The notes under the pieces were generated by a model. It made no database searches and was not told the origin of the DNA. It saw only the letters and a program-made list of their open reading frames with translations. A program made the position numbers and the translations under genes. Source: Vicinamibacteraceae bacterium (GTDB lineage: Bacteria > Planctomycetota > Phycisphaerae > Phycisphaerales > UBA5793). From it: a stretch of DNA of 64,000 nt. Shown piece after piece: positions 1 through 64,000 of the stretch. The stretch is from NCBI GenBank assembly GCA_011525805.1, contig WYBR01000042.1:1-64000 (forward strand), written 5' to 3'. Positions within the stretch are counted from its first letter, which is position 1, and each line of letters begins with the position of its first letter.

Positions 1-178
1 ACTTCGATTGCGTCTGGTATTCGTCAATGGCGAAGTACAGGGCCTTGAGCGTCTTCTCGTGCTCCGGCATCGCCTTGGCCATCTCGCTGATGCGGTTGAA
101 CAGGTCGTTGCTGGGCAGGGCGAGCAGTTCGTCGAGCGTCATCGCTGTCGTCGTCTCGTTGGTGGTTCGCGTCGTCAT
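1..178 (-). CDS. Partial CDS: N-terminal 59 residues of an unrecognised protein
   Basis: An ATG at 178 opens a frame that runs leftward off the window edge without a stop. The translation starts MTTRTTNETTTA and continues MTLDELLALPSNDLF, then a charged, helix-prone stretch rich in Glu and Lys. An AAAGGA ribosome-binding sequence sits nine bases before the ATG, the main reason to believe it. There is no signal peptide and no membrane segment in the visible part, so a small cytosolic protein is likely. I do not recognise the family. Codon positions show the strong G/C third-base bias of neighbouring genes. The rest of the gene lies outside the window. Confidence 0.6.
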   Translation of the reverse strand, partial: MTTRTTNETTTAMTLDELLALPSNDLFNRISEMAKAMPEHEKTLKALYFAIDEYQTQSK

Positions 179-631
179 GGTGGTGCGTCCTTTCGGTGGT
201 TTTCGCGGGCGGCCCATTCCGCCTCGCATTGCACACATGAGGGCATGAGCAGCGCGACAATGCAAGGCGATTCGCCGAGGATTCCGGCACATTTCGCAGA
301 TTGTGGGGAAGTGCCGATCAATGTGGGGAACCTCGACGTCCGGCGCGCGAAGTGTGCTAGGCATCTGCTAGGAAGGGCCGAACATCGCGCCGTGTTCGCC
401 CACGTCGGGCCGGGCTTGCACATGGGCCGACGCCTCGCATCGAGCAGCCCGGGCGCGCCGTGGGCCACGGAGGGCCGCCGTGTCGACGCCGCGTGAAGAA
501 CAGACCGTTCGACCAGACTCACGGCAAGTCGATCGCTCGGCCCCCGGCGGCACCCGGCGCGGCTGCGCACAGATTTGCAAAGCGGCGATTCACCGCGCTC
601 AAGAACCTATCATCTGAGGGAAGGTCAAAGG
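179..631. other. Intergenic region without a supported gene
   Basis: About 450 bases between two divergent small genes. Open frames on both strands here lack a ribosome-binding site and any recognisable protein features, and they overlap each other. I see no RNA gene, repeat or strong promoter. The segment presumably carries the divergent control regions of the flanking genes. Confidence 0.5.
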
Positions 632-874
632 ATGGACCACGCACTTCCGCCCACGGATGATGATCGGCGACTCAGATTGGAGTTGCGCTTCGTGCCCGCG
701 CGCGATCGTGACGATGCGCTGCAGGAGGCATGGCTGGCGCATCTGGAGGGCCGACCTGCTGCGACCGCGGTGAACACCTACACGAAGCGCCAGCGCCGCT
801 GGCGCAAGCGGATGCGGCCGCTGACGGGACTCACCCACGAGCAGTTGACAAAGAAATCGACGCGCCGCCCCTGA
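632..874 (+). CDS. Small sigma-70 region 2-like protein (80 aa), possibly phage or mobile-element derived
   Basis: The ATG at 632 is preceded by GGGAAGG and CAAAGG, which suit a ribosome-binding site, so I prefer it to the upstream in-frame start at 575. The protein is short, hydrophilic and very basic at the C-terminus (TYTKRQRRWRKRM). The stretch RDDALQEAWLAHLEG resembles the D-D-x-x-Q-E-x-x-L core of sigma-70 region 2. No region 4 follows, so it cannot be a complete sigma factor. Similar small sigma-like proteins occur in planctomycete mobile elements; that link is inference. A hairpin follows the stop codon. Alternative: a short DNA-binding protein of unknown role. Confidence 0.45.
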   Translation: MDHALPPTDDDRRLRLELRFVPARDRDDALQEAWLAHLEGRPAATAVNTYTKRQRRWRKRMRPLTGLTHEQLTKKSTRRP

Positions 875-880
875 AGCACC

Positions 881-916
881 GCGAGCCGCCGATCCTGTTG
901 AGAATCGACGGCTCGC
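881..916 (+). terminator. Hairpin after the 632-874 gene
   Basis: A 13-bp stem with one mismatch (GCGAGCCGCCGAT at 881-893 against ATCGACGGCTCGC at 904-916) encloses a 10-base loop, seven bases after the stop codon. There is no T tract on the + strand, so it may be a processing or weak termination structure. Confidence 0.45.
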
Positions 917-1120
917 GATCATGGAGCCTCTGAGCAGACTGTCTCGCCAGGCGCCCGTTTGCTTCAGCGCCTCCAATCCCGGCTCACATTGTCGGAGGCC
1001 TCCGGTACATGTCTCGGGGTAGTCGCTCTCCGAATGCGGAATTCACCCGCGCGGCAGCCATGCCGTCGCTTCTGCCGCATCGAGGAATCGCGGAGCCCGG
1101 AATCGAGCGTGCATGCCGCC

Positions 1121-1419
1121 CTATTCGATTCGAACCAGATTGCTCGTCGCGCATGGCGACAGGTCGAGCAGTTGCAGGTGTCCGCCGCAGGCGGCTGGGC
1201 CGGCGGTGGCGTTGAGAGTGCGCGAACCGCTCGGGCCGGCGCTGCCCTCCCAAGCGAGTTGAATCTGGTCGGAACCGAGGGCGAGTTGTGTGCCGGCGCA
1301 GGGCATGTTGCTGGGGATGATGAATGACCCGGTGTTGCGGGCGAAGATGAGCGCCACATGACCGCCGGGCGTCGCCCCGGACCACTCAATGCGGATGGGT
1401 CCGCCGGAGGGGCAGGTGG
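1121..1419 (-). repeat. About 300-bp diverged direct repeat, copy 1 (partner 6304-6602)
   Basis: The 3' ends of the first and third propeller genes are closely similar at the nucleotide level, including long identical runs such as the one encoding AACGGHLQLLD and the one encoding GPIRIEWSGATPGG. The middle paralogue carries a more diverged copy at about 3782-4080. The similarity covers exactly the C-terminal four-cysteine domain and not the propellers. This points to domain shuffling or gene conversion. Confidence 0.7.
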
Positions 1420-3745
1420 GGGCGATACTCAGCTGCGGACCGTCGGGGATGCGGAGTTTGACAAGAAAGGCATCGATGTCGCCGCCGTAGTGGGAGTTGA
1501 CCCGCCCTTCGTAGTCGGTGGACCAGGTACCGCCGGTCACCAGCGCGTTGCCAGCGCTGTCCACGGCGATTCCGGAGCCTGAATCACTTTCGCTTCCTCC
1601 CAGGTACATCATCCAAAGGATCTGACCGGCGGGGCTTACTTTGAGCGCGAAGGCGTCATCCGTGTTACTGCCATGCTGCGAGTTGTTTCTCCCTGCGAAG
1701 TTCGCGGAGGCAGTATACCCCGTTACGAGCGCGTTGCTGGCGGCGTCTATGGCGATTCCCTCGCCCGCATCCCACTCACTGCCACCGAGGTAGGTCATCC
1801 ACAGGATCTGACCGGAGGCGTTGACTTTGAGGGCAAATCCGTCCGCCACCCCGTGGAACGAGTTGTTTCGCCCGGCGAAGTTCGTGGAGCCGGTCGTGCC
1901 CGTCACCAGCGAGTTGCCGGTACTATCTACTGCGATTCCCACACCCATTTCCCAATCGCTCCCGCCGAGAAATGTCATCCACAGGACTTGACCGGAATGG
2001 CTGACCTTAAGTGCGAAAGCATCAGCCTCTTCGCCGTGCATTGAGTTGTTCCGGCCGGAGAAGTCGGTCGAAATAGTTACTCCCGCCATCAATGCGTTGT
2101 CGGTGCTGTCCGCAGCGATGCGGAAGCCCACGTCATCGCTGCTCCCACCGAGAAACGTCATCCACGAGAGCTCGCCCGACGGGCTGAGTTTGAGCACGAA
2201 GGCGTCAAACACGCCATGGAACGAGTTGTTCCGTCCCGCAAAATCAGCCGAGTCAGTCCCGCCTGCTACCATCGCGTTGCCGGCGCTGTCGACAGTGATG
2301 CCCAAACCTTCATCCACCTCGCTGCCGCCGAGATAGGTCATCCACAGGAGTTGGCCCGAGGGACTGACCTTGAGCGCAAAGGCATCTGACCTGCCGTAAG
2401 GCGAGTTAGTCCGCCCGGCGAAGTCAGTGGAACTAGTAATGCCTGTCACGAGAGCGTTACCGGCGCTGTCCACGGCGATGTCGTTGCCCCCGTCTGCGTG
2501 GCCTCCGCCAAGATAGGTCATCCACAGAAGTTGGCCGGAGGGACTAACTTTGAGCGCAAAGGCGTCGCCATCGCCGTGAGGCAAGTTGGTCCTCCCGGCA
2601 AAGTCGATGGAACCGGTACCGCCCGCTACGAGTGCGTTACCGGCGCTGTCCACGACGACGCTCCCTCCCCAGTCGCCACCACTCCCGCCGAGGTAGTACA
2701 TCCACGCGATCTCAGGATCGATGATGAGGGGGCGAGTGGGATCGATCGGACCGTTGAGAGCGATGCGGTAGGTACGGGCATCACAGATCTCGAAGCGGGC
2801 TGGGATGACAGATATGTCCGACGCACGGGTGCCCCGCTGGTTGGTTGCTTCTGCGAAAGCGGCGTCCCGCCCGTTCGCCACTGAGAAGGATGCATCGACG
2901 GCCGCGGTGGCCGTTCCAGCACCCTGTCGCTCGTTCAGTTGCTCATGCCACACAATCGGCGCGCCGTCGCGCAGCATGCCGAAGGTGGTTGCGATGTCGA
3001 GGTCGCCGTCTGCGTTCACGCACAGCGAATCGATTCCGTCGTAGTGGATGCGAATCTGTGTGTAGTCGGCGCCGGGGGCGCAGTAAAATTCGTACTTGAG
3101 GACACCGCGCGCATCCGGGGCGGCCATGACGTGCAGATCAATCCCCTTGTACAGATTCTCGTAGACGATCATTCCATACGAGGGCACGTCGCTCGCCCAA
3201 CGAGACTCATCATCTCCGATGAAGTAGTTGAACCGAGCCACCTGTGGTCCTGCGGCGCGCGGGAGGACGGCGTTCGACCCAGGAAAACTCACTTCAAGTG
3301 TAAGGTGCTCCCAACCCGGGGTGGAGTCCTCAAACCCCCGGGTCGGGTCGGCAGGTGCGCTTGATTCCTCGCGCGCGCGGGCTGGCAGCCCATGCTGCGG
3401 AGACCAAGGACTCCGTTGCGCGATGCGGAGGTGTGAACCGCTGTGCTCCGGTTTGGGGGAGTCGGACTTCTTCTCCCGGCGCAGGTGCATCGTCAGCGAT
3501 GATTCCCTGAAGGCGACATCGAGGCCGCAGCTCTTGAAGCCAATGTGAACAGCCTCATCCTCCCATTGGCCGTGATTGGGCACGAAGTGAACCCCACGCA
3601 GACCCAGGGACATGATCTCGGTGGTAGCAGGAGGCGGGGCAGCCCGACCGTCTGCGAAACTGACCGTCCAGCCGAGAAGCGCGACCGCTGCACTCAATGA
3701 GACGGCTCGCCGAAGCAGTGAGCTCTCCCGTGACATCGCACACAT
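1121..3745 (-). CDS. Secreted seven-repeat beta-propeller (SBBP-type) protein, paralogue 1
   Basis: 874 aa. An N-terminal signal peptide (hydrophobic VSLSAAVALLGWTVSFA) is followed by the N-terminal domain typical of SBBP proteins (VHFVPNHGQW, then FRESSLTMHL). Residues about 343-770 contain seven near-identical repeats of about 61 residues of the form WMTYLGGS...GIAVDSAGNALVTG...DFAGRNNS...DAFALKVSPSGQ, enough for one seven-bladed propeller. The last 105 residues form a separate four-cysteine domain (TCPSGGP, PCAGTQL, AACGGHLQLLD, PCATSN) shared with the next two genes. The protein is probably exported and surface-exposed; function unknown. Both the ATG at 3745 (GAGG five bases upstream) and the in-frame ATG at 3736 (AAGG nine bases upstream) are credible starts. 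It is the last of three tandem minus-strand paralogues. Confidence 0.85.
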   Translation of the reverse strand: MCAMSRESSLLRRAVSLSAAVALLGWTVSFADGRAAPPPATTEIMSLGLRGVHFVPNHGQWEDEAVHIGFKSCGLDVAFRESSLTMHLRREKKSDSPKPEHSGSHLRIAQRSPWSPQHGLPARAREESSAPADPTRGFEDSTPGWEHLTLEVSFPGSNAVLPRAAGPQVARFNYFIGDDESRWASDVPSYGMIVYENLYKGIDLHVMAAPDARGVLKYEFYCAPGADYTQIRIHYDGIDSLCVNADGDLDIATTFGMLRDGAPIVWHEQLNERQGAGTATAAVDASFSVANGRDAAFAEATNQRGTRASDISVIPARFEICDARTYRIALNGPIDPTRPLIIDPEIAWMYYLGGSGGDWGGSVVVDSAGNALVAGGTGSIDFAGRTNLPHGDGDAFALKVSPSGQLLWMTYLGGGHADGGNDIAVDSAGNALVTGITSSTDFAGRTNSPYGRSDAFALKVSPSGQLLWMTYLGGSEVDEGLGITVDSAGNAMVAGGTDSADFAGRNNSFHGVFDAFVLKLSPSGELSWMTFLGGSSDDVGFRIAADSTDNALMAGVTISTDFSGRNNSMHGEEADAFALKVSHSGQVLWMTFLGGSDWEMGVGIAVDSTGNSLVTGTTGSTNFAGRNNSFHGVADGFALKVNASGQILWMTYLGGSEWDAGEGIAIDAASNALVTGYTASANFAGRNNSQHGSNTDDAFALKVSPAGQILWMMYLGGSESDSGSGIAVDSAGNALVTGGTWSTDYEGRVNSHYGGDIDAFLVKLRIPDGPQLSIAPTCPSGGPIRIEWSGATPGGHVALIFARNTGSFIIPSNMPCAGTQLALGSDQIQLAWEGSAGPSGSRTLNATAGPAACGGHLQLLDLSPCATSNLVRIE

Positions 3746-3781
3746 CCTTACCTCGCGGCGAGCGCCGCGGCTGACGATCGA

Positions 3782-6259
3782 TTACTCCAAGCGCACGACA
3801 TTGCTCGTCGCGCAGAGCGTGAGATCGAGCAATTGCAGATGTCCGCCGCAGGCGACGGGTCCGGCGTTGGCGTTGAGGGTGCGCGCGCCGTCCGGGCCGG
3901 CGGCGCCCTGCCAGGCGAGGTGAATCTGGTTGGCGCCGAGGCCGAGTTGCGTTCCCGCACAGGGATTGCCGTCGGGTATTCGGAATGAGCCCATCTCTCT
4001 CGCAAACGCAAGGGCGACTTGTCCGTTCGGCGTGGCATCACTCCATGACACCTCAAGTGGCCCGCCGTCCGGGCATGTCGCATTCACGGTCAGCCGCGGC
4101 CCGTCAGCAACTCGCACCCGTACCAGGAACGCTTCATCAGACCCGCCACCGCCATGCGAGTTGAGCCGCCGCTCGAAATTGCCCGAGCGAGTCGTCCCCG
4201 CAATCCGAGCGCTGCCCCCACCGTCGAGGGCCACCGCAAACCCGCTATCAGAATTGCTGCCGCCAATGTAGATCATCCAGACGACGGCGCCAGACCCACC
4301 AACCTTTGCCAGAAAGGCGTCGCTGGAACCGCGCCCCTGGTTCAGTTGTCCTTCGAAGTCCGGAAGTCCTGCGAGTCCGGTCAGATAGACATCACCGACC
4401 GAGTCCATGGCAAGTCCATATCCGTAGTCCGTGCCCGAGCCGCCCTGATAGCTCATCCATCGGAGCCCACCGGACTCGGAGAGTCTCACGAGGAACACAT
4501 CCTCATATCCGCCGTGAAAAGTATTGATACGCCCTTCGAAATTGGTTGATCCCGTTTGCCCGGTGACGTAGATGTCGCCATTGAGATCAACGGCCACACC
4601 ATCGGGCCCAACGTAGTCGTATGAGCCCCCTCCTAGATAGCGGCTCCACTGGAGACTTCCGGTGGATGCCACCGTCGCGACGAACGCATCGACGCTGCCT
4701 TGATACCTGTTTCGCCTCAACTCCAAATCGATCGAGTCAGTAGTACCCACAATGACGGGGTCACCCGCCTGATTGGTGGCAATGCTCTCGGCTTCATCTC
4801 CTCCCGTCCCGCCGACATACCGCATCCATTGAGTCGTACCGCTCGCATCGACCTTCGCGACGTAAGCGTCGGCAACGTTGCCGGGGTAATGGTCATTGAG
4901 CCGCCCCTCAAAGTTCAGCGAGTGTGTCTGCCCGGCGAGAAAGACACCGCCAGCATCTGCAAGTGAGATGCCGTGGCCCGTGTCAGACAGACTTCCCCCT
5001 AGGTAGGTCATCCACGACACATCTCCGTTGGCTTTGACCTTGGCGATGAACGCGTCGTTCGAGCCGTGGCGCTCGTTATTGCGTCGCTCAAAGTCGATTG
5101 AACTGGTGGTGCCTGCCACATAGACACTGCCTGAAGCGTCGACGGCAATGCCATTGCCGAAATCGCTGCTGCTTCCTCCGAGGTAGGTCATCCAGACCAC
5201 TTGTCCTGCCGGGTCGACCTTGGATACGAACGCATCCCAACCCCCACGAAGCGTGTTTGTCCGCCCATCGAAGTCGGTCGAGTTGGTCCATCCCGTCACC
5301 AGCGAGTTGCCATTGGCATCCACTGCGACGTCCCTACCCTCCTCGCGCCCATTCACACCTCCCAGGTACCTCATCCACTCTACATCCGGATCGATGATGA
5401 GTCCGCGCGTCGGATCAACGGGTCCGTCGAGGAGGATGCGGTAGGTGTGCTCGTCAATCAGATCAAAACGTGCAGGGACCATCTCGCCTTTCGGTTGGTC
5501 AGATTGAGCTGCCGACCCGGAGGCGCGGGCTATCGCGTCATCGTGCCAGACGTGTGGCGCCTTGTCCATGAGCGTGCCGAACGCGGTTGTGATCTCCAAG
5601 TCACCGCATTCCCTCACACACAACGAGTCGATGCCGTCATAGGCGATGCGGATCTGCGCGTGGTCCGCCCCGGGCGCGACGTGAAACTCGTACTTGAGCA
5701 CCCCCGTGTCATTGCCGCACACGAGTAGGTCGATGCCGTCGTAGAGACCTTCGTATGCAACGGCCCCGTATGACGGCAGATCGCTCTGGCTTGCGCGGCC
5801 CTCTCCTCCGACGAAGTAGTTGAACCTGGCGGCCTGCGGCTGCATACCGCGCGGCGTGACGGGATTGCTGCCGGGGAAGGTGATTGTGAGGGTGAGGTGA
5901 TCGAGTCTGCATGACTCGTCCGATGCGCCGTTCGCGTTAGGAGGCAGTGCATCGCGAAGAGCATCGAAATCCTCTGCCTCACGGACACGGTTGGCCGGGC
6001 CGACATGGCCCGGCTCCCGGTCGAGATTACTACGTTCTCGCGACAGGTGCATCGTGAGCGACGATTCGCGGCACGCCACATCTAGACCACGCGACTTGAA
6101 GGCGTAGTAGACATCGTCATCAGACCACTGGCCGTGGTTGGGGATGAAGTACACACCGCGCAGGCCAACGGGCACCGGTTCCAGCGCCGACTCCTGAGCC
6201 GCTGCAAAGGCTGCGAGTGCGAGGACGACGCCCATTGTTAGCGAAGAGATACGACGCAT
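3782..6259 (-). CDS. Secreted seven-repeat beta-propeller (SBBP-type) protein, paralogue 2
   Basis: 825 aa from the ATG at 6259. I chose this start because the signal peptide follows directly (MRRISSLTMGVVLALAAFAAA). The 103 codons of open frame before it look non-coding, being arginine-rich shadow sequence of the upstream repeat. The domain order matches the neighbour: signal peptide, N-terminal SBBP-associated domain (GLRGVYFIPNHGQW), seven repeats of about 61 residues (roughly 293-720; WMTYLGGS...GIAVDASGSVYVAG...DAFIAKV), then the four-cysteine C-terminal domain ending CATSNVVRLE. The repeats are less uniform than in paralogue 1, so this copy is older or under less homogenisation. Predicted exported; role unknown. 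Confidence 0.85.
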   Translation of the reverse strand: MRRISSLTMGVVLALAAFAAAQESALEPVPVGLRGVYFIPNHGQWSDDDVYYAFKSRGLDVACRESSLTMHLSRERSNLDREPGHVGPANRVREAEDFDALRDALPPNANGASDESCRLDHLTLTITFPGSNPVTPRGMQPQAARFNYFVGGEGRASQSDLPSYGAVAYEGLYDGIDLLVCGNDTGVLKYEFHVAPGADHAQIRIAYDGIDSLCVRECGDLEITTAFGTLMDKAPHVWHDDAIARASGSAAQSDQPKGEMVPARFDLIDEHTYRILLDGPVDPTRGLIIDPDVEWMRYLGGVNGREEGRDVAVDANGNSLVTGWTNSTDFDGRTNTLRGGWDAFVSKVDPAGQVVWMTYLGGSSSDFGNGIAVDASGSVYVAGTTSSIDFERRNNERHGSNDAFIAKVKANGDVSWMTYLGGSLSDTGHGISLADAGGVFLAGQTHSLNFEGRLNDHYPGNVADAYVAKVDASGTTQWMRYVGGTGGDEAESIATNQAGDPVIVGTTDSIDLELRRNRYQGSVDAFVATVASTGSLQWSRYLGGGSYDYVGPDGVAVDLNGDIYVTGQTGSTNFEGRINTFHGGYEDVFLVRLSESGGLRWMSYQGGSGTDYGYGLAMDSVGDVYLTGLAGLPDFEGQLNQGRGSSDAFLAKVGGSGAVVWMIYIGGSNSDSGFAVALDGGGSARIAGTTRSGNFERRLNSHGGGGSDEAFLVRVRVADGPRLTVNATCPDGGPLEVSWSDATPNGQVALAFAREMGSFRIPDGNPCAGTQLGLGANQIHLAWQGAAGPDGARTLNANAGPVACGGHLQLLDLTLCATSNVVRLE

Positions 6260-6303
6260 GCTAGTGTCTCCGAATGTGGGTCGTAAAGCCGTGATGCCGT
6301 CTC

Positions 6304-7875
6304 TCATTCGATCCTCGCCACGTTGCTCGCTGCACACGGGGTGAGGTCGAGCAATTGCAGATGTCCGCCGCAGGCGGCTGGGCCGGCGGTGGTGTTGAGG
6401 ACGCGAGAACCGTTGGCGCCCGCGCCGCCTTGCCAGGCGAGTTGGATCTGATTGGAGCCAAGGCCGAGTTGTGTGCCGGCGCAGGGCACGTTGTTTGGGA
6501 TGATGAACGAGCCAGTGTTGCGGGCGAAGATGAGCGCGACCTGCCCGCCGGGCGTCGCGCCTGACCACTCGATGCGGATGGGGCCGCCGGAGGGGCAGGT
6601 GGCTTGGGCGCGAAGGAGGCGAGTCGACGGATAGATTGTGTAGTGGGCGAGCCAGATGTCCTGGCCACCGTAAGAGCGCTTGCCGAGCAGTCCGCTCGTC
6701 GAACCGGCAAAGACAGCCTGTGAGGAAGTGAGGGCTAACGCGCCAGTCGTCTCCTCCCGGTTCTGCGATCCGAACTGAGCACCCCAGAGCCTATTTCCGG
6801 CGGCATCAAACTGCGCGATCCATGCATCGGATTCTCCCTGATTCTGGCCGAAAAGGTCATCAAGGGTCGAACCGCCAGCAAGAATCCCGCCACCATCATC
6901 TGATGTCATCGAAATGAGGTGCGTGCTAATGCCGTCGTTGAACTGCACTAGCCAAAGCTGGCTTCCATCACCGCTGTACCTGGTGATCCATGCAGATGGT
7001 CCCGATGGGCCTCCGCCGCCGAGAGCACCATTGGTGCTGCCTCCAAAGTACGCGCCACCTCTCCCATCCGAGGTGACACCTCGGCACTCCTCCCATTGCG
7101 GGGTGCCGAGTTGCTCGATCCACAGGCGATTGCCATCAGAATCGTAACGGGACAGCCACGCATCGCGATCACCCTGTATTGGCCCACCAAGACTACCAGT
7201 AGTCCACCCACCGATGAGCACGCCGCCGGAACCATCATGGGCGATCGTCGAGGCTTCATCGTGTCCTGGCGTTCCAAATTGCCGAATCCATATCGGTTCA
7301 CCATCTCGGCTGAACCGCCCGATCCATGCGTCAATCCCACCCTCGTTCGGACCTCCCAAGGCGCCGCCTGAGAAGCCCGAAGCGAAGCAACCGCCCGCGC
7401 CGTCCGAAGCGAGCGACCTCAGGAAGTCGCTGGCGCTCGTTCCGAACTGCACGAGCCACAACTGGTTTCCGACCGAGTCGAAACGCGCGAGCCAAACGTC
7501 GTCACTTCCTGCGTTCGCACCGCCGAGTGCGCCCCGCGTCGTTCCTCCCGCGAAAACGCCCCCCGCGCCATCAGGAACAAGTCCATCGACGCCATCGTTC
7601 TGACTTGTTCCGAACTGCCGAATCCATGCGATGTCGCCAGCCACAGTGAAGCGCGCCAGCCACGCATCCATTTGACCCTGGTTGGGTCCGCCGAACGCGC
7701 CGATGGTCCAACCCGCCCCGAATGTCCCGCCGGCTCCGTCTTCCACGAGTGTCGTCACCGATTCATTCCATTCGGAGCCATGCTGCACCAGCCACATTCG
7801 CTCCTGCGCGCCGACGGGAAGGGCTGACACGAGCGCGCTCAACAACGCACTAAGCACTGATAACGACATCCGCAT
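6304..7875 (-). CDS. Secreted seven-repeat propeller protein with shared C-terminal domain, paralogue 3
   Basis: 523 aa from the ATG at 7875, which has GGGAG about eight bases upstream and is followed by a signal peptide (MRMSLSVLSALLSALVSALPVGA). The longer open frame to 8175 adds low-quality arginine- and serine-rich sequence, so I reject it. Unlike its neighbours it lacks the large N-terminal domain. Seven repeats of about 56 residues begin almost directly after the signal peptide, with the pattern LWLVQFGT...DGAGGVFAGG...GALGGPN...DAWLARFD. The C-terminal 105 residues are the same four-cysteine domain as in the other two paralogues. Likely an exported surface protein. The repeat family differs in detail from SBBP but has the same length and tryptophan/glycine framework. 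Confidence 0.82.
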   Translation of the reverse strand: MRMSLSVLSALLSALVSALPVGAQERMWLVQHGSEWNESVTTLVEDGAGGTFGAGWTIGAFGGPNQGQMDAWLARFTVAGDIAWIRQFGTSQNDGVDGLVPDGAGGVFAGGTTRGALGGANAGSDDVWLARFDSVGNQLWLVQFGTSASDFLRSLASDGAGGCFASGFSGGALGGPNEGGIDAWIGRFSRDGEPIWIRQFGTPGHDEASTIAHDGSGGVLIGGWTTGSLGGPIQGDRDAWLSRYDSDGNRLWIEQLGTPQWEECRGVTSDGRGGAYFGGSTNGALGGGGPSGPSAWITRYSGDGSQLWLVQFNDGISTHLISMTSDDGGGILAGGSTLDDLFGQNQGESDAWIAQFDAAGNRLWGAQFGSQNREETTGALALTSSQAVFAGSTSGLLGKRSYGGQDIWLAHYTIYPSTRLLRAQATCPSGGPIRIEWSGATPGGQVALIFARNTGSFIIPNNVPCAGTQLGLGSNQIQLAWQGGAGANGSRVLNTTAGPAACGGHLQLLDLTPCAASNVARIE

Positions 7876-8236
7876 GATGGACTCCCGCCTACCTCGAAAG
7901 GGATCGTGATCGAACTTGGCCACCGCACATCCGCGTCCAACCGCAAACAGTTCCGAACAGCTGCTGCGCCCTCCACTCAATTCGCCCCCATCACGGCGTG
8001 ACGGTGCGGACGAACTTAGCCCTGATGAACGTCGTCGGCCGGTGAGCGATCCGACGACGGTCAGGTGATGATGCTTCATTGACACGATCCGTTCGCAGTT
8101 GCAATCCACTTTCGACCCGGTATGCCGGGCGAGGACTGCCCGGACACGATGGACGCCGCCACAATGGCGCGACATCTCCTCCAGACATCAGGCGCCGAAT
8201 CGTGCCTGGCCGGGCCACGAAATCGGAAGAAAACTG
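7876..8236. other. Intergenic region upstream of the propeller cluster
   Basis: About 360 bases with no supported gene. It lies between the minus-strand kinase gene upstream and the minus-strand propeller gene, so it holds the end of one unit and presumably the promoter of the other. I could not identify a convincing promoter or terminator by eye. Confidence 0.4.
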
Positions 8237-11200
8237 TCATCGGTCGCCATTCGGGAGTTCGATCGGAATGTCAAAGGCCGCGAGACGCTCGCGCCAGCGG
8301 GCAGCGCTGCTGTCGTGGCCGGCGAGCGGCTCCGTGGCGTGCCAGGCGTCGTAGAGGGAAACGATCGCCTCAATGCAGCGGCGATGCTCATCCGGAGTCG
8401 CCCCGAGCGAGGTCGGGAAGTACTGGTCGGCCCGGAGCAGTTGCGCCTCCGCCTCAGCAAACCGCGACAGGTTGATGTAGACCCGGCCGAGGTTGGTTCG
8501 AGCCTTCACGGTGCCGGAGCGGTTCTCGGCCATCTGTTCCACGAAGGCGGCGACTGCTTCGCGGAGGAGTGGCTCGGCTTCCTGGAATCGCCCCTTCGCA
8601 ATCAGGATCCGCCCCTGAATGTCCATCGCTCTGAAGCAGTGCAGATGACTCTCACCCAGTGCGCGGCGCGCCGTTGCCGCAGCCTCAGTCGCCAGATGCA
8701 TCGCGTCGTCGAATCGCTGTTGAGCAAGCAGCGAGGATGCGACATTCAGGGCGATGGTGATGGTGTATTCATTCTCACGGCCGCGGGTGCGCTCGCATCG
8801 TTCGAGTACATCGCGAAGCAGGGCCTCACCCTGCTCCGCGCGGCCCATGTCGATCCACGAGAGCGCCAGGTAGCGCATCGCTTCCAGCGTGTCGTAGTGA
8901 TCGTCGCCGAAGACTCGGCGGCGCAGTTCGAGGAGTTCACGGTAGTGCGGTTCGGCCTCGGCGGGCCGGCCCATCATCGTCAGGAGAAACGCGAGATTCC
9001 AGACGGAGGCAACGGTGTTGGGATGGTAATTGCCCCAGATGCGCCGGGCGAGTTCCAGCACCTCGCGCGTGTTGGGCAGGTCTTCGGCGAGCCGCTCCTG
9101 CCTGAAGAGAAAGTCCCCGTAACTGTTCAGCGAGACGATCAGGTCCGGATGGTCACTTCCGAAGTGGGCGCGGCTTCGGCCCACCATCTCGCGCAGAACT
9201 GCATCCGCTTCGGTGGGACGGTCGAGGTCGAGCAACACACCGCCCCAGACGCTCAGCGCCTCGATGAGCGCGCCTTCATGGTCACCGTCCAGGGCGCGCA
9301 AGCCCTCAACTGCGGCGACACAGAGGGGCTCCGCGTCGTCGGTGCGCCCCTGCACCTCGAGCATGTTGGCGAGGAGCGTCATCGCTCGGAGTGTGTGGAT
9401 CTCGCTCTCGCCGCTCACCCGGCGTCGGCGTTCGAGTGTCTCCCTGGCGAGCACCTCAGCCTCAGCCGCGCGGCGCCGGTTCTTCTCAAGGACCGCCGCT
9501 GAGTAGAGCGACAAGAGCGAGTCAGGATGGTCCGGGCCGAGAAGTTCGCGCCTCGCTTCCAGCGCCTGCTCCTGGAGCGGCACGGCCGCCTCGTACAGGC
9601 CAAGACTGGAATAGACTCGCGCGAGGGACTGCCGCAGCGTCGCACGCACAAGTGGCTGTTCGGCGAAGCGGCTCTCGATCGCAGCGATCGAAGGGCGCAG
9701 GATGGTCTCGTCGATCAATGCGACGGCAAGGTCCGTCGAATTGATAATGGCGAGTTGGCGACTGAAGGCCTCCGATTCGCCCTCGATGGATCTGCCCGCT
9801 TCAGGAGATCGCCGGCCCAGGGCTGCTCGGTGTCGCTCCTGAAGGTCCTCAATGAGTCGTACTCCCACTCTCGGAGCAACGAGGCTGCTGAGCATCCCTG
9901 CCTGAAATTCCGCGACCTGCTCCGTCTCGATCCGGCGTTGCTCGGCGAGGGAGGTTGCCAACTCCGCCTCCCTGCGGCGCTGCTCGGCATCGGCGTGCGC
10001 TGCCTGCTCGCGGATGGCAAAGATTGTCGTCCCGGCCAGGCCGGCGAGGAGCGCCGCGGCCACCAGCGCGCCGGTGGTCACCGGGCCGCGATTCCGGCGG
10101 ATGAACTTGCGCGCCAGGTACAGGCGCGAAGGCGGCGCCGCCTCGACGGGTTCTCCCTGGAGGTGTCTCTTGATGTCCATCGCAAGCCCATTGGCCGTTT
10201 CGTAGCGACGGCCGCGATCCTTCTCGAGGCAGCGCATCACGATCCAGTCAAGATCGCCGCGCACCATCGCGCTGAAGCGTGCCGGCTCGCTGGCCCGCTC
10301 AGGCCCGGTCTGCGCAGCGCTGCGCTTGCTCGTCGAGAGTCGCGTGCTGGGCTTCTCGGGCTCCTGTTCGCAGAGCAAGCGCTGGAGTTCGGCGAGCGCG
10401 GCGCGGCGAAGAAGCTCGGGATCAAAGGGCGTTGTGCCGGTCAGTAGTTCGTAGAGCAAAACGCCCAGCGAGTAAATGTCGCTGCGGGTATCCACGTCGA
10501 CGCCCGAGAGCGCGGCCTGTTCCGGGCTCATGTACTGCGGCGTGCCGATGAGGTGCCGGTGCGCTGTGAAGAGCGTCTTGTCGGTCAGTCGCTGTTCAAC
10601 GGCCTTGGCAATGCCGAAGTCGATCACCTTCGGCACGGGCCGGCCGTCAATGATCGTCACCAGCACGTTGCTCGGCTTGAGATCCCGATGAATGATGCCC
10701 TTCTGGTGGGCGTGCTGCACGGCGTGACAGACCTGCGTGAACAAGGCCAGCCGTTCGCGCAGGTCGAGCCTGTGTCGTTGACAATACTCGGTGATGGGTT
10801 CGCCGCGGACGAGTTCCATGACGAAGAAAGGCCGCCCGGCGTCGGTCGCCCCGGCGTCGAGGACGCGCGCAATGTTCGGATGATCCATCATGGCCAGTGC
10901 CTGCCGCTCGGCTTCGAAGCGAGCGATGACCTGCCGCGTGTCCATTCCCAACTTGATGATCTTGAGCGCCACACGGCGGACGACCGGCTCGGTCTGCTCG
11001 GCCATGAACACGATGCCAAACCCGCCTTCACCGATCTGCTCGAGGAGCTTGTAGCGGCCGATCATCGCTCCCGGGCCTTCCGACATCGCCCCGCGTGGAT
11101 CGGTCGCGTCCGCACCCTCGAAAGAAGGCGCGTGCATGAACCGCGATGCGGCGGCGTGGGATTCGAGCAGCGCCGCCACCGTTGCGAGCAACGCTTCATC

Positions 11201-11308
11201 GCCAGCGCAGGCAGTCTTCACGAAATCGGCCCGGACGTCCCGCGACTGCTCGATCGCATCGGCGAAGATGTCTTTGGCTCGAAGCAGTCGATTCGCTTCG
11301 GAAGACAT
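8237..11308 (-). CDS. Transmembrane Ser/Thr protein kinase with TPR-rich C-terminal sensor region
   Basis: 1023 aa. Cytosolic Hanks-type kinase domain at about residues 85-385: glycine loop IGEGGFGIV, catalytic Lys116 in VALK, HRDLKPSN at 207-214, DFG at 230-232, and GTPQYMSPEQ in the activation segment. One membrane helix follows at about 409-431, then a heptad-like glutamate/arginine stretch and a long tetratricopeptide region (repeats such as AEPHYRELLELRRRVFGDDH). All catalytic residues are present, so it should be active. The gene starts nine bases after the stop of the ECF sigma gene at 11318-11893, so the two are co-transcribed. This is a frequent planctomycete pairing, in which the kinase is thought to control the partner sigma factor; that role here is inferred. 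Confidence 0.9.
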   Translation of the reverse strand: MSSEANRLLRAKDIFADAIEQSRDVRADFVKTACAGDEALLATVAALLESHAAASRFMHAPSFEGADATDPRGAMSEGPGAMIGRYKLLEQIGEGGFGIVFMAEQTEPVVRRVALKIIKLGMDTRQVIARFEAERQALAMMDHPNIARVLDAGATDAGRPFFVMELVRGEPITEYCQRHRLDLRERLALFTQVCHAVQHAHQKGIIHRDLKPSNVLVTIIDGRPVPKVIDFGIAKAVEQRLTDKTLFTAHRHLIGTPQYMSPEQAALSGVDVDTRSDIYSLGVLLYELLTGTTPFDPELLRRAALAELQRLLCEQEPEKPSTRLSTSKRSAAQTGPERASEPARFSAMVRGDLDWIVMRCLEKDRGRRYETANGLAMDIKRHLQGEPVEAAPPSRLYLARKFIRRNRGPVTTGALVAAALLAGLAGTTIFAIREQAAHADAEQRRREAELATSLAEQRRIETEQVAEFQAGMLSSLVAPRVGVRLIEDLQERHRAALGRRSPEAGRSIEGESEAFSRQLAIINSTDLAVALIDETILRPSIAAIESRFAEQPLVRATLRQSLARVYSSLGLYEAAVPLQEQALEARRELLGPDHPDSLLSLYSAAVLEKNRRRAAEAEVLARETLERRRRVSGESEIHTLRAMTLLANMLEVQGRTDDAEPLCVAAVEGLRALDGDHEGALIEALSVWGGVLLDLDRPTEADAVLREMVGRSRAHFGSDHPDLIVSLNSYGDFLFRQERLAEDLPNTREVLELARRIWGNYHPNTVASVWNLAFLLTMMGRPAEAEPHYRELLELRRRVFGDDHYDTLEAMRYLALSWIDMGRAEQGEALLRDVLERCERTRGRENEYTITIALNVASSLLAQQRFDDAMHLATEAAATARRALGESHLHCFRAMDIQGRILIAKGRFQEAEPLLREAVAAFVEQMAENRSGTVKARTNLGRVYINLSRFAEAEAQLLRADQYFPTSLGATPDEHRRCIEAIVSLYDAWHATEPLAGHDSSAARWRERLAAFDIPIELPNGDR

Positions 11309-11317
11309 GGCTGCTCC

Positions 11318-11893
11318 TCAATCCCGCTCATCGTCCCGGGTCATCTCCGAATAGAGCCATGATCGCGCAAACTCCCAGTCACGCTTGACGGTCCGCTCGG
11401 AAAGTCCGAGCGCCTCGGCCGTCTGCTCGATCGTCAACCCCGCATAGAACCGCAGACTCACAACGGACGCGGCACGCGCATCGACACTCTCAAGGCGCCG
11501 AAACGCCTCGTCGAGGGCCACGATTTCCTCGTCACCCACGGCACTGAGGTCCGCCACGTCGGCGAGTTGCAGGTCAACCCGTTTTGATCCGCCGCCGCGC
11601 TTCACGCGCCCGCGGCGGCGCGCGTGCTCAATCAGGATGCGGCGCATCGCCTCTCCCGCAGCGGCAAAGAACTGTGCCCGGTCGCGCTCGGCAAGATCGC
11701 CATCCTTGAAAAGTCGAAGGTAGACTTCGTGGACCAGAGCGGTCGCCTGAAGAGTGTGATCCCGCCGCTCCTCGGCCATCCGCCACTGCGCGATTCGGCA
11801 AAGTTGGCCATAGACCGCGTCGATCAAACTGGAAGCACCCGCCTCGCCGGCGTCAATGCCCTTCGGCGTTCGCGATAGGTCTGGTTCGGACAT
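11318..11893 (-). CDS. ECF-family RNA polymerase sigma factor
   Basis: 191 aa. Region 2 is visible in DHTLQATALVHEVYLRLF and FFAAAGEAMRRILIEHARRR; region 4 in VVSLRFYAGLTIEQTAEALG followed by the recognition helix LSERTVKRDWEFARSWL. This layout matches the ECF subfamily found widely in planctomycetes beside Ser/Thr kinases. The start is well supported: AAAGGAG lies a few bases before the ATG. It is the first gene of a two-gene unit with the kinase gene 9 bases downstream. No anti-sigma gene is visible, so the kinase is the likely controlling partner. Confidence 0.9.
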   Translation of the reverse strand: MSEPDLSRTPKGIDAGEAGASSLIDAVYGQLCRIAQWRMAEERRDHTLQATALVHEVYLRLFKDGDLAERDRAQFFAAAGEAMRRILIEHARRRGRVKRGGGSKRVDLQLADVADLSAVGDEEIVALDEAFRRLESVDARAASVVSLRFYAGLTIEQTAEALGLSERTVKRDWEFARSWLYSEMTRDDERD

Positions 11894-12218
11894 ATTCTCC
11901 TTTCACTCGAATCGCTCGGAGAGCGAGAACGCCGAACGTCCGTCCACCTTGCGATGCCCCGCGTGCGATCGGCGTCGGGTGCGGGCGATCTGTTCAACCA
12001 GCGACAGTGGCTGCTGACCTGCGTGACAATGCCCTGAAGGGCACCATCGCCTGGGAAGGCGTCAAGTAGGGTATTAGCCACTTCGCAACCGAGCGAGCCC
12101 TGCTTGGACCTTCTGGTCCAGTGGTGAGGCAGCAACCTCTCGATCCACAAGGGCGAGCGCTTGCCAAAAGTGGATACGGCCGCTGACATCGTTCACAGAG
12201 GAGCAGTTATGATCCGAA
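11894..12218. other. Intergenic region between the two sigma/kinase modules
   Basis: About 325 bases with no gene I can support. A frame at 12074-12218 on the minus strand looks mildly protein-like (WQALALVDREVAASPLDQK) but has no start of its own and lies out of frame with the upstream gene. Otherwise it should contain the promoter of the sigma gene at 11893. Confidence 0.35.
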
Positions 12219-12611
12219 TCACACTCCACCTCGCGGTGGAGTGGCCTTTTGCATGTCTGCAGCCCCCTCGGCCGCTCCCATCTGGAGTGCCGATCTCGGA
12301 TGACGATCCTTGGTCGAGCGCATGTGCCGCAGTAGTGACGGGGATTGCCCGGTTTCGAGCACGGCTCGCGCGATTGTCTGGAGCAACTCAGCGCGAGGCC
12401 GAGTGTTCGGAAGTTGCGTTGCGATAGCGATCGCGCGGTCGACATCGCCGAGTGTCGTCGCCTCCGCCTGACCAAGCCACCAGTTCGGGTCATCGACATC
12501 CGGCGACGGTCGACCCGTGAGCCACCAGATAAGACCGAGGAGCAGCAATGCTCCAACGATGGCAACCCGTGAGCGTCGAGAGGCCAGCCTCCGCCTGATC
12601 GATGTCAGCAT
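12219..12611 (-). CDS. Small single-pass membrane protein (130 aa), unknown function
   Basis: The ATG at 12611 has AAGGAG six bases upstream, so I choose it over the longer frame to 12710. The N-terminus is basic (MLTSIRRRLASRRSR), followed by one membrane helix (VAIVGALLLLGLIWWLTG) and a hydrophilic domain (WWLGQAEATTLGDVDRAIAI, LPNTRPRAELLQTIARAVLE) that could form a short helical repeat. The positive-inside pattern places the C-terminal part outside the cytoplasm. It lies 68 bases after the second kinase gene on the same strand and is probably the third gene of that unit. I do not recognise the family. The last codons overlap a strong hairpin. Confidence 0.65.
   Translation of the reverse strand: MLTSIRRRLASRRSRVAIVGALLLLGLIWWLTGRPSPDVDDPNWWLGQAEATTLGDVDRAIAIATQLPNTRPRAELLQTIARAVLETGQSPSLLRHMRSTKDRHPRSALQMGAAEGAADMQKATPPRGGV
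12222..12243 (-). terminator. Hairpin overlapping the end of the 12219-12611 gene
   Basis: A perfect 9-bp stem (CACTCCACC / GGTGGAGTG) with a four-base loop covers the last codons (encoding TPPRGGV) and touches the stop codon. No T tract follows on the minus strand; a short CCTTTT follows on the plus strand. Probably the end of the second kinase transcription unit. Confidence 0.45.
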
Positions 12612-12679
12612 AGCCGGCTCCTTGCTCAATCCGCAACACTTGTTCACCAGTAACACACCCGTCCGCAGCCTGCAATACT

Positions 12680-15091
12680 CTACTTCATCGCCGCCAACTC
12701 CTGCTCGCACCGCTCAAGGCACTTGCCGAACTCCTCGGGATAGTGGCTCTCCCAGTGCGCGACCCATCCGCGCCGCTGGCGCTCGTGGTGCAGCGCCAGG
12801 CCATCACGGTAGTGCCGTGCTGCCTCGTTCCAATGCGATCGCCGGGTTTCGAGGGACAACTCCTCCCGCTGTGCGAGTTCCGCATGTGTGCGGCCGAGGC
12901 GCGTCGTCATGACTTCCTGAAAGCGGAAGAATCGCTGATCGTCGGGATTGGCGGCGAACAAGTCGATCGACAGCACGCGCGACTGCTCAATCATGTCGAG
13001 TCCCTCGGCGTGCTCTCCGACGGCCACGCGCGCAGTGCCCAGTGAGGCCAGGACTCGCATGAACTCCAGCGCCTTACGCTGATTGCCCTCGTCACCGACG
13101 CGCAGGGCCGCCAATTCGGCGAGCGCCGGTCGGAAGCAGGTCAACGCCTTCTGCGGCTCCTTGAGTTGCAGAAGAATGTTGCCATACCAGCCCTTGGCCA
13201 CGGCGAGTTCGAATCGCCATAGCGGCGACTGCTGATCCCGCGATGCGACGCCTTCGACGAGTTGCAACGCCTCCCGACCGTTGAGTGCCAGCGCTTCGAC
13301 ATCACCTTCTTCGTATCGCTCCCACGCATCCATGAAGAGGGCGTGAGCAAGGTCGAGTCGGGCCTCGGGAACATCTGTGGCTGCGCAGACCGAACGCAGA
13401 ATCTCAAGGCCTTGGCCGAGTTGAACGATCAGGCCCGGGTCTTTGCCGGCGCCCTCGTCCGGTCCGGCTGCCTCAGCGCGGCGCACATACATTCGGCCCA
13501 GGTGATGCGCGATCTGCGCATCGCGGGGATACCGTACGTGAAGTGGTTCGACAATCGTGAGAGCAGCGTCATAACTCGCCCGCGCGCCATCGATGTCACC
13601 CAGGTTCGGAAGTTGCGAGTTCCCGAGCACATCGCCGAGGCGCTCGTAGGCGAGGGCGAGATCAATGAGAAAGGCAGGATCATCGCCTGCATCGGCACGT
13701 ATCTGCTCCAGGTTGGCGCGAGCCGCTTCGATCAGTTCGCGCCGCACCGGTGTCGAGCCGGGCAGGGACGCGATGCCGTCGTGCATGTCGTAGAGCACCT
13801 GCTTGGCGAAGGCCCACAGCGACGCGACGTTGCGCTCGCTGCGCCGCTGGGCGTCGAGGGCGCGTGCGGATTCCTGGACGCTGACGATCGTCGCGGCGAG
13901 CAGCGACGCCGAGACGATCAGCGCCGCCGCGACCCCCCTGCGGTGCTTCTTCACCGCGTGCCACGCCCGCCGCACCCGCCGCGTGCGCGGGCCGACCGGC
14001 GGCTCGCCTGCCGCCAGCCGCCTCAGGTCGTCAGCGAACGCACGGGCGCTGTCGTAGCGATCGCCGGCCTGCGGCGCCATGGCCTTGTGGATCACGTCCT
14101 GCACTTCGCCGCGCAGCGCGCGGTCCCATTCGCCCAGCGGCGTGATCGGTCGCTCGGCGGGATTGGCGCGCGAACGCGAAGCCGCCTTCGAACCAAACTC
14201 AAATGGCAGCCGCCCCGAGAGCAACTCGTACGCGAGCACGCCCAGCGAATAGATGTCGACGCGCACCGAGATTTCGCTCGTGTCGCCGAGCGACTGCTCG
14301 GGGCTCATGTACTCCAAGGTGCCGGCGACCGCGGCGTAGCGGGTCGTGCGGCTCAGTTGCGCATCATCCAGAAGGCGGGCGACGCCGAAGTCGAGCACCT
14401 TGGGCCGGCCCTCGTCCGTCACCATCACATTCGACGGCTTGAGGTCGCAGTGCAGCACGCCGTGATCGTGCGCGTGCTGCACGGCGTCGGCGATCTCCGC
14501 GAGCAACTTCAACCGTTTGACCAGCGAGAGGTTCTTTTCCTGCGCGTGTTCCAGCAGCGTCGCGCCTTCCACCAGTTCCATCGCAAGGTACGGCTGCGTC
14601 CGGCCCGAGGGCAACACCACCTCGTCCGCCTCGCAGAGGATGGCGATGCCGGGGTGGTTGAGGCGGGCGAGCGTCGCCACTTCGCGCTTGTGCCGCTTGA
14701 TGAACGCGTCGCCTTGGCCGAAGTCGCGCACCACCTTGACCGCCACGCGCCGGCCGGTGCCCAACTGATGCGCCTCGTAGACGATCCCCATGCCCCCCGC
14801 GCCGATCCGGCGGTGAATGTCGTAGCGCCCGAACGAGCCGCTCAGCCGCTCTTCCTCCAGAATCGCGCTCGCGGGCACAGGCGCCTGCGGATGGTCCAGC
14901 AGCGAGAAAGTCGATTCCGACGCCTTGACGAGGGCCTCGACCTCGCAGCGCAGAGGCTCATCCTCGCCGCACATGTCTTCGAGGATCGCGGCGCGGTCCT
15001 CAGGCTTTGCGGCGATCACCGCGTCGAAAGCCTTCCTCAGCCGCGCCCACCGATCGCTCTCAAAGCCACGCGAGAACTCCATCGCCTCCAT
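12680..15091 (-). CDS. Transmembrane Ser/Thr protein kinase with HCD (non-RD) catalytic loop
   Basis: 803 aa. Kinase domain at about residues 90-360: glycine loop IGAGGMGIV, Lys119 in VAVK, activation segment from DFG at 234-236 to GTLEYMSPEQ. The catalytic loop reads HCDLKPSN (residues 214-221), so the usual Arg before the catalytic Asp is Cys. That makes this a non-RD kinase. One membrane helix lies at about 386-404, followed by an extracytoplasmic region with TPR-like helices (YERLGDVLGNSQLPNLGDIDG and similar). The start overlaps the end of the sigma-like gene by about 30 bases, implying translational coupling. It parallels the 8237-11893 module but with clearly different sequence. Confidence 0.88.
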   Translation of the reverse strand: MEAMEFSRGFESDRWARLRKAFDAVIAAKPEDRAAILEDMCGEDEPLRCEVEALVKASESTFSLLDHPQAPVPASAILEEERLSGSFGRYDIHRRIGAGGMGIVYEAHQLGTGRRVAVKVVRDFGQGDAFIKRHKREVATLARLNHPGIAILCEADEVVLPSGRTQPYLAMELVEGATLLEHAQEKNLSLVKRLKLLAEIADAVQHAHDHGVLHCDLKPSNVMVTDEGRPKVLDFGVARLLDDAQLSRTTRYAAVAGTLEYMSPEQSLGDTSEISVRVDIYSLGVLAYELLSGRLPFEFGSKAASRSRANPAERPITPLGEWDRALRGEVQDVIHKAMAPQAGDRYDSARAFADDLRRLAAGEPPVGPRTRRVRRAWHAVKKHRRGVAAALIVSASLLAATIVSVQESARALDAQRRSERNVASLWAFAKQVLYDMHDGIASLPGSTPVRRELIEAARANLEQIRADAGDDPAFLIDLALAYERLGDVLGNSQLPNLGDIDGARASYDAALTIVEPLHVRYPRDAQIAHHLGRMYVRRAEAAGPDEGAGKDPGLIVQLGQGLEILRSVCAATDVPEARLDLAHALFMDAWERYEEGDVEALALNGREALQLVEGVASRDQQSPLWRFELAVAKGWYGNILLQLKEPQKALTCFRPALAELAALRVGDEGNQRKALEFMRVLASLGTARVAVGEHAEGLDMIEQSRVLSIDLFAANPDDQRFFRFQEVMTTRLGRTHAELAQREELSLETRRSHWNEAARHYRDGLALHHERQRRGWVAHWESHYPEEFGKCLERCEQELAAMK

Positions 15092-15665
15092 CGTCTCCTC
15101 CCGGCTCCCGATCCCCCAACTCCCGGCGCAGCCACGCCCGGGCGAACTGCCACTGCCGCTCGACCCACTTCTCCGATCGGCCGAAGCCCTTCGCCGACGC
15201 GGCGTCCGTCATCCCAAGGATGAACTTGTTGCGAACGACCTCGGCGAGAACGCGATCGAACCTTGCGAGTCGATCGACGGCGCGGTTGAGCCTTTCGTGC
15301 GCTTCGATGGCTTCAAGTTCGAGTCGCTCCGCCCGCGAGAGTGCGCTTCCGCGGCCTTCAAGTTCGCCGCGCCGCTCAATCTCCTTGCGGTACTTCCTCG
15401 CCTGGTTCAGAAACTGCCAGTTGACGAGTTTCGTCAGGCCGCGGAAGAAATGCCGTCTGCTCTTCCAGGTGCGTTTCGACTGGAGAATGGAGAGGACGAG
15501 GTCGGACACGATGGACGTGGCGTCGTGGGGGAGTCGGGGGAAACGGCGTCCCTTGACCCCCTGCGCGCAGCGGCGCGCCGCAACGAAGAACTCGATGAGG
15601 TCATTGCGAGTCGGGGTGTACCGCTCGTGGCCGCCGCGTCCGTTGCTGCCGGGGGAAGCGCGCAT
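15060..15665 (-). CDS. ECF-like sigma factor, divergent
   Basis: 201 aa. Region 2-like sequence spans RLPHDATSIVSDLVLSILQ through HFFRGLTKLVNWQFLNQARK. Region 4-like sequence spans LAEVVRNKFILGMTDAASAKG with recognition helix FGRSEKWVERQWQFARAWLRRE. The W-x-F-A-R-x-W-L end is shared with the first sigma factor (WEFARSWL), which supports the assignment. Overall it is more divergent, and the linker is unusually long and charged. It is first in an overlapping unit with the HCD kinase gene. The C-terminal tail is Gly/Asp-rich (DREPGGDDGGDG) and may be disordered. An alternative ATG start lies a little downstream, but no start has a strong ribosome-binding site. Confidence 0.72.
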   Translation of the reverse strand: MRASPGSNGRGGHERYTPTRNDLIEFFVAARRCAQGVKGRRFPRLPHDATSIVSDLVLSILQSKRTWKSRRHFFRGLTKLVNWQFLNQARKYRKEIERRGELEGRGSALSRAERLELEAIEAHERLNRAVDRLARFDRVLAEVVRNKFILGMTDAASAKGFGRSEKWVERQWQFARAWLRRELGDREPGGDDGGDGVLAWL

Positions 15666-15907
15666 GTGAAACTCCAGTCTCCCGATGGAGCGAAGACATC
15701 CGCGAAAAAAGTCGCGAGGATCTGAAGTATCGCGTCCCCGCGCCCCCCTGACGTTCGCTATACCTGCAGGAGGACCGGTTCTCCCCCCCGAACGGCCTCC
15801 CGCCGGCCGGGCGCCCCCCGCGCCCTGCCGGCAAGTCTAGACCACTTCCCGCCGCCCAATCAACGGCGGGCGTCAGTGCATTTTCGGTTTGCTGCGCGAG
15901 GTAACCC
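15666..15907. other. Divergent intergenic region between sigma gene and FG-GAP operon
   Basis: About 240 bases, including runs of seven C's at 15784 and a hairpin CCCGCCG-N9-CGGCGGG at about 15848-15870 reading toward the + strand genes. It should hold divergent promoters, but I see no convincing -35/-10 pair. Confidence 0.35.
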
Positions 15908-16006
15908 ATGAACGGCGACATGAGAACTTTCCGGATGATCATGACCCGCCTGCTGCTCGTCGTGATCGGACTCATGGCGGCCTTCGCAGCGGCGCCGTTG
16001 GCGTAA
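15908..16006 (+). CDS. Candidate 32-residue membrane peptide
   Basis: The ATG at 15908 has GAGG six bases upstream. The peptide runs MNGDMRTFRMIMTRL, then LLVVIGLMAAFAAAPLA and a TAA stop, so it is a basic N-terminus plus one hydrophobic segment ending in A-A-A-P-L-A. It could be a genuine small membrane peptide, a leader peptide ahead of the FG-GAP gene 71 bases downstream, or the remnant of a signal peptide from a deleted gene. It is too short to judge by composition. Confidence 0.35.
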   Translation: MNGDMRTFRMIMTRLLLVVIGLMAAFAAAPLA

Positions 16007-16077
16007 CGCAGGAGAGCCATCCAAAGAGACCGTCGGCTGCCGGAGTGTCGGCTTGCGTGTTGAGGAGACAGAGGAAG

Positions 16078-17637
16078 ATGAACTGCAAGAGCATCAGTGT
16101 CGAAGTCGAGAAGCGTTCTCAAGTCCACTCGAACTTGGTGACCCGGCTCGCGGGCCTCATGCTGGCGGTGGTGGGGACACTGTGCCCATCATCGGTATTC
16201 GCGCAGGAGGCGTGGCAGGAGATGCACAAACTCTCGATCCCGGGAATCAGAGCCAACGCGGTCTTCGGCCACGCCGTGGATATCCACGGCGATCGAGCCG
16301 TGATCGGGGCTCCTGGGGGGTTTGATAGTGGCACGTTCCCCGGCAGGGCCTATCTGTTCGATGCCACTACCGGTGCCCAGTTGTTCAGGCTCATCGCCTC
16401 CGATACCCGTAGTGAAGATCGGTTTGGTTGGTCTGTTGCCATCAACGCCGGATTCGTGATCGTGGGAGCCACGCTCGCAACCGATCAGGACACCGGGAAG
16501 GCCTATGTGTTCGATACAACCACCGGGCAGGAGCTTCGCAGCCTGCTTGCTTCTGACGGCGAGTTCTCTGACCACTTTGGCACCTCGGTCGCTATCAGCG
16601 GCGATCGATGCCTCGTTGGTGCATTCCGAGGCAATCGACATCCGTCGATTCCTGATACAGGTGCTGCCTATGTTTACAATGTCCGCACAGGTGAAGAGCT
16701 GCGCAAGCTAGTTCCCTTTGACGGCGCATTAGGGGATTTGTACGGATCCGCCGTGGCGCTTGATGGCGACATCGCCGTCATAGGCGCTCCGGGAGACGAT
16801 GACAACGGAAGCGGCTCGGGCTCCGTATACGTCTACAACATTGACACGGGTCAGCGGCTTTTCAAGCTTCTGGCCTCCGACGGGCAATCCGGTGATCAGT
16901 TTGGCGTTGCCGTCGCTGTCAGCGGCAATTGCGCTTTCATTGGAATGGACGATGTTTCGAGCAACACGCGCGGGGCAGCTTATGTGTTCGACCTGACGAC
17001 CGGCCAAGAGGTGTGGAGACTTCAGCCGTCAGATGGTGATCCAGGGGCGGATGAGTTCGGGAAGAGCGTCGCACTGCATGGCAATCGCGCCATCGTCGGA
17101 AGCGAACGGAATGTCAATCGAGGCTTCCAGAAAGGCGCTGCATATGTGTTTGACATCATCACCGGGACTCAGCTGTTGAAAGTGCTGGCTGCTGACAGCG
17201 CACACGGCGATTTCTTCGGAAACGCTGTCGCGATCAATGGAACGCGGATGATCATCGGCGCCAAAGAGAACGACGAGCAAGGCACCAACACCGGCGCAGC
17301 GTACTTCTTCGAGGGCGTTCCCAAACTCCTTGCTTCGCCGGACCCCCTCCGATCCGGCCAGAACGCCACGTTCGGCACGACCAATCTCACGCCCGGCCAG
17401 CCCGCCTACCTCGCCTACAGCGTCCGCGGGCCTGGCTCGGTCTTCTTCCCGCCTCTCAACGTCACCATCGACCTGCTGCGTCCCAAGCAGATCGGGCCGG
17501 CCATGACGACCAACGTCAACGGCCAGGCCCAATGGACGCTGCATGTGCCGCCAAGCGGCAACCCCGTGCCGGTCTGGTTCCAGGCCGTACAGTTCGAGAA
17601 CAAGACCAACGTCGTCGAGACGCACATCGAACCGTGA
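16078..17637 (+). CDS. Secreted FG-GAP (integrin-like) repeat protein
   Basis: 519 aa from the ATG at 16078, chosen because GAGGAAG sits just before it and the upstream extension to 15889 is arginine-rich shadow sequence. A signal peptide (LAGLMLAVVGTLCPSSVFAQ) follows a polar N-terminus. Residues about 55-415 contain at least seven repeats of about 50 residues with the FG-GAP pattern (F-G-x-A-V-A-x-x-G-D-x-A-V-I-G-A-P, then G-x-A-Y-V-F-D-x-x-T-G). This forms a beta-propeller of the integrin alpha N-terminal type; several blades have D/N-rich turns suited to calcium. A distinct C-terminal domain (LLASPDPLRSGQNATFGTT ... YLAYSVRGPGS) follows. Probably surface-exposed. The next + strand gene, an exosortase substrate, starts 66 bases downstream. 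Confidence 0.85.
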   Translation: MNCKSISVEVEKRSQVHSNLVTRLAGLMLAVVGTLCPSSVFAQEAWQEMHKLSIPGIRANAVFGHAVDIHGDRAVIGAPGGFDSGTFPGRAYLFDATTGAQLFRLIASDTRSEDRFGWSVAINAGFVIVGATLATDQDTGKAYVFDTTTGQELRSLLASDGEFSDHFGTSVAISGDRCLVGAFRGNRHPSIPDTGAAYVYNVRTGEELRKLVPFDGALGDLYGSAVALDGDIAVIGAPGDDDNGSGSGSVYVYNIDTGQRLFKLLASDGQSGDQFGVAVAVSGNCAFIGMDDVSSNTRGAAYVFDLTTGQEVWRLQPSDGDPGADEFGKSVALHGNRAIVGSERNVNRGFQKGAAYVFDIITGTQLLKVLAADSAHGDFFGNAVAINGTRMIIGAKENDEQGTNTGAAYFFEGVPKLLASPDPLRSGQNATFGTTNLTPGQPAYLAYSVRGPGSVFFPPLNVTIDLLRPKQIGPAMTTNVNGQAQWTLHVPPSGNPVPVWFQAVQFENKTNVVETHIEP

Positions 17638-17703
17638 CGGGCCGCGACGCGCCGCCACCGACAGGATCCGCAGTCGCAACCTGCAGAATCAAGAGGAAGA
17701 GAG

Positions 17704-18465
17704 ATGATAATGCATCACCGCGGCCGCCGATTGACCGCAGGCTCAGGATCGCTCCTCGTCGCCCTGGCCTGCTCATCCACGTGTCTCGCCGGGCCGGAGC
17801 GGCTGCAACTGACCGATGCCTCCGCATGGGGCGGGTTCTTCAGCGGTGGCCCATACGAGGTGCGGCCGATCGACTTTGCCTTCGAGCCGGTCGGCTCGGG
17901 CGAGTTCGGCGCCGACGCCGGCCGCTTCATTACCTTCACTGTCGAGATGCTCGACGATCTCTGGGAAGGTCCGTTCCATTACGATGTCGCCTTCAGCGAC
18001 GACGCCCACGGCAACGGGGCCGGCGGCGGCGATCCCGATCCGCTCGACGAACGCACCGCCTTCCTCTACACCGTGTTCGCGCGCGGACAGATTGCGGGCA
18101 AACTCGCCTCCTTCGACGGCTCAATCTTCACGTACGAGCACTCCGCGTCCGGGCACGCGCTCCAGGAGGCGATCTGGCACATCGAGGAGGAGATCGGCCC
18201 CGTCGCCGGCCTGGCGGCGAGCCTCGTGGCGATGGCCGACGCGGCGGTGGGATTCGGCGGCGAGTGGTTCGGCATGGGTCTCGGCGCCGTGCGCGTGATG
18301 AACATGGCCGACGCGGGCGGGCACACGTACCAGGATCTGCTCGTCCTCGAGCCGACGATGATTCCCTTGCCGGCGCCGGTGTTCACGGGCGCCGTCGGCC
18401 TCGCGGGGGTGATCGCCCTCACCCTCCGCCGCCGGCGCGGCTGCGGCGATGATCAGCAGTTCTGA
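17704..18465 (+). CDS. Exosortase substrate with IPLPAP C-terminal sorting signal, 1
   Basis: 253 aa. An N-terminal signal peptide (SLLVALACSSTCLAG) leads to a secreted domain with PYEVRPIDFAFEPVGSGEFG and DPDPLDERTAFLYTVFARG. The protein ends with the three-part sorting tail: IPLPAPV motif, hydrophobic helix, and RRRRG. This tail fits the VPLPA/PEP-CTERM class that exosortases recognise. The body is clearly homologous to the substrate at 21899-22648 (both have F-x-P-I/IDF, DPDPLD-[ED]-[RK]-T, LQ-x-AIW-[HY]-IE). GGAAGAGAG precedes the ATG. It is the only substrate here on the + strand and probably shares a transcript with the FG-GAP gene. The mature product should be exported and retained or released after exosortase cleavage; its role is unknown. 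Confidence 0.85.
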   Translation: MIMHHRGRRLTAGSGSLLVALACSSTCLAGPERLQLTDASAWGGFFSGGPYEVRPIDFAFEPVGSGEFGADAGRFITFTVEMLDDLWEGPFHYDVAFSDDAHGNGAGGGDPDPLDERTAFLYTVFARGQIAGKLASFDGSIFTYEHSASGHALQEAIWHIEEEIGPVAGLAASLVAMADAAVGFGGEWFGMGLGAVRVMNMADAGGHTYQDLLVLEPTMIPLPAPVFTGAVGLAGVIALTLRRRRGCGDDQQF

Positions 18466-18690
18466 TGATGCCGGAGCGAGCGAGGCGGCGAGAGCGCGAC
18501 ACGGGCGATGCAGCGCCTCGCGCGATTCAGCGACGCGAGCAGATCAGCGAGCCGGACTGTGCGCAGTCCGGTGGGGCTCCGCCTCGCTTCGCGCACATCA
18601 CACGTGAACCTCGCGCAAGAGGCTCGCCACACACGGCATGACGCGCCTCCTCGGAGCGGGAACGCTCCGGCTCGCGGCGGCGCGACCGAA
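18466..18690. other. Convergent intergenic region
   Basis: Space between convergent units (17704-18465 on + and 18771-19526 on -). No gene is supported. It is rich in short CGCGA/TCGCG repeats, and at its right edge it carries the minus-strand terminator described separately. Confidence 0.4.
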
Positions 18691-18725
18691 AAAGAACAAC
18701 GACAAGGCGCGAGCCTTGTCGTTGT
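18691..18725 (-). terminator. Intrinsic terminator of the 18771-19526 gene
   Basis: A perfect 13-bp stem (ACAACGACAAGGC / GCCTTGTCGTTGT, 18696-18725) has a four-base loop and is followed on the minus strand by TTCTTTTTCGG. It lies about 45 bases after the stop of the minus-strand exosortase substrate gene. Confidence 0.85.
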
Positions 18726-18770
18726 GTGATTGATGCGGAAGTTCCGCCTCAGCGAACCGATCCGCGGGGA

Positions 18771-19526
18771 TCAGTCGAGGGAGGGAGCCGAGACCTTGCG
18801 CTTGCGCCGCGAGATGATCACGACCCCGGCGAGTCCAGCAAGGGCCAAGCCGAACGGCGCGGGGAGGGGGATGCTGTTGATGAAGCCCTCGCTCTCTCCG
18901 CCAAGCCCAATGGCCTGTACATGCAGGCCAAAGCGAAGGGAGATGTCGGGTCTGCCTCCCTCCGGGTTAGCCGTGTACTCCTGTCCCGCAGCGATCGCAG
19001 CGAGGACATCGGAATAGGTGTACTTGGCGCCGATCGGAAGATCTTTCAGATCGAAGATGATCTCCAGCCACTCTCCCGGGTTGATGCCATTGGCTTCGAT
19101 AGGGGGATCAGAATCTGCGGAAAAGTCGGCGGTCGCCTCGAAGTTCCCACCTCCGGGGAGGTTGCCAGGTGACGCCGGCTCGGTGAATGAGGTGCCGCTC
19201 CCGTTCACGATCTCGGCGATTCCCAGCAGCGTGCCGTCCTCAAAGTAGACGTCCGTGATGGAACTTGCGATCCAACCGAAGATCTCGTTGTTCAGGATCT
19301 TGAATGAGACCTGACCGATCAACTCTTCGGAAGGCGCAGATTCCCTGTAGTTGCGCACCTCAATGGTGAACTGACCCTCTGGATTCTCCGTTCCGTTCGC
19401 GGTAACGCGAGTAAATCCGTAGGTGTTACTCAGCGGCACGAAGTCCGCTTGAGCGGCGGTCGTCGCCACCGCGCCCGTCAGTGCCACTGCGATGACGCCG
19501 AGACGGTTGAGTTGCCTTCTGATCAT
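18771..19526 (-). CDS. Exosortase substrate with IPLPAP C-terminal sorting signal, 2
   Basis: 251 aa from the ATG at 19526, which is preceded by GGAGAGGTGATC; the in-frame extension to 19574 lacks support. A signal peptide (LGVIAVALTGAVATTAAQA) is followed by an acidic secreted domain (FVPLSNTYGFTRVTANGTE, then VSFKILNNEIFGWIASSI). The sorting tail reads SIPLPAPFG, a hydrophobic helix, then SRRKRK. The C-terminal residues after the basic cluster (VSAPSLD) are unusually long for this tail. The body is not obviously related to the other four substrates. It has its own transcription unit: a two-part promoter motif about 100 bases upstream matches the one in front of the polysaccharide operon, and a strong intrinsic terminator follows. 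Confidence 0.85.
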   Translation of the reverse strand: MIRRQLNRLGVIAVALTGAVATTAAQADFVPLSNTYGFTRVTANGTENPEGQFTIEVRNYRESAPSEELIGQVSFKILNNEIFGWIASSITDVYFEDGTLLGIAEIVNGSGTSFTEPASPGNLPGGGNFEATADFSADSDPPIEANGINPGEWLEIIFDLKDLPIGAKYTYSDVLAAIAAGQEYTANPEGGRPDISLRFGLHVQAIGLGGESEGFINSIPLPAPFGLALAGLAGVVIISRRKRKVSAPSLD

Positions 19527-19624
19527 GATCACCTCTCCCTTCGACCGGTCAGAGCCGACACTCCGAATCGCCACCCTCCACGCCGCAACGGCCGCAAGAA
19601 CTTGCCGCCGCCGCAGTGTGAGTT

Positions 19625-19653
19625 AGTTTACCTGCCCGGCGAATCGGGAGCAA
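19625..19653 (-). promoter_or_regulatory. Promoter-like element shared with the polysaccharide operon
   Basis: On the minus strand: TTGCTC, 17 bases, TAAACT. The wider motif CCCCCTTGC-N15-CAGGTAAACTA (19624-19658) is repeated with identical spacing at 53017-53051 upstream of the NusG-like gene. It would start transcription about 92 bases before the ATG at 19526. Confidence 0.6.
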
Positions 19654-19658
19654 GGGGG

Positions 19659-20150
19659 AAAGCACCAATTCTTGGAAAATCCTGCACATTCTGGCGATGG
19701 TTGGGATCCAGCCGCGTTCCTGCATGAAAAACGCGTATGGCGGGCGGAAAATCGTCCGATAACTGTGAGTACTCGATCCGCCCGCCGGCGGCACGCCTCC
19801 GACAAGGCGACGCCACTCCCGGCCGCTCGCTTGCTTCCGGCGGCCGGCCGCAGCGAGACTCCATGACCGGGAGCACCAGGGCAGCGCCATGCATGGATCG
19901 CCGGGGACCCGTCGCGAGTCAAGGCCGCCGGATGAGCGCCGCAGCGGACGACAAGGGGCCTCACCGGGGATGGCGAGAGTGGCCGCGTGTCCGGAAGCGA
20001 GCCGGGCCGTGGCGCTGGGTCGCCCGTCGCCCTCCGAGCGCCCGTGCCGAGCGATTGTCCGTGTCGCTTGTGGTATTGCCCCGCGGGACCGCCGCCAGCC
20101 GGTGGCACGCGCGGGCTGGCCCGCGAGAATCGGCAATCTACGCTGGGGAG
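19659..20150. other. Long intergenic region without a gene
   Basis: Nearly 500 bases between the promoter of the 19526 gene and the terminator of the 20222 gene. Frames here overlap on both strands, lack ribosome-binding sites and resemble no protein. No repeat or RNA gene was recognised. Confidence 0.4.
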
Positions 20151-20180
20151 AAAAACGACACAAGGCCCGAAGGCCCTGTG
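20151..20180 (-). terminator. Intrinsic terminator of the 20222-21034 gene
   Basis: A minus-strand hairpin with a 9-bp stem (one mismatch) and a UUCG tetraloop (stems 20159-20167 and 20172-20180) is followed by GTCGTTTTTCTCC. It lies about 40 bases after the stop codon. Confidence 0.8.
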
Positions 20181-20221
20181 GAGTTTGCGACGGTTGCGGC
20201 CGGGCGCTCCGCGGCAGCGCT

Positions 20222-21034
20222 TCAGCAGATTGGCGCATCGACGGCTGATGCCCGGCGTCGATTCCTCACCACCACAAGGCCGGCGAGGCCAAGTCCGACG
20301 CTCGCGAGCCAGACTGGCGCGGGGAGGGGGATCATCGTGAGTGTGTCCTGTCGGCCGAGAGAGTTCTCCCAGATATTAATGATGCGGACCTTGCCGATGC
20401 CGGTCCACAGGTTACCGTCGATCGCGGCGTTGACGTCGTCGTACCAGGCGCGAGCGAGGGCTTTGTGCGCCCCCGAACCCAGGAAGTAGCCGCCGCTGTC
20501 GAAGGCGCCAGTCCCGTATCGGGCCGCGAAGCCAGTGGGATCCTGGAAGTACCAGATGATCTCCTGGAGGGCTCGGGCGGAAGCGACCTTTGCCGAGTCG
20601 CTCGCGTTGGAATCGAAGTATTTGTAGCCGTCCAGCGTTCCTTCGGTGAACTTGGTATAGAGGTATGCGATCTCGGACGTGAGCACCTGATTGGTCGCTC
20701 GGGACCGCGTGTTCAGTTCGGCCGAGTACCAGCGGTTGAGTTGGATGAACTCGGTGGTCTCGACGCAGAAACTGATGAACTGGTCGGGGGCGGCGCCGTA
20801 CTTGCCCAAGCCGTGCGGCGTGAAGGAAAGGCGGCTGGCGTTAACGACGAACTCCCCGGCCACGGCGCCGCCGCCGACGACATTGAAGCGGCTGCGCAGA
20901 CCGTCCATGCGAATCTCGCCGACAGGGATTGGGTCCGCGGAGGCGGCGGAAACGGCCGTCAGAAACAGCAGCGTCGTCAGAGCATGACGCAGTGCCATCG
21001 ACCGATGTTTCGTGATGAGGTTCATGGCGGTCAT
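20222..21034 (-). CDS. Exosortase substrate with IPLPAP C-terminal sorting signal, 3
   Basis: 270 aa. A signal peptide (ALTTLLFLTAVSAASADP) precedes a secreted domain with ISFCVETTEFIQLNRWYSAEL and IAYLYTKFTEGTLDGY. Its ALQEIIWYFQDPTG segment corresponds to the LQ-x-AIW-Y-I segment of the substrates at 17704 and 21899, so the three form one family. The tail is MIPLPAPVW, a hydrophobic helix and RNRRR. The ATG at 21034 has no strong ribosome-binding site; MNLITKH, 9 bases in, is an alternative start. A weak promoter-like pair (TGGACA-N16-GATAGC) lies at 21115-21142. The gene ends in a UUCG-type terminator. Confidence 0.85.
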   Translation of the reverse strand: MTAMNLITKHRSMALRHALTTLLFLTAVSAASADPIPVGEIRMDGLRSRFNVVGGGAVAGEFVVNASRLSFTPHGLGKYGAAPDQFISFCVETTEFIQLNRWYSAELNTRSRATNQVLTSEIAYLYTKFTEGTLDGYKYFDSNASDSAKVASARALQEIIWYFQDPTGFAARYGTGAFDSGGYFLGSGAHKALARAWYDDVNAAIDGNLWTGIGKVRIINIWENSLGRQDTLTMIPLPAPVWLASVGLGLAGLVVVRNRRRASAVDAPIC

Positions 21035-21122
21035 TTCGATCCGATGCTCTCTCCAACGGGTCGGGCAATCACGGCCGCGGCCCGAGACCGTCCTGGGTGC
21101 GGCGCCATCCGTGCGCTATCAA

Positions 21123-21154
21123 GATGCAGGCCGGCGTGTCCACCGACCTGCATC
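21123..21154 (-). terminator. Hairpin after the 21235-21750 gene
   Basis: An 8-bp perfect inverted repeat (GATGCAGG / CCTGCATC) with a 16-base loop lies about 80 bases downstream of the minus-strand stop at 21235. No T tract is present. It could instead be part of the control region of the 21034 gene. Confidence 0.35.
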
Positions 21155-21234
21155 GGAATTCAAGTTGGTGCAGGGCTGGATGCGCGGTCCTTTCCGGGAT
21201 CAACCGCCCTTGCACACGTAGCGGACAGAGCCCT

Positions 21235-21750
21235 TCAGCGACGGCGCCGCATGGAGACGATCCCGGCCACGCCGAGCAGGCCGAAGCCTCCCATGGCCAG
21301 CGGGGCCGGAAGAGGAATCGTAAGCGGCTCCTGCAGCCCGGCGTCCACGTTCACCGTCGGCGCCGGCATGAAACGCACGCTCCAGCCGCCAAGAGCATCC
21401 TCGCCGGAGACCAGCGTCGACTCCAAGCCCTCGAAGTTGAACGCGTCGACGCTCACTTCTTCCGAGCCGTTGAGGGACATGCCCCCTCCCGCGATCCAGG
21501 CGATGCTCTGATGGAGCGAAGAAGCGTCGGTCGAGAGATTGAGGCTGTTCGACTGGGAAAATCCGGTCGCTTCATCCTGGCTGAACACGAATGCGACCAG
21601 ATGGTCTGCCTCGTTCTCAACGAGGAACTCTCCGCTGAAGAGGCTCTGCGGCGCCGTCGGCTGAATGCCGATGGAGCCGCCCAAAGCGGGAACGGCGAAG
21701 ACGCTGCCGGTCAAAGCGACTGCCACGAACACCGATCTGCGTACGTCCAT
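21235..21750 (-). CDS. Exosortase substrate with IPLPAP C-terminal sorting signal, 4
   Basis: 171 aa from the ATG at 21750, which has GGGAG eight bases upstream and opens directly into a signal peptide (SVFVAVALTGSVFAVPALGG). The longer frame to 21804 is unsupported. The mature domain is short and acidic (SLFSGEFLVENEADHLVAF, ... NGSEEVSVDAFNFEG), with no resemblance to the other substrates. The tail is TIPLPAPLA, hydrophobic helix and MRRRR at the extreme C-terminus. It is separated from the next upstream substrate by 148 bases that include a strong hairpin, so it may depend on read-through or on its own promoter, which I could not identify. Confidence 0.82.
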   Translation of the reverse strand: MDVRRSVFVAVALTGSVFAVPALGGSIGIQPTAPQSLFSGEFLVENEADHLVAFVFSQDEATGFSQSNSLNLSTDASSLHQSIAWIAGGGMSLNGSEEVSVDAFNFEGLESTLVSGEDALGGWSVRFMPAPTVNVDAGLQEPLTIPLPAPLAMGGFGLLGVAGIVSMRRRR

Positions 21751-21856
21751 ATGAAGTACTCCCTTCCTCCTGGCCACCCACGATGGTTGATTGCACTTGA
21801 GCATTCACTGCCGCACTCGCGGCCCCGATGAGGGAGGTGAAGCCCCCGGTTGGTTG

Positions 21857-21892
21857 CCGCGCCGGGGCATAGGCATCTCACCCCCGGCGCGG
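21857..21892 (-). terminator. Strong GC hairpin after the 21899-22648 gene
   Basis: A perfect 11-bp stem (CCGCGCCGGGG / CCCCGGCGCGG) with a 14-base loop begins seven bases after the stop codon at 21899. There is no T tract, so it may attenuate or stabilise rather than fully terminate. Confidence 0.55.
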
Positions 21893-21898
21893 AGAGAC

Positions 21899-22648
21899 TC
21901 AAAGTTCAAGAGGTTCGAGCGAATCCCGGCGAGCCGAACGGCGGCGGATGCAGAACCCGACGACGCCGCACAGCCCGATCCCCGCCATCCACACGGGCGC
22001 GGGGAGCGGGATCATGACGAGGAGATCCTGGCGATTGCCCGTGAAGTCCGCATTCGCCCACATGTTCATGACGCGAACGTTGCTCATGCCGGAGAAACTG
22101 GCGCCCGTGCCGCCACCGACCGCCCAAGAAGCCAGCTGGGCCAGGTAGTTGTTGGCTCCGCCGGACTCCTGCTCGATGTACCAGATCGCCCGCTGAAGAT
22201 CTTCACCGGAGGTAAACGTGCCATACGTGAAGGTGCCACCGGAGCCGCCGTCGCCGACCCACGCGGCCAGTTCGGCCCCGATGGTGCCCTTGATGAAGTG
22301 GGCGTAGAGGTACCGGGTCTTGTCATCGAGCGGGTCAGGGTCCGGACCTCCGGACCCGCCGGCGCGCGCTTCATCGCTGAACTGGATGTAGTACTCTCCG
22401 CCCTCGCCCAGGAACTCATCCGTTTCCACGCAGAAGGTGACGAAGTTGCCCGGCCCCGCGCCATACAGGCCCAAGCCGATCGGAGCGGTGCCGAATCCGA
22501 TTGGCGTGACCCCAAACGGTCCGCCATTGCCCCCGATTCCCCAGAGGTCGGTCTCTACGACCTTGATCTTTTCGCCCGCAGCCAGCGAGGTCGCTGTTGC
22601 CGCCAAGGCCAAGGCCGCCGTGACGAGACTCAGTTTCCCAACCTTCAT
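21899..22648 (-). CDS. Exosortase substrate with IPLPAP C-terminal sorting signal, 5
   Basis: 249 aa. The ATG has GGAGG seven bases upstream. A signal peptide (LVTAALALAATATSLAAG) is followed by a glycine-rich secreted domain (PFGVTPIGFGTAPIGLGLYG, DPDPLDDKTRYLYAHFIKG, LQRAIWYIEQE) homologous to the + strand substrate at 17704 and more distantly to 20222. The tail is MIPLPAPVW, a hydrophobic helix containing two cysteines, then RRRSARR and a further acidic LEPLEL end. A canonical-looking promoter lies about 270 bases upstream, giving a long 5' leader. The protein should be exported and processed by the exosortase at 32028. Confidence 0.87.
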   Translation of the reverse strand: MKVGKLSLVTAALALAATATSLAAGEKIKVVETDLWGIGGNGGPFGVTPIGFGTAPIGLGLYGAGPGNFVTFCVETDEFLGEGGEYYIQFSDEARAGGSGGPDPDPLDDKTRYLYAHFIKGTIGAELAAWVGDGGSGGTFTYGTFTSGEDLQRAIWYIEQESGGANNYLAQLASWAVGGGTGASFSGMSNVRVMNMWANADFTGNRQDLLVMIPLPAPVWMAGIGLCGVVGFCIRRRSARRDSLEPLEL

Positions 22649-22915
22649 GTTTCATCCTCCGTTCGTTGGATCGTCCACGACCTGCAAATCACCGGGGCTG
22701 CGACGGGCCACCGGCGGTGTGCGGTCAAGGCACAGCGCTGCGTCCAGTCCGTCATCCAAGGCGCCCACGTTTCTTTTTCTCTCACTCGGTGCCGACTCCC
22801 GAGGGGTGGTCGGCAGATCTCATCTCTCTTCAACCGATCCGATCACCTCGACCCGTCCACGGACCGTCCCAGGAGACTCAGGCGAGCCCCCTGAGAAAGG
22901 GGTCGAGTGCAGGGT
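22649..22915. other. Long 5' leader of the 21899-22648 gene
   Basis: About 260 bases between the candidate promoter and the start codon. No ORF with a ribosome-binding site is seen. A small G/C hairpin (CCCC / GGGG around 22887-22902) lies near the expected transcript start. The leader is long enough for post-transcriptional control, but I see no known riboswitch. Confidence 0.35.
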
Positions 22916-22944
22916 AGTATCCCCGACGGTCAAACTCTTGTCAA
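22916..22944 (-). promoter_or_regulatory. Sigma-70-type promoter for the 21899-22648 gene
   Basis: On the minus strand: TTGACA (22939-22944), 17 bases, GATACT (22916-22921). The surrounding bases keep the same geometry as the motif at 19624 and 53017 (CCTTG before and ACTA after, with a 15-base core spacing), but with mismatches. Confidence 0.6.
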
Positions 22945-23242
22945 GGCCCAACCCGACGAAATCCAACAAAACGTGAAAAAAAAGTTGAGCGTTGACTGCG
23001 ACCAGGGGCAGCCGCGTGGTTCCGGGTCGGCTCCGCCCGTTGTCCGCGAGAAACTGGGCAATTCGACCGCTCTTTCCTCGCGTTTTTCGCGGTTTATGGG
23101 AGGGATCGAGCCGCGACGGTTTCGGATTGGTTGTTGGCAGATTGCGCTCATGTCTGGGCAGAGGTCTCTGGCAAGACCCTGCGATCGACCTCTCGTGGGG
23201 GATAACGGGGTCCGTTTGTGGATAACTACCGCCGCCGCCATG
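22945..23242. other. Intergenic region at the 3' end of the polysaccharide operon
   Basis: About 300 bases, including an unusually A-rich run (AAAACGTGAAAAAAAAG, 22969-22985). On the minus strand this reads as a T8 tract, but without an adjacent stem that I can see. No gene. Confidence 0.35.
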
Positions 23243-26200
23243 TCATGGGGACCCCGCCAGGGCCTCGCTGACCGCGGAGAAGCGACGGGCGAGGTGGACG
23301 CTGTCGAGGTCGATCTCGCCGTTGGCCAGGGCGGCTTGAAGTTCGGCCTTCGCCTCGCTCTTGCGCTCCAGGCCGATGAGGGCGTGAGCGCGGCCGAGGC
23401 GGAGCAGCGTGCTGTCGGGCGTGAGGGTCAGGCCCTCTGCGAAGGCCCTTTCCGCTTCGGCGAATCGCACAACCGCGATCAGGGCTGAGCCGAGCGTTTC
23501 GAGCAGGTTGGCCTGGATGGTGGGGGGGAAGCGCAGCCGTTTTGCCTCCTCGACCGCTCGAGACGCGAGCAGCACCGGCTCTTCGCTCGGAGTGTCGCCG
23601 CTGAGCAGAACGAATGCGAGGTTGTTGAGGGCGAAGGGGTTGGCCGGCTCACGTTCGAGGGCCAGGCGATACGCAGCCTCGGCGCGGTCGCGCCGGCCGA
23701 CCTGTTCGAGCGCCTCGGCGACCATCATGATCGCATCGATGCTGACTTCCGGATCGTGCATCACCGGCTCGACCAGTGCGATCGCACGTTCGAACTGCTC
23801 CGACTGACGAAGTTCATGGCCGAGGCCATAGCGCACGCCGGCGATCTCGGCTCGCGTCGCAGCCGAAAGCGCCACGAGAGGTTCGATTCGATCAATCCAC
23901 GCGAGGCGGTCTTGGGGCGAATCGATCTGTCCGGCGAGGAGCATGTAGGCTCGTGCCCATTCTCCGCCCTGCTGCGCGCGGCTCCACAGCAGGCTGTGGG
24001 CGGCCTCGTGGCGCGCCGTGCGCACGAGAATCGAGGAGAAGAGTTCGAGACGGCCCGGGAAGTCCTCGGCCTCGCGTTCGAGACGATCGGCGTAGGGGAC
24101 AAGGGTCGCATACGCGCGGTCGGGGCGGCCTGTTTCGCGATCGATCTGGGCGAGGAGGAGGTCCGGGCGGAGACGGTCGCTGACTTCGAGTTCGCGCCAG
24201 CGAGCCGCCGCGGCGCGGGCTTCTTCGAATCGTCGGACCTGTGCCAGGGTGGCGGCGACGAGTTCGGCCGCGCGCACTGAGGCCGGGAGGATGCGGGCCG
24301 CGTTCTGGGCCGCGGTCACCGCCTCGTCGGGGCGGGAATCGCCGAGCAGGGCATTGACGAGCAGTTGCCAGCCGACGAGCAGTTGCGGCTGGCCATCCAC
24401 CACCTTGCGCAGGCGCGCGATGTACTCCGCAGGATCGTTGGGATTGGCGTTGATGAACTCGATGGCCTGCGCGATCTGCCGCATCGCCGGCCGTGCGCTT
24501 TCGGCCACCATCGTGTCGATCACGCTTTCCATGACAGCGGGATCGAGCGTGTCGGTGTCGAGCACTTCAGCGACTCCGCGAAGTGTGGAGAGGATTTCGT
24601 GCTGCGGGGCGATCGCCAGGCCGCGGCTGACCGCCTCGCGCGCCTCGGTGCTGCTCCTGTGGCGGATATGGAACTGAGCGAGGGCGGCCCAGTGATCCGG
24701 GTCGCCGGACTGCTCCGCCCGATTCCGGTAGATCGCGGCCGCCTCGTCGATGAGGCTGAGGCGTTCGTGGAAGGCGGCGAGCAGCACGGTGAAGGCGTCG
24801 GCGTCCACGGTGTCGCGCAGGCGATCAAGCACCGAAAGGCCGCGCTCGAGCGACTCAGTCGTCGCGTAGAAGTGGGCCGCCGCAGAACACACCGACCCAT
24901 CCACTTCGGGCAGCGCGAGAAGGCGATCGAACAGGCGCCGGGCGTCGGCGTTGCGGCCGCGCTGGGCATAGAGCCGGGCCAGAGCGAGTTGATCGCCGAC
25001 CTCTCCGGTCGATGCCGCGAGATCCTCGGCGTCGCGGATCGCCTCTGTCCACATGGCCTGCCGCTGAAGCAACTCGATGCGCTGCCGTCTCATGCCGGGA
25101 GCGAGGTTGGCCAGGTTGGCGAATTCGCGCAGACGCTGGGCCGCCTCGGCCGATCGCCCCGATTCCTGCATGAGACGGATCATCTGGATGTAGAGCAGCG
25201 CATTGTCGGGTTGGCGGTCCGCGGCCCGGCCGAGCATCGTGATCGCCCCGTTGCGATCCTGCAATCGCAGGAGCGCATCGGAAGTGAGCATCAGCGCCTT
25301 GACGTTCTGGATCGGGGGTTGAATGAGCGGGGCGAGAAGGACGACAACCTGCGCGGCGACATCCTCAGTCGGCTCGAAGGCCAGGCGGCGCTGCGCTTCC
25401 GCGAGACGCCACTGCGTCGCCTGTTCGCCCGTCGCTTCGCGGAGGCGCCCGATGGCGGTGGCGATCGCTTCCGGGTCGTTCCACGCCACGCGCGAGTCGA
25501 GCAGGGCCTGCTGCGCGGCCGGACTGGAGGGGTAGGCGGCGCTGAGTCGCTTGTACTCGGCCAGCGCGCCGGCATCGCCGCCGCGTTCGAGGGCACGGGC
25601 GTAGGCGATCTCGTAAACGATCCTGCGGTCCGCATCCGTCTCCTTCTCTGCGGCCTCGAGGTACATGGTGCGCACTGCTTCCGGATCGGTCTCGAACGTC
25701 CTTTCGGTCAGCAGCGCCAGCAGGTCGGGTCCCGGCGCCTCGATCGAGGAGGCAATCTCGAGCAGCGGATCGACCAGGGCGGGCGCCTTGCGACGGCAAG
25801 CGGTGATCAGGTCCAAAAGCGGCGGCGACGAGGGCGGGCGAGGCGCGGCCACGAGGCGGTCCACGGCGCTTCGCGCCTCGTCCATGAGGTCGGCGGCGAG
25901 ATAGACCCGCGCGAGGATGGCGATGACATCGGGTTCGTCGGGCAGCATCGTCGCCACTTCCTCGAGGATCGCCACCGCCTGTTGGGCGATGGTGCGATCG
26001 CCCCGACCCGCGTCGAGAAGGGCGGCGTAAGTGCGGGCGAGCGTCAGGGCTTCGGGCGCGGCGGGATTGAGGACGAGGGCCCGCTCCGCGGCGGCGCGCG
26101 CCTCGGTCAGCCGGCCCTGCTCCAGTTGCATCGCCGCCAGCATCATCTGTGATCGCGACCAGGTGGGATCGTGAATGACGGCCTGCTCGAGACAGGAGAC

Positions 26201-27418
26201 GGCGAGGTCGGGTTCGCCGAGGCGCTGCGACACTTCCCCGAGCCAGCTCCACGCCAGGCTGCTGGCGTCGTCAATCCCGATGACTTCGCTGAGGCGTTTG
26301 CGCGCCTCGGCGTGGTCCTGCCGCACCATCTCGGTGCGGGCCCTGAGGAGGATTTCCCAGCGTACAGCGTCTTCATCGCCGCGCGCCGCGAGTTCCCGCC
26401 CTTGCTCGGATTGCGACCACTCGCCGCCCTCGGGCAATGAGAGGAGAATCTTCCAGCCGAGCAGGCTGCTGGGCGTCGCCGCCGCGTCGCGCCCGGTTTG
26501 GTCGAGATACGTTCGCGCGCGATCCTCGTGCCCGAGCTTCCACGCTCTCTCGATGATCGACAGCAGCACTTCGTCGTGCAGGTCTTCATTGCCGATCGTG
26601 CGGTCGAGGAGCGCATCGGCGTCGGAGCGCATGCCGAGCATGTCGAGAGTCCGGACGATGTCCAGGAGCGCCTCGGAGTCGGGGATCTCAATGGAGAGGA
26701 GGCGGGCTGCGGCCTGGCGAGCCTCATCGCGCCGCCCGTAGACGCTGTTGAGCCTCGCCTGCATGGTGACGAAACCGATGTGATCGGGAGCGCTGGCGGC
26801 GAGTTCGTCAACGTAGGCGAGCACCTCGTCCGCGCTAACACCCTCCAGCCTCATCATCTCGATCTTCATCTCGTGACCGCGGACATCCCTGGGATGCGCG
26901 GCGATAAGCGCATCGACCGCGGCGCTCGCCTCGGCGTTGCGGCCGAGGGTGGCGAGGCACTCGACGCGCGCGGTGTGTCCTTCCAGACTCGTCGGGTCGA
27001 GGGCCAGCAGGCGGTCTGCGGCGTCGAGTCGCTCGGTGATGAAGCCCACCTGCCGGAAGAGGGTCACGAGCAGTTCGAGGGGGCGGGAGTCGCGGCCGTC
27101 GAGTGAGGCCGCCTCGCGGGCGAAAGCGATGGCGGAAATCAGGTGTCGATTGTTCTCGGCGGGTACGCGGCGACGCACGTCGGCCAGGCGGAAGAGCACC
27201 TCGGGATCGCCGCGATGCTCGCTGAGGGACTTGCCCAGCCCGCGCAGCGAATCCTCCCAGCGCCCCTCGTCGTAGGCGGCCATGCCGTCGCGATACGCCT
27301 CCGCCGCACGCTGTGCGCGGCGCGCTTCGCGCACGACATACGCGCCGCCGGCGGCCGTGCCGAGCAGTGCGATGAGAGACAGAAGGATGAGCAGTCGCTT
27401 CTTTCCGCGTCGGGTCAT
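23243..27418 (-). CDS. Very large TPR-repeat membrane-anchored protein of the exosortase/polysaccharide locus
   Basis: 1391 aa. A basic N-terminus and one membrane helix (LLILLSLIALLGTAAGGAYVV) with no lipobox cysteine anchor it. Nearly all the rest is alpha-helical tetratricopeptide repeats with the A-x-x-x-Y/F...P pattern (AYRDGMAAYDEGRWEDSL; AEAAYRLALEREPANPFALN; AERAFAEGLTLTPDSTLLRL), about 30 or more in total. Exosortase loci often carry a large TPR protein of PrsT type. This one fits by position and architecture but is longer and is not a lipoprotein. It probably lies outside the inner membrane and scaffolds assembly or export of the polymer. It is the last gene of the operon, 171 bases after the sugar transferase gene. 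Confidence 0.85.
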   Translation of the reverse strand: MTRRGKKRLLILLSLIALLGTAAGGAYVVREARRAQRAAEAYRDGMAAYDEGRWEDSLRGLGKSLSEHRGDPEVLFRLADVRRRVPAENNRHLISAIAFAREAASLDGRDSRPLELLVTLFRQVGFITERLDAADRLLALDPTSLEGHTARVECLATLGRNAEASAAVDALIAAHPRDVRGHEMKIEMMRLEGVSADEVLAYVDELAASAPDHIGFVTMQARLNSVYGRRDEARQAAARLLSIEIPDSEALLDIVRTLDMLGMRSDADALLDRTIGNEDLHDEVLLSIIERAWKLGHEDRARTYLDQTGRDAAATPSSLLGWKILLSLPEGGEWSQSEQGRELAARGDEDAVRWEILLRARTEMVRQDHAEARKRLSEVIGIDDASSLAWSWLGEVSQRLGEPDLAVSCLEQAVIHDPTWSRSQMMLAAMQLEQGRLTEARAAAERALVLNPAAPEALTLARTYAALLDAGRGDRTIAQQAVAILEEVATMLPDEPDVIAILARVYLAADLMDEARSAVDRLVAAPRPPSSPPLLDLITACRRKAPALVDPLLEIASSIEAPGPDLLALLTERTFETDPEAVRTMYLEAAEKETDADRRIVYEIAYARALERGGDAGALAEYKRLSAAYPSSPAAQQALLDSRVAWNDPEAIATAIGRLREATGEQATQWRLAEAQRRLAFEPTEDVAAQVVVLLAPLIQPPIQNVKALMLTSDALLRLQDRNGAITMLGRAADRQPDNALLYIQMIRLMQESGRSAEAAQRLREFANLANLAPGMRRQRIELLQRQAMWTEAIRDAEDLAASTGEVGDQLALARLYAQRGRNADARRLFDRLLALPEVDGSVCSAAAHFYATTESLERGLSVLDRLRDTVDADAFTVLLAAFHERLSLIDEAAAIYRNRAEQSGDPDHWAALAQFHIRHRSSTEAREAVSRGLAIAPQHEILSTLRGVAEVLDTDTLDPAVMESVIDTMVAESARPAMRQIAQAIEFINANPNDPAEYIARLRKVVDGQPQLLVGWQLLVNALLGDSRPDEAVTAAQNAARILPASVRAAELVAATLAQVRRFEEARAAAARWRELEVSDRLRPDLLLAQIDRETGRPDRAYATLVPYADRLEREAEDFPGRLELFSSILVRTARHEAAHSLLWSRAQQGGEWARAYMLLAGQIDSPQDRLAWIDRIEPLVALSAATRAEIAGVRYGLGHELRQSEQFERAIALVEPVMHDPEVSIDAIMMVAEALEQVGRRDRAEAAYRLALEREPANPFALNNLAFVLLSGDTPSEEPVLLASRAVEEAKRLRFPPTIQANLLETLGSALIAVVRFAEAERAFAEGLTLTPDSTLLRLGRAHALIGLERKSEAKAELQAALANGEIDLDSVHLARRFSAVSEALAGSP

Positions 27419-27589
27419 GGGATGCTCCCGATTGTGATTACGAACGCCGCGCCCTCATGGAAGCGATGCGGTTCGCGGGGACGCATGAGGGCTTGGGCCT
27501 GGGGTATGAAGGCTGGTCGATAGCCCGCGGCGGCAGCCGCAGGTTGATGCCCGTCGTGCGACCGCGCGCTTCGAAACCGGCGCGTCGTC

Positions 27590-29065
27590 TCAGACCAGCA
27601 TCTTGCGGATCGTCTGTGCGATGATCCACAGATCGAGCCGCCAGTTCTGGTTCTGCACGTATTCGAGGTCGTAGCGGATCCACTCCTGAAAGTCGTTCTC
27701 GGGCCGGCGTGTTCGCCGGACCTGCCAGAGACCGGTCACCCCGGGGCGGACGCTCAGGCGCGCCTCGCGCCACGTGGGGCAGAACTGGTTCTCTCTGTCC
27801 GGGCTGGGGCGCGGACCGACGACGCTCATGTGCCCGAGAAGAACGTTCCAGAACTGCGGCAACTCGTCGAGGTGATACTTGCGAAGAATGCGCCCGACCT
27901 TCAACACGCGCGGGTCATCATCGATGTGGAACTGCGGGCCATCGCAGATGTTCGCGCCGGCGACCTGCGCCTTCATTGCCTCGGCGTTGCGGCACATTGT
28001 TCGGAACTTGTAGCATGGGAACTCACGCCCGCCGATGGTCTGACGCCGGTGGACAAAGAACGGCGGCCAGCCATCCTCGATCACGATCACCGCGATCACG
28101 ACGGGGTAGATGATCGCCGTACCCAGCAGCGCCGCCGCCGCGAAGGCGATGTCAAAGAGCCGTTTGCCCGGGCGCGAAAGCGCCGCCGCCTCGCCATGCG
28201 CGAATCGGCTGCGCGAGGCGAAGCGAATGTACTCCCAGTCAATCGGCCGCGTTGCGACCTCGCTGCCCGGCTGATCGGCCACGCCTCCCGGTCCGACGAC
28301 GACGCTGGCCGCGCCAATCTCGGCGCCGGCCCCGATCCAGAGCGGCGCGATGAGCCGCGCCGACGGCGCCACCCGCGCCGACTCGTGCACCCACACGCCC
28401 AGGCTGAACTCGTATACGCCGTCGAGCGTTGCGCCGGGTCGATGCCAGATCCGCTGGAGGACGAGAAGAAACTGATCAACCTGCGCCGCTGAAGCGGACG
28501 CCTTGAAGAGGCGAGCCGCGGCCGTCGCGGGGATCACTGCGCCGTGCTGAAGGATCGACTTGATGCGCTTGCGCGCCGCCGCCGTGTCCCGGCTCTGCGC
28601 CCAGGCCCAGGCCGCCTTCGCGTCCGCCGTCAGCCAGGCCTGGAGCGTCGCCCGCGAGCGGCCGTGATAGCGCCGGCTGATTCGCTTCAGTCGGTCATGC
28701 TCGTCCGTTTCGACGACTTCGAGATAGGGCTGGGGCTCCTGCTCGACGAGCCGCAACCTCATCGCGCCGGGCTTGAGCCAGCCGAAGCGGTCCAGGAGCG
28801 GCGCGAGGCGGAAGAGGACGAGGTCATCATCGCCGAGCAGGAGGTAGAAGTCGGCGCGGTGCCGCCGGCCGACGCGCCGGCGCATCCCTCGGATGCTCTC
28901 CGGCGTGGGTTTGTCCTCGGGCAGCATCCCCGGACGCACGACCTGCACGCCGCGACTCGCCCAGAAGCGGTCGTGCAGCGCCTTGTGGTCCAGGCCCCAG
29001 AAGGACGGGAGCGCCGGAACGGCCTTCGGCTCGCTCCGCTCAAGGTGTTCAGTCAGAAGGGTCAC
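27590..29065 (-). CDS. Initiating sugar-phosphate transferase with unusual N-terminal hexapeptide region
   Basis: 491 aa. The C-terminal 195 residues are a bacterial sugar transferase domain that loads the first sugar phosphate onto the lipid carrier: KRLFDIAFAAAALLG helix, PPFFVHRRQTIGGREFPCYKFRTM, ILRKYHLDELPQFWNVL, MSVVGPRPSP and RPGVTGLWQV. The N-terminal half is not the usual multi-helix membrane domain of such enzymes. It starts with a soluble alpha/beta-like region (FYLLLGDDDLVLFRL) and then has hexapeptide-type turns (VHESARVAPSARLIAPLWIG, AEIGAASVVVG), suggesting a left-handed beta-helix. It resembles a nucleotidyl- or acyltransferase-like piece fused to the transferase. Its start overlaps the preceding gene by four bases. 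Confidence 0.88.
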   Translation of the reverse strand: MTLLTEHLERSEPKAVPALPSFWGLDHKALHDRFWASRGVQVVRPGMLPEDKPTPESIRGMRRRVGRRHRADFYLLLGDDDLVLFRLAPLLDRFGWLKPGAMRLRLVEQEPQPYLEVVETDEHDRLKRISRRYHGRSRATLQAWLTADAKAAWAWAQSRDTAAARKRIKSILQHGAVIPATAAARLFKASASAAQVDQFLLVLQRIWHRPGATLDGVYEFSLGVWVHESARVAPSARLIAPLWIGAGAEIGAASVVVGPGGVADQPGSEVATRPIDWEYIRFASRSRFAHGEAAALSRPGKRLFDIAFAAAALLGTAIIYPVVIAVIVIEDGWPPFFVHRRQTIGGREFPCYKFRTMCRNAEAMKAQVAGANICDGPQFHIDDDPRVLKVGRILRKYHLDELPQFWNVLLGHMSVVGPRPSPDRENQFCPTWREARLSVRPGVTGLWQVRRTRRPENDFQEWIRYDLEYVQNQNWRLDLWIIAQTIRKMLV

Positions 29066-31338
29066 GTATCAGATTCGGTCGGAGTCGAATCGCCTCCGCC
29101 CGATTTCCCGCTCATCAAAATGGCGCGCACGAGCGCGTGGCGCGACTCGACGGCCGACTCGGTCTCTTTCGTCCCGGCGGTTCTCATGCTCTGCGAGTGG
29201 AAGGAGACGGTACTCATGCTGCTGCGCAGGTCGCCGGCTGTGGCGCGATTGAACACGAGCCCGGCGCAGACGGCGCCGATCGAGTGCAGCCGCCCCAGCG
29301 CCGCGCGCACGAGGCGCGGATCCTGCCCGCGCGGAACGGTCAGAACGATGCGGTCCGCCACCGTCGCGACGACGTTGGCTTCGAGACTGCCCATCAGCGG
29401 ACCCGTGTCGATCAGGATAATGTCGAAGCGTCGCCGCGCCTCTTCCATCACCTTGAGCATGGTGTCGGCGGAGAGGTGCTCGGCCTCATAGGAGCCGTTG
29501 CGGCTCGCGCCGTGTCGAGTCGAGGTTCCTGCCGGGAGCACCCAGAAGCCGCTGAAGCGCGACTCGCACACCGCCCCTTCGAGCGCTGCGCCTTGTGCCA
29601 CCTGACGCAGCCCATCGCGTTCCTGGAATCCCATGCTCGACGAAAGTCCGTGTCCGACGAGATCGGCGTCGATCACGAGCGTGCGCGCACCCTGCGCGGC
29701 GAAGGACATTCCCAGCGCCACGGTGAGGCTCGTTTTGCCGTCGCCCGGCCGCGCGCTGGTGATCACAAACGCCGTTCCCCCGTCGCGCCGCGGCCGCGCC
29801 TGCATCGAGAGCATGTTGCGCAGGTGGTGGACGCTCAACGACGCGAGTGAATCGAGGTCTTCGGCGCGGCTGGTCAGGTCGGGCAGCGTGCCGAGAACGG
29901 GCACGATCGTCTCCGCCTCTTCAATCTCGTCGAGGTACCGGTAACTCGGCTTGAGCAGCCCGACGAGCAGAACCAGACCGACGCCCAGGCCCGCGCCGGC
30001 CAGCCCGCCGAGCACCGCCAGTTGGAACCGCCGGTCGCGAGACGGTCCTGAAGGCAAATCGCCGTAGATGGGGTCGACCCGTCCCTGCTGGATGTTCTGC
30101 CGCTCGACGTTCTGCTGTTCGAGAGCGAGAACCGTCTCGGCGAGGCTCGCTCTCGTTCGCTCCTCCTCGACCCTGAGTTCGTCAATGGTCCGGCGCGTGG
30201 CGCGGATTTCAGCGACTTCCTGCCTCTTCGCCTCGAGGTCCGCGGTAAGCCTGGTCAGCAGCGCCTTGGCTTGTGGAAGCGTCGTGTCCGGGGGAAGGGC
30301 CGGATCGCCCGTTGTGCCGCGCGATTCGATCCACTCGCGGATCTGCGCAGCGCGGGACGTGATGCGGGTCTCCAGGATGCGCCGATCCTCCTCGAGGCGC
30401 CGCGTCTGCACATGCCGCGGGCCGAATCGTCGCGCCGTTTCGATCTCCGCATCCAGCGCTTGCCGTTCCGCGAGAAGATCCTTCAGTTCGGCATCGAGCG
30501 TGGCAAGGTACTCGACGGTCAGGTCCGGCGGGGACGCCTCGGACGCGCCGCCTTGCTCATCCACCGGCGGCGGCTCAATCGACGCAATGGTGTAGATCAC
30601 TTCCCTGATCTGGCGCTCGAGGTCGAACATCTCGCTGAGCCTGGCCTCAAGAAGCGGATCAAGCTCGTCGGTCACAAAGCGCGCACTCAGGTTCAGAATG
30701 CTACTCCGCTTCGCAGCGGCTTCATTCTCGAGAGTCGCACGCCTCGTTTGGAGTTCGCTGATGCGCTCGTTGTACCTCGCGATTCCCTGCTCGCCGTACA
30801 ACGTGTGATACGCACGCAGCACCGCGTTGACCGCCTTCTGCGCCTGCGTGGGGTCGTCGCACGTCGCCTCGATCGAGATGACCTGCGATCCGCGCCGGTA
30901 CTTGACCGAAATCGCCTGCTTGAGTCGGCTGATTCCCCGGGGACGCGGCTCCCATCCGGCCGCGACCAGTTCTGCATCCTCCACGGCGACCTCAAAGACG
31001 CGCGGCGCTTCAATCAGCGCCGCCTGCGTTGCCACGAAGTTCTCGAACATCGGTGGAATCTGGTTCTCATCCGTCTGGTAGAGGGTCCGCGGGATGGTGG
31101 GGCGCACCTGAAGGAGCGCTTCGCTGGTGTATTGCGGTCCGGCGAGCATGAACCCCGACACCCCGCCGATCACCGCCAGCACCAGTCCGAGCGCGATCGC
31201 CATTGCGTATCGCCCCCGCAGGTGTCGGTGCAGAAGCGCCAGCGCTCCCACCTGCCCCGATTCCGCCGGCGCCTCGGGCCGACCGGGCGGGCCCGTCACC
31301 GTCACCCGGTGCACCTGCATCTGGTTCTCGACATTCAT
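29062..31338 (-). CDS. Wzz-type chain-length protein fused to BY-kinase-like ATPase
   Basis: 758 aa. The N-terminal Wzz domain has a first membrane helix near residue 45-70 (AMAIALGLVLAVIGGVSGFML), a long coiled periplasmic region, and a second helix (LAVLGGLAGAGLGVGLVLLVG). The cytosolic C-terminal ATPase shows Walker A (SARPGDGKTSL), a Walker A'-like box (LVIDADL) and Walker B (IILIDTGPL). Together these control polymer length and export. The C-terminal tail (SRHALVRAILMSGKSGGG..TESDT) contains no tyrosine cluster, so the autophosphorylation seen in classical BY-kinases is unlikely. Four-base overlaps link it to EpsI upstream and to the sugar transferase downstream. Confidence 0.88.
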   Translation of the reverse strand: MNVENQMQVHRVTVTGPPGRPEAPAESGQVGALALLHRHLRGRYAMAIALGLVLAVIGGVSGFMLAGPQYTSEALLQVRPTIPRTLYQTDENQIPPMFENFVATQAALIEAPRVFEVAVEDAELVAAGWEPRPRGISRLKQAISVKYRRGSQVISIEATCDDPTQAQKAVNAVLRAYHTLYGEQGIARYNERISELQTRRATLENEAAAKRSSILNLSARFVTDELDPLLEARLSEMFDLERQIREVIYTIASIEPPPVDEQGGASEASPPDLTVEYLATLDAELKDLLAERQALDAEIETARRFGPRHVQTRRLEEDRRILETRITSRAAQIREWIESRGTTGDPALPPDTTLPQAKALLTRLTADLEAKRQEVAEIRATRRTIDELRVEEERTRASLAETVLALEQQNVERQNIQQGRVDPIYGDLPSGPSRDRRFQLAVLGGLAGAGLGVGLVLLVGLLKPSYRYLDEIEEAETIVPVLGTLPDLTSRAEDLDSLASLSVHHLRNMLSMQARPRRDGGTAFVITSARPGDGKTSLTVALGMSFAAQGARTLVIDADLVGHGLSSSMGFQERDGLRQVAQGAALEGAVCESRFSGFWVLPAGTSTRHGASRNGSYEAEHLSADTMLKVMEEARRRFDIILIDTGPLMGSLEANVVATVADRIVLTVPRGQDPRLVRAALGRLHSIGAVCAGLVFNRATAGDLRSSMSTVSFHSQSMRTAGTKETESAVESRHALVRAILMSGKSGGGDSTPTESDT

Positions 31339-32021
31339 GGCACGCCCTTTCCAATGGTGTCGATCACCGGCTGAATCGCCCCGAGTATCTTGGCCACCAT
31401 CTCATCCGTGGCTGCGTCCGACTGGGCCAAAGGAGTCACGATCTGGACCTGCGCCGCGCCGAGCGCGGCCAGGCCCCGCCGCTTCAACTCCCGTTCCATC
31501 GCATACATGTCGCCGATCACTTCATCCGTGCCCGGCGCAATGAAGAAACTAATAATGCGGATCGCTTCGCGCGACCCGCTGTTGAGACGCGAGAAGTCAT
31601 AGAAGATCGCCTCCTGGTCGGCTCCTGAAAGTGTGATCGCCTGCGCCCGTCGGGACTCGAGATGCCAACCGTGCGCCGGATAGCACACCGGCGGATGATG
31701 GCCAAGCATGTCGCGGATGTCGGTGCAGTGAATGATCGACAGGCTTACCTTGTTGCCCCCGAGCGGATCGTGGTAGGTCCGCCGGAGCACCTTGTTGGGT
31801 CGCAGCATCCGGACCGCCACCTCGGTAAGCGGCAGGTTGACGCCCACCCACGAATCGATCTGATACGGCACGCCTTCGATCGACGTTGCTACGTCGTCAA
31901 AGTAACGGTCCGCTCCGGCCGGCGCCGTCTGCCCCAGCCCGCCGGACAAAAAGAGCGCGGCGAGCACCGCCAGCGTAAGCCCGGGCACCACAATCCGCCG
32001 GTAGCCGTCGCTCAATCTCAC
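31335..32021 (-). CDS. epsI: EpsI-family exosortase-associated protein
   Basis: 228 aa. A basic N-terminus and one hydrophobic segment (IVVPGLTLAVLAALFLSGGLG) place the domain on the outer face of the cytoplasmic membrane. The EpsI signature is clear: YHDPLGGNKVSLSIIHC, then GHHPPVCYPAHGWHLES, with the His-x-Pro-x-x-Cys box. The C-terminal half (IRIISFFIAPGTDEVIGDMYAM) completes the usual 200-230 residue domain. EpsI proteins accompany exosortases, sometimes as a C-terminal fusion; here it is a separate gene six bases after the exosortase stop. Its exact role is not settled in the family. It probably assists cleavage or export of tagged proteins or polymer. Confidence 0.88.
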   Translation of the reverse strand: MRLSDGYRRIVVPGLTLAVLAALFLSGGLGQTAPAGADRYFDDVATSIEGVPYQIDSWVGVNLPLTEVAVRMLRPNKVLRRTYHDPLGGNKVSLSIIHCTDIRDMLGHHPPVCYPAHGWHLESRRAQAITLSGADQEAIFYDFSRLNSGSREAIRIISFFIAPGTDEVIGDMYAMERELKRRGLAALGAAQVQIVTPLAQSDAATDEMVAKILGAIQPVIDTIGKGVP

Positions 32022-32027
32022 GTCAGT

Positions 32028-32900
32028 TCACTCCTCGTCTCCCACGGGGTGCGGCGAGACGGGAATCTCCAGCCAGCGCAGCACCGAGAACATCATCCAG
32101 AGAATCCCCAGCGCCACGAACAACATCACCCAGCCGCTCGCCTCGTGAAACGCATCGGCCGCGGCCACGTTCCCATAGCCGTAGAACAGCACCGTCGGCA
32201 CCAGCCGTATCACATTGACAAGCAGAGCGATCAGCGGACTGACGGCAAGGAACATCAGGCGAATGCTGTGGCGCATTGGAACCGAAAAGACGAAGGCAAA
32301 CGTGATGAGCGCCAGGGCCGTGACCATCCGCATGCCGTTGCACGCCTCGGCCACGGCCACGTCGTTGCCGTTGATGCTCAGTACGTTTCCAAGGCGCTCG
32401 ACTGGTACGCTGATGATGTCGAGCAGGTAGTGCGTCACCGCGGCCGTCGCCTCCTGAAGGGGCAGCGCCACCGCCTGGCGAATCCGCCCCGGCACCGGCA
32501 GCACGAACAGCAGCGCGATCGCCGCCGGCAGAAACAACCGGACGACGCGCGGCCCGAGCATCGTCAGCGCCGCCCCGAAAACGATCAGCAGCGCTCCGCC
32601 GTGCTCGGCGATCATGATCTCGCTCTGATAGCCGACCTTTGCCGCAATCCAGCCAACCCCCACCACAAACGGTCCGATGAGACTCACCTGCGGCCGCGCA
32701 AACCGCAACCGCTCGCGCCGCACCCACACCAGCCAGGCCGCAACGAACGGCGCGAGAATCAAGTGGGAGTTTTCATCGTCGCGAAGGCCGATCGCGAGCA
32801 TGTCCTGCCACAACTCGATCGTCACACCGACCGCAGTCAGCGTCAGCACGCCCAGCCACAACCCGTCGGCAAAGTCCCATGTTCGACGCAGCGTGGTCAT
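32028..32900 (-). CDS. Exosortase (transmembrane transpeptidase-like protease)
   Basis: 290 aa with about eight membrane helices. The catalytic triad of the exosortase/archaeosortase family is present: Cys187 in AVAEACNGMRM, Arg232 in VNVIRLVP, His252 in AFHEASGW. It would cleave the IPLPAP-type tails of the five secreted proteins at 17.7-22.6 kb during surface delivery. The invariant segment before the cysteine reads EACNGMR, where many family members have EACSG(I/L)R. The gene is embedded in the polysaccharide operon between a degenerate nucleotidyltransferase (four-base overlap) and EpsI, the standard context. I cannot assign an Xrt subtype by reading alone. Confidence 0.92.
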   Translation of the reverse strand: MTTLRRTWDFADGLWLGVLTLTAVGVTIELWQDMLAIGLRDDENSHLILAPFVAAWLVWVRRERLRFARPQVSLIGPFVVGVGWIAAKVGYQSEIMIAEHGGALLIVFGAALTMLGPRVVRLFLPAAIALLFVLPVPGRIRQAVALPLQEATAAVTHYLLDIISVPVERLGNVLSINGNDVAVAEACNGMRMVTALALITFAFVFSVPMRHSIRLMFLAVSPLIALLVNVIRLVPTVLFYGYGNVAAADAFHEASGWVMLFVALGILWMMFSVLRWLEIPVSPHPVGDEE

Positions 32901-33901
32901 GGCCGCACGCCCGGATGCTTCCCGTTCTTGTGATGCCCGTTGCGGCCGGGCGCGTGCGTCGCCCGCACCGAATCCACGAGCACCTCGCCAGCCGCCAGCG
33001 TCGCATCCGTGCAGACGATCGACCTCGCCACAACGCAGCCAGCTTCGACACGCGCGCCAGGCATAATGATCGAGTCAATGATCACCGCATCGGCCGCCAC
33101 CCGGGCCTCCGCGGAGACGCATTGGAACATGCCGTGCGAGACTACTCCCGGCACGCTTGCAAAGTGCTCAGCGCTGTGCGCGGGACAATCGAGGGCCGCC
33201 GCCCGCGCGGCGCGGAGCAATTGCTCCGGCGTCCGCAGCGGCCGACACCAACCATTGCTAATCCGATGCACGCCCACCCGGTGGCCTGCGGTGATCACCC
33301 TGCCCAGCCACTGCTCCTTGAGATCCATGTACCCTTCCGCCTGAACGAGCCCGAGCAGGCCTCGCGCGAGAATGTAAACTCCTGCCGGCGATCCGTCCGG
33401 ATTCACCGCGACCGTCACAGCATTGCCCTCTGTGCAATGAGCCGCAACTACGTCGTAAACATCGAAGTCAGGACACCGGGCCGCCTCTCCCACGAGCAGA
33501 AGTGCATCGTCGGAAAGGTGTTGTGTAACATCATGCAGCACGCCGGCGGCGCCCCGATACTCACGGTCATGAGTGACGACTTCGCAATGGAAACGGGAGT
33601 GTCGCGCGCCGCTTTCCGGCGCCGGCACCGACCCGCCCGCCGCCACGATCACTCGCACATCCTCAGCGGCCATACCATTGAGTCCGCGTATCCGCCGCAT
33701 CCACCGGTCCAGCACCGTCTCGGCGGGAGCAACCAGCAAATCCAGCACCGAACACCCCGTCGCACTCCCCAGCGGCGAAACCGACAACCCGCCGCCGAGC
33801 AGGACAACGGCGTCGAGGCGCTCGCCGACCTGTGACGAAGCAGTCGACGCTTCGGCCTCGTGAGGCGTCCGACTATCCATGTGTGCTGGCCTCATGCCCA
33901 T
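32897..33901 (-). CDS. Nucleotidyltransferase-like protein with C-terminal beta-helix, probably catalytically degenerate
   Basis: 334 aa. The architecture is that of sugar-nucleotide pyrophosphorylases: an N-terminal Rossmann-like part (LDAVVLLGGGLSVSPLG ... VLDRWMRRIRGLNG), a central domain with YILARGLLGLVQAEGYMDL, and C-terminal left-handed beta-helix turns (ARVAADAVIIDSIIMPGARV, VVARSIVCTDATLAAGEVLV). The signature G-x-G-T-R-L-x-P-L-T...K-P is not intact. The loop reads GGGLSVSPLG, and the Lys-Pro region is replaced by CSVLDL. It may therefore be a regulatory or scaffold protein rather than an active enzyme. It overlaps the exosortase start by four bases and the dehydrogenase stop by one. 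Position in exosortase loci suggests a dedicated role. Confidence 0.7.
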   Translation of the reverse strand: MGMRPAHMDSRTPHEAEASTASSQVGERLDAVVLLGGGLSVSPLGSATGCSVLDLLVAPAETVLDRWMRRIRGLNGMAAEDVRVIVAAGGSVPAPESGARHSRFHCEVVTHDREYRGAAGVLHDVTQHLSDDALLLVGEAARCPDFDVYDVVAAHCTEGNAVTVAVNPDGSPAGVYILARGLLGLVQAEGYMDLKEQWLGRVITAGHRVGVHRISNGWCRPLRTPEQLLRAARAAALDCPAHSAEHFASVPGVVSHGMFQCVSAEARVAADAVIIDSIIMPGARVEAGCVVARSIVCTDATLAAGEVLVDSVRATHAPGRNGHHKNGKHPGVRP

Positions 33902-35307
33902 TATGCCTTGACCAGCCGATCCCCCATCTTGCTCCCAAAACGATGCATGGCGTTGCGCGTGTCGACCACGAGTGCCGCATGCTCGGCAATGAGCGCGTAA
34001 TCGAAAGCGTCATGGTTGGTCGCAAGAAGCAGAGCATCAAACGACGCGATCGACGCGGCCGACAAGGCGACACTTTGCATCTTTAGATCGCGCTTGCGCA
34101 TCGGGTGCGTCTGCGCCACGTGCGGATCGGAGTACTCGACGATCGCCCCCTGATCTCGCAGCAGTTCGATGAGTTCAAAGGACGGCGACTCGCGAATGTC
34201 ATCCACATTCGGTTTGTACGCCAAACCGAGTACGAGAATCCTGGACCCGCGCACCGGCTTGCTCTGGCGGTTGAGGGCATCCACGACCTTGCTCATTACA
34301 TAGTGCGGCATCGAGGTGTTGATCTCGCCGGCCAGTTCGATGAACTTCGTCGGCCGGCCCACTTCCTTCGCCTTCCACGTCAGATAAAAGGGATCGATGG
34401 GGATGCAGTGTCCGCCCAGGCCCGGCCCGGGATAGAAGGGCATGAAGCCGAACGGCTTGCTCGAAGCGGCAGCGATGACCTCCCACACGTCAATGCCCAT
34501 CGGATCGAGAATCATCTTCATCTCGTTCGCCATCGCAATGTTCACGGAGCGGAAGATGTTCTCCAGCAGCTTCGCCGCCTCCGCCACTTCCGCGGATCGC
34601 ACGGGAATGACCTGCTCCACGGCCCGTCGATAAAGCCGCACGGCCAGGTCGGTCGCGACCTCATCCAGGCCGCCGACCAGCTTGGGAATCGTGCGCGTCG
34701 AATGTGATTTGCGGCCTGGGTCCTCGCGCTCAGGCGAATACGCAACGAAGAAGTCGACTCCGCACGTCAGATGTCCTTGGCCAGCCTGCGCGGCCGCTTC
34801 CAGAATGGCCGGCAGAAACTCGTCTCGCGTTGTGCCGGGGTACGTCGTCGATTCGAGCACGATCAACTGATCTCGCCGCAGCGTCGTCCCGATACGCGCG
34901 CCCGTATCGATTACATAACTCAGATCAGGCTCGCGATGGGCGCCCAGCGGCGTCGGCAGGCAGACGATCACGACATCCGGCTCAGCAAGTCGGCCAAACG
35001 CCGTTGTGGCCTCAAACCGATCACTGCTCGCCAACTCACCCGTCATCTCGTCTCCGAGGTGCTTGAGGTAGTTGCGTCCGGCCGCCAGCGAGCGAATCTT
35101 CGAGTCGTCGATATCAAACCCGATCACGCGGAATCCGCCCGCGTGCATGGCGCTCGCCAACGGCAGTCCGACGTACCCGAGGCCGACGATCCCAACGGTC
35201 GCCGCGCTGGACTCGATCATCTCAGTCAATCGTTGGGGCGGCTGGTCCGCCGGCCCGGGCGCCGGATGCGGCGACTGAGCATCAACATGAATCGTCTGCC
35301 GCATCAA
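33901..35307 (-). CDS. UDP-sugar (uronate-forming) dehydrogenase, WbpA/UDP-glucose dehydrogenase family
   Basis: 468 aa. An N-terminal NAD-binding Rossmann fold (TVGIVGLGYVGLPLASAM) is followed by CLPTPLGAHREPDLSYV and the substrate-handling stretch PEREDPGR. The catalytic cysteine lies in PGLGGHCIPIDPFYL, and the C-terminal UDP-binding domain has LGLAYKPNVDDIRESPSFELI. The PEREDPGR and GGHCIPIDP forms match the UDP-N-acetylglucosamine/-mannosamine 6-dehydrogenase branch better than UDP-glucose dehydrogenase, so the polymer probably contains an amino-sugar uronate. Soluble cytosolic enzyme. The gene is one base away from the Alg13-like gene upstream. I am sure of the family but less so of the substrate. 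Confidence 0.93.
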   Translation of the reverse strand: MMRQTIHVDAQSPHPAPGPADQPPQRLTEMIESSAATVGIVGLGYVGLPLASAMHAGGFRVIGFDIDDSKIRSLAAGRNYLKHLGDEMTGELASSDRFEATTAFGRLAEPDVVIVCLPTPLGAHREPDLSYVIDTGARIGTTLRRDQLIVLESTTYPGTTRDEFLPAILEAAAQAGQGHLTCGVDFFVAYSPEREDPGRKSHSTRTIPKLVGGLDEVATDLAVRLYRRAVEQVIPVRSAEVAEAAKLLENIFRSVNIAMANEMKMILDPMGIDVWEVIAAASSKPFGFMPFYPGPGLGGHCIPIDPFYLTWKAKEVGRPTKFIELAGEINTSMPHYVMSKVVDALNRQSKPVRGSRILVLGLAYKPNVDDIRESPSFELIELLRDQGAIVEYSDPHVAQTHPMRKRDLKMQSVALSAASIASFDALLLATNHDAFDYALIAEHAALVVDTRNAMHRFGSKMGDRLVKA

Positions 35308-35814
35308 CTACCCGCCTCTCTCGCTAAAGATGAACCGTCTCAACGCGTCAATCAGTTCTCGCGAAGCGTAAGGAGAGATGCGCTGCCCGATCCCGTTGCC
35401 CGACATGGAGCCGCCACTCAGCCGCTTCTCCAGCAGCGACTCAAGTTCCCGCTCGTCCATCGCAACCTCAATCCCCGCCCGGCCACGAAGTCGCTGAGCC
35501 GTTGCGATCTGATGGTCGTTTCGCGTCTCACGAAGATTGCCTCGCCGAGGCATGATGAGAATCGGTTTGCCCATTTCCATCGCCGTGATGATTGAACCCA
35601 TCCCTGCGTGCGCGACGAGCAGGTCGGCGCCCTTCACTTGCGAGCGAAAGGACCTGGGATCGAGAAACCGCGTCCACTCGATCCGACTCGGCTGATACTC
35701 ACTCGGACCGATCTGAGCAAAGACATCGTGTCGCTTGTGTAAGTCGGCCCACGCATCAACCGTCCGCACGAGCCGGTCGAACGGCATCTGCGCTCCGACC
35801 GTGACGAAGATCAT
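35308..35814 (-). CDS. Alg13/PssE-like glycosyltransferase catalytic subunit
   Basis: 168 aa, the normal size of the nucleotide-sugar-binding half of split GT28-type transferases. It starts MIFVTVGAQMPFDRLVRTV (the Alg13-type V-T-V-G box) and contains ADLLVAHAGMGSIITAMEMGK with PILIMPRR, then NDHQIATAQRL, which form the donor-binding site. It needs a membrane partner, encoded immediately upstream with a four-base overlap. The pair would transfer the second sugar (for example a uronic acid or HexNAc) to the lipid-linked acceptor at the cytosolic face. Confidence 0.9.
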   Translation of the reverse strand: MIFVTVGAQMPFDRLVRTVDAWADLHKRHDVFAQIGPSEYQPSRIEWTRFLDPRSFRSQVKGADLLVAHAGMGSIITAMEMGKPILIMPRRGNLRETRNDHQIATAQRLRGRAGIEVAMDERELESLLEKRLSGGSMSGNGIGQRISPYASRELIDALRRFIFSERGG

Positions 35815-36275
35815 TCAAGCACGCATCCTGCGTAGAGCGGACCAGCGGATCGCGCCAGATGCGCCCACTGCGTCAGCCACAGATCGGCGTGCGACCCGAT
35901 CCGCTGCCCTGACAGGGAGAGTTGCTCCACGTTGGCCATGCTGTCGACCCAAACCGTTCGCGCACCCAGCAGCCGACCCACGCGAAGTGCCAGATATCCC
36001 GGAGCGGCGCCTGTCGAAATGACGACATCGGGCCGCTCCGTCGCAACGATCCAAGCCACGCGGATCGCCAAGACGATCAGCCCGATCTTGTTCCACCGCG
36101 TCGCGTCATTGACGATCCGAAGCCGCGCGCCGGACTCCAGATCCTCCGTGTATCCCCGATCCACTGTGACATACGTCACTCGCGCCCCCTCAAACGCAGG
36201 CCGCAGCCGCAGCAACTGCACCCAGTGCCCCCCGCCCGAGGCAACGGCGAGGATGCGGGGCGTACTGGCCCTCAT
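35811..36275 (-). CDS. Alg14/PssD-like membrane-anchoring glycosyltransferase subunit
   Basis: 154 aa from the ATG at 36275, whose ATGA overlaps the stop of the upstream glycosyltransferase. The 52-codon extension to 36431 is shadow sequence of that gene. The Alg14 fold is recognisable: ILAVASGGGHWVQLLRLRPAF at the N-terminus, YVTVDRGYTEDLE, a hydrophobic stretch IGLIVLAIRVAWIVATERPD with VVISTGAAPGYLALRVG, and TVWVDSMANVEQLSLSGQ. It recruits the soluble partner encoded next to the membrane. The overlapping order of the two genes supports one functional enzyme. Confidence 0.9.
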   Translation of the reverse strand: MRASTPRILAVASGGGHWVQLLRLRPAFEGARVTYVTVDRGYTEDLESGARLRIVNDATRWNKIGLIVLAIRVAWIVATERPDVVISTGAAPGYLALRVGRLLGARTVWVDSMANVEQLSLSGQRIGSHADLWLTQWAHLARSAGPLYAGCVLE

Positions 36276-37201
36276 TGACCCTGACTCTCCTTGGACGTAA
36301 CCGCAGAACCGCCACGAGTCGACTCGTCCCGCTCCCAGACATAGGAATCCAGTTGACTCAATTGGCGCGCGGCACGCCATCGCCCCACCAGATTCACGAA
36401 CACATACACGGCAAGACACGGCCAGAGCCACGGCGACAAGAGAACGCCGAGCCAGACATGGCCGCGGCGCGTCTTCGGTACCGTCGCAATCCGCGAATCA
36501 TGCAGCCTCGCCAGTTGGTATGAGCCAAGACGGCTTCGCGTCTTGATGCGAATCAGATCCCGCAGCGTCCGCGGGGCCCGAACCACTGCGACAACGTCAT
36601 CCACGCGGCATCGCTCCGCCGGCGCGAAACACGCCCTCACGAATCCGTCGTCCGCGATCACTTCGGGGAGCAAACCGATTCTCTCGCGTGCCGCCTCGCT
36701 CAGCACATACACGCCGCAGCCGACCATGCCTTCGTTGACGTACGGCAGCCAGAACCACAGTCGATAGAAGGCCCGAACGGCCCAGGACGCGTTCGATGAG
36801 TAATCCATTTCAGCCACCGGCGCGGCCGCGAACACTTCTGGATGATGCAGCGCGCCGAGCAACGCCTCCGGTCCCGCGCCGCGCAATCGCACGTCCGCAT
36901 CCATCACCATCACCGGTCCGGGCGCTGCCTTCGACAATCCCGAGTTGATCGCCAGCACCTTTGAAGCCGTTCCGATCTCGATCACTTCTGTCGCACCTGT
37001 TTCGCGCGCCACGGTCGCAGTTCGATCCGCGCACCCGTTGCAAACAACGATGGTTGCAACCCTGAGATCGCTCCCGCATCGCCATGCGGCGAGCGAATCC
37101 ATGCACGAGCCGATGACCGCCTCCTCGTTGTGCGCCGGGATGATCACGGTCAGATCGGTGAGTCTGGCGGCCGAAGTCGATGGTCCCGTCTCCCCGGTCA
37201 T
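36272..37201 (-). CDS. Family 2 glycosyltransferase with C-terminal membrane segment
   Basis: About 309 aa from the ATG at 37201; a GTG at about 37237 behind GGGAGG is an equally good start. GT-A fold motifs: LTVIIPAHNEEAVIGSCMDSL, IVVCNGCADRTATVARETGA, MVMDADVRL (D-x-D), then NEGMVGCGVYVLS and VIADDGFVRACF. A hydrophobic stretch near the C-terminus (VLLSPWLWPCLAVYVFVNLVG) anchors it. The D-x-D and E-x-D-like boxes are intact. It is followed by a four-base overlap with the Alg14-like gene. Donor sugar cannot be predicted. Confidence 0.88.
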   Translation of the reverse strand: MTGETGPSTSAARLTDLTVIIPAHNEEAVIGSCMDSLAAWRCGSDLRVATIVVCNGCADRTATVARETGATEVIEIGTASKVLAINSGLSKAAPGPVMVMDADVRLRGAGPEALLGALHHPEVFAAAPVAEMDYSSNASWAVRAFYRLWFWLPYVNEGMVGCGVYVLSEAARERIGLLPEVIADDGFVRACFAPAERCRVDDVVAVVRAPRTLRDLIRIKTRSRLGSYQLARLHDSRIATVPKTRRGHVWLGVLLSPWLWPCLAVYVFVNLVGRWRAARQLSQLDSYVWERDESTRGGSAVTSKESQGQ

Positions 37202-37354
37202 TTCCACGTCGTGCTCAATTGCCGCCTGCGTCACAAACTCCAATACCTCCCAACCACACGGAACGAACCGGCCTCGACACTGGCACAATGATCACCGCGG
37301 ACCGTTGACGCAACCGTCAGGCCGCTCACTGAACCTCGGTCGTGTCGGAGCGCA

Positions 37355-38001
37355 TCAGACGCGGCCTCCGCCGGCGAGATACTCACTCATGGTCACCACC
37401 GCCATGCCGCGTTCCCTCGCCCCGCAGATCAGCCGCTCCGTTACCGCCAGCACATACTCCGCCCGCTCCTGCGCGTCCGGGCCCTCCCGATCAAAGTCGT
37501 GCAGCAGAACCACCCCGCCGGACCGCAGCGGCGCCCGCACCACATCCTCCACGGCCGGCAACGGCCCGTGCGAGGTGTCCCGCATGTCATGCGTCCAGCG
37601 AACAAGTCGCGCGCCGCGCCGCCGCACCTGTCGTCGCGTCAGCGGCGTGCTCTTGCCATAGGGCGGCCGGAACAGCGCATCGGGCCTCACCCACCGACTC
37701 AACGACGCGTAGCCCCGCTCGATGTCCCGCGCCGCGGCCAGTGCTTCCAGGCATTGAGATGCTCATACGAGCGGCAGCCCAACTCATGACCGGCGTCCAG
37801 GAGCGCATCCGCCACGGCCGGCGCCGCCTCCGCCCGCCGCCCCAGAAGAAAGAACGTCGCCCGAACCCCATGCCGCGCCAGCACCTCCGCCACGCGACGC
37901 GTCAGCACCGGCTCGGGGCCGTCGTCGTAGGTGAGCGCCAAGCACCCGGCGCTCCGAATCAGGCCTTCGAACACAATCTCGGCGGCATTGATGAACAACA
38001 T
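37355..38001 (-). pseudogene. Polysaccharide deacetylase (NodB-type) gene broken by a one-base frameshift
   Basis: Two partial frames together make one deacetylase. The first (38001-37699) has CLALTYDDGPEPVLTRRVAEV and GHELGCRSYEHLNAW. The second, one frame over, continues ALAAARDIERGYASLSRWV, RPDALFRPPYGKSTPLTRRQ and GGVVLLHDFD. Adding one base in the TGGAAGCA run near 37755 would restore W-E-A-L-A-A-A and a single protein of about 215 residues. A lost G in a short G run is the simplest explanation, either a real mutation or a sequencing error. The usual metal-binding H-x-x-x-H reads RSYEH, so one ligand may be missing as well. A second deacetylase gene lies at 43402. Confidence 0.8.
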
Positions 38002-38007
38002 GTGGCG

Positions 38008-39342
38008 TCACCCGCACGGCGGATTAGGCACGATGCTTCCTGCCCCTATCGTCCTCAAACGCTGCCCCGACTGGTTCGTGAGCTGAGCGTCGCTGGTGGC
38101 GTCTCCTGCGCCCGCAATCACTTCGTCGTATAATCGCAGCATCCATGCGATCTTGTGCCCCCACGTCGCCGTGGCCGCTACACGTTGGCGTGCCGCAACT
38201 CCCAGCGACCGGCGCAGCGAAGGGTTACTGGCGAGCAACTGAATGCCTGACGACAGAGCACCAGCAAACAGATCCGGTTGGGTTGGCTCAATACGGATGC
38301 CACATTCCTCCGTGACCATGTGAGCAGGGCCACCATTTGAGGCCGCGATCACGGGCAGACCGTACGACATCGCCTCGACGACCACATTCCCACTTGGCTC
38401 CCGGATGCTCGGGAAGATAAAGACATCGGCGCGCTGATAGAACTTATCAACCTCTTCCCTCGGCAGTCGTCCATGAAACGTAACGCAATCACCGAGGCCA
38501 AGCGATCGTACTTCATGTTCGCAGGCCGCGCGATCGCTTCCGTCGCCGACAAGATCCAGATGAACTCGCACGGAGCTGTTCACGCGCGCCACGGCGCGGA
38601 TTGCGTCTCGTACACCCTTCGCTCGCACAATTCTGCCGACATACAGAAGTCGCACAACTCCCGTGTCGCCTTTCACTCCGCTTTGCGTGCTAACGCCGTG
38701 GATACCGACCTCGCTCATGACTTCAAACTTGCGAATGCTCACTCCACGGGACTCAAGGGCTATCCGAACGTATGGGGCGACACCCACTACAACGGCCGCC
38801 GATGAATACGACGCGCGCAACCACGGATCACAACGCAATCGCAATCCGTCGAGTTCGCGGAGATGCATGTACCAGGGCTCGGCTTTCATCTCATGCCGAA
38901 ATCCTGGCGGCGTGCAAATGCTGCCGGCCAATGGCCCCCACACAAATGGCCGAATGAGACCTGCGGCCGGACTCGGATAGCGCAGAGCCAGAGGACAGAC
39001 CTGATGCGCAAGACTCCAGGTGCGCCCGTCGTCCAGCGCCCGACGAATCCACCGCCTTGCACGTCCGTAAAAGACGAAGTAACCCGGCTTGGCGGCCGCA
39101 TTGAGTCGCTCGCAACGACCCGACAGCCACATGTCCGGCCATTCGATAACTTCGCAGTTCGGCAGTTGCGCACTCGGCGGACAACGGCTCGGACGATAGC
39201 AGGACAGCACCGTCGTCGGGATGTGCTCAGAGACCCCACGCACCCACTCATACGTCGACCGCGCCTCACCGACGTCGTCGCCGTCACAGTATGGTGCGAT
39301 CAGCAGGGCCGTAAATCGATGAGCCGTTTGGGACGCCCTCAT
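38008..39342 (-). CDS. Family 1 (GT4) glycosyltransferase
   Basis: 444 aa from the ATG at 39342, two bases after the stop of the methyltransferase gene; the longer frame to 39378 would overlap it. GT-B fold: N-terminal acceptor half, then the C-terminal donor-binding half with VRLLYVGRIVRAKGVRDAI, VHLDLVGDGSDRAACEHEV, CVTFHGRLPREEVDKFYQ and the E-x7-E motif in REPSGNVVVEAMSYGLPVIA. The N-terminal half includes FVWGPLAGSICTPPGF. It adds a sugar to the growing lipid-linked repeat. Base composition from here to about 44 kb seems slightly lower in GC than in the flanks. Confidence 0.9.
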   Translation of the reverse strand: MRASQTAHRFTALLIAPYCDGDDVGEARSTYEWVRGVSEHIPTTVLSCYRPSRCPPSAQLPNCEVIEWPDMWLSGRCERLNAAAKPGYFVFYGRARRWIRRALDDGRTWSLAHQVCPLALRYPSPAAGLIRPFVWGPLAGSICTPPGFRHEMKAEPWYMHLRELDGLRLRCDPWLRASYSSAAVVVGVAPYVRIALESRGVSIRKFEVMSEVGIHGVSTQSGVKGDTGVVRLLYVGRIVRAKGVRDAIRAVARVNSSVRVHLDLVGDGSDRAACEHEVRSLGLGDCVTFHGRLPREEVDKFYQRADVFIFPSIREPSGNVVVEAMSYGLPVIAASNGGPAHMVTEECGIRIEPTQPDLFAGALSSGIQLLASNPSLRRSLGVAARQRVAATATWGHKIAWMLRLYDEVIAGAGDATSDAQLTNQSGQRLRTIGAGSIVPNPPCG

Positions 39343-39343
39343 C

Positions 39344-39985
39344 CTAAAGTCGCTCACCCACTGCCAAGTAGCTGCCATACATCCACAGCATCGGCACTCG
39401 ACGGCCTAGATACCTCGTGACTCGCCCCGTACCTTCGATGCACCTAATGCGGAAGCCGGCTCCTTTCAATAGCGCACTCAATGCTCCAGCGGCAAACTGG
39501 CTCACATGAGCGGGATCGTCGAGTACAGACCGCCGGGTTAACCACAACCTGACATATCTAGGGTTAGGCGTCGTCAGGATGAGTCGACCACCACAAGTCA
39601 ACACGCGGCGTGCCTCCATCAGAAACTGATGCACATCCTGATCCGTAAGGTGCTCAATAACTTCCAGAGCCGTTAGCGCATCCACAGAGGCATCTTTCAG
39701 CGGCAGCTTAGTGATGAGCGCCTCATGCACCTCGTCGAACTGCCGACGAGCCTCAATAACGCGTTCCGGTACAATATCCACACCGACAAGCCGTGCGTGC
39801 GGTGCAGCGGCTCGGAGAGCCGGTGCTCCGCAACCGATATTACAACCGGCGTCCAGTACGGCCCGCGACGTTGCAGGGACGAACGCAGCAGCGTGCCGAT
39901 ACCGCTCGACTGAAAAGTCTGACTGTCCCGCTCCCGGCTGGGCTCGATTTCGCGAGATGTACGCATGCGCTTTTGTGGGCAACAT
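39344..39985 (-). CDS. Class I SAM-dependent methyltransferase
   Basis: 213 aa. The SAM-binding core is visible: AVLDAGCNIGCGAPALRAAA (motif I), RLVGVDIVPERVIEARRQ (acidic residue at the end of beta 2), LITKLPLKDASVDALTALEV (motif II), then VIEHLTDQDVHQFLMEARRVL and GRLILTTPNPRYVR. It probably methylates a sugar of the exopolymer or a lipid-linked intermediate. The C-terminus is short (MLWMYGSYLAVGERL). It is encoded 54 bases after a glycosyltransferase gene, one of the few real gaps in the operon. Confidence 0.87.
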   Translation of the reverse strand: MLPTKAHAYISRNRAQPGAGQSDFSVERYRHAAAFVPATSRAVLDAGCNIGCGAPALRAAAPHARLVGVDIVPERVIEARRQFDEVHEALITKLPLKDASVDALTALEVIEHLTDQDVHQFLMEARRVLTCGGRLILTTPNPRYVRLWLTRRSVLDDPAHVSQFAAGALSALLKGAGFRIRCIEGTGRVTRYLGRRVPMLWMYGSYLAVGERL

Positions 39986-40039
39986 GTCACACTCTGAGTA
40001 GTGCGTCGAAGTGTCTTTTATCGATTCGTTGTGCGTATG

Positions 40040-40984
40040 TTATGCGACGGTCTCTGGATCAAGCGCTCGCGCGAACAGAAGTCTAATCACGGCGTTGAAA
40101 TGCTTGCGGCGCTCTAAGACGTACTGTGTCGGCCTACAGAGCGACAGAAGTGACCATCCCGCAGCGCGCGATGCAGCGAAACTTAGAAGTAGCACGCGCA
40201 CTAGGACGGCGCGACTGAACGTGCCATGCTTACGATGAAGATGCACCAATGCATCCGTAAGAAGCACGTCGCGACGCGCGTTTAACATTTGTGCACTTGA
40301 ACCGCCATGATGAATAATCTCACCGACCGGGGCAAATCGTACTTTCCAGCCGGCGTCTCGAATGCTCACGCACCAGTCGGTCTCCTCGCCGTAAAAGAAG
40401 AACGCCTCATCAAGCATGCCAACGTGCTCGACCACTTCACGGCGCACCAGCAAATAACATCCAGTGACTACCTCAACATCTCTTTCCGTATCGCGGTTCC
40501 AGTTGAGCATCTGGCGGCGGCCGAAAGCGCGGGGCCAGCGCAGGTTCTCAACCCCCAGCGTAAGTAGGATCAGGTTGAGTAGTGATGGAAACATGAAGCA
40601 CGTTCGTTGAAGCGTGCCATCCGGATTCAGGACGCGACACCCCATCGCTCCGACGTCCGGGTGCATGTCCATGTACTTGACCGACTGTTCCAGAACATTG
40701 CCCAGAATCTCCGTGTCCGAATTCAGCAGTAGCACGTACCGTCCGTGGGCTACCCGCATCGCCTGGTTGTTCGCCGCGGCGAAGCCGCGATTCTCCGAAT
40801 TCTCGATCACCCGGACGTGTGGGTAGGTGGCGCGAACGAGTTGGGCCGACCCATCGGTCGACCCGTTATCGACGACAACGACCTCCAACCGTGGGTCACC
40901 GTCGCTGACCTGGATTGACCGAAGGCATGCGTCGAGGAGTGCTCGCGTGTTCCAGCTCACGATAATGATCGAAAGGTCGATCAA
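40040..40984 (-). CDS. Family 2 glycosyltransferase (rhamnosyltransferase-like)
   Basis: 314 aa. GT-A motifs: LSIIIVSWNTRALLDACLRSI, EVVVVDNGSTDGSAQLV, ENRGFAAANNQAMRVAHGRY, VLLLNSDTEIL (D-x-D), and the acceptor-side GCYLLVRREVVEHVGMLDEAF with FFYGEETDWCVSIRDAGW. This pattern is typical of the WbbL/rhamnosyltransferase branch. It would be cytosolic and membrane-associated. Its start overlaps the stop of the polymerase gene by four bases. Confidence 0.9.
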   Translation of the reverse strand: MIDLSIIIVSWNTRALLDACLRSIQVSDGDPRLEVVVVDNGSTDGSAQLVRATYPHVRVIENSENRGFAAANNQAMRVAHGRYVLLLNSDTEILGNVLEQSVKYMDMHPDVGAMGCRVLNPDGTLQRTCFMFPSLLNLILLTLGVENLRWPRAFGRRQMLNWNRDTERDVEVVTGCYLLVRREVVEHVGMLDEAFFFYGEETDWCVSIRDAGWKVRFAPVGEIIHHGGSSAQMLNARRDVLLTDALVHLHRKHGTFSRAVLVRVLLLSFAASRAAGWSLLSLCRPTQYVLERRKHFNAVIRLLFARALDPETVA

Positions 40985-42297
40985 GGCCGGTTGTTATCCA
41001 GCCTGCCATGCAACTGCGACTTGTCAGTCAGCAGTGAAGGCGATCCCAGCAGAAGACAGAACCACACAAACGCCTGATTCCAGTAGTGTACCGTGCATGC
41101 CGCCACGCATGCACCAATCACTGTTGTCGCCCACGCCAGGCGAGCGGATTCGCACATGGCGCTCCGCGGCAGCCGTCGCAAATGCGATCCCATCGAGATG
41201 AATGCGCCTGCCAGCAGGACGAAGGCTGGTAGGCCATACGTCACCATCTGGAAGAGCCAGAAGTTGTCCATGCTGATGCTGTGCATCCATGACGGACGCA
41301 CCCACTCGTTTATGCCGATGCCGAACACGGGGTGTTTGAGGGCATTCTCATAGAACCCCCAGTCCCAGATCGTGAGCCGTCCGTAGGCCGTGGCCGGGCT
41401 GAAGGTCAGGTAGGATAGGAGTACTTTCATGCCGGACCGGTTGGAAAGCCAATCAATGACGACGTATCCAGAAATCACACAGGCGATCAGGGCCTTCCAA
41501 CGGTGCCGCTGGCCGCGCGACAGAAGATCCCAGCCGATGATGATGAACTGCGCCCACATGGCCGCCATGGCCCCGGCAGAGACGGACGTGGCCGCGGCGA
41601 TGGCGACCAGTCCCGTTCTTGTCGCCTTCTTGATGAGGGGTTCATTCGCCGAACCGGCCGCATACCAGGACAGTCCCACAGCGCTGGCAGCGAAGACACC
41701 CCAGAGGATCGGGTGGTCGAAGGGGCCGTACGCGCGATGAAAGCCATACCTCGGCTCGATATCGGAAGAGAATCCGACGCCACGCATTGCTGCAAAGGTT
41801 GATTTAATCAGGTGGTTCCCGGTCACCGACTCCACCAGCGTGAATGCGCCAACAATCAGGACCACTTTGACTATGAGCCGTGCCAGCGCCTGAAACTGCT
41901 GTGCCGAACGTACGCACGCCCGCCCGATCAGGTACGCTCCGACCGCTTCAACGATGAGTATTCCGCCTGACTCAATCCCGGCGCCAAATCCGTGATGGAT
42001 CCCAAGCGCCAGCGCCGCCCACACTGAGTAGGCTATGATGAGGAAATCTGACAACACCAGACGGCCGTATCGGCCGCTTATCAGGTTGGCAAGGAGCGGC
42101 ACGAACGCGATCAGCAGAATCACGCGGTATGGGCTGAGCCGAAGCGTGCCGATCATGAATGAAGTTTCAGTGGGGAGGAGGAGCGAGAGGACAAGGACCG
42201 TCGCCAACCACGGCAGAAGCGACGGCACCGGGCGTGTCAATAGCCGGGCAACGTGGTCAGAGGCGCCTGGTGCAAGGCCATGCAGAGCAGTTGTCAT
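40981..42297 (-). CDS. O-antigen ligase/polymerase-like membrane protein
   Basis: 438 aa from the ATG at 42297; the longer open frame to 42678 runs back through the upstream gene and is rejected. About ten to twelve membrane helices (for example LLPWLATVLVLSLLLP, VILLIAFVPLLANLI, LIVEAVGAYLIGRACV). The large loop contains RPSWMHSISMDNFWLFQMVT and GIGINEWV, corresponding to the periplasmic loop with conserved Arg/His of the O-antigen ligase (Wzy_C) family. It would polymerise or ligate lipid-linked repeats in the periplasm, working with the flippase at 46078 and the Wzz protein at 29062. No good ribosome-binding site is seen. Confidence 0.85.
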   Translation of the reverse strand: MTTALHGLAPGASDHVARLLTRPVPSLLPWLATVLVLSLLLPTETSFMIGTLRLSPYRVILLIAFVPLLANLISGRYGRLVLSDFLIIAYSVWAALALGIHHGFGAGIESGGILIVEAVGAYLIGRACVRSAQQFQALARLIVKVVLIVGAFTLVESVTGNHLIKSTFAAMRGVGFSSDIEPRYGFHRAYGPFDHPILWGVFAASAVGLSWYAAGSANEPLIKKATRTGLVAIAAATSVSAGAMAAMWAQFIIIGWDLLSRGQRHRWKALIACVISGYVVIDWLSNRSGMKVLLSYLTFSPATAYGRLTIWDWGFYENALKHPVFGIGINEWVRPSWMHSISMDNFWLFQMVTYGLPAFVLLAGAFISMGSHLRRLPRSAMCESARLAWATTVIGACVAACTVHYWNQAFVWFCLLLGSPSLLTDKSQLHGRLDNNRP

Positions 42298-42316
42298 GCG
42301 TTCACAATGCGAAAAG

Positions 42317-43411
42317 TCATCGCTTCGGCAGCACACCAGATAGGCATGACTGGATGCGGCGCTTCTGTTGAAGGGAATGATCAGCGAATTTAAGGAGAAT
42401 GCGCCGGAGCCCTTCGGTGGGCGCCTCGAACGGGCCGGGTGCTCTAACCTCTCGTCCGCCGATTCCCTGTTTGAAGTGATAAACGCCGGGATTGCCGAGT
42501 TCATCCACGCCGCCGAGATCGTAGTACGCGCATCCGGCGCGTTTGGCATGCTCAATGAACGCCCACTGCGCGAGGTACGAGGCCTTTCGCTGTCTTCCCA
42601 AGTCGTTCGACGCCCCAAGCACATACACGCAGGTGTCACCGGCGATATGCCCGACGTGTCCCGCAGCCGGGATCCCATCGGCCAGTACGAGCGTCACGAG
42701 AAATCGCTCACCGACATTGAGCGTCGGTTGCACGTTGCGGTAGAAGTCACAGTTCAAGTCAGAATGAAACTGTTTGCGATCGGCCAAGTCATCGTATAGT
42801 CTCGCGAAGTGCGCCAGGTACTCGGCGTCGTCGCCGACCACCACAGTGAGCCCCTCGCGCTCGCTTGCATTGAGACAGTTGCGCCACTTCTGGGCAAGAC
42901 CTTTCCTGATCGCCTGAAGGTCAGGCCGGAGATCCACGACCATCGTGCGGTAGGGAGCAACGTGCGTGCTGACCCGGAAACCGCCGTCGTGAAACGCGCG
43001 GGTCTGCAGGGACGACCAATCCGGGTCGCCAACCGTGGGCCGGACTCGAAGTGTCAGCCCACGCTTGCGGACGTAGTGCTGGCGAAGCGCGGACAGAGCC
43101 GCGTGTAGTCGGCGGCCGTTCGTGTTCAGATCAGAGTCCAGCCGAACCAATGGCCCACCGGTGATGTAAGCGACGCCGCCCAAGAAAGGTACGACCTTGA
43201 CTCGAACGTCTGCCAGTGCGAGCAGAGCACCCTGCGATTCGATCGCCACATGCTCACTCGTCGCGCCGACACGGTGTGCGCAAGCTACTCCAAATCCCCA
43301 GGTCTGGCGATAATTGTGATCGCGGAAGCGAGAGGCAAGCGTGACCCACTCCGCTTGTTCAACCGGACGAATGACTGCCTCGGGCACTGCATGGTTGGGT
43401 GCTATCGCCAT
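42317..43411 (-). CDS. FemAB-like acyltransferase (exosortase-locus type)
   Basis: 364 aa from the ATG at 43411, whose start overlaps the end of the deacetylase gene by 10 bases. Two GNAT-like halves are recognisable. The first has QTWGFGVACAHRVG and YITGGPLVRLDSD; the second has RNCLNASEREGLTVVVGDDAEY, FLVTLVLADGIPAAGHVGH and the FemAB-typical closing segment AYYDLGGVDELGNPGVYHFK, KQGIGGREV. FemAB-related proteins are frequent in exosortase/polysaccharide loci, where they may attach an amino-acyl group to polymer or protein. The substrate is unknown. Confidence 0.85.
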   Translation of the reverse strand: MAIAPNHAVPEAVIRPVEQAEWVTLASRFRDHNYRQTWGFGVACAHRVGATSEHVAIESQGALLALADVRVKVVPFLGGVAYITGGPLVRLDSDLNTNGRRLHAALSALRQHYVRKRGLTLRVRPTVGDPDWSSLQTRAFHDGGFRVSTHVAPYRTMVVDLRPDLQAIRKGLAQKWRNCLNASEREGLTVVVGDDAEYLAHFARLYDDLADRKQFHSDLNCDFYRNVQPTLNVGERFLVTLVLADGIPAAGHVGHIAGDTCVYVLGASNDLGRQRKASYLAQWAFIEHAKRAGCAYYDLGGVDELGNPGVYHFKQGIGGREVRAPGPFEAPTEGLRRILLKFADHSLQQKRRIQSCLSGVLPKR

Positions 43412-44061
43412 CGTTTCGCGAGTCGACGCGCGGTGCGCACAATGGAGAATCCACGGTCGCGAGCGGTCAATGTGATCGCATCGGTATCGTCCGATCGACG
43501 GATCGTATTGCGTGCCTGCAACCAAGCGCCTTGCCGCGCCGGTCCGCGGTCGCTGGTGAACACTCGCTCCATCCCGCCGACTCGCAGGAAAGCAAGCACA
43601 CGGCGGTCATAGGCACCGAATGGGCACGCGGCCTCGCGCACTGGCGCACCGCACGCGGAGGCGATCATCCGTTGCGCGTCGTGGATCTCCCGATCGAGAC
43701 GCGACTTGTCGAGGCTGCGCCAGGAAACGTGATCCATTCCGTGCAAGCCCACACGCATTCCGTGCTTGACGAGCGTACGCAGGTCGGCCGCGTCAAGGTA
43801 CCCCGAGCGCCCGATTCGACCGGCGCAAACAAAGAACGACGCCCGCATGCCGCGCGAAATCAGCGCCGGCAACGCCGTCTCAATGTCTGACTTGTTCCCG
43901 TCATCAAATGTAGCACGGACCCACGTCACGGGCTTGATCACGTCCAGAACTTCAATGAAGCGATCTGTCGATAACCACACATCGCGTTCGTCGTTCCCGA
44001 TCGACTCCGGAGCGTCCCCGACGCCGTGAAACGTCAGGTTGATGATGGTTCGGCTACGCAT
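43402..44061 (-). CDS. Polysaccharide deacetylase-family protein
   Basis: 219 aa from the ATG at 44061; the ATG at 44091 would add [10 protein letters not shown]. NodB-type motifs: ATFDDGNKSDIETALPALISRG (motif 1, with the catalytic and metal Asp pair DD), FVCAGRIGRSGYLDAADLRTLV, the metal-binding HGMDHVSWRSLD (H-x-x-x-H) and the CPFGAYDRRVLAFLR box. In contrast to the broken gene at 37355, the His pair is intact. It would remove N-acetyl groups from the nascent polymer. The gene overlaps the F420-dehydrogenase-like gene upstream by 28 bases and the FemAB gene downstream. Confidence 0.86.
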   Translation of the reverse strand: MRSRTIINLTFHGVGDAPESIGNDERDVWLSTDRFIEVLDVIKPVTWVRATFDDGNKSDIETALPALISRGMRASFFVCAGRIGRSGYLDAADLRTLVKHGMRVGLHGMDHVSWRSLDKSRLDREIHDAQRMIASACGAPVREAACPFGAYDRRVLAFLRVGGMERVFTSDRGPARQGAWLQARNTIRRSDDTDAITLTARDRGFSIVRTARRLAKRWR

Positions 44062-45353
44062 TGGGTCTGCTCTGAAGCGTGAGGCAGCCATTGGGGCGAG
44101 GCCGCCCTCCGCAGCCTCTTCCCCCTAACGCGTCTGAGCGTTCCGACCAGCGACTGCACCCTCTCGCGCCAACTCAATTCCGACCACCAGAAGCGAAACA
44201 TCGGCATCCCGGTAAACTGCGGCACGCCGGCGCCCGCGAGCCGCAGCGCCAGCAGCCGCCCCCAGAGCGAGCCGCGCGACTTGAGCAGGTTCGGCTGTGA
44301 GCGAGTGAGGATCTCGGGCTGCACCGAGTGGGCAATGAGATATCCCGCGCTGATCGCCCCTTCGATGATCGCCCTGCCGAGCTTCGTCCTCGCCAGGATC
44401 AGCGACGACCCAGCCTCGCCGGGCTCGACCTTCCGATACCACGGGTCGCCGACGGCGATGTCCGCAAACTCGCCGGTGTGATCGGGGCAGATGTAGCACC
44501 GCCATTGGCGATACTTCTGAAGGAAACCCCAAGACTGCTCGTAGGACATCGATCGACTCTCCACCTCGCCGGATGCGCCGGTGAACTCGACGGTCCAGCG
44601 GCCCGGCCAGCCCTTGCCGCGGTATCGGATGGACCGGACCGTCGCGGGATCATCGACGCCGGCCTTTTTGAGCAGGTCGAGCGTTCCTTTCGTGGACGGC
44701 GTGCCGGCGCAGAAGAAGGCGATGGTCACGCCGAGGTTGGCGTCGAGTTGCGGCCTGATGCGCCGCATCTTCAGCGCCGCGGCGACATCGCAGGGCTTGC
44801 CGATGAACACGCAGGGGCCCGCGGCCTGCTCGATCTCGCCCAGCGAATCGCAGGGGCTGGACGGAGCGTACCGCGAGCCGGTTCGATTGAGAAGTTCTTC
44901 GCGCGTCCGACTCATGACGGTGTGGTTGAGGTAGGGCACATCGTTCCGTGCGGCGGTGTGAAGCACGCCGTGCATATGTTCCCGCTCAAGGCAGTACAGT
45001 GCGAGGGCGGTCGCGGCGCCGCCGCTGGAACCGGCAAAGCGGATCTCTGGATCACCGGCATGGCCTTCCCAGAGTTGCAGCACCGGCCCCCAGCCGTCGC
45101 GGAGGGCAGCGATGGACTGCGGATCGATCGTTGCATCGTCATGCGCCAGATGCACACCGGGGCAGACGCGCAGCGCATCGACCAATTGCCCGTTGAGCGT
45201 TACGCCGACGGGCAGGGGATCGCGTCGCCGCGGCCGTCGACAGTCTTCGAGCGTATCGACCATCTCGATCACATCGGGGTGCAGCGATGCGCAAGCCCCG
45301 CAGCCGCAGCAGAGCTGGCGGGAGGTGACGTAAGGAACAGATGCCTCCCTCAT
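44034..45353 (-). CDS. Coenzyme F420 hydrogenase/dehydrogenase beta-subunit family iron-sulfur protein
   Basis: 439 aa from the ATG at 45353 (its ATGA overlaps the stop of the acyltransferase gene); the frame to 45500 extends into that gene. The N-terminus carries a cysteine cluster [15 protein letters not shown] for an iron-sulfur centre. It is followed by the FrhB-type N-terminal domain ([18 protein letters not shown]) and C-terminal domain ([49 protein letters not shown]). Such proteins often sit beside polysaccharide pyruvyl transferases in polysaccharide clusters, as here (two genes away), and are thought to perform a redox step on a sugar intermediate. That is an association, not a proven reaction. 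Confidence 0.88.
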
Positions 45354-46081
45354 GTCAAAGGCCGGAGCAATGGGTGATGCGTATCCATCCGTTCCACGGG
45401 GTGAAGAAGGTCCCGCAAGTGTGGCAAAAGATCTGACAGGGACCGCTCCCACCAACGACTGTCCACAATCCGGGCGATCGTTGCACTCTCGAATCGCCAT
45501 CTCAACAGCCTAGCGGGATTCCCGGCAACGACTGCAAAGTCCGGCACGTCCTTCGTGACGACCGCCCCGGCCCCAACGACCGCTCCGCACCCGATCCGCC
45601 GACAGCCAGGCGTGATGATTGCGCGTTCCCCGATCCATGCATCGTGTTCAATCACCAATTGGCCATTCGGAATAGTGTCGGAGTCCGCGAACCCGAGGCG
45701 AGCGTTGTAGAAGAACGGATGAAGCGAGAGCCGTTCCATCGGGTGGTTGCGAGTGAAGGCTCGCACTCCAGCAGCCATCGAAACGTAACGCCCGATTCGG
45801 GTTCCTGGTGGCATGATGCCGGGTACAAAGCACTCGCCGTAGCTGTATGCGCCGACCTCAACATTGTAGTGCCGACTCAGGATTGATCTTGCTGTTACCG
45901 ACCAATACATCCCCCTCTCCAAACGGAGTGCGACCCTGAGCGCGCGCTCTCTAAGCCGTGGTACATTTGCCGCGGCCTCGATTGCAGGCGCAAGGAAACT
46001 GCGGTGAAGGCCATCTGCGGTGCGCTCGGCCATCCCACTGCATACGCCAGAAGAATCGAGCGATGGCGCAAGCCCGCTCAC
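45350..46081 (-). CDS. Hexapeptide-repeat (left-handed beta-helix) acyltransferase
   Basis: 243 aa from a GTG at 46081 that overlaps the TGA of the flippase gene. A helical N-terminal region ([18 protein letters not shown]) is followed by the CatB/maltose-acetyltransferase type beta-helix: [39 protein letters not shown], then [38 protein letters not shown] and the closing [13 protein letters not shown]. The His in TRNHP is the usual catalytic residue. It would acetylate a sugar of the polymer using acetyl-CoA. Soluble, cytosolic, probably a trimer. Confidence 0.9.
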
Positions 46082-47514
46082 GCCATCCGGCTCCGTCCAA
46101 TTGAGAACAGCAAAAGTGGCTCTCGCCGCAGCCGCTCAAACGGAAAAAGCAACGCGGCTCCCACTCCGAGGCCACCGACGAGTGCGACGGGAATAACCCA
46201 AGCGGGCGCAATCCACTCCTGTTGTGTTACCAACATACCGGCGAGCATTGCGACCAAGACGGGCGCGATCGGCAGGGCTGATTGCCACATTCGCAACAGG
46301 CGCTTGTGCATGAGACGCGTTGCGGATGCACCGAACGACAGTATCTCACCGCCGACTGCAGCAAGGGCGACCGCCTCAAGTGGAAACTGGTTGAAGGCTA
46401 GAGCCATCGCCGCCCCGACACCCACAAGCCGCGCCGCGTTGCCGATCGCTGCATTTGTAGTTTCGCCGTGGGCAAGCGCCGCGACTGTTGGCCCGATGCG
46501 ACACACTCGAACCGCCTGAGCCGCAGCGAGAATGCCAACGAAGCCTCCCGCTGCGGCATAGTGTGATCCGAAGATGAGTTCCATAATGGCGCCCCCGCCG
46601 AGGATGAGCGGCACGGCCACCATCGCCGCCACCCACGCCAGTCCCTGCATGAGCAGTTCGTAGCGGCTATCGAATTGCACACGGTCATCGCGGCATTTCG
46701 CAAGCAGCGGCAGCGCGACTGAGACCGCCACCCGTCCAAGCAGCATGAGTGGCGCCGATGCCAGCAGCAGAGCATTGGCCCATAAAGCAAGGTCCTCCTT
46801 GCGGTACGCAGCGCCGATCGCAATGCGGTCGCCTTGCGCTATCGCGAACAGCAGCGCCCCGTTGATCATGAGCGGCCAGCCGAAGACGGCGATGCGACGA
46901 AACGCTGTCGCGTCCCACGACCAGCGGTACGGTCGATGCGCAAGTGCGTGGGTGCAGACCACGTACAGACCGGCTTGCAGAAGTACCGCGAACAGGACAG
47001 CACGAAAGTCCTTCAGCCATAATGCCAGGGGCACGACGAGCAGGAACGACACGATTTGTGGAATCAGGTCGACCCCTGCGGCCGGAAGGAATCGTAGTTC
47101 CCTCTGCCAACGGATGTAATCCAAGTGGGATAGTCCTTTGATCAGCGGTCCGATCGCCACGCATTGGAATGCCCAGACATTGCTCGTGACATCAAACAGG
47201 CCCGCCAGAGGCCAGGAAAGACAGTACAGGACCGTCGCCGTGACGATTCCGCGAACCAGATTGGCAGCTTGGCAGGACGCCTGTAATCCCGGGTCGTCGC
47301 CATCCGGGGCCTGGATCAGGAGTTTGTCGATCGACACATCCGCAATCATCTCCACAAGCGACAACCCGATCGCGAGCGTCGCAGCAACTCCCACATCGTG
47401 GGGGCTGAGAAGCCGCGCGATGATGATGTTCCGTCCGAACGCAAGCGCCTGGGCGAGCACTTGCCCCGCCGTCAGCACCGCCGTGCCCCTGAGGATGCTG
47501 CTTCGAAGACTCAT
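46078..47514 (-). CDS. Wzx-type polysaccharide flippase (MOP superfamily)
   Basis: 478 aa with about 12-14 membrane helices. The N-terminus [20 protein letters not shown] followed by [17 protein letters not shown] is characteristic of the oligosaccharide flippase family. So are the central [20 protein letters not shown] and [18 protein letters not shown]. It would move lipid-linked repeat units across the cytoplasmic membrane for polymerisation. The gene overlaps both neighbours by four bases (pyruvyl transferase upstream, acyltransferase downstream), so its level is translationally tied to theirs. The C-terminus ends in a basic tail ([18 protein letters not shown]). Confidence 0.9.
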
Positions 47515-48869
47515 GCTCGTGAGCCCGTACCGTCTGACGAGGCTGCGCAGCGCGCCTGCCGTAGCGACTGGATGAGTTCAGTGATGACATTCATCTGCTC
47601 GTTCGCCTTCGCGAGGACCGCCGGGAGGGCGGTGGCGAGGGAGGTTGTGGCCGCGTCGCGGCGGCGGAAACTGGTCAACACCGATTCGACGAGTTCTTCC
47701 GTCGTCAGCCGGCGGGGATCATGCACGTGCTCGCCCTGACCGCAGGTCTCGAAGACGCCCTGCGTCTTGTCGCTGTAGGCGATGGCAGCCGCGGGAACGC
47801 CGGACGAAAGCGCCGCGATCGTCGAGTGCATGCGCGTGCCGCAGAACCAGTCGCAGCGGGAGATGATCCATTTCATCTCGCAGGCGTCAAAGTCGGGCGG
47901 GACGATGGCGATGCGGTCCGCCGCATCGGGATGCCGGTCAAGAGCGGCCTGCACGGCCAGCCGGCAGGCGTGGGGGTCGGATTCGTAGTGGCCATTGGGA
48001 GTGAGGACGTGCGGAACCAGGAGAACGCGCGGCCGGGCAGGGTCGCGGAGCAGGCGATCGAGCAATTGAACGATCGCCTCGCGGTAGTCGGCTTGGAGGC
48101 CGTAGCGGTCGCGCGCAGATGCGGGGTCGTGCCAGATGAGGCCGCTGATGTTCAGGCCCACGAGGGGCTGCTCTTGATCACCGTTGCGCACCAGCCACTC
48201 ACGCATCGGCGGAGGCAGGCGATCACCCTGCGGCTCGTTCGCGGGAAGTGCGAAGGCGACATCGACGCCGAGCCGGTGACGGGCGGGGTCGAAATGGCCC
48301 GGTCCAAGGAGATCGCAGAGGATCTCGAAGGAGCGGGCATCGCGGGCCCAAGCCATCGTCGCACCGCGCACGATCCGCTGTGCGACGCGGCGGGTCTTCG
48401 GTGAGCGGAAAGGGCCGAAGGTCTGTGGGAGGAGAATGAGTGGTACGCGATTCTCGAGGGCGATGATCTTCGGAAGAGTGACCTGCCGGAAGCGCCAGGC
48501 GCCATAGAGGTCGGTGAAGGAATCTCCGCCGGAGATATCGAGCACCGCGTCCGCGGCGAGAATGCGCCTGGCGGCCGGGTTGAGCAGGCCTCCAAGGCGA
48601 GCCGCGAAGCGGATGCGGGCGAGTGACTCGGGGCGATGCCAGCGGCGCGTGAAGAGCGCGCCGCAGAGATCCACCTCCAATCTGGCTTTGTTGATTACGA
48701 TTTCGTGCCGTCGCATCAACCGGCCGTGATCAAAACACGTCAGTTCCATCTGCGGCATCCGTTGCTTCACGCCGAACGCGGTGGACGTCCCGAGCGCGGA
48801 CACACCGAGGTTGCCGGTATCGAGGGGAGCGCCGGCGAGCAATGCTCTCGTCTTCGTGGAAGCATTCAT
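47511..48869 (-). CDS. Polysaccharide pyruvyl transferase family protein
   Basis: 452 aa. N-terminal GAPLDTGNLGVSALGTSTAF is the glycine-rich opening typical of the family. It continues with AVLDISGGDSFTDLYG, LILLPQTFGPFRSPKTR, RDARSFEILCDLLG, then the C-terminal half VGLNISGLIWH, VLLVPHVLTPNGHYESD, and WIISRCDWFCGTRMHSTIAA with the conserved Arg-Met-His. It would add a pyruvate ketal from phosphoenolpyruvate to a sugar, giving the polymer negative charge. This is the second structural gene after the antiterminator and is overlapped by the flippase gene. Confidence 0.9.
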   Translation of the reverse strand: MNASTKTRALLAGAPLDTGNLGVSALGTSTAFGVKQRMPQMELTCFDHGRLMRRHEIVINKARLEVDLCGALFTRRWHRPESLARIRFAARLGGLLNPAARRILAADAVLDISGGDSFTDLYGAWRFRQVTLPKIIALENRVPLILLPQTFGPFRSPKTRRVAQRIVRGATMAWARDARSFEILCDLLGPGHFDPARHRLGVDVAFALPANEPQGDRLPPPMREWLVRNGDQEQPLVGLNISGLIWHDPASARDRYGLQADYREAIVQLLDRLLRDPARPRVLLVPHVLTPNGHYESDPHACRLAVQAALDRHPDAADRIAIVPPDFDACEMKWIISRCDWFCGTRMHSTIAALSSGVPAAAIAYSDKTQGVFETCGQGEHVHDPRRLTTEELVESVLTSFRRRDAATTSLATALPAVLAKANEQMNVITELIQSLRQARCAASSDGTGSRA

Positions 48870-48955
48870 TCAAGACGACTCTAGCAATTCACGCTTCTAC
48901 TGCGGACCGCAGTCGGACTGCAGGCCATGCAAGTGCTGCACGCGTAATTTACTCA

Positions 48956-51874
<2,919 letters not shown>

Positions 51875-52297
51875 GGGGTTCCACTCCTCGATCAGTTGCG
51901 TTATCCGGGCCGGGCCGGAGAGAGGGGCGCAATGAGGAGTGTCTGATTCTTTCAGGCGCTGTTCAAGCGATGTCGTGATTCTGCCGCGCTTTCCCAGGCG
52001 AGCACCGCGGCGCGATCGACCGGTCTTGCCCGTTCGGAACGATCGCCAGGATTTCACGTCCGGGAAGATCGGCGGCGGGCGAAGGGGTGTTGCAGTCGGA
52101 GTTCTTCAGGGAGTTGATCGCTTCGCAGCCGGCGCGGGCTTCGCCCCCGTCGCGCGCACTCCGCAGAGCGCCCGGACCCAACAGGCGTGTCCCCCCGTAT
52201 GCTTGCTCTCTCTCCAACCGATCGTCGGGGATCGGTCGCTTCCTGGCCACCCGGGAGCCGGACGCAGTCCGCTCACGGCACAGGCGGCTTCACTCGG
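51875..52297. other. Leader region between the antiterminator gene and the operon body
   Basis: About 420 bases without a supported gene, separating the NusG-like gene from the first large structural gene. This is where a recruitment site for a specialised NusG would be expected. I looked for an ops-like GGCGGTAG element on the minus strand and did not find one. No clear terminator is visible either. Confidence 0.4.
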
Positions 52298-52909
52298 TCA
52301 ATCGATCGGCGCCAGAATCGACGCGTCAATCTCCATGCAGGTTGCCCGCCCGAGCGCATCAATCACGAGGATGAGTCGGTCGGGGCTTCGGCGCTCATCA
52401 ACAATGCCCTCGATGCCGCGGAATGGCCCCTGCGTGACGCGCACGCGGTGGCCGACGCGGAGGTAGGGATAGGGATCGAGTTGTGCATCGCCTGCGAGGG
52501 CCAGGCGAATCTGCTTGAGTTCATGGTCGAGGCGCTGCTGGTCGGCGACGCGGATGATCTGCGCGATGCGCCCCGATTCCATAGCGAAATACGCAGCCTC
52601 GAGGGGACCCCAGAGAAAGACGTATCCTGGAAAGAGTGGGCTGTCGGTCTTTCGCTTGCGGTGGCCGTAGATGCGGACCTGGTTGATGAGGGGCAGGAAG
52701 ATCTCGTAGCCGGCGCTCGTCAGCGTGCTTCCGAGGGCCTTCTCCTGACGGCTGCGGGTTCGCAGGACATGCCAGCGGTCGAGCAGGGAAGTCTCAGTAT
52801 CGCAAGCCTCTGCAAGCATGGAGGCACACGACCCACCCGCTGAGGGGCGACTGGTGTCCGGCGCCGGCTGCGCGGCTGGCGCGCTGTTGCGAAGTGCCAC
52901 GTCGTCCAC
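52298..52909 (-). CDS. NusG/RfaH-family transcription antiterminator
   Basis: 203 aa from a GTG at 52909 (GGAAG seven bases upstream); an ATG start at about 52819, just before LAEACDTETSLLD, would also leave the whole domain intact. The NusG N-terminal domain is clear: RWHVLRTRSRQEKALGSTLT, GYEIFLPLINQVRIYGHRKR, PLFPGYVFLWGPLEAAYF and IIRVADQQ. The C-terminal KOW-type domain reads YLRVGHRVRVTQGPFRGIEG with VDERRSPDRLILVIDALGR. It is shorter and more divergent than housekeeping NusG and lies first in a polysaccharide operon, like RfaH, UpxY or LoaP. It probably keeps RNA polymerase processive over the following 30 kb. A promoter motif shared with an exosortase-substrate gene precedes it. Confidence 0.88.
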   Translation of the reverse strand: MDDVALRNSAPAAQPAPDTSRPSAGGSCASMLAEACDTETSLLDRWHVLRTRSRQEKALGSTLTSAGYEIFLPLINQVRIYGHRKRKTDSPLFPGYVFLWGPLEAAYFAMESGRIAQIIRVADQQRLDHELKQIRLALAGDAQLDPYPYLRVGHRVRVTQGPFRGIEGIVDERRSPDRLILVIDALGRATCMEIDASILAPID

Positions 52910-53511
52910 GGTGCTTCCGCCCTCACTCGGTTCGCTCAGGAATCCGGCAAACGCCGGATGCAGACTCGTGATGCCCCTGGTCCCACCGCCGAGCGGCGCG
53001 CGGGACTGTTCGGGGGTAGTTTACCTGACAACGGCGTTCCATGCAAGGGGGTTTGTTCACAAGGATCGCAAAGAGGCGCGAAATTTCTGCCCGATGCCAT
53101 CCAGCTTCCCCAGAGTAAGAGCCAGAATGGAACGCCGAAACCGCAGACAAGATGCGCGCTCGCCAGATGAGCCGTGGAGATGGTCCGAGAGAACGTTGGA
53201 GCGGCGTGCCGCTGTCGGACTTCCGCAGCGTGTGGCTGAATCCTCGATGCGTTCGGCCTGACATTCGCTGGGGTCTGGGCGCAGGGGACGTCACGATCCC
53301 GCAAGGTCTGCTCGATCCGGTGTCATGTCCTATAACCATGAGATCCTTGAGGGTGGCGGCGTGGGGTTGGTGATGCCCGGGCTCCCCTCTGTCAACATCT
53401 TGCAATCGCGGTCCGTGGCTGCAGGCGCAAAGGCATGAGCACCACTTTTCACACTTGCGCCGTCCCGCGGCGGTCGATTCCCGGCCGAAGCGGGCGAGAA
53501 TAGGCAGCGCC
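52910..53511. other. Divergent intergenic region between polysaccharide operon and integrated element
   Basis: About 600 bases without a supported gene. On the minus strand it contains the promoter motif for the NusG-like gene (53018-53046). The left boundary of the integrated element is expected here or further left, but I find no copy of the ssrA 3' end. Confidence 0.45.
53018..53046 (-). promoter_or_regulatory. Promoter of the NusG-like gene and polysaccharide operon
   Basis: On the minus strand: TTGCAT, 17 bases, TAAACT. The wider motif CCCCCTTGC-N15-CAGGTAAACTA (53017-53051) matches the one upstream of the exosortase substrate at 19526 in all 20 fixed positions and in spacing. A transcript would begin about 100 bases before the GTG at 52909. 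Confidence 0.62.
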
Positions 53512-54594
53512 ATGACCGCCCAACCGCCCATCGTTCAAGCGATCGAGTCGCTCCTGCGCCGAATCCCCGAGTGCTGGGAGGTTGTGGACATCAGCCGGCT
53601 GACAAGCGCGGAGGACAAGGCGCTCTTCCTGCTCACCGCGGCCGGGCTGGTCGAGCGATGCCTCGGCTTCCGGCTGGCGATGGCCGGCCAGGAGACCTCG
53701 ATGAGAGCGAAGTTCTCCGTGACGGGGGAGGGCGGCCTGGAGATGGCTCTCGGATCGCTCGTTGAGGAGATGTGGACGAGATGGGAGCAGGCATACATAG
53801 CGTGGACGGCGGGCAAAGCAGCCGCATCCTCGCCCTTCCGGGGTCTGCCGGTCGGCGAGCAGCAATGGCGGCTGACGGACCAGGGGGTAATGGCGCGGAG
53901 CGATCTCGATGTCGAGGCGCCGAGCGCAGGGTCTGCGGCCTTTGTCAGATGCCGTCAATATGTGCTGGAGTACGTGATGCGCACCGGACATCAGCGGTAC
54001 CGGCTGCCAGCGGGGGGAGAGGGTCGACTTCTTGAATTCGCACTGGAGAACGCCGCCGAAGCGGAGCAAGCCGCCAGGGACTCGGCCCAGCCGGCTCCCA
54101 CTCCCGTCGCGATTGCCAACGCGGAAGAAATTGCCCGGGTATTCGAGAGGATGTTTGCAGCCAGGATCCTCGCCGAGAAGGGAACGCCAGCGCCCGCTGC
54201 CAAGCCGCCGGTCGGCGAGGGCATGTCAGTGGAGGAGGCGACTCGCAAAGCCGAGGAGCACGTGAAGGCGCACAAGGGCGTCTTCCCCGGCCGCAACAAG
54301 TTGGCGGAGATCATCGGCTGCTCGCGCGGCACGCTCGACAAGGCCATCGCCAACTCAGTCTACCTCAAGGCCCGCCAGGCCGAGCACGAGGCCGCCCAGA
54401 AGGGCGGCAACCGCGAACGGCAGGTCAGCGGATCGATGGATGAGATCGCGGTGGACGAATCGCGGCCTGAGGCGGGAGGGTCACCAGACGATCGAATGGA
54501 GACGCTGACGCGACTCGCCGAAGAGCAGGCCGCCGAGTTCCGGCGCGACATGAACCGGCCGAAGAAGGCGAGGCGCAAGCCCGATTCCGACTGA
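53512..54594 (+). CDS. Element-encoded protein with C-terminal helix-turn-helix-like region
   Basis: 360 aa from the ATG at 53512; the frame to 53455 adds only an arginine-rich leader. Residues 1-170 look like a folded alpha/beta domain of unknown type (QAIESLLRRIPECWEVVDIS, VEEMWTRWEQAYIAWTAG). A helix-rich middle follows (LEFALENAAEAEQAARDSA). Then comes ATRKAEEHVKAHKGVFPGRN, KLAEIIGCSRGTLDKAIANS, which reads as a helix-turn-helix DNA-binding unit. The C-terminus is highly charged (EFRRDMNRPKKARRKPDSD). Probably a regulator or replication-initiation accessory of the element. I do not recognise the full-length family. Confidence 0.6.
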   Translation: MTAQPPIVQAIESLLRRIPECWEVVDISRLTSAEDKALFLLTAAGLVERCLGFRLAMAGQETSMRAKFSVTGEGGLEMALGSLVEEMWTRWEQAYIAWTAGKAAASSPFRGLPVGEQQWRLTDQGVMARSDLDVEAPSAGSAAFVRCRQYVLEYVMRTGHQRYRLPAGGEGRLLEFALENAAEAEQAARDSAQPAPTPVAIANAEEIARVFERMFAARILAEKGTPAPAAKPPVGEGMSVEEATRKAEEHVKAHKGVFPGRNKLAEIIGCSRGTLDKAIANSVYLKARQAEHEAAQKGGNRERQVSGSMDEIAVDESRPEAGGSPDDRMETLTRLAEEQAAEFRRDMNRPKKARRKPDSD

Positions 54595-54609
54595 GCGCTC
54601 GGCGCCCAC

Positions 54610-54685
54610 CGCGTCCGGACGCGTCCACCTGAATCCGCATTGGCGCTGCTGAAAAACGGGTTTTTCAGGTGGACGCGTGTCCACC
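54610..54685. promoter_or_regulatory. Nested inverted repeats, candidate operator/origin region
   Basis: The gap before the next gene holds a perfect 14-bp palindrome (CGCGTCCGGACGCG, 54610-54623), a perfect 13-bp inverted repeat (CGCGTCCACCTGA at 54620-54632 against TCAGGTGGACGCG at 54665-54677), an inner 6-bp hairpin (GAAAAA-CGGG-TTTTTC, 54651-54666), and GGTGGAC-N4-GTCCACC at 54668-54685. The inner hairpin could also act as a terminator for the 53512 gene. Confidence 0.6.
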
Positions 54686-54728
54686 CAAGGTCTTCCAGAG
54701 GGGCATACCGCTCCCTGGAGGACCTGCG

Positions 54729-54965
54729 ATGCGTGAACAGACGAAACCACGTGAACCACAACTCATCACGCCTGGCACCATCGCCCGAGAGATCGGCCAG
54801 CCGCTGCACCGCGTGCAGCACGTGCTGGCGACGAGGCCGGCGATTCGCCCGGCCGCCCGGGCCGGGACGATCCGCCTCTATGACCGCGAAGCGGTCGAGC
54901 GTGTCCGTCAGGAAATCAACCGTATGGACGCGGCGCGCGCCGCGAGGCTGGGAGGTGATGCGTGA
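54729..54965 (+). CDS. Small DNA-binding-like protein (78 aa)
   Basis: The ATG at 54729 has GGAGG seven bases upstream, so the longer frame from 54669 is rejected; that frame would run through the inverted repeats. The sequence ITPGTIAREIGQPLHRVQHV then LATRPAIRPAARAGTIRLYD and REAVERVRQEI has the layout of a MerR-like winged helix: helix-turn-helix, wing with 'R-x-Y-D', then helix. It is a likely regulator or second excision factor. Its TGA overlaps the GTG of the next gene, so both are translated together. Confidence 0.65.
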   Translation: MREQTKPREPQLITPGTIAREIGQPLHRVQHVLATRPAIRPAARAGTIRLYDREAVERVRQEINRMDAARAARLGGDA

Positions 54966-55186
54966 ACCGCCACACCACCGAACCTCGCGCCGACTTCGCC
55001 CCGCTGCTCACCTACCGCGAGGCCGCCAAAGTCCTCGGCGTTACCGAACGGACGATCTGGACGCTCGTGAACGCCGGGTCGCTCCCGGCCGTCCGCTTCG
55101 GTCGCAGCGTTCGAATCGATCCGGCCGACCTTCGCGGCTTCATCACTCGCGCCAAGAGTGCTGCCGAGGCGGGGGGTGAGAAGTGA
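54962..55186 (+). CDS. Excisionase-type helix-turn-helix protein (74 aa)
   Basis: GTG start at 54962 with GGAGG six bases upstream and a four-base overlap with the previous gene. The core LLTYREAAKVLGVTERTIWT, LVNAGSLPAVRFGRSVRIDP, ADLRGFI is the standard excisionase/HTH_17 fold (helix-turn-helix, R-x-G-R-x-V-R-I wing). In integrative elements such proteins direct the recombinase toward excision or regulate transcription. It overlaps the start of the replication gene by four bases. Confidence 0.85.
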   Translation: MNRHTTEPRADFAPLLTYREAAKVLGVTERTIWTLVNAGSLPAVRFGRSVRIDPADLRGFITRAKSAAEAGGEK

Positions 55187-57636
55187 ACACGCCTGCACAG
55201 ACAGTCATCACCGCGCTCCAAACCGCCGGCTGTCAACCGAAGCGCACCTCCGGCGGCTGGTCGTGCCTCTGCCCCGCGCACAGGGATACGAATCCGTCAC
55301 TCACCGTCAGTGTCGGCGACGACGGGCGTGCGCTGCTCAAGTGCCACGCCGGGTGCGCGACGGAGAAAGTCGTCAAAGCGCTCGGGCTTGAGATGAAAGA
55401 CCTGATGCCTGCGCGGTCGAAAACTCCGCGCCTTACGAGCGTCAACGGCGCGACGGCAGTCTTGCCGCCCGAACCCCTCGCCCCGAGAAACTTCGCCTCG
55501 GCGGATGAAGCCGTTGCCGCGCTCGAGCAGACGCTCGGCCCATGCAGCCGGCGCTGGGTCTACACGGACGCCGCCGGCGAACCCGTCGGGGAAGTGCTGC
55601 GCTGGGACACGGCCGAAGGCAAAGAGATCCGCCCGATCTGCCGTGGCGACACGGGCTGGGTGATCGCCGCAATGCCCGAACTCCGGCCGCTGCTCGGACT
55701 TGACTACCTCTCGAAACTCCCCGACGGCGCGTGGGTCTACATCGTCGAGGGCGAGAAGTGCCTGGACGCCGCACGCGCCATCGGCATTGTGGCGACAACC
55801 AGCGCCGGCGGAAGCAATGCCGCCGCGAAGTCCGATTGGTCGGTGCTGCGCCATCGCGTGGCCGTGATCCTGCCCGACAACGACGAGGCGGGCGAGAGGT
55901 ACGCCGACGAAGTCGCGGATCTCTGCCACGCCGCCGGCGCGGATGAAGTGCGCATCGTCCGACTCTGGGAGCGATGGCCGCAACTCGCCGAGGGCGGCGA
56001 TCTCGTGGATGTGCTGGCGCTGGAGGGCGGCCATGCCGAGGCTGTGCATGAAGCACTTGACGACTTCGCCGTGTCGGTCGCGCCGGAGAAGCCATTCACC
56101 GATGCCGCGATCCAGGGCTTCCAGCCTTTCCCCGTCGAAGTGCTTCCCGAGCCGGTGCGGTCCTACGTGGCCGGCGGCGCGCGCTCGATCGGATGCGATC
56201 CTGCGTTCATCGCGCTGCCGGTCCTGGCGTGCCTCGCAGGCATGATCGGCAACTCCCGCCGCATCCGACTCAAGCGGGACTGGACCGAGCCGGCGATCGT
56301 CTGGGTCGCCATCATCGGCGAGAGCGGCAGCGGCAAGTCGCCGGGGTTACACTACGCGCGCAAGGCGATCGTCGCCCGCCAGCACCGGTTGATGAAAGAG
56401 CACGATCGCAGAATGGCTGACTGGAAGATCGCCGCCGCCCAATTCGAGATCGACATGGGCAAGTGGAAGAAGGAGGCGTCGCGCAGCAGGATCGCGACCG
56501 AGCCGCCGACGGAGCCGCAGCGACCGGTATGCACGAGGCTCTGGATCGAGGACTCAACGTCCGAGGCCCTGATGGCGCTGCTCGCGGAGAACCAGCGCGG
56601 GCTGCTCTCGCTGCACAACGAGTTGTCCGGCTGGTTCAGTTTCGGGCAGTACAAGCAGGGCGGCGCAGCGGCCGACAAGGCCCGCTGGCTTCAGATGTTC
56701 GACGGGCTTCCCGTTACCGTCGATCGCAAGACCTCAGGCCACACCTACATCCCGCGCGCGGCGGTCTCAATCGCCGGAAACATCCAACCAAAGATTCTGG
56801 AGCGAGCGATCGGCGAGGAGAATCGCGAGAACGGCCTGCTTGCGCGCCTCCTGCTCGCCTGCCCGCCGCGCCACCCCAAGCGCTGGACTGACGACACTTC
56901 CGATCCGGAGGTCACCGCGGCGATGACGGCGGTCTTCGACCGCCTCCACGACCTGGAGCCGGCCGTTGACGAGAACGGCGAACTGGCGCCGCTGGAACTG
57001 CCGCTGACGGCGGAGGCTCAACGTGCCTGGATCAAATTCGTGAACGAGCACGGCGAAGAGCAGTTCCGCCACACCGGCGATGAAGCCGCGGCGTTCAGCA
57101 AACTCGAGGCCTACGCCGCCCGCCTGGCGCTGGTCGTGCACTGCACACGCTGCGTGGCCGGCGACCCGACACTCGATCGCCCCGACGTCATTGATCGCGC
57201 CAGCATCGACATCGGCGTCCGCATCTCTCGCTGGTGCGTCCAGGAGACGCTGCGGATCTACCGGATGCACGGCGAGGACGACGAGACGCGCGCCCTTCGG
57301 CCGCACATCGAACTCATCGAGCGCCACGGCGGATCGATCAGCCTTCGCGACTGGCAGCGATTGCGATCGCACCGCCGCGCCAGGGACGCGGAAGCGGAAC
57401 TGAACTCGCTCGTCGCGGCCGAGGTGGGCGACTGGAAGAACATCCCCCCAGGACCGCGCGGAGGGCGCCCATCGCGACACTTCGTGCTGCGCTCCCACAA
57501 AGGCGGTCCGCGACAGAACCCAGGCGAGACCGCCGACTCCCCCGGTTCCGGACCTGCGGGAGGGGGTTCTGTCAGTTCTGTCGGTTTTGTCAGAAGTGGA
57601 ATCTCTCCTCGCGCGATGGCGGCGGCGAAGGCGTAG
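55183..57636 (+). CDS. Replication protein: CHC2 zinc finger + TOPRIM + DUF3987 ATPase
   Basis: 817 aa. N-terminal zinc-finger primase-like domain (CLCPAHRDTNPSLTV ... LLKCHAGCATEKVVKALGL; C30, H33, C54, C58). A TOPRIM domain follows at about residues 180-260 (VYIVEGEKCLDAARAIGI, VAVILPDNDEAGERYADE). DUF3987-type ATPase from about 315 (FPVEVLPEPVRSYVAGGARS), with Walker A GESGSGKSP near residue 380, LSLHNELSGWFSFGQYKQGG and RAAVSIAGNIQPKIL. This primase/helicase-like combination is common in phages, satellites and plasmid-like islands and would replicate the excised element. The C-terminal 40 residues are low-complexity. The start overlaps the excisionase gene by four bases. Confidence 0.88.
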   Translation: MNTPAQTVITALQTAGCQPKRTSGGWSCLCPAHRDTNPSLTVSVGDDGRALLKCHAGCATEKVVKALGLEMKDLMPARSKTPRLTSVNGATAVLPPEPLAPRNFASADEAVAALEQTLGPCSRRWVYTDAAGEPVGEVLRWDTAEGKEIRPICRGDTGWVIAAMPELRPLLGLDYLSKLPDGAWVYIVEGEKCLDAARAIGIVATTSAGGSNAAAKSDWSVLRHRVAVILPDNDEAGERYADEVADLCHAAGADEVRIVRLWERWPQLAEGGDLVDVLALEGGHAEAVHEALDDFAVSVAPEKPFTDAAIQGFQPFPVEVLPEPVRSYVAGGARSIGCDPAFIALPVLACLAGMIGNSRRIRLKRDWTEPAIVWVAIIGESGSGKSPGLHYARKAIVARQHRLMKEHDRRMADWKIAAAQFEIDMGKWKKEASRSRIATEPPTEPQRPVCTRLWIEDSTSEALMALLAENQRGLLSLHNELSGWFSFGQYKQGGAAADKARWLQMFDGLPVTVDRKTSGHTYIPRAAVSIAGNIQPKILERAIGEENRENGLLARLLLACPPRHPKRWTDDTSDPEVTAAMTAVFDRLHDLEPAVDENGELAPLELPLTAEAQRAWIKFVNEHGEEQFRHTGDEAAAFSKLEAYAARLALVVHCTRCVAGDPTLDRPDVIDRASIDIGVRISRWCVQETLRIYRMHGEDDETRALRPHIELIERHGGSISLRDWQRLRSHRRARDAEAELNSLVAAEVGDWKNIPPGPRGGRPSRHFVLRSHKGGPRQNPGETADSPGSGPAGGGSVSSVGFVRSGISPRAMAAAKA

Positions 57637-57710
57637 ACGACGCGGCAATTGACATCGCGACTTGACCCCGCGCCCATCCGCGCATTACTCATCACACGGA
57701 GGCCGACCTC

Positions 57711-59201
57711 ATGGCGAGCATCACCACCCGAAGCAACGGCAGCCGCTTCATCACCTTCCGCGACGCGGACCACGTCGCCCACCACATCACGCTGGGCAAG
57801 GCGCCCAAGCGCTATGCCGAGGCGGTCAAGGTTCGCGTCGAGGACCTCGCCAGCGCGGCAATGCACTCGCATTCGCCCAGTGCCGATACGGCGCGATGGC
57901 TCGCATCGCTGGATGATCGCATGCACGCCAAACTCGCCGACGTCGGGCTGGTGCAGCCGCGGCGCAGCGCGAGCATCGGCGACGTTCTGGAGCAGTACTT
58001 CACGCGCAAGGGCGATGAACTCAAGGCCGAGAGTGTTCGCAAACTCCGCCAGACGATGGTGAAGTTGCTCGCGTACTTCGATCCCGCGACGCCGATGAAC
58101 CGGATCACGGCCGACGACGCGGCGGCGTGGCGGCGGTCGCTCAAAGACCTTGGCCTCTCCGAAGCCGCGATCCGAACCCACAGCGGCAACGTGAAGACGA
58201 TGCTCGCCGACGCCCTGCGCCGCAAGGTCATCGAGGAGAATCCCTTCGCCGCGATCAAGTCGGGCCCGACGCCCAGCCGCTACACGCGCTACGTCACCCC
58301 CGATGAGATCGATCGCGTGATCGAGGCGTGCCCCGACAGCGAGTGGCGGCTGCTCTTCGGCCTCGCCCGCTACGCCGGCCTTCGCGTGCCCAGCGAGTCG
58401 CACCGCCTGACCTGGTCGGATGTGGACTTCGATCGCGGCCGCCTGACCGTCTACAGCCCCAAGACCGAGCGGTGGGCCGGCCACGAGCAGCGCCTTGTGC
58501 CGATCACGCCGAAACTCATGGCGCTTCTGCGGGACCGCTTCGAGACGATGGCCGAGGGAGAGGAGCGGCTGGTCCGCCTCGGCGGACACGGGGCGCTTCT
58601 GCGGCCGGTGCGACGAATCGTCGCCCGCGCCGGCGTCGAGTTGTGGCAGCGCCTCTGGCAGACGCTGCGCTCGTCGTGCGAGAAGGAGTGGGCGATGACC
58701 TTCCCGCAGTACGCGGTGAGCAAGTGGATCGGCCACAGCATCACCGTCAGCGGGCGGCACTACGCCAACGCCGTGCCCGATGAACTCTTCGACCGGGCGG
58801 CGCAGGTGGAGGCGGGCGCGCAGCGCCAGGCGCAGCGCAATGCGCAGCTGAAGGTGCCGGAAAGGGGTGGAAACGGCAAGAAAGATGAAATGACCGAAGA
58901 GTCATCCGAATCGCGTAAGTCTGGAAAACAACGAGACTTGCGAGACATTTCCGAAGATCCGGAGGACCCGGAAAAATGGAGCCGGGGGGAATCGAACCCC
59001 CGTCCCGTACAGTCGAACTGCCGCCTCTACGTGTGTAGCCGTTTGTTTGATCTCGATCCTCGGACGGCAAGCGGCAGCCTTCCTTTGGATCACTCCGCGA
59101 TCGTTTCTCACCCTTTGAGTTCGCGATGGACTCTCCGGGCCAGCCTGCTGTGTGTCGATCCGCCCCGCCCGCAGGCAAGAGAGACGGATCGTGCCGCCTA
59201 G
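57711..59201 (+). CDS. Tyrosine site-specific recombinase (integrase), planctomycete subtype
   Basis: 496 aa as written. CGGAGG lies eight bases before the ATG. Core-binding domain at about residues 75-170 (SIGDVLEQYFTRKGDELKAE), catalytic domain from about 190. Catalytic Arg about residue 223 (ARYAGLRVPSE), Lys near 251 (YSPKTERW), second Arg in QRLWQTLRSSCEKEWAMTF where the usual His is Gln, then WIGHSITVSGRHYAN with the nucleophile Tyr near 349. The Gln form is typical of planctomycete integrases. The last 75 residues (from WSRGESNPRPVQ) are antisense to ssrA and come from the attachment site. The catalytic part ends well before that, so activity should not depend on it. Confidence 0.88.
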   Translation: MASITTRSNGSRFITFRDADHVAHHITLGKAPKRYAEAVKVRVEDLASAAMHSHSPSADTARWLASLDDRMHAKLADVGLVQPRRSASIGDVLEQYFTRKGDELKAESVRKLRQTMVKLLAYFDPATPMNRITADDAAAWRRSLKDLGLSEAAIRTHSGNVKTMLADALRRKVIEENPFAAIKSGPTPSRYTRYVTPDEIDRVIEACPDSEWRLLFGLARYAGLRVPSESHRLTWSDVDFDRGRLTVYSPKTERWAGHEQRLVPITPKLMALLRDRFETMAEGEERLVRLGGHGALLRPVRRIVARAGVELWQRLWQTLRSSCEKEWAMTFPQYAVSKWIGHSITVSGRHYANAVPDELFDRAAQVEAGAQRQAQRNAQLKVPERGGNGKKDEMTEESSESRKSGKQRDLRDISEDPEDPEKWSRGESNPRPVQSNCRLYVCSRLFDLDPRTASGSLPLDHSAIVSHPLSSRWTLRASLLCVDPPRPQARETDRAA

Positions 59202-59326
59202 TTCTTAGGCAGCAAGAGCATACTGCGTGTTGGCAGTTATGGTTTTGCACATTTGTTGACGCGGTTCACGTGCGCCGCGACACGCCACGACAGCCCCAAC
59301 CTGTCCGGTCGAAACCAGTCGGCCCC
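58977..59326 (-). ncRNA. ssrA: Transfer-messenger RNA (tmRNA)
   Basis: About 350 nt. The 5' end GGGGCCGACTGGTTTCGAC is the hallmark tmRNA start, and its first seven bases pair with the 3' end CGGCTCC plus discriminator A. The T arm GGGGG-TTCGATT-CCCCC lies just before that. The tag frame begins at a GCC resume codon (59234-59232) after ATAACT and reads ANTQYALAA, then TAA at 59207-59205. CCA is not fully encoded after the discriminator. The RNA rescues stalled ribosomes with SmpB. An integrated element abuts its 3' end, and the integrase reading frame runs antisense through its last 225 bases. Confidence 0.95.
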
Positions 59327-59474
59327 GGTTGTCAAAGAGCGGGGAATGGTAGCGCGAAACGAGACGAACGACCCCGACGCATCCCACGACTCGCTCGAAG
59401 ACTGGCTCATCGCGGGCGTGCGGCGCTGACGAGGCGAAAAGGCCTCATCGTGGGCGCGGTGATAACCTTTCCCC
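59327..59474. other. Divergent promoter region of ssrA and ispD
   Basis: About 150 bases between two divergent genes. A stem of eight base pairs with one mismatch (59429-59436 with 59443-59450) and a GAAAAG loop lies in front of ispD. Promoters must be here, but no strong consensus was identified. Confidence 0.4.
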
Positions 59475-60260
59475 ATGAACATCGCCGTCATCATCACCGC
59501 CGCCGGGCGCAGCGAGCGATTCGGCGGGCGGGACAAACTCTCCGAAGACCTCGGCGGGCGGGCGCTGCTCATGCGCACCGTCGAACTCTTCAACAAGCGG
59601 CCGGAGGTCGGGTGCGTGATCGTCGCCGGGCCGCCGGACCAACTTGACGACTTCCGCTTCCGCTTCGGGGATCAACTCGGCTTCCACGGCGCCAAGATCG
59701 TCCCCGGCGGCCGCGTCGAGCGCTGGGAGACGGTGAAGAACGCGCTCACGGAAGTTCCCGACCAGTGTACGCACGTGGCGGTGCATGACGCCGCCCGCCC
59801 CGGCACGCCGGTCGAGGTGATCGATCGGGTGTTTGAAGCGGCGAAGATGTTCAAGGCAGTGATTCCCGCCGTGTCCGTGACGGCGACGATCAAGCGCGTC
59901 TCGAAGGAAGCGAAGCAGGCGGCGGAAGCGGACCCGATCGCGGCCGCGATCCTCGGCGACGCCGCCCGGCCGAAGAACACCGCGCGGCAGGTCGAAGAGA
60001 CGATCGACCGGCAGCGCCTCGTCGAGGTGCAGACGCCGCAGATCTTCGAGCGCGGCCTGCTCATCCGCGCCTATGCGCAGAAGGACTTGAGCGGCGCCAC
60101 GGACGATGCCAGCGTTGTCGAGCGTCTCGGCGAAGAGGTCTACGTCGTCAACGGCGATCCGCGGAATCTCAAGGTCACGACGCCCGCCGACCTGCACCTC
60201 ATGCGCGCCGTGCTCGGCGTGCGGCCGCCGGCGGAGCGGCCGACGCACAAGCAGTTTTGA
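59475..60260 (+). CDS. ispD: 2-C-methyl-D-erythritol 4-phosphate cytidylyltransferase
   Basis: 261 aa (typical enzymes have about 230). It catalyses CTP + MEP to CDP-ME in the non-mevalonate isoprenoid pathway, in the cytosol. The nucleotide-binding loop ITAAGRSERFGGRDKLSEDL gives the A-A-G-x-x-x-R-x-x motif with Lys. Further motifs are CVIVAGPPDQLDDF, IVPGGRVERWETVKNAL (family G-G-x-x-R-x-x-S-V variant), VAVHDAARPGTPVEVID, and near the C-terminus VQTPQIFERGLLIRAY, then VVNGDPRNLKVTTPADLHLM. A 30-residue insertion around KEAKQAAEADPIAAAILGD explains the extra length. The ATG follows a weak ribosome-binding site. Confidence 0.95.
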   Translation: MNIAVIITAAGRSERFGGRDKLSEDLGGRALLMRTVELFNKRPEVGCVIVAGPPDQLDDFRFRFGDQLGFHGAKIVPGGRVERWETVKNALTEVPDQCTHVAVHDAARPGTPVEVIDRVFEAAKMFKAVIPAVSVTATIKRVSKEAKQAAEADPIAAAILGDAARPKNTARQVEETIDRQRLVEVQTPQIFERGLLIRAYAQKDLSGATDDASVVERLGEEVYVVNGDPRNLKVTTPADLHLMRAVLGVRPPAERPTHKQF

Positions 60261-60499
60261 GGCTTGGAACCCGGGACGCGTGGCATGGCCTGGCGCTTCG
60301 CCTGGCGTTGCCGAGAGTCAAGTGCATCCGATTGTCACTGCACGCTCGGCATAGCGACGCGCAGCGCGACACTCTTGCGCCGGCTCGATGCGCACGGCGA
60401 AGGCCGGTGTTGGGCGAGCGCCGCTTCCTCACGGGCGCGGCTCGTGCGCTTCGCCGGCGCGAAGCGCGGTGCCGTGCTGCGCTGGACGCTTTGGTCGCT
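60261..60499. other. Convergent intergenic region
   Basis: About 240 GC-rich bases between ispD and the convergent membrane-protein gene. No gene, repeat or clear terminator is seen. Confidence 0.4.
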
Positions 60500-61192
60500 T
60501 CATGCTGCGGCAGACCGGGCGAGCCGCCGCGCCAGAAGCGCGACGCAGCCGAGCCAGAGGAGAATCGCGGGAAGGAGCACGGCGTTGCTCCAGTACATGC
60601 CTTGCGCGGAGCCGACCAGCGCGGCGACGGAGAGGGCCGCGCCCGATACGCCGATCGTCAGCCCCGCGAGGCGCATCAGCCCGTTTGACTCGCGCCACAG
60701 TTGCGCGGCGGTCAGCAGCGACGCGAGCGTATACAGCCCGTTGCCCGCGTAGCCCGAAAGCAGGACGGCGATGCGATGGACTCGCAGAATAAACGCCGGA
60801 TCGATCAGCGGATCGGCGGCGGGAGGCATGAAACCGATGAGCAGCGTCTGTCCGGCGAGGTCCATGGCGACCGCGCCGATGACGAATGCCACGGCGACGC
60901 GGGCCAGCGCCGCCTGCCCACCCATCCGCGCAGCCGCCGCAATCAGAACGATGAAGACGACGATCGAAAGCGATGCCGCGTGCCACGTCAGCCAGCCGCC
61001 GATCCACGCGGCGCGATGCTCAGCGATGTAGGCCAATCGCGACGCGGCGTCGGGGTTGGTGTCCAGGCCGTCGCGCAGCACCACGAGAAGCGCCAAGCCC
61101 GCGAGGAGGTGCGCAGCGAGGGCCGCCCATGCGGCGATCGAAGCGCGCCGCCACGCGCGTGCCGAATCGGACTTGCGCTGGGCAACGGTCAT
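60500..61192 (-). CDS. Integral membrane protein, DUF4386-like, unknown function
   Basis: 230 aa from the ATG at 61192, which overlaps the TGA of the upstream gene; the frame to 61252 extends into that gene. Six to seven membrane helices are apparent (AAWAALAAHLLAGLALLVVL, SLSIVVFIVLIAAAARM, VAVAFVIGAVAMDLAGQTLL, ...). Short loops contain FILRVHRIAVLLSGYAGNG. No catalytic motif is visible. The overlap with the saccharopine dehydrogenase-like gene indicates one operon, suggesting a shared task, perhaps in lipid or cofactor metabolism; this is inference. Confidence 0.75.
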   Translation of the reverse strand: MTVAQRKSDSARAWRRASIAAWAALAAHLLAGLALLVVLRDGLDTNPDAASRLAYIAEHRAAWIGGWLTWHAASLSIVVFIVLIAAAARMGGQAALARVAVAFVIGAVAMDLAGQTLLIGFMPPAADPLIDPAFILRVHRIAVLLSGYAGNGLYTLASLLTAAQLWRESNGLMRLAGLTIGVSGAALSVAALVGSAQGMYWSNAVLLPAILLWLGCVALLARRLARSAAA

Positions 61193-62352
61193 GGCCGGGA
61201 CGTCTCCGGCGCATCGGCGTCGATGTGGAGGTGAAAGCCTCTCGCCCGGCACTCCGCATCGAGCGTCTGCGCGTCGATCCAGTCATCGTGGCGCTGGAGG
61301 CCGGTGGGGCGCTTTGCCGCGCTCTCGCCGAGCCAGCGCTGAGTCATGATGGTGACGGGCATGACGGCCATCATCGGCGCATCGCGGTGGGCGACGATAC
61401 TGGCGGTCGCCCGTCCTGGCCGGCCCTGCCCATCGAGTCCGAGGACCTCGACACCGACGGCCCCGGCTTCAGAGCCGAAGCGACCGAGCATTGTCATCGC
61501 GGCGCGGCAGAGCGTGGTGAAGCGCGCGGGATCGGAAATCAGCCGCCGCGCACGGAGCCAGGCCACGGCCGCAGCCGCCCTATTGAGCGCGCCCAGTTCC
61601 GCGCCGACGCGGAACTCGGCCGAGGGCGTCCCAAGCCAGCGCGGGAGGAAGTCGTGATCGGTTGAATCGACGAGGCGGCATCGCCGCACGCCCACGGGCG
61701 GGGGAAAGGCGAAGTCGCGCGGCCGTGTCCAGCCACGCTCCTCGCGCTCGCCGCCTTCGCACGCCACGGCGAAAGGCCTGCCGAGCGAGTGCAGAAGCGA
61801 CTCGACGGTTCCGCGCTGGCGCGGCTGGCGATTGCCCGTTGCAAGGAAACTCCGCGCGCGATCGAGGCGCCTCCAGCGAGGTGCGGCGATGCGGGCAAGG
61901 GCCCCGGTGAGGGCGGAAACAGCCGACCACGCCGTGGCGACGGGAGGCTGAGAGCGCTCGTCGTGTTCCGCCAGCCGCGCACAGACGCGCCGGGCGTACC
62001 CGCGATCATCGCAGAGATCGAGATACGGACAACCGTGCGCGAGGCAGGCGTCGAGCAGCGAGAGCGGAAGGCGCTGAAACGGTCCGGCAGCGCAGACGGC
62101 CGCATCGCATCGCTGAACGAGCGAGTTGACGGTGTTCGCGTGTTCGAGGCTGCACGCGGCAACTTCGATCCGGGCGGCGTGTGCTCCGCACTCCGACTCC
62201 ACGCGCGCCCGGCCCTGCTCGGCCGAGCCGATCGTGCGGGCCGTCAGGATGACGCGATGGGGCGTGCGGCGCAGGAGATCCTCGACGAGCAGTCTGCCAA
62301 AGTACCCCGATCCGCCGACGACGAGCACCGTACGTGGGTCGGACTCGCGCAT
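61189..62352 (-). CDS. Saccharopine dehydrogenase-like NAD(P)-binding oxidoreductase
   Basis: 387 aa. An N-terminal Rossmann fold is evident: TVLVVGGSGYFGRLLVEDLL (G-x-x-G-x-x-G), VILTARTIGSAEQGRARVE, then CDAAVCAAGPFQRLPLSLLD and CPYLDLCDDRGYARRV, the pattern of the trans-acting saccharopine dehydrogenase/enoyl reductase family. The C-terminal half (PRWLGTPSAEFRVGAELGAL) matches no domain I know well. The true substrate is unknown. It lies six bases downstream of recN, so these may form one transcript, and it overlaps the membrane-protein gene by four bases. Confidence 0.82.
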   Translation of the reverse strand: MRESDPRTVLVVGGSGYFGRLLVEDLLRRTPHRVILTARTIGSAEQGRARVESECGAHAARIEVAACSLEHANTVNSLVQRCDAAVCAAGPFQRLPLSLLDACLAHGCPYLDLCDDRGYARRVCARLAEHDERSQPPVATAWSAVSALTGALARIAAPRWRRLDRARSFLATGNRQPRQRGTVESLLHSLGRPFAVACEGGEREERGWTRPRDFAFPPPVGVRRCRLVDSTDHDFLPRWLGTPSAEFRVGAELGALNRAAAAVAWLRARRLISDPARFTTLCRAAMTMLGRFGSEAGAVGVEVLGLDGQGRPGRATASIVAHRDAPMMAVMPVTIMTQRWLGESAAKRPTGLQRHDDWIDAQTLDAECRARGFHLHIDADAPETSRP

Positions 62353-62358
62353 CGCAAC

Positions 62359-64000
62359 TCACGTCTTGCGCGCGGCGGTGCGCCTGCTGCGCGGCGAGCG
62401 CCGGGGTGAAAGGGCCTCCACGAGGGGCGGCTCGGGGGGCGATCCAGCGCCGTCGCGGCGCGCGGCGGCGAGGAGTTCTTCCGCCTGACGGAGAGTGATT
62501 GCGGTGGCCGCCTTGCCCGCCAGCATGTCGGCCAGTTCGTCGCGGCGCGATTCATCGGTCGTGAGTGAGCGCACCTCGATGTGCGTCTCGCTGGCGGCCG
62601 TGTGCTTGACGATGCGCAGGTGCGTGTCGGCGAAGGCGGCGATCTGCGGCAGGTGCGTGATGCACAGCACCTGGTGCCGCTGCGCCAGGCTCCGCAGTTT
62701 TCCGCCGATGATCGTGCCGAGGCGACCGCCGATCTTCGCATCGATCTCGTCGAAGACGAGGACGCTGATGCGCTCCGCCCCCGCGAGGACGGTCTTCAAG
62801 GCGAGCATGATGCGGGAGAGTTCGCCCCCCGAGGCGATGCGGCGCAGCGGGCGCGACGGCTGGCCGGGGTTGGTCCGGATCATCATCTCGACGCGGTCCA
62901 GGCCCGTCGCAGTGGGTTCGTCGAGCGGCTCGACCTCCACGTCAAAGCGCGCTTCGCCCATCGCCAGTTGACCGAGTTCCGACTCGATGAGGGGCTTGAG
63001 CGCTGCCGCCGCCGCCGCACGGGCGCGGCGCAGCGTGGCTCCGCGGTCGCGCACTTCGCGCTCGAGTCCGGCCGCTCGCCGGGTTAGCGCCTCGGTGTCC
63101 GCCCCTCCGCTCGTCAGTTCCGCGATGCGCGTGCGGGTCTCTTCCCGGTAGGACAGCACATCATCGAGCGAGCCGTTTCCGTACTTGGCGATCAGACGGT
63201 TGAGCGCGTTGAGGCGGTCGGTGATCTCGCCGAGTTCAGCGGGATCGAGTTCGAGTCGGCCGAGGTAGCGGCCGAGGACAAAGGCCGCGTCCTGGGCCGA
63301 CGCGGCTGCGGACTCGATCTGCCCCGCCGCCTCTTCGAGTTGCGGATCGATCTCCACGAGTTCGCGCATGATCCCGGCCAAGGCGGCGAGGCGCGAGGCG
63401 ATGGACTCATCGGAGTCGTAGAGGACGTTGTGGGCGAGCCCGACCTGGCGCGTGAGGCGATCGATCTCGGAGAGGACGCGGTGGCGCGCGGCGAGTTCTT
63501 CGTACTCGCCGGCCGTGGGTTCGACGGCGTCGATCTCGCCGGCCTGGAACTCGAGCAGGTCGAGTTGCTCACGGCGCAGAGCGCCGCCCCGCGTTGATTC
63601 ATCAAGGAGCCGGCGCGCCCGGGCGAGTTCGTTCCAGGCCACGGCGTACTCTTCAAGCAGCGCCTGACCGCCGGCGAAGGCGTCGAGGACGGCGAGTTGA
63701 TTGGCGGGGCGCAGGAGGAAGGGCGCATCGCCGGCCGCGCTCGAGCCGCCTTCATCGCCGATGTGCAGGTCAATCAGGCGGTCGCCGACTTCGCGGAGCA
63801 TCGCCGCCGTGATGGGATGGCCGTTGATCGTCGCGCTGGACCGCCCCGAGGCGAAGAGTCGGCGGGTGATGAGCAGCCCTTCGACAGCGTTCCGAACGGG
63901 CGGGTCACTGGCGGAGATGTCCGGATCGGGCAAATCGGCGACACGCCGGATCTCGCCCGCAACATCAGCGTCGGCGATCTCGAAGACTCCGCTGACGCGC
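62359..64000 (-). CDS. recN: DNA repair protein RecN, N-terminally truncated by the window edge
   Basis: At least 546 codons; the open frame continues past the right edge, so the ATP-binding N-terminus is missing. The visible part starts in the region VSGVFEIADADVAGEIRRV, then LFASGRSSATINGHPITAAM and the long coiled-coil arms. The C-terminal ATPase half carries the signature ASGGELSRIMLALKTVL, Walker B SVLVFDEIDAKIGG, and THLPQIAAFADTHLRIVKH, all typical of this SMC-like protein of double-strand break repair. Apparent starts inside the window (e.g. a TTG at 63933) are internal. The C-terminal tail is basic and proline/serine-rich (LSPRRSPRSRRTAARKT), longer than usual. Confidence 0.95.
   Translation of the reverse strand, partial: RVSGVFEIADADVAGEIRRVADLPDPDISASDPPVRNAVEGLLITRRLFASGRSSATINGHPITAAMLREVGDRLIDLHIGDEGGSSAAGDAPFLLRPANQLAVLDAFAGGQALLEEYAVAWNELARARRLLDESTRGGALRREQLDLLEFQAGEIDAVEPTAGEYEELAARHRVLSEIDRLTRQVGLAHNVLYDSDESIASRLAALAGIMRELVEIDPQLEEAAGQIESAAASAQDAAFVLGRYLGRLELDPAELGEITDRLNALNRLIAKYGNGSLDDVLSYREETRTRIAELTSGGADTEALTRRAAGLEREVRDRGATLRRARAAAAAALKPLIESELGQLAMGEARFDVEVEPLDEPTATGLDRVEMMIRTNPGQPSRPLRRIASGGELSRIMLALKTVLAGAERISVLVFDEIDAKIGGRLGTIIGGKLRSLAQRHQVLCITHLPQIAAFADTHLRIVKHTAASETHIEVRSLTTDESRRDELADMLAGKAATAITLRQAEELLAAARRDGAGSPPEPPLVEALSPRRSPRSRRTAARKT

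Follow-up and report, generated by a model that had tools for sequence, protein, structure and literature searches.

An exosortase locus in a planctomycete with five IPLPAP-tailed proteins, three of them of predicted thioester-domain type

We have analyzed a stretch of 64,000 nucleotides (contig WYBR01000042.1 of assembly GCA_011525805.1, positions 1 to 64,000, forward strand), called the window here; all coordinates are positions within it. It holds the genes of five proteins with an IPLPAP tail, an exosortase and a set of exopolysaccharide genes, as follows.

17704-18465, + strand: IPLPAP-tailed protein of thioester-domain type without the thioester Cys (from alignment and relatives); Thr79 at the Cys site (codon 17938-17940), Gln210 kept (codon 18331-18333)
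18361-18378, + strand: IPLPAP codons of the 17704 protein
18771-19574, - strand: IPLPAP-tailed protein whose body forms an unnamed family (from relatives and reading frame)
18855-18872, - strand: IPLPAP codons of the 18771 protein
20222-21034, - strand: IPLPAP-tailed predicted thioester-domain protein (AF2 model, fold matches, motifs); predicted thioester residues Cys90 (codon 20765-20767) and Gln229 (codon 20348-20350)
20315-20332, - strand: IPLPAP codons of the 20222 protein
21235-21804, - strand: IPLPAP-tailed short protein, family in two congeners (from phmmer relatives)
21301-21318, - strand: IPLPAP codons of the 21235 protein
21899-22648, - strand: IPLPAP-tailed predicted thioester-domain protein (AF2 model, fold matches, motifs); predicted thioester residues Cys73 (codon 22430-22432) and Gln207 (codon 22028-22030)
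21995-22012, - strand: IPLPAP codons of the 21899 protein, five residues after the predicted thioester Gln
23243-27418, - strand: large PrsT-like TPR protein (TIGR02917, 162 bits, below the cut-off of 312)
27590-29065, - strand: polyprenyl-phosphate sugar transferase (PF02397)
29062-31338, - strand: chain-length determinant / tyrosine autokinase of Wzz-Wzc type (profile matches)
31335-32021, - strand: EpsI-like exosortase partner (PF11984; TIGR02914, 39.7 bits, below the cut-off of 42.8)
32028-32900, - strand: exosortase (PF09721, 167 bits; TIGR02602, 131.8 bits, cut-off 105.55)
33901-48869, - strand: exopolysaccharide genes (UDP-glucose dehydrogenase type, glycosyltransferases, flippase type (PF13440), pyruvyl transferase)

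The five tailed ORFs reported in the initial annotation are all present, each ending in the motif, a hydrophobic helix and an Arg/Lys cluster, and by inspection each begins with a signal-like stretch (the helix criterion was scored). Gene 17704 lies on the + strand and the other four on the - strand; for 18771, listed with a GTG start, translation more probably begins at the ATG of residue 17. A genome-wide search with a degenerate DNA pattern for [VIM]-P-[LF]-P-A-P found the motif at 7 places in 4.54 Mb. Five of these are the locus tails and the other two are not C-terminal tails, one (L008) being a short frame without a helix and the other (L009) lying N-terminally in a long ORF. IPLPAP tails are thus confined, within this genome, to the locus of their own exosortase. 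All five score below the cut-offs of PF07589 and TIGR02595, and we therefore class them as PEP-CTERM-like rather than PEP-CTERM. A second tail class exists in the genome as well, comprising 14 other C-terminal tails on ten contigs, mostly of the form P-A-P-G-S-L-A-L-L-G, and PLP occurs in none of these 14; the matches behind this count (E <= 10) also included three of the five locus tails and five that are not tails. Contamination was considered for contig C137, which has VPEP tails; its composition is not clearly foreign and we do not claim this reading.

The 32028-32900 exosortase exceeds the general cut-offs (8-TM EpsH profile), and no named subtype model reaches its cut-off on it. Membership of the XrtA or VPLPA/XrtD systems was rejected on scores below cut-off: 124.4 bits for the XrtA model TIGR03109 (cut-off 208), 111 bits for the XrtD model TIGR04152 (cut-off 400), and at best 15.3 bits in the locus for the VPLPA tail model TIGR03370 (cut-off 25.35). 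An E-value of 3.9e-6 links the EpsI partner to the C-terminal part of the XrtD model. To the question of the initial annotation whether the exosortase is the only one in the genome, the answer is no: the locus has one and the genome two. The second, on contig C77, is 628 aa long with a fused EpsI-like part and lies in a parallel locus, with a 1616-aa protein where the TPR gene would be and a 752-aa protein where the kinase would be (both named by position only). Cys187, Arg214, Arg232 and His252 are invariant in 11 aligned exosortases, the second one included. With two exosortases and 14 tails that lack PLP, the genome has a pair of enzymes and a pair of tail classes, of which the first is clustered and the second scattered, and the second exosortase probably serves the second class. 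One might argue that the locus tails are plain membrane anchors that are never cleaved. We regard this as very unlikely, since a short conserved motif lies beside an exosortase with intact Cys, Arg and His in an exopolysaccharide locus, an arrangement of exosortase and exopolysaccharide genes that is classical according to the excerpts of PMC1569441.

As the initial annotation had stated, only three of the bodies are related: those of 20222 and 21899 share 29% and 46% identity with 17704. Our analysis assigns these three to the thioester-domain (TED) family, 20222 and 21899 by modelled fold and motifs and 17704 as a relative without the Cys. Three sites mark the family alignment, namely FC[VIL]E, QxxIW and, directly ahead of the tail, QDxL. 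TEDs are defined, in the descriptions given in excerpts of PMC4450167 and PMC6194298, by three motifs that follow one another as our alignment sites do; the first supplies the Cys and the last the Gln of the thioester bond, and all three are conserved in this family. The Cys motif, [YFL]C-hydrophobic-polar, is present in 20222 and 21899. In the central-helix motif TQxx-hydrophobic-W the Gln and Trp are kept (both in 102 of 102 whole-domain proteins) and a mostly hydrophobic residue stands where the Thr would be. In the C-terminal motif of the window proteins the hydrophobic residue before the Gln, a weak part of the published motif, is replaced by Arg or Tyr.

The AF2 models of 21899 and 20222, made with alignments of the window and named-locus sequences alone, have pLDDT of 81.7 and 83.9, respectively. 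In structural comparisons the top 8 matches of the 21899 model are all TEDs (Z 6.6-8.3, rmsd 3.2-4.5, 122-153 residues aligned; next match Z 2.2), as are the top 9 of the 20222 model (Z 7.7-10.4, rmsd 3.4-4.6, 144-163 aligned; next Z 2.4). These matches span the full length of both models, whose fold is a beta-barrel with inserted helices. Foldseek places TEDs at ranks 1 and 2 for both models, with weak E-values (best 0.1 and 0.016). The Pfam TED model PF08341 matches none of the window proteins at E <= 0.1, and matches 11 of 23 aligned family members weakly (best E 0.0011); every other Pfam family matches at most one of them, and an NCBIfam scan of 23 TED sequences gave no meaningful family. 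Relatives in 3 of 392 genomes exceed the PF08341 cut-off, among them one in G017 (contig C1) at the same place as the match of our family profile; the gathering score is a detection threshold, not a structural feature. The TED profile found only two chance matches among the sequences of solved structures (E 0.32-0.33), so that the kinship shows by fold and not by sequence. Plasmid searches for outside relatives of two of the TED proteins gave one chance match (E 1) and none. The flocculation-associated PEP-CTERM protein PepA (NF033554) was also considered as a thioester protein and rejected, as L261, the best near-full-length PepA-like protein, has no TED motifs. NF033554 matched 5 of 10 proteins scanned weakly (best 5e-7), and it matches ordinary tails widely, in 106 of 382 genomes, never above its cut-off.

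The thioester Cys is kept in 99 of 102 whole-domain proteins, the exceptions being Thr in 17704, Ala in its closest relative (G009, 68% identical) and one gap; the C-terminal Gln is kept in all 102. The 17704 protein, in which Thr79 replaces the Cys and the other motifs are kept, is a Cys-less paralogue that, like the G009 relative, should form no thioester. We do not favour a Thr-Gln ester bond in its place, because the G009 relative has Ala at the site. These two proteins, which keep the other motifs without the Cys, could also be taken to mean that the family has the TED fold without a thioester, Cys and Gln being merely structural. That reading is unlikely: in a family that has diverged widely, few residues are as well conserved as the Cys and the C-terminal Gln, and the same residues form the bond in published TEDs, as reported in parts of PMC4450167 and PMC6194298. 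A thioester in 20222 and 21899 is the interpretation we prefer.

The remaining two bodies, 18771 and 21235, had been described as alien to known families. This is borne out in that neither has a Pfam or NCBIfam body match, and needs qualifying in that both have relatives in other genomes. Relatives of 18771 occur in 17 of 201 genomes of Phycisphaerales, itself included, and those of 21235 in two congeners (phmmer E 1.9e-9 and 1.6e-8). Within the 18771 family, PLP tails are found in G004, G009, G019, G032, G049 and G057 and P[AT]PGALA tails in the exosortase-less genomes G039 and G185, and G046, G173 and G024 are exceptions to this pairing of tail and enzyme. The last, a congener, has an IPLPAP tail and no exosortase in its assembly; because its gene borders the end of a contig, the exosortase locus may be absent from the assembly only.

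Substrates beside the enzyme, the arrangement singled out at the start, recur among relatives of this exosortase and are not a one-off. Its named relatives come from Phycisphaerales, other Planctomycetota and two Hydrogenedentota. A PLP-tailed protein lies downstream in 22 of 49 named loci (exosortase at least 40% identical, at least 9.9 kb of downstream sequence), and upstream in none of 43 such loci with equal upstream length; none was found beside more distant exosortases (0 of 7 loci). Flanks of 10 kb underestimate this neighbourhood: in the window itself the substrates are reached only after 9.4 kb. Where 15 kb or more of downstream sequence is available, in 34 related loci, a tailed protein lies there in 23 and a PLP tail in 18, and no tail was found in 11. 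Across 301 genomes there are 82 strong TED places; 54 of them are no more than 35 kb from the exosortase of this kind, 47 of these 54 downstream of it at 7.4-16.8 kb (TED places weaker than E 2e-19 and exosortase places weaker than E 3e-42 were left out).

The same 301 genomes of Phycisphaerales allow tails to be compared with and without the enzyme. Some kind of exosortase match (E <= 1e-10) occurs in 258 of them, and the locus type (E <= 3e-42) at 124 places in 121 genomes, a cut that dropped weaker places such as those in G296, G084 and G003, which are second-kind exosortases and fragments. TEDs were found in 113 genomes, 70 of them among the 121 with the locus-type exosortase (p 3.6e-9); for strong TED matches the figure is 39 of 43 (p 1.4e-13). 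Tails were read in 42 exosortase genomes and in 18 of the 43 exosortase-less TED genomes (20 fetched), with 11 partial TED proteins left out of the counts. PLP tails occur on 74 of 84 TED proteins in exosortase genomes and on none of the 18 from exosortase-less ones (p 2.9e-13, uncorrected for phylogeny). The contrast is 47 of 57 against 0 of 18 for proteins fetched for their TED match only, and 35 of 42 against 0 of 18 when counted by genome. TED tails in exosortase-less genomes are mostly P-[AT]-P-G-S-L-A-L-L-G-like. This natural tail switch pairs the locus exosortase with the PLP tail, and where the initial annotation had asked whether another exosortase subtype fits the tails better, the co-occurrence favours this one. 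TED is not the sole cargo, as 10 of the 84 proteins carry non-PLP tails and 51 of the 121 exosortase genomes have no TED at E <= 1e-5.

Two other explanations of this pattern have to be weighed. Tail type and exosortase could co-vary by common descent alone, without recognition; the genomes are related and the p-values ignore phylogeny. We judge this improbable in view of contrasts among close relatives. Within genus g80 the exosortase-less G166 has the tail VPAPGALALLG and G118, G261 and G299, which have the exosortase, have PLP; in family f1, G014 has VPSPASGM against PLP in G000, G004, G009 and G019. Alternatively there may be no specificity, both exosortases processing both tail classes and the IPLPAP cluster reflecting local gene duplication only. 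The tails do share the general PEP-CTERM layout, with a weak PF07589 match in four of the five (E 0.027-0.065), and local duplication could account for the three related bodies. It could hardly account for the same tail on two unrelated bodies, the TED tail switches with the presence of this exosortase even away from the locus, and the 18771 family follows a like trend, apart from its three exceptions; we therefore give this explanation rather little credence.

We consider it likely that the locus is a self-contained exosortase/exopolysaccharide system with a private signal of [IV]PLP, helix and basic cluster and with TED as its main cargo, working in the following way. The [IV]PLP signal takes the form IPLPAP in this genus. 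The tailed proteins would be exported via their Sec signal peptides, with the tail helix keeping them anchored to the inner membrane. The exosortase with its EpsI partner would recognise PLP, cut at or near it and hand the proteins to an envelope or polysaccharide acceptor, so that they finally reside in the exopolysaccharide that the adjacent genes produce. The mature domains of 20222 and 21899 each have a single Cys (Cys90 and Cys73), which may form an internal thioester with the Gln five residues ahead of IPLPAP, and this could bond covalently to amines or hydroxyls and so fasten the matrix, the cell or a neighbour. The computations show the tails, their confinement to the locus, their co-occurrence with the enzyme, and the TED fold and motifs; cleavage, acceptor, thioester formation and cross-linking are inferred. 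The closeness of the predicted bond to the sorting site suggests covalent fixing of the matrix rather than long-range adhesion as the role of the TED.

Known systems resemble the locus in parts. The Gram-positive TED/TIE adhesins (SfbI, Cpa, PnTIE, CpTIE, BaTIE) have the whole-domain fold in common with the locus TEDs, and Gram-positive TEDs share with this family the FC-hydrophobic-polar, QxxIW central-helix and C-terminal Q-polar-x-hydrophobic motifs. The locus proteins differ in their planctomycete host, the C-terminal position of the TED, the lack of a stalk and an exosortase-type instead of an LPXTG/sortase anchoring. In 59 of 74 PLP-tailed proteins the predicted thioester Gln precedes PLP by five residues, and in 73 of 74 by no more than nine, so that the reactive bond would adjoin the sorting site, unlike in the stalked Gram-positive adhesins. 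A published TED search, in the portions of PMC4450167 that report it, found these domains exclusively in Gram-positive bacteria. With PEP-CTERM/exosortase systems (EpsH, XrtA; floc formation, Zoogloea, Aquincola) the locus shares the 8-TM exosortase, EpsI, the PrsT-like TPR protein, exopolysaccharide genes, and surface proteins with a signal peptide and a tripartite tail; it differs in its private PLP motif, substrates that adjoin the enzyme, an exosortase of no named Xrt subtype and a cargo with a predicted reactive bond. The nearest named motif is that of XrtD/VPLPA-CTERM, from which it differs by a separate EpsI gene and by a tail and enzyme that score below the cut-offs. In the open-access literature we found no paper that joins thioester domains with PEP-CTERM and nothing on internal thioesters in surface proteins of planctomycetes; thioester domain and exosortase together led only to an isopeptide-bond survey, in passages that do not join the two. 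Exosortases and thioester domains are known separately, and their combination and the tail switch appear to be new.

A TED as exosortase cargo would give such a system a specific chemistry that can be put to the test. By changing with the presence or absence of the exosortase, the tails amount to an experiment of nature in which one exosortase subtype is matched to one sorting motif; direct tests can thereby start from a named motif, an enzyme and small soluble domains. More tentatively, and we think it rather doubtful, the TED proteins may be covalent cross-linkers with two ends: the exosortase would join the C-terminus to a polysaccharide or lipid, the thioester would be shielded at the membrane until processing and then bond to the matrix or a neighbouring surface, and the Cys-less copy would be a non-reactive spacer. 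If true, thioester domains would here serve a covalent purpose outside pathogens, in bacteria that have an outer membrane. The kinship of three of the proteins with covalently sticking adhesins of Gram-positive bacteria suggests how such bacteria may chemically glue their surface matrix.

Additional thioester-domain gene clusters of up to five genes, with PLP tails, are found at L201, L202, L240, L241 and L243, all on contigs other than that of the exosortase. An IPLPAP-tailed relative of 18771, one of the two short substrates, is present in the congener G024 on contig C52 (L247 / L258), which stops ~600 bases past this gene; a search of the G024 assembly for a matching exosortase found none. 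Downstream of the exosortase at L072 (G022) lies a row of six tailed proteins in which PLP is replaced by motifs of the IPTP, VPTP and VPAP type, and the tail motif has therefore drifted among relatives of the window exosortase.

The window genes outside the substrate cluster include the following.

1121-8175, minus strand: three tandem beta-propeller-repeat (SBBP) proteins
8237-15665, minus strand: two tandem pairs, each of an ECF sigma factor gene and a Ser-Thr kinase gene
15889-17637, plus strand: FG-GAP_2 repeat protein with 7 repeats
55183-59201, plus strand: integrase-like and DUF3987 genes

A C-terminal end (..GPAACGGHLQLLDL..CA.SN...) is conserved among all three SBBP proteins and appears to be a further C-terminal signal or domain that has gone unrecognised. 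The sigma factor/kinase pairs adjoin the substrate cluster, and the FG-GAP_2 gene immediately adjoins 17704, on the same strand. On the far side of the polysaccharide genes, the integrase-like and DUF3987 genes point to a mobile element.

The genome that contains the window has a second exosortase locus (contig C77, 1-16000; L010). Its exosortase has 628 aa and an EpsI-like extension; proteins of 1616 and 752 aa, named by position only, occupy the TPR and kinase positions, respectively. The scattered PAPGSLALLG tails, the other C-terminal tail class of this genome, are probably substrates of the C77 exosortase.
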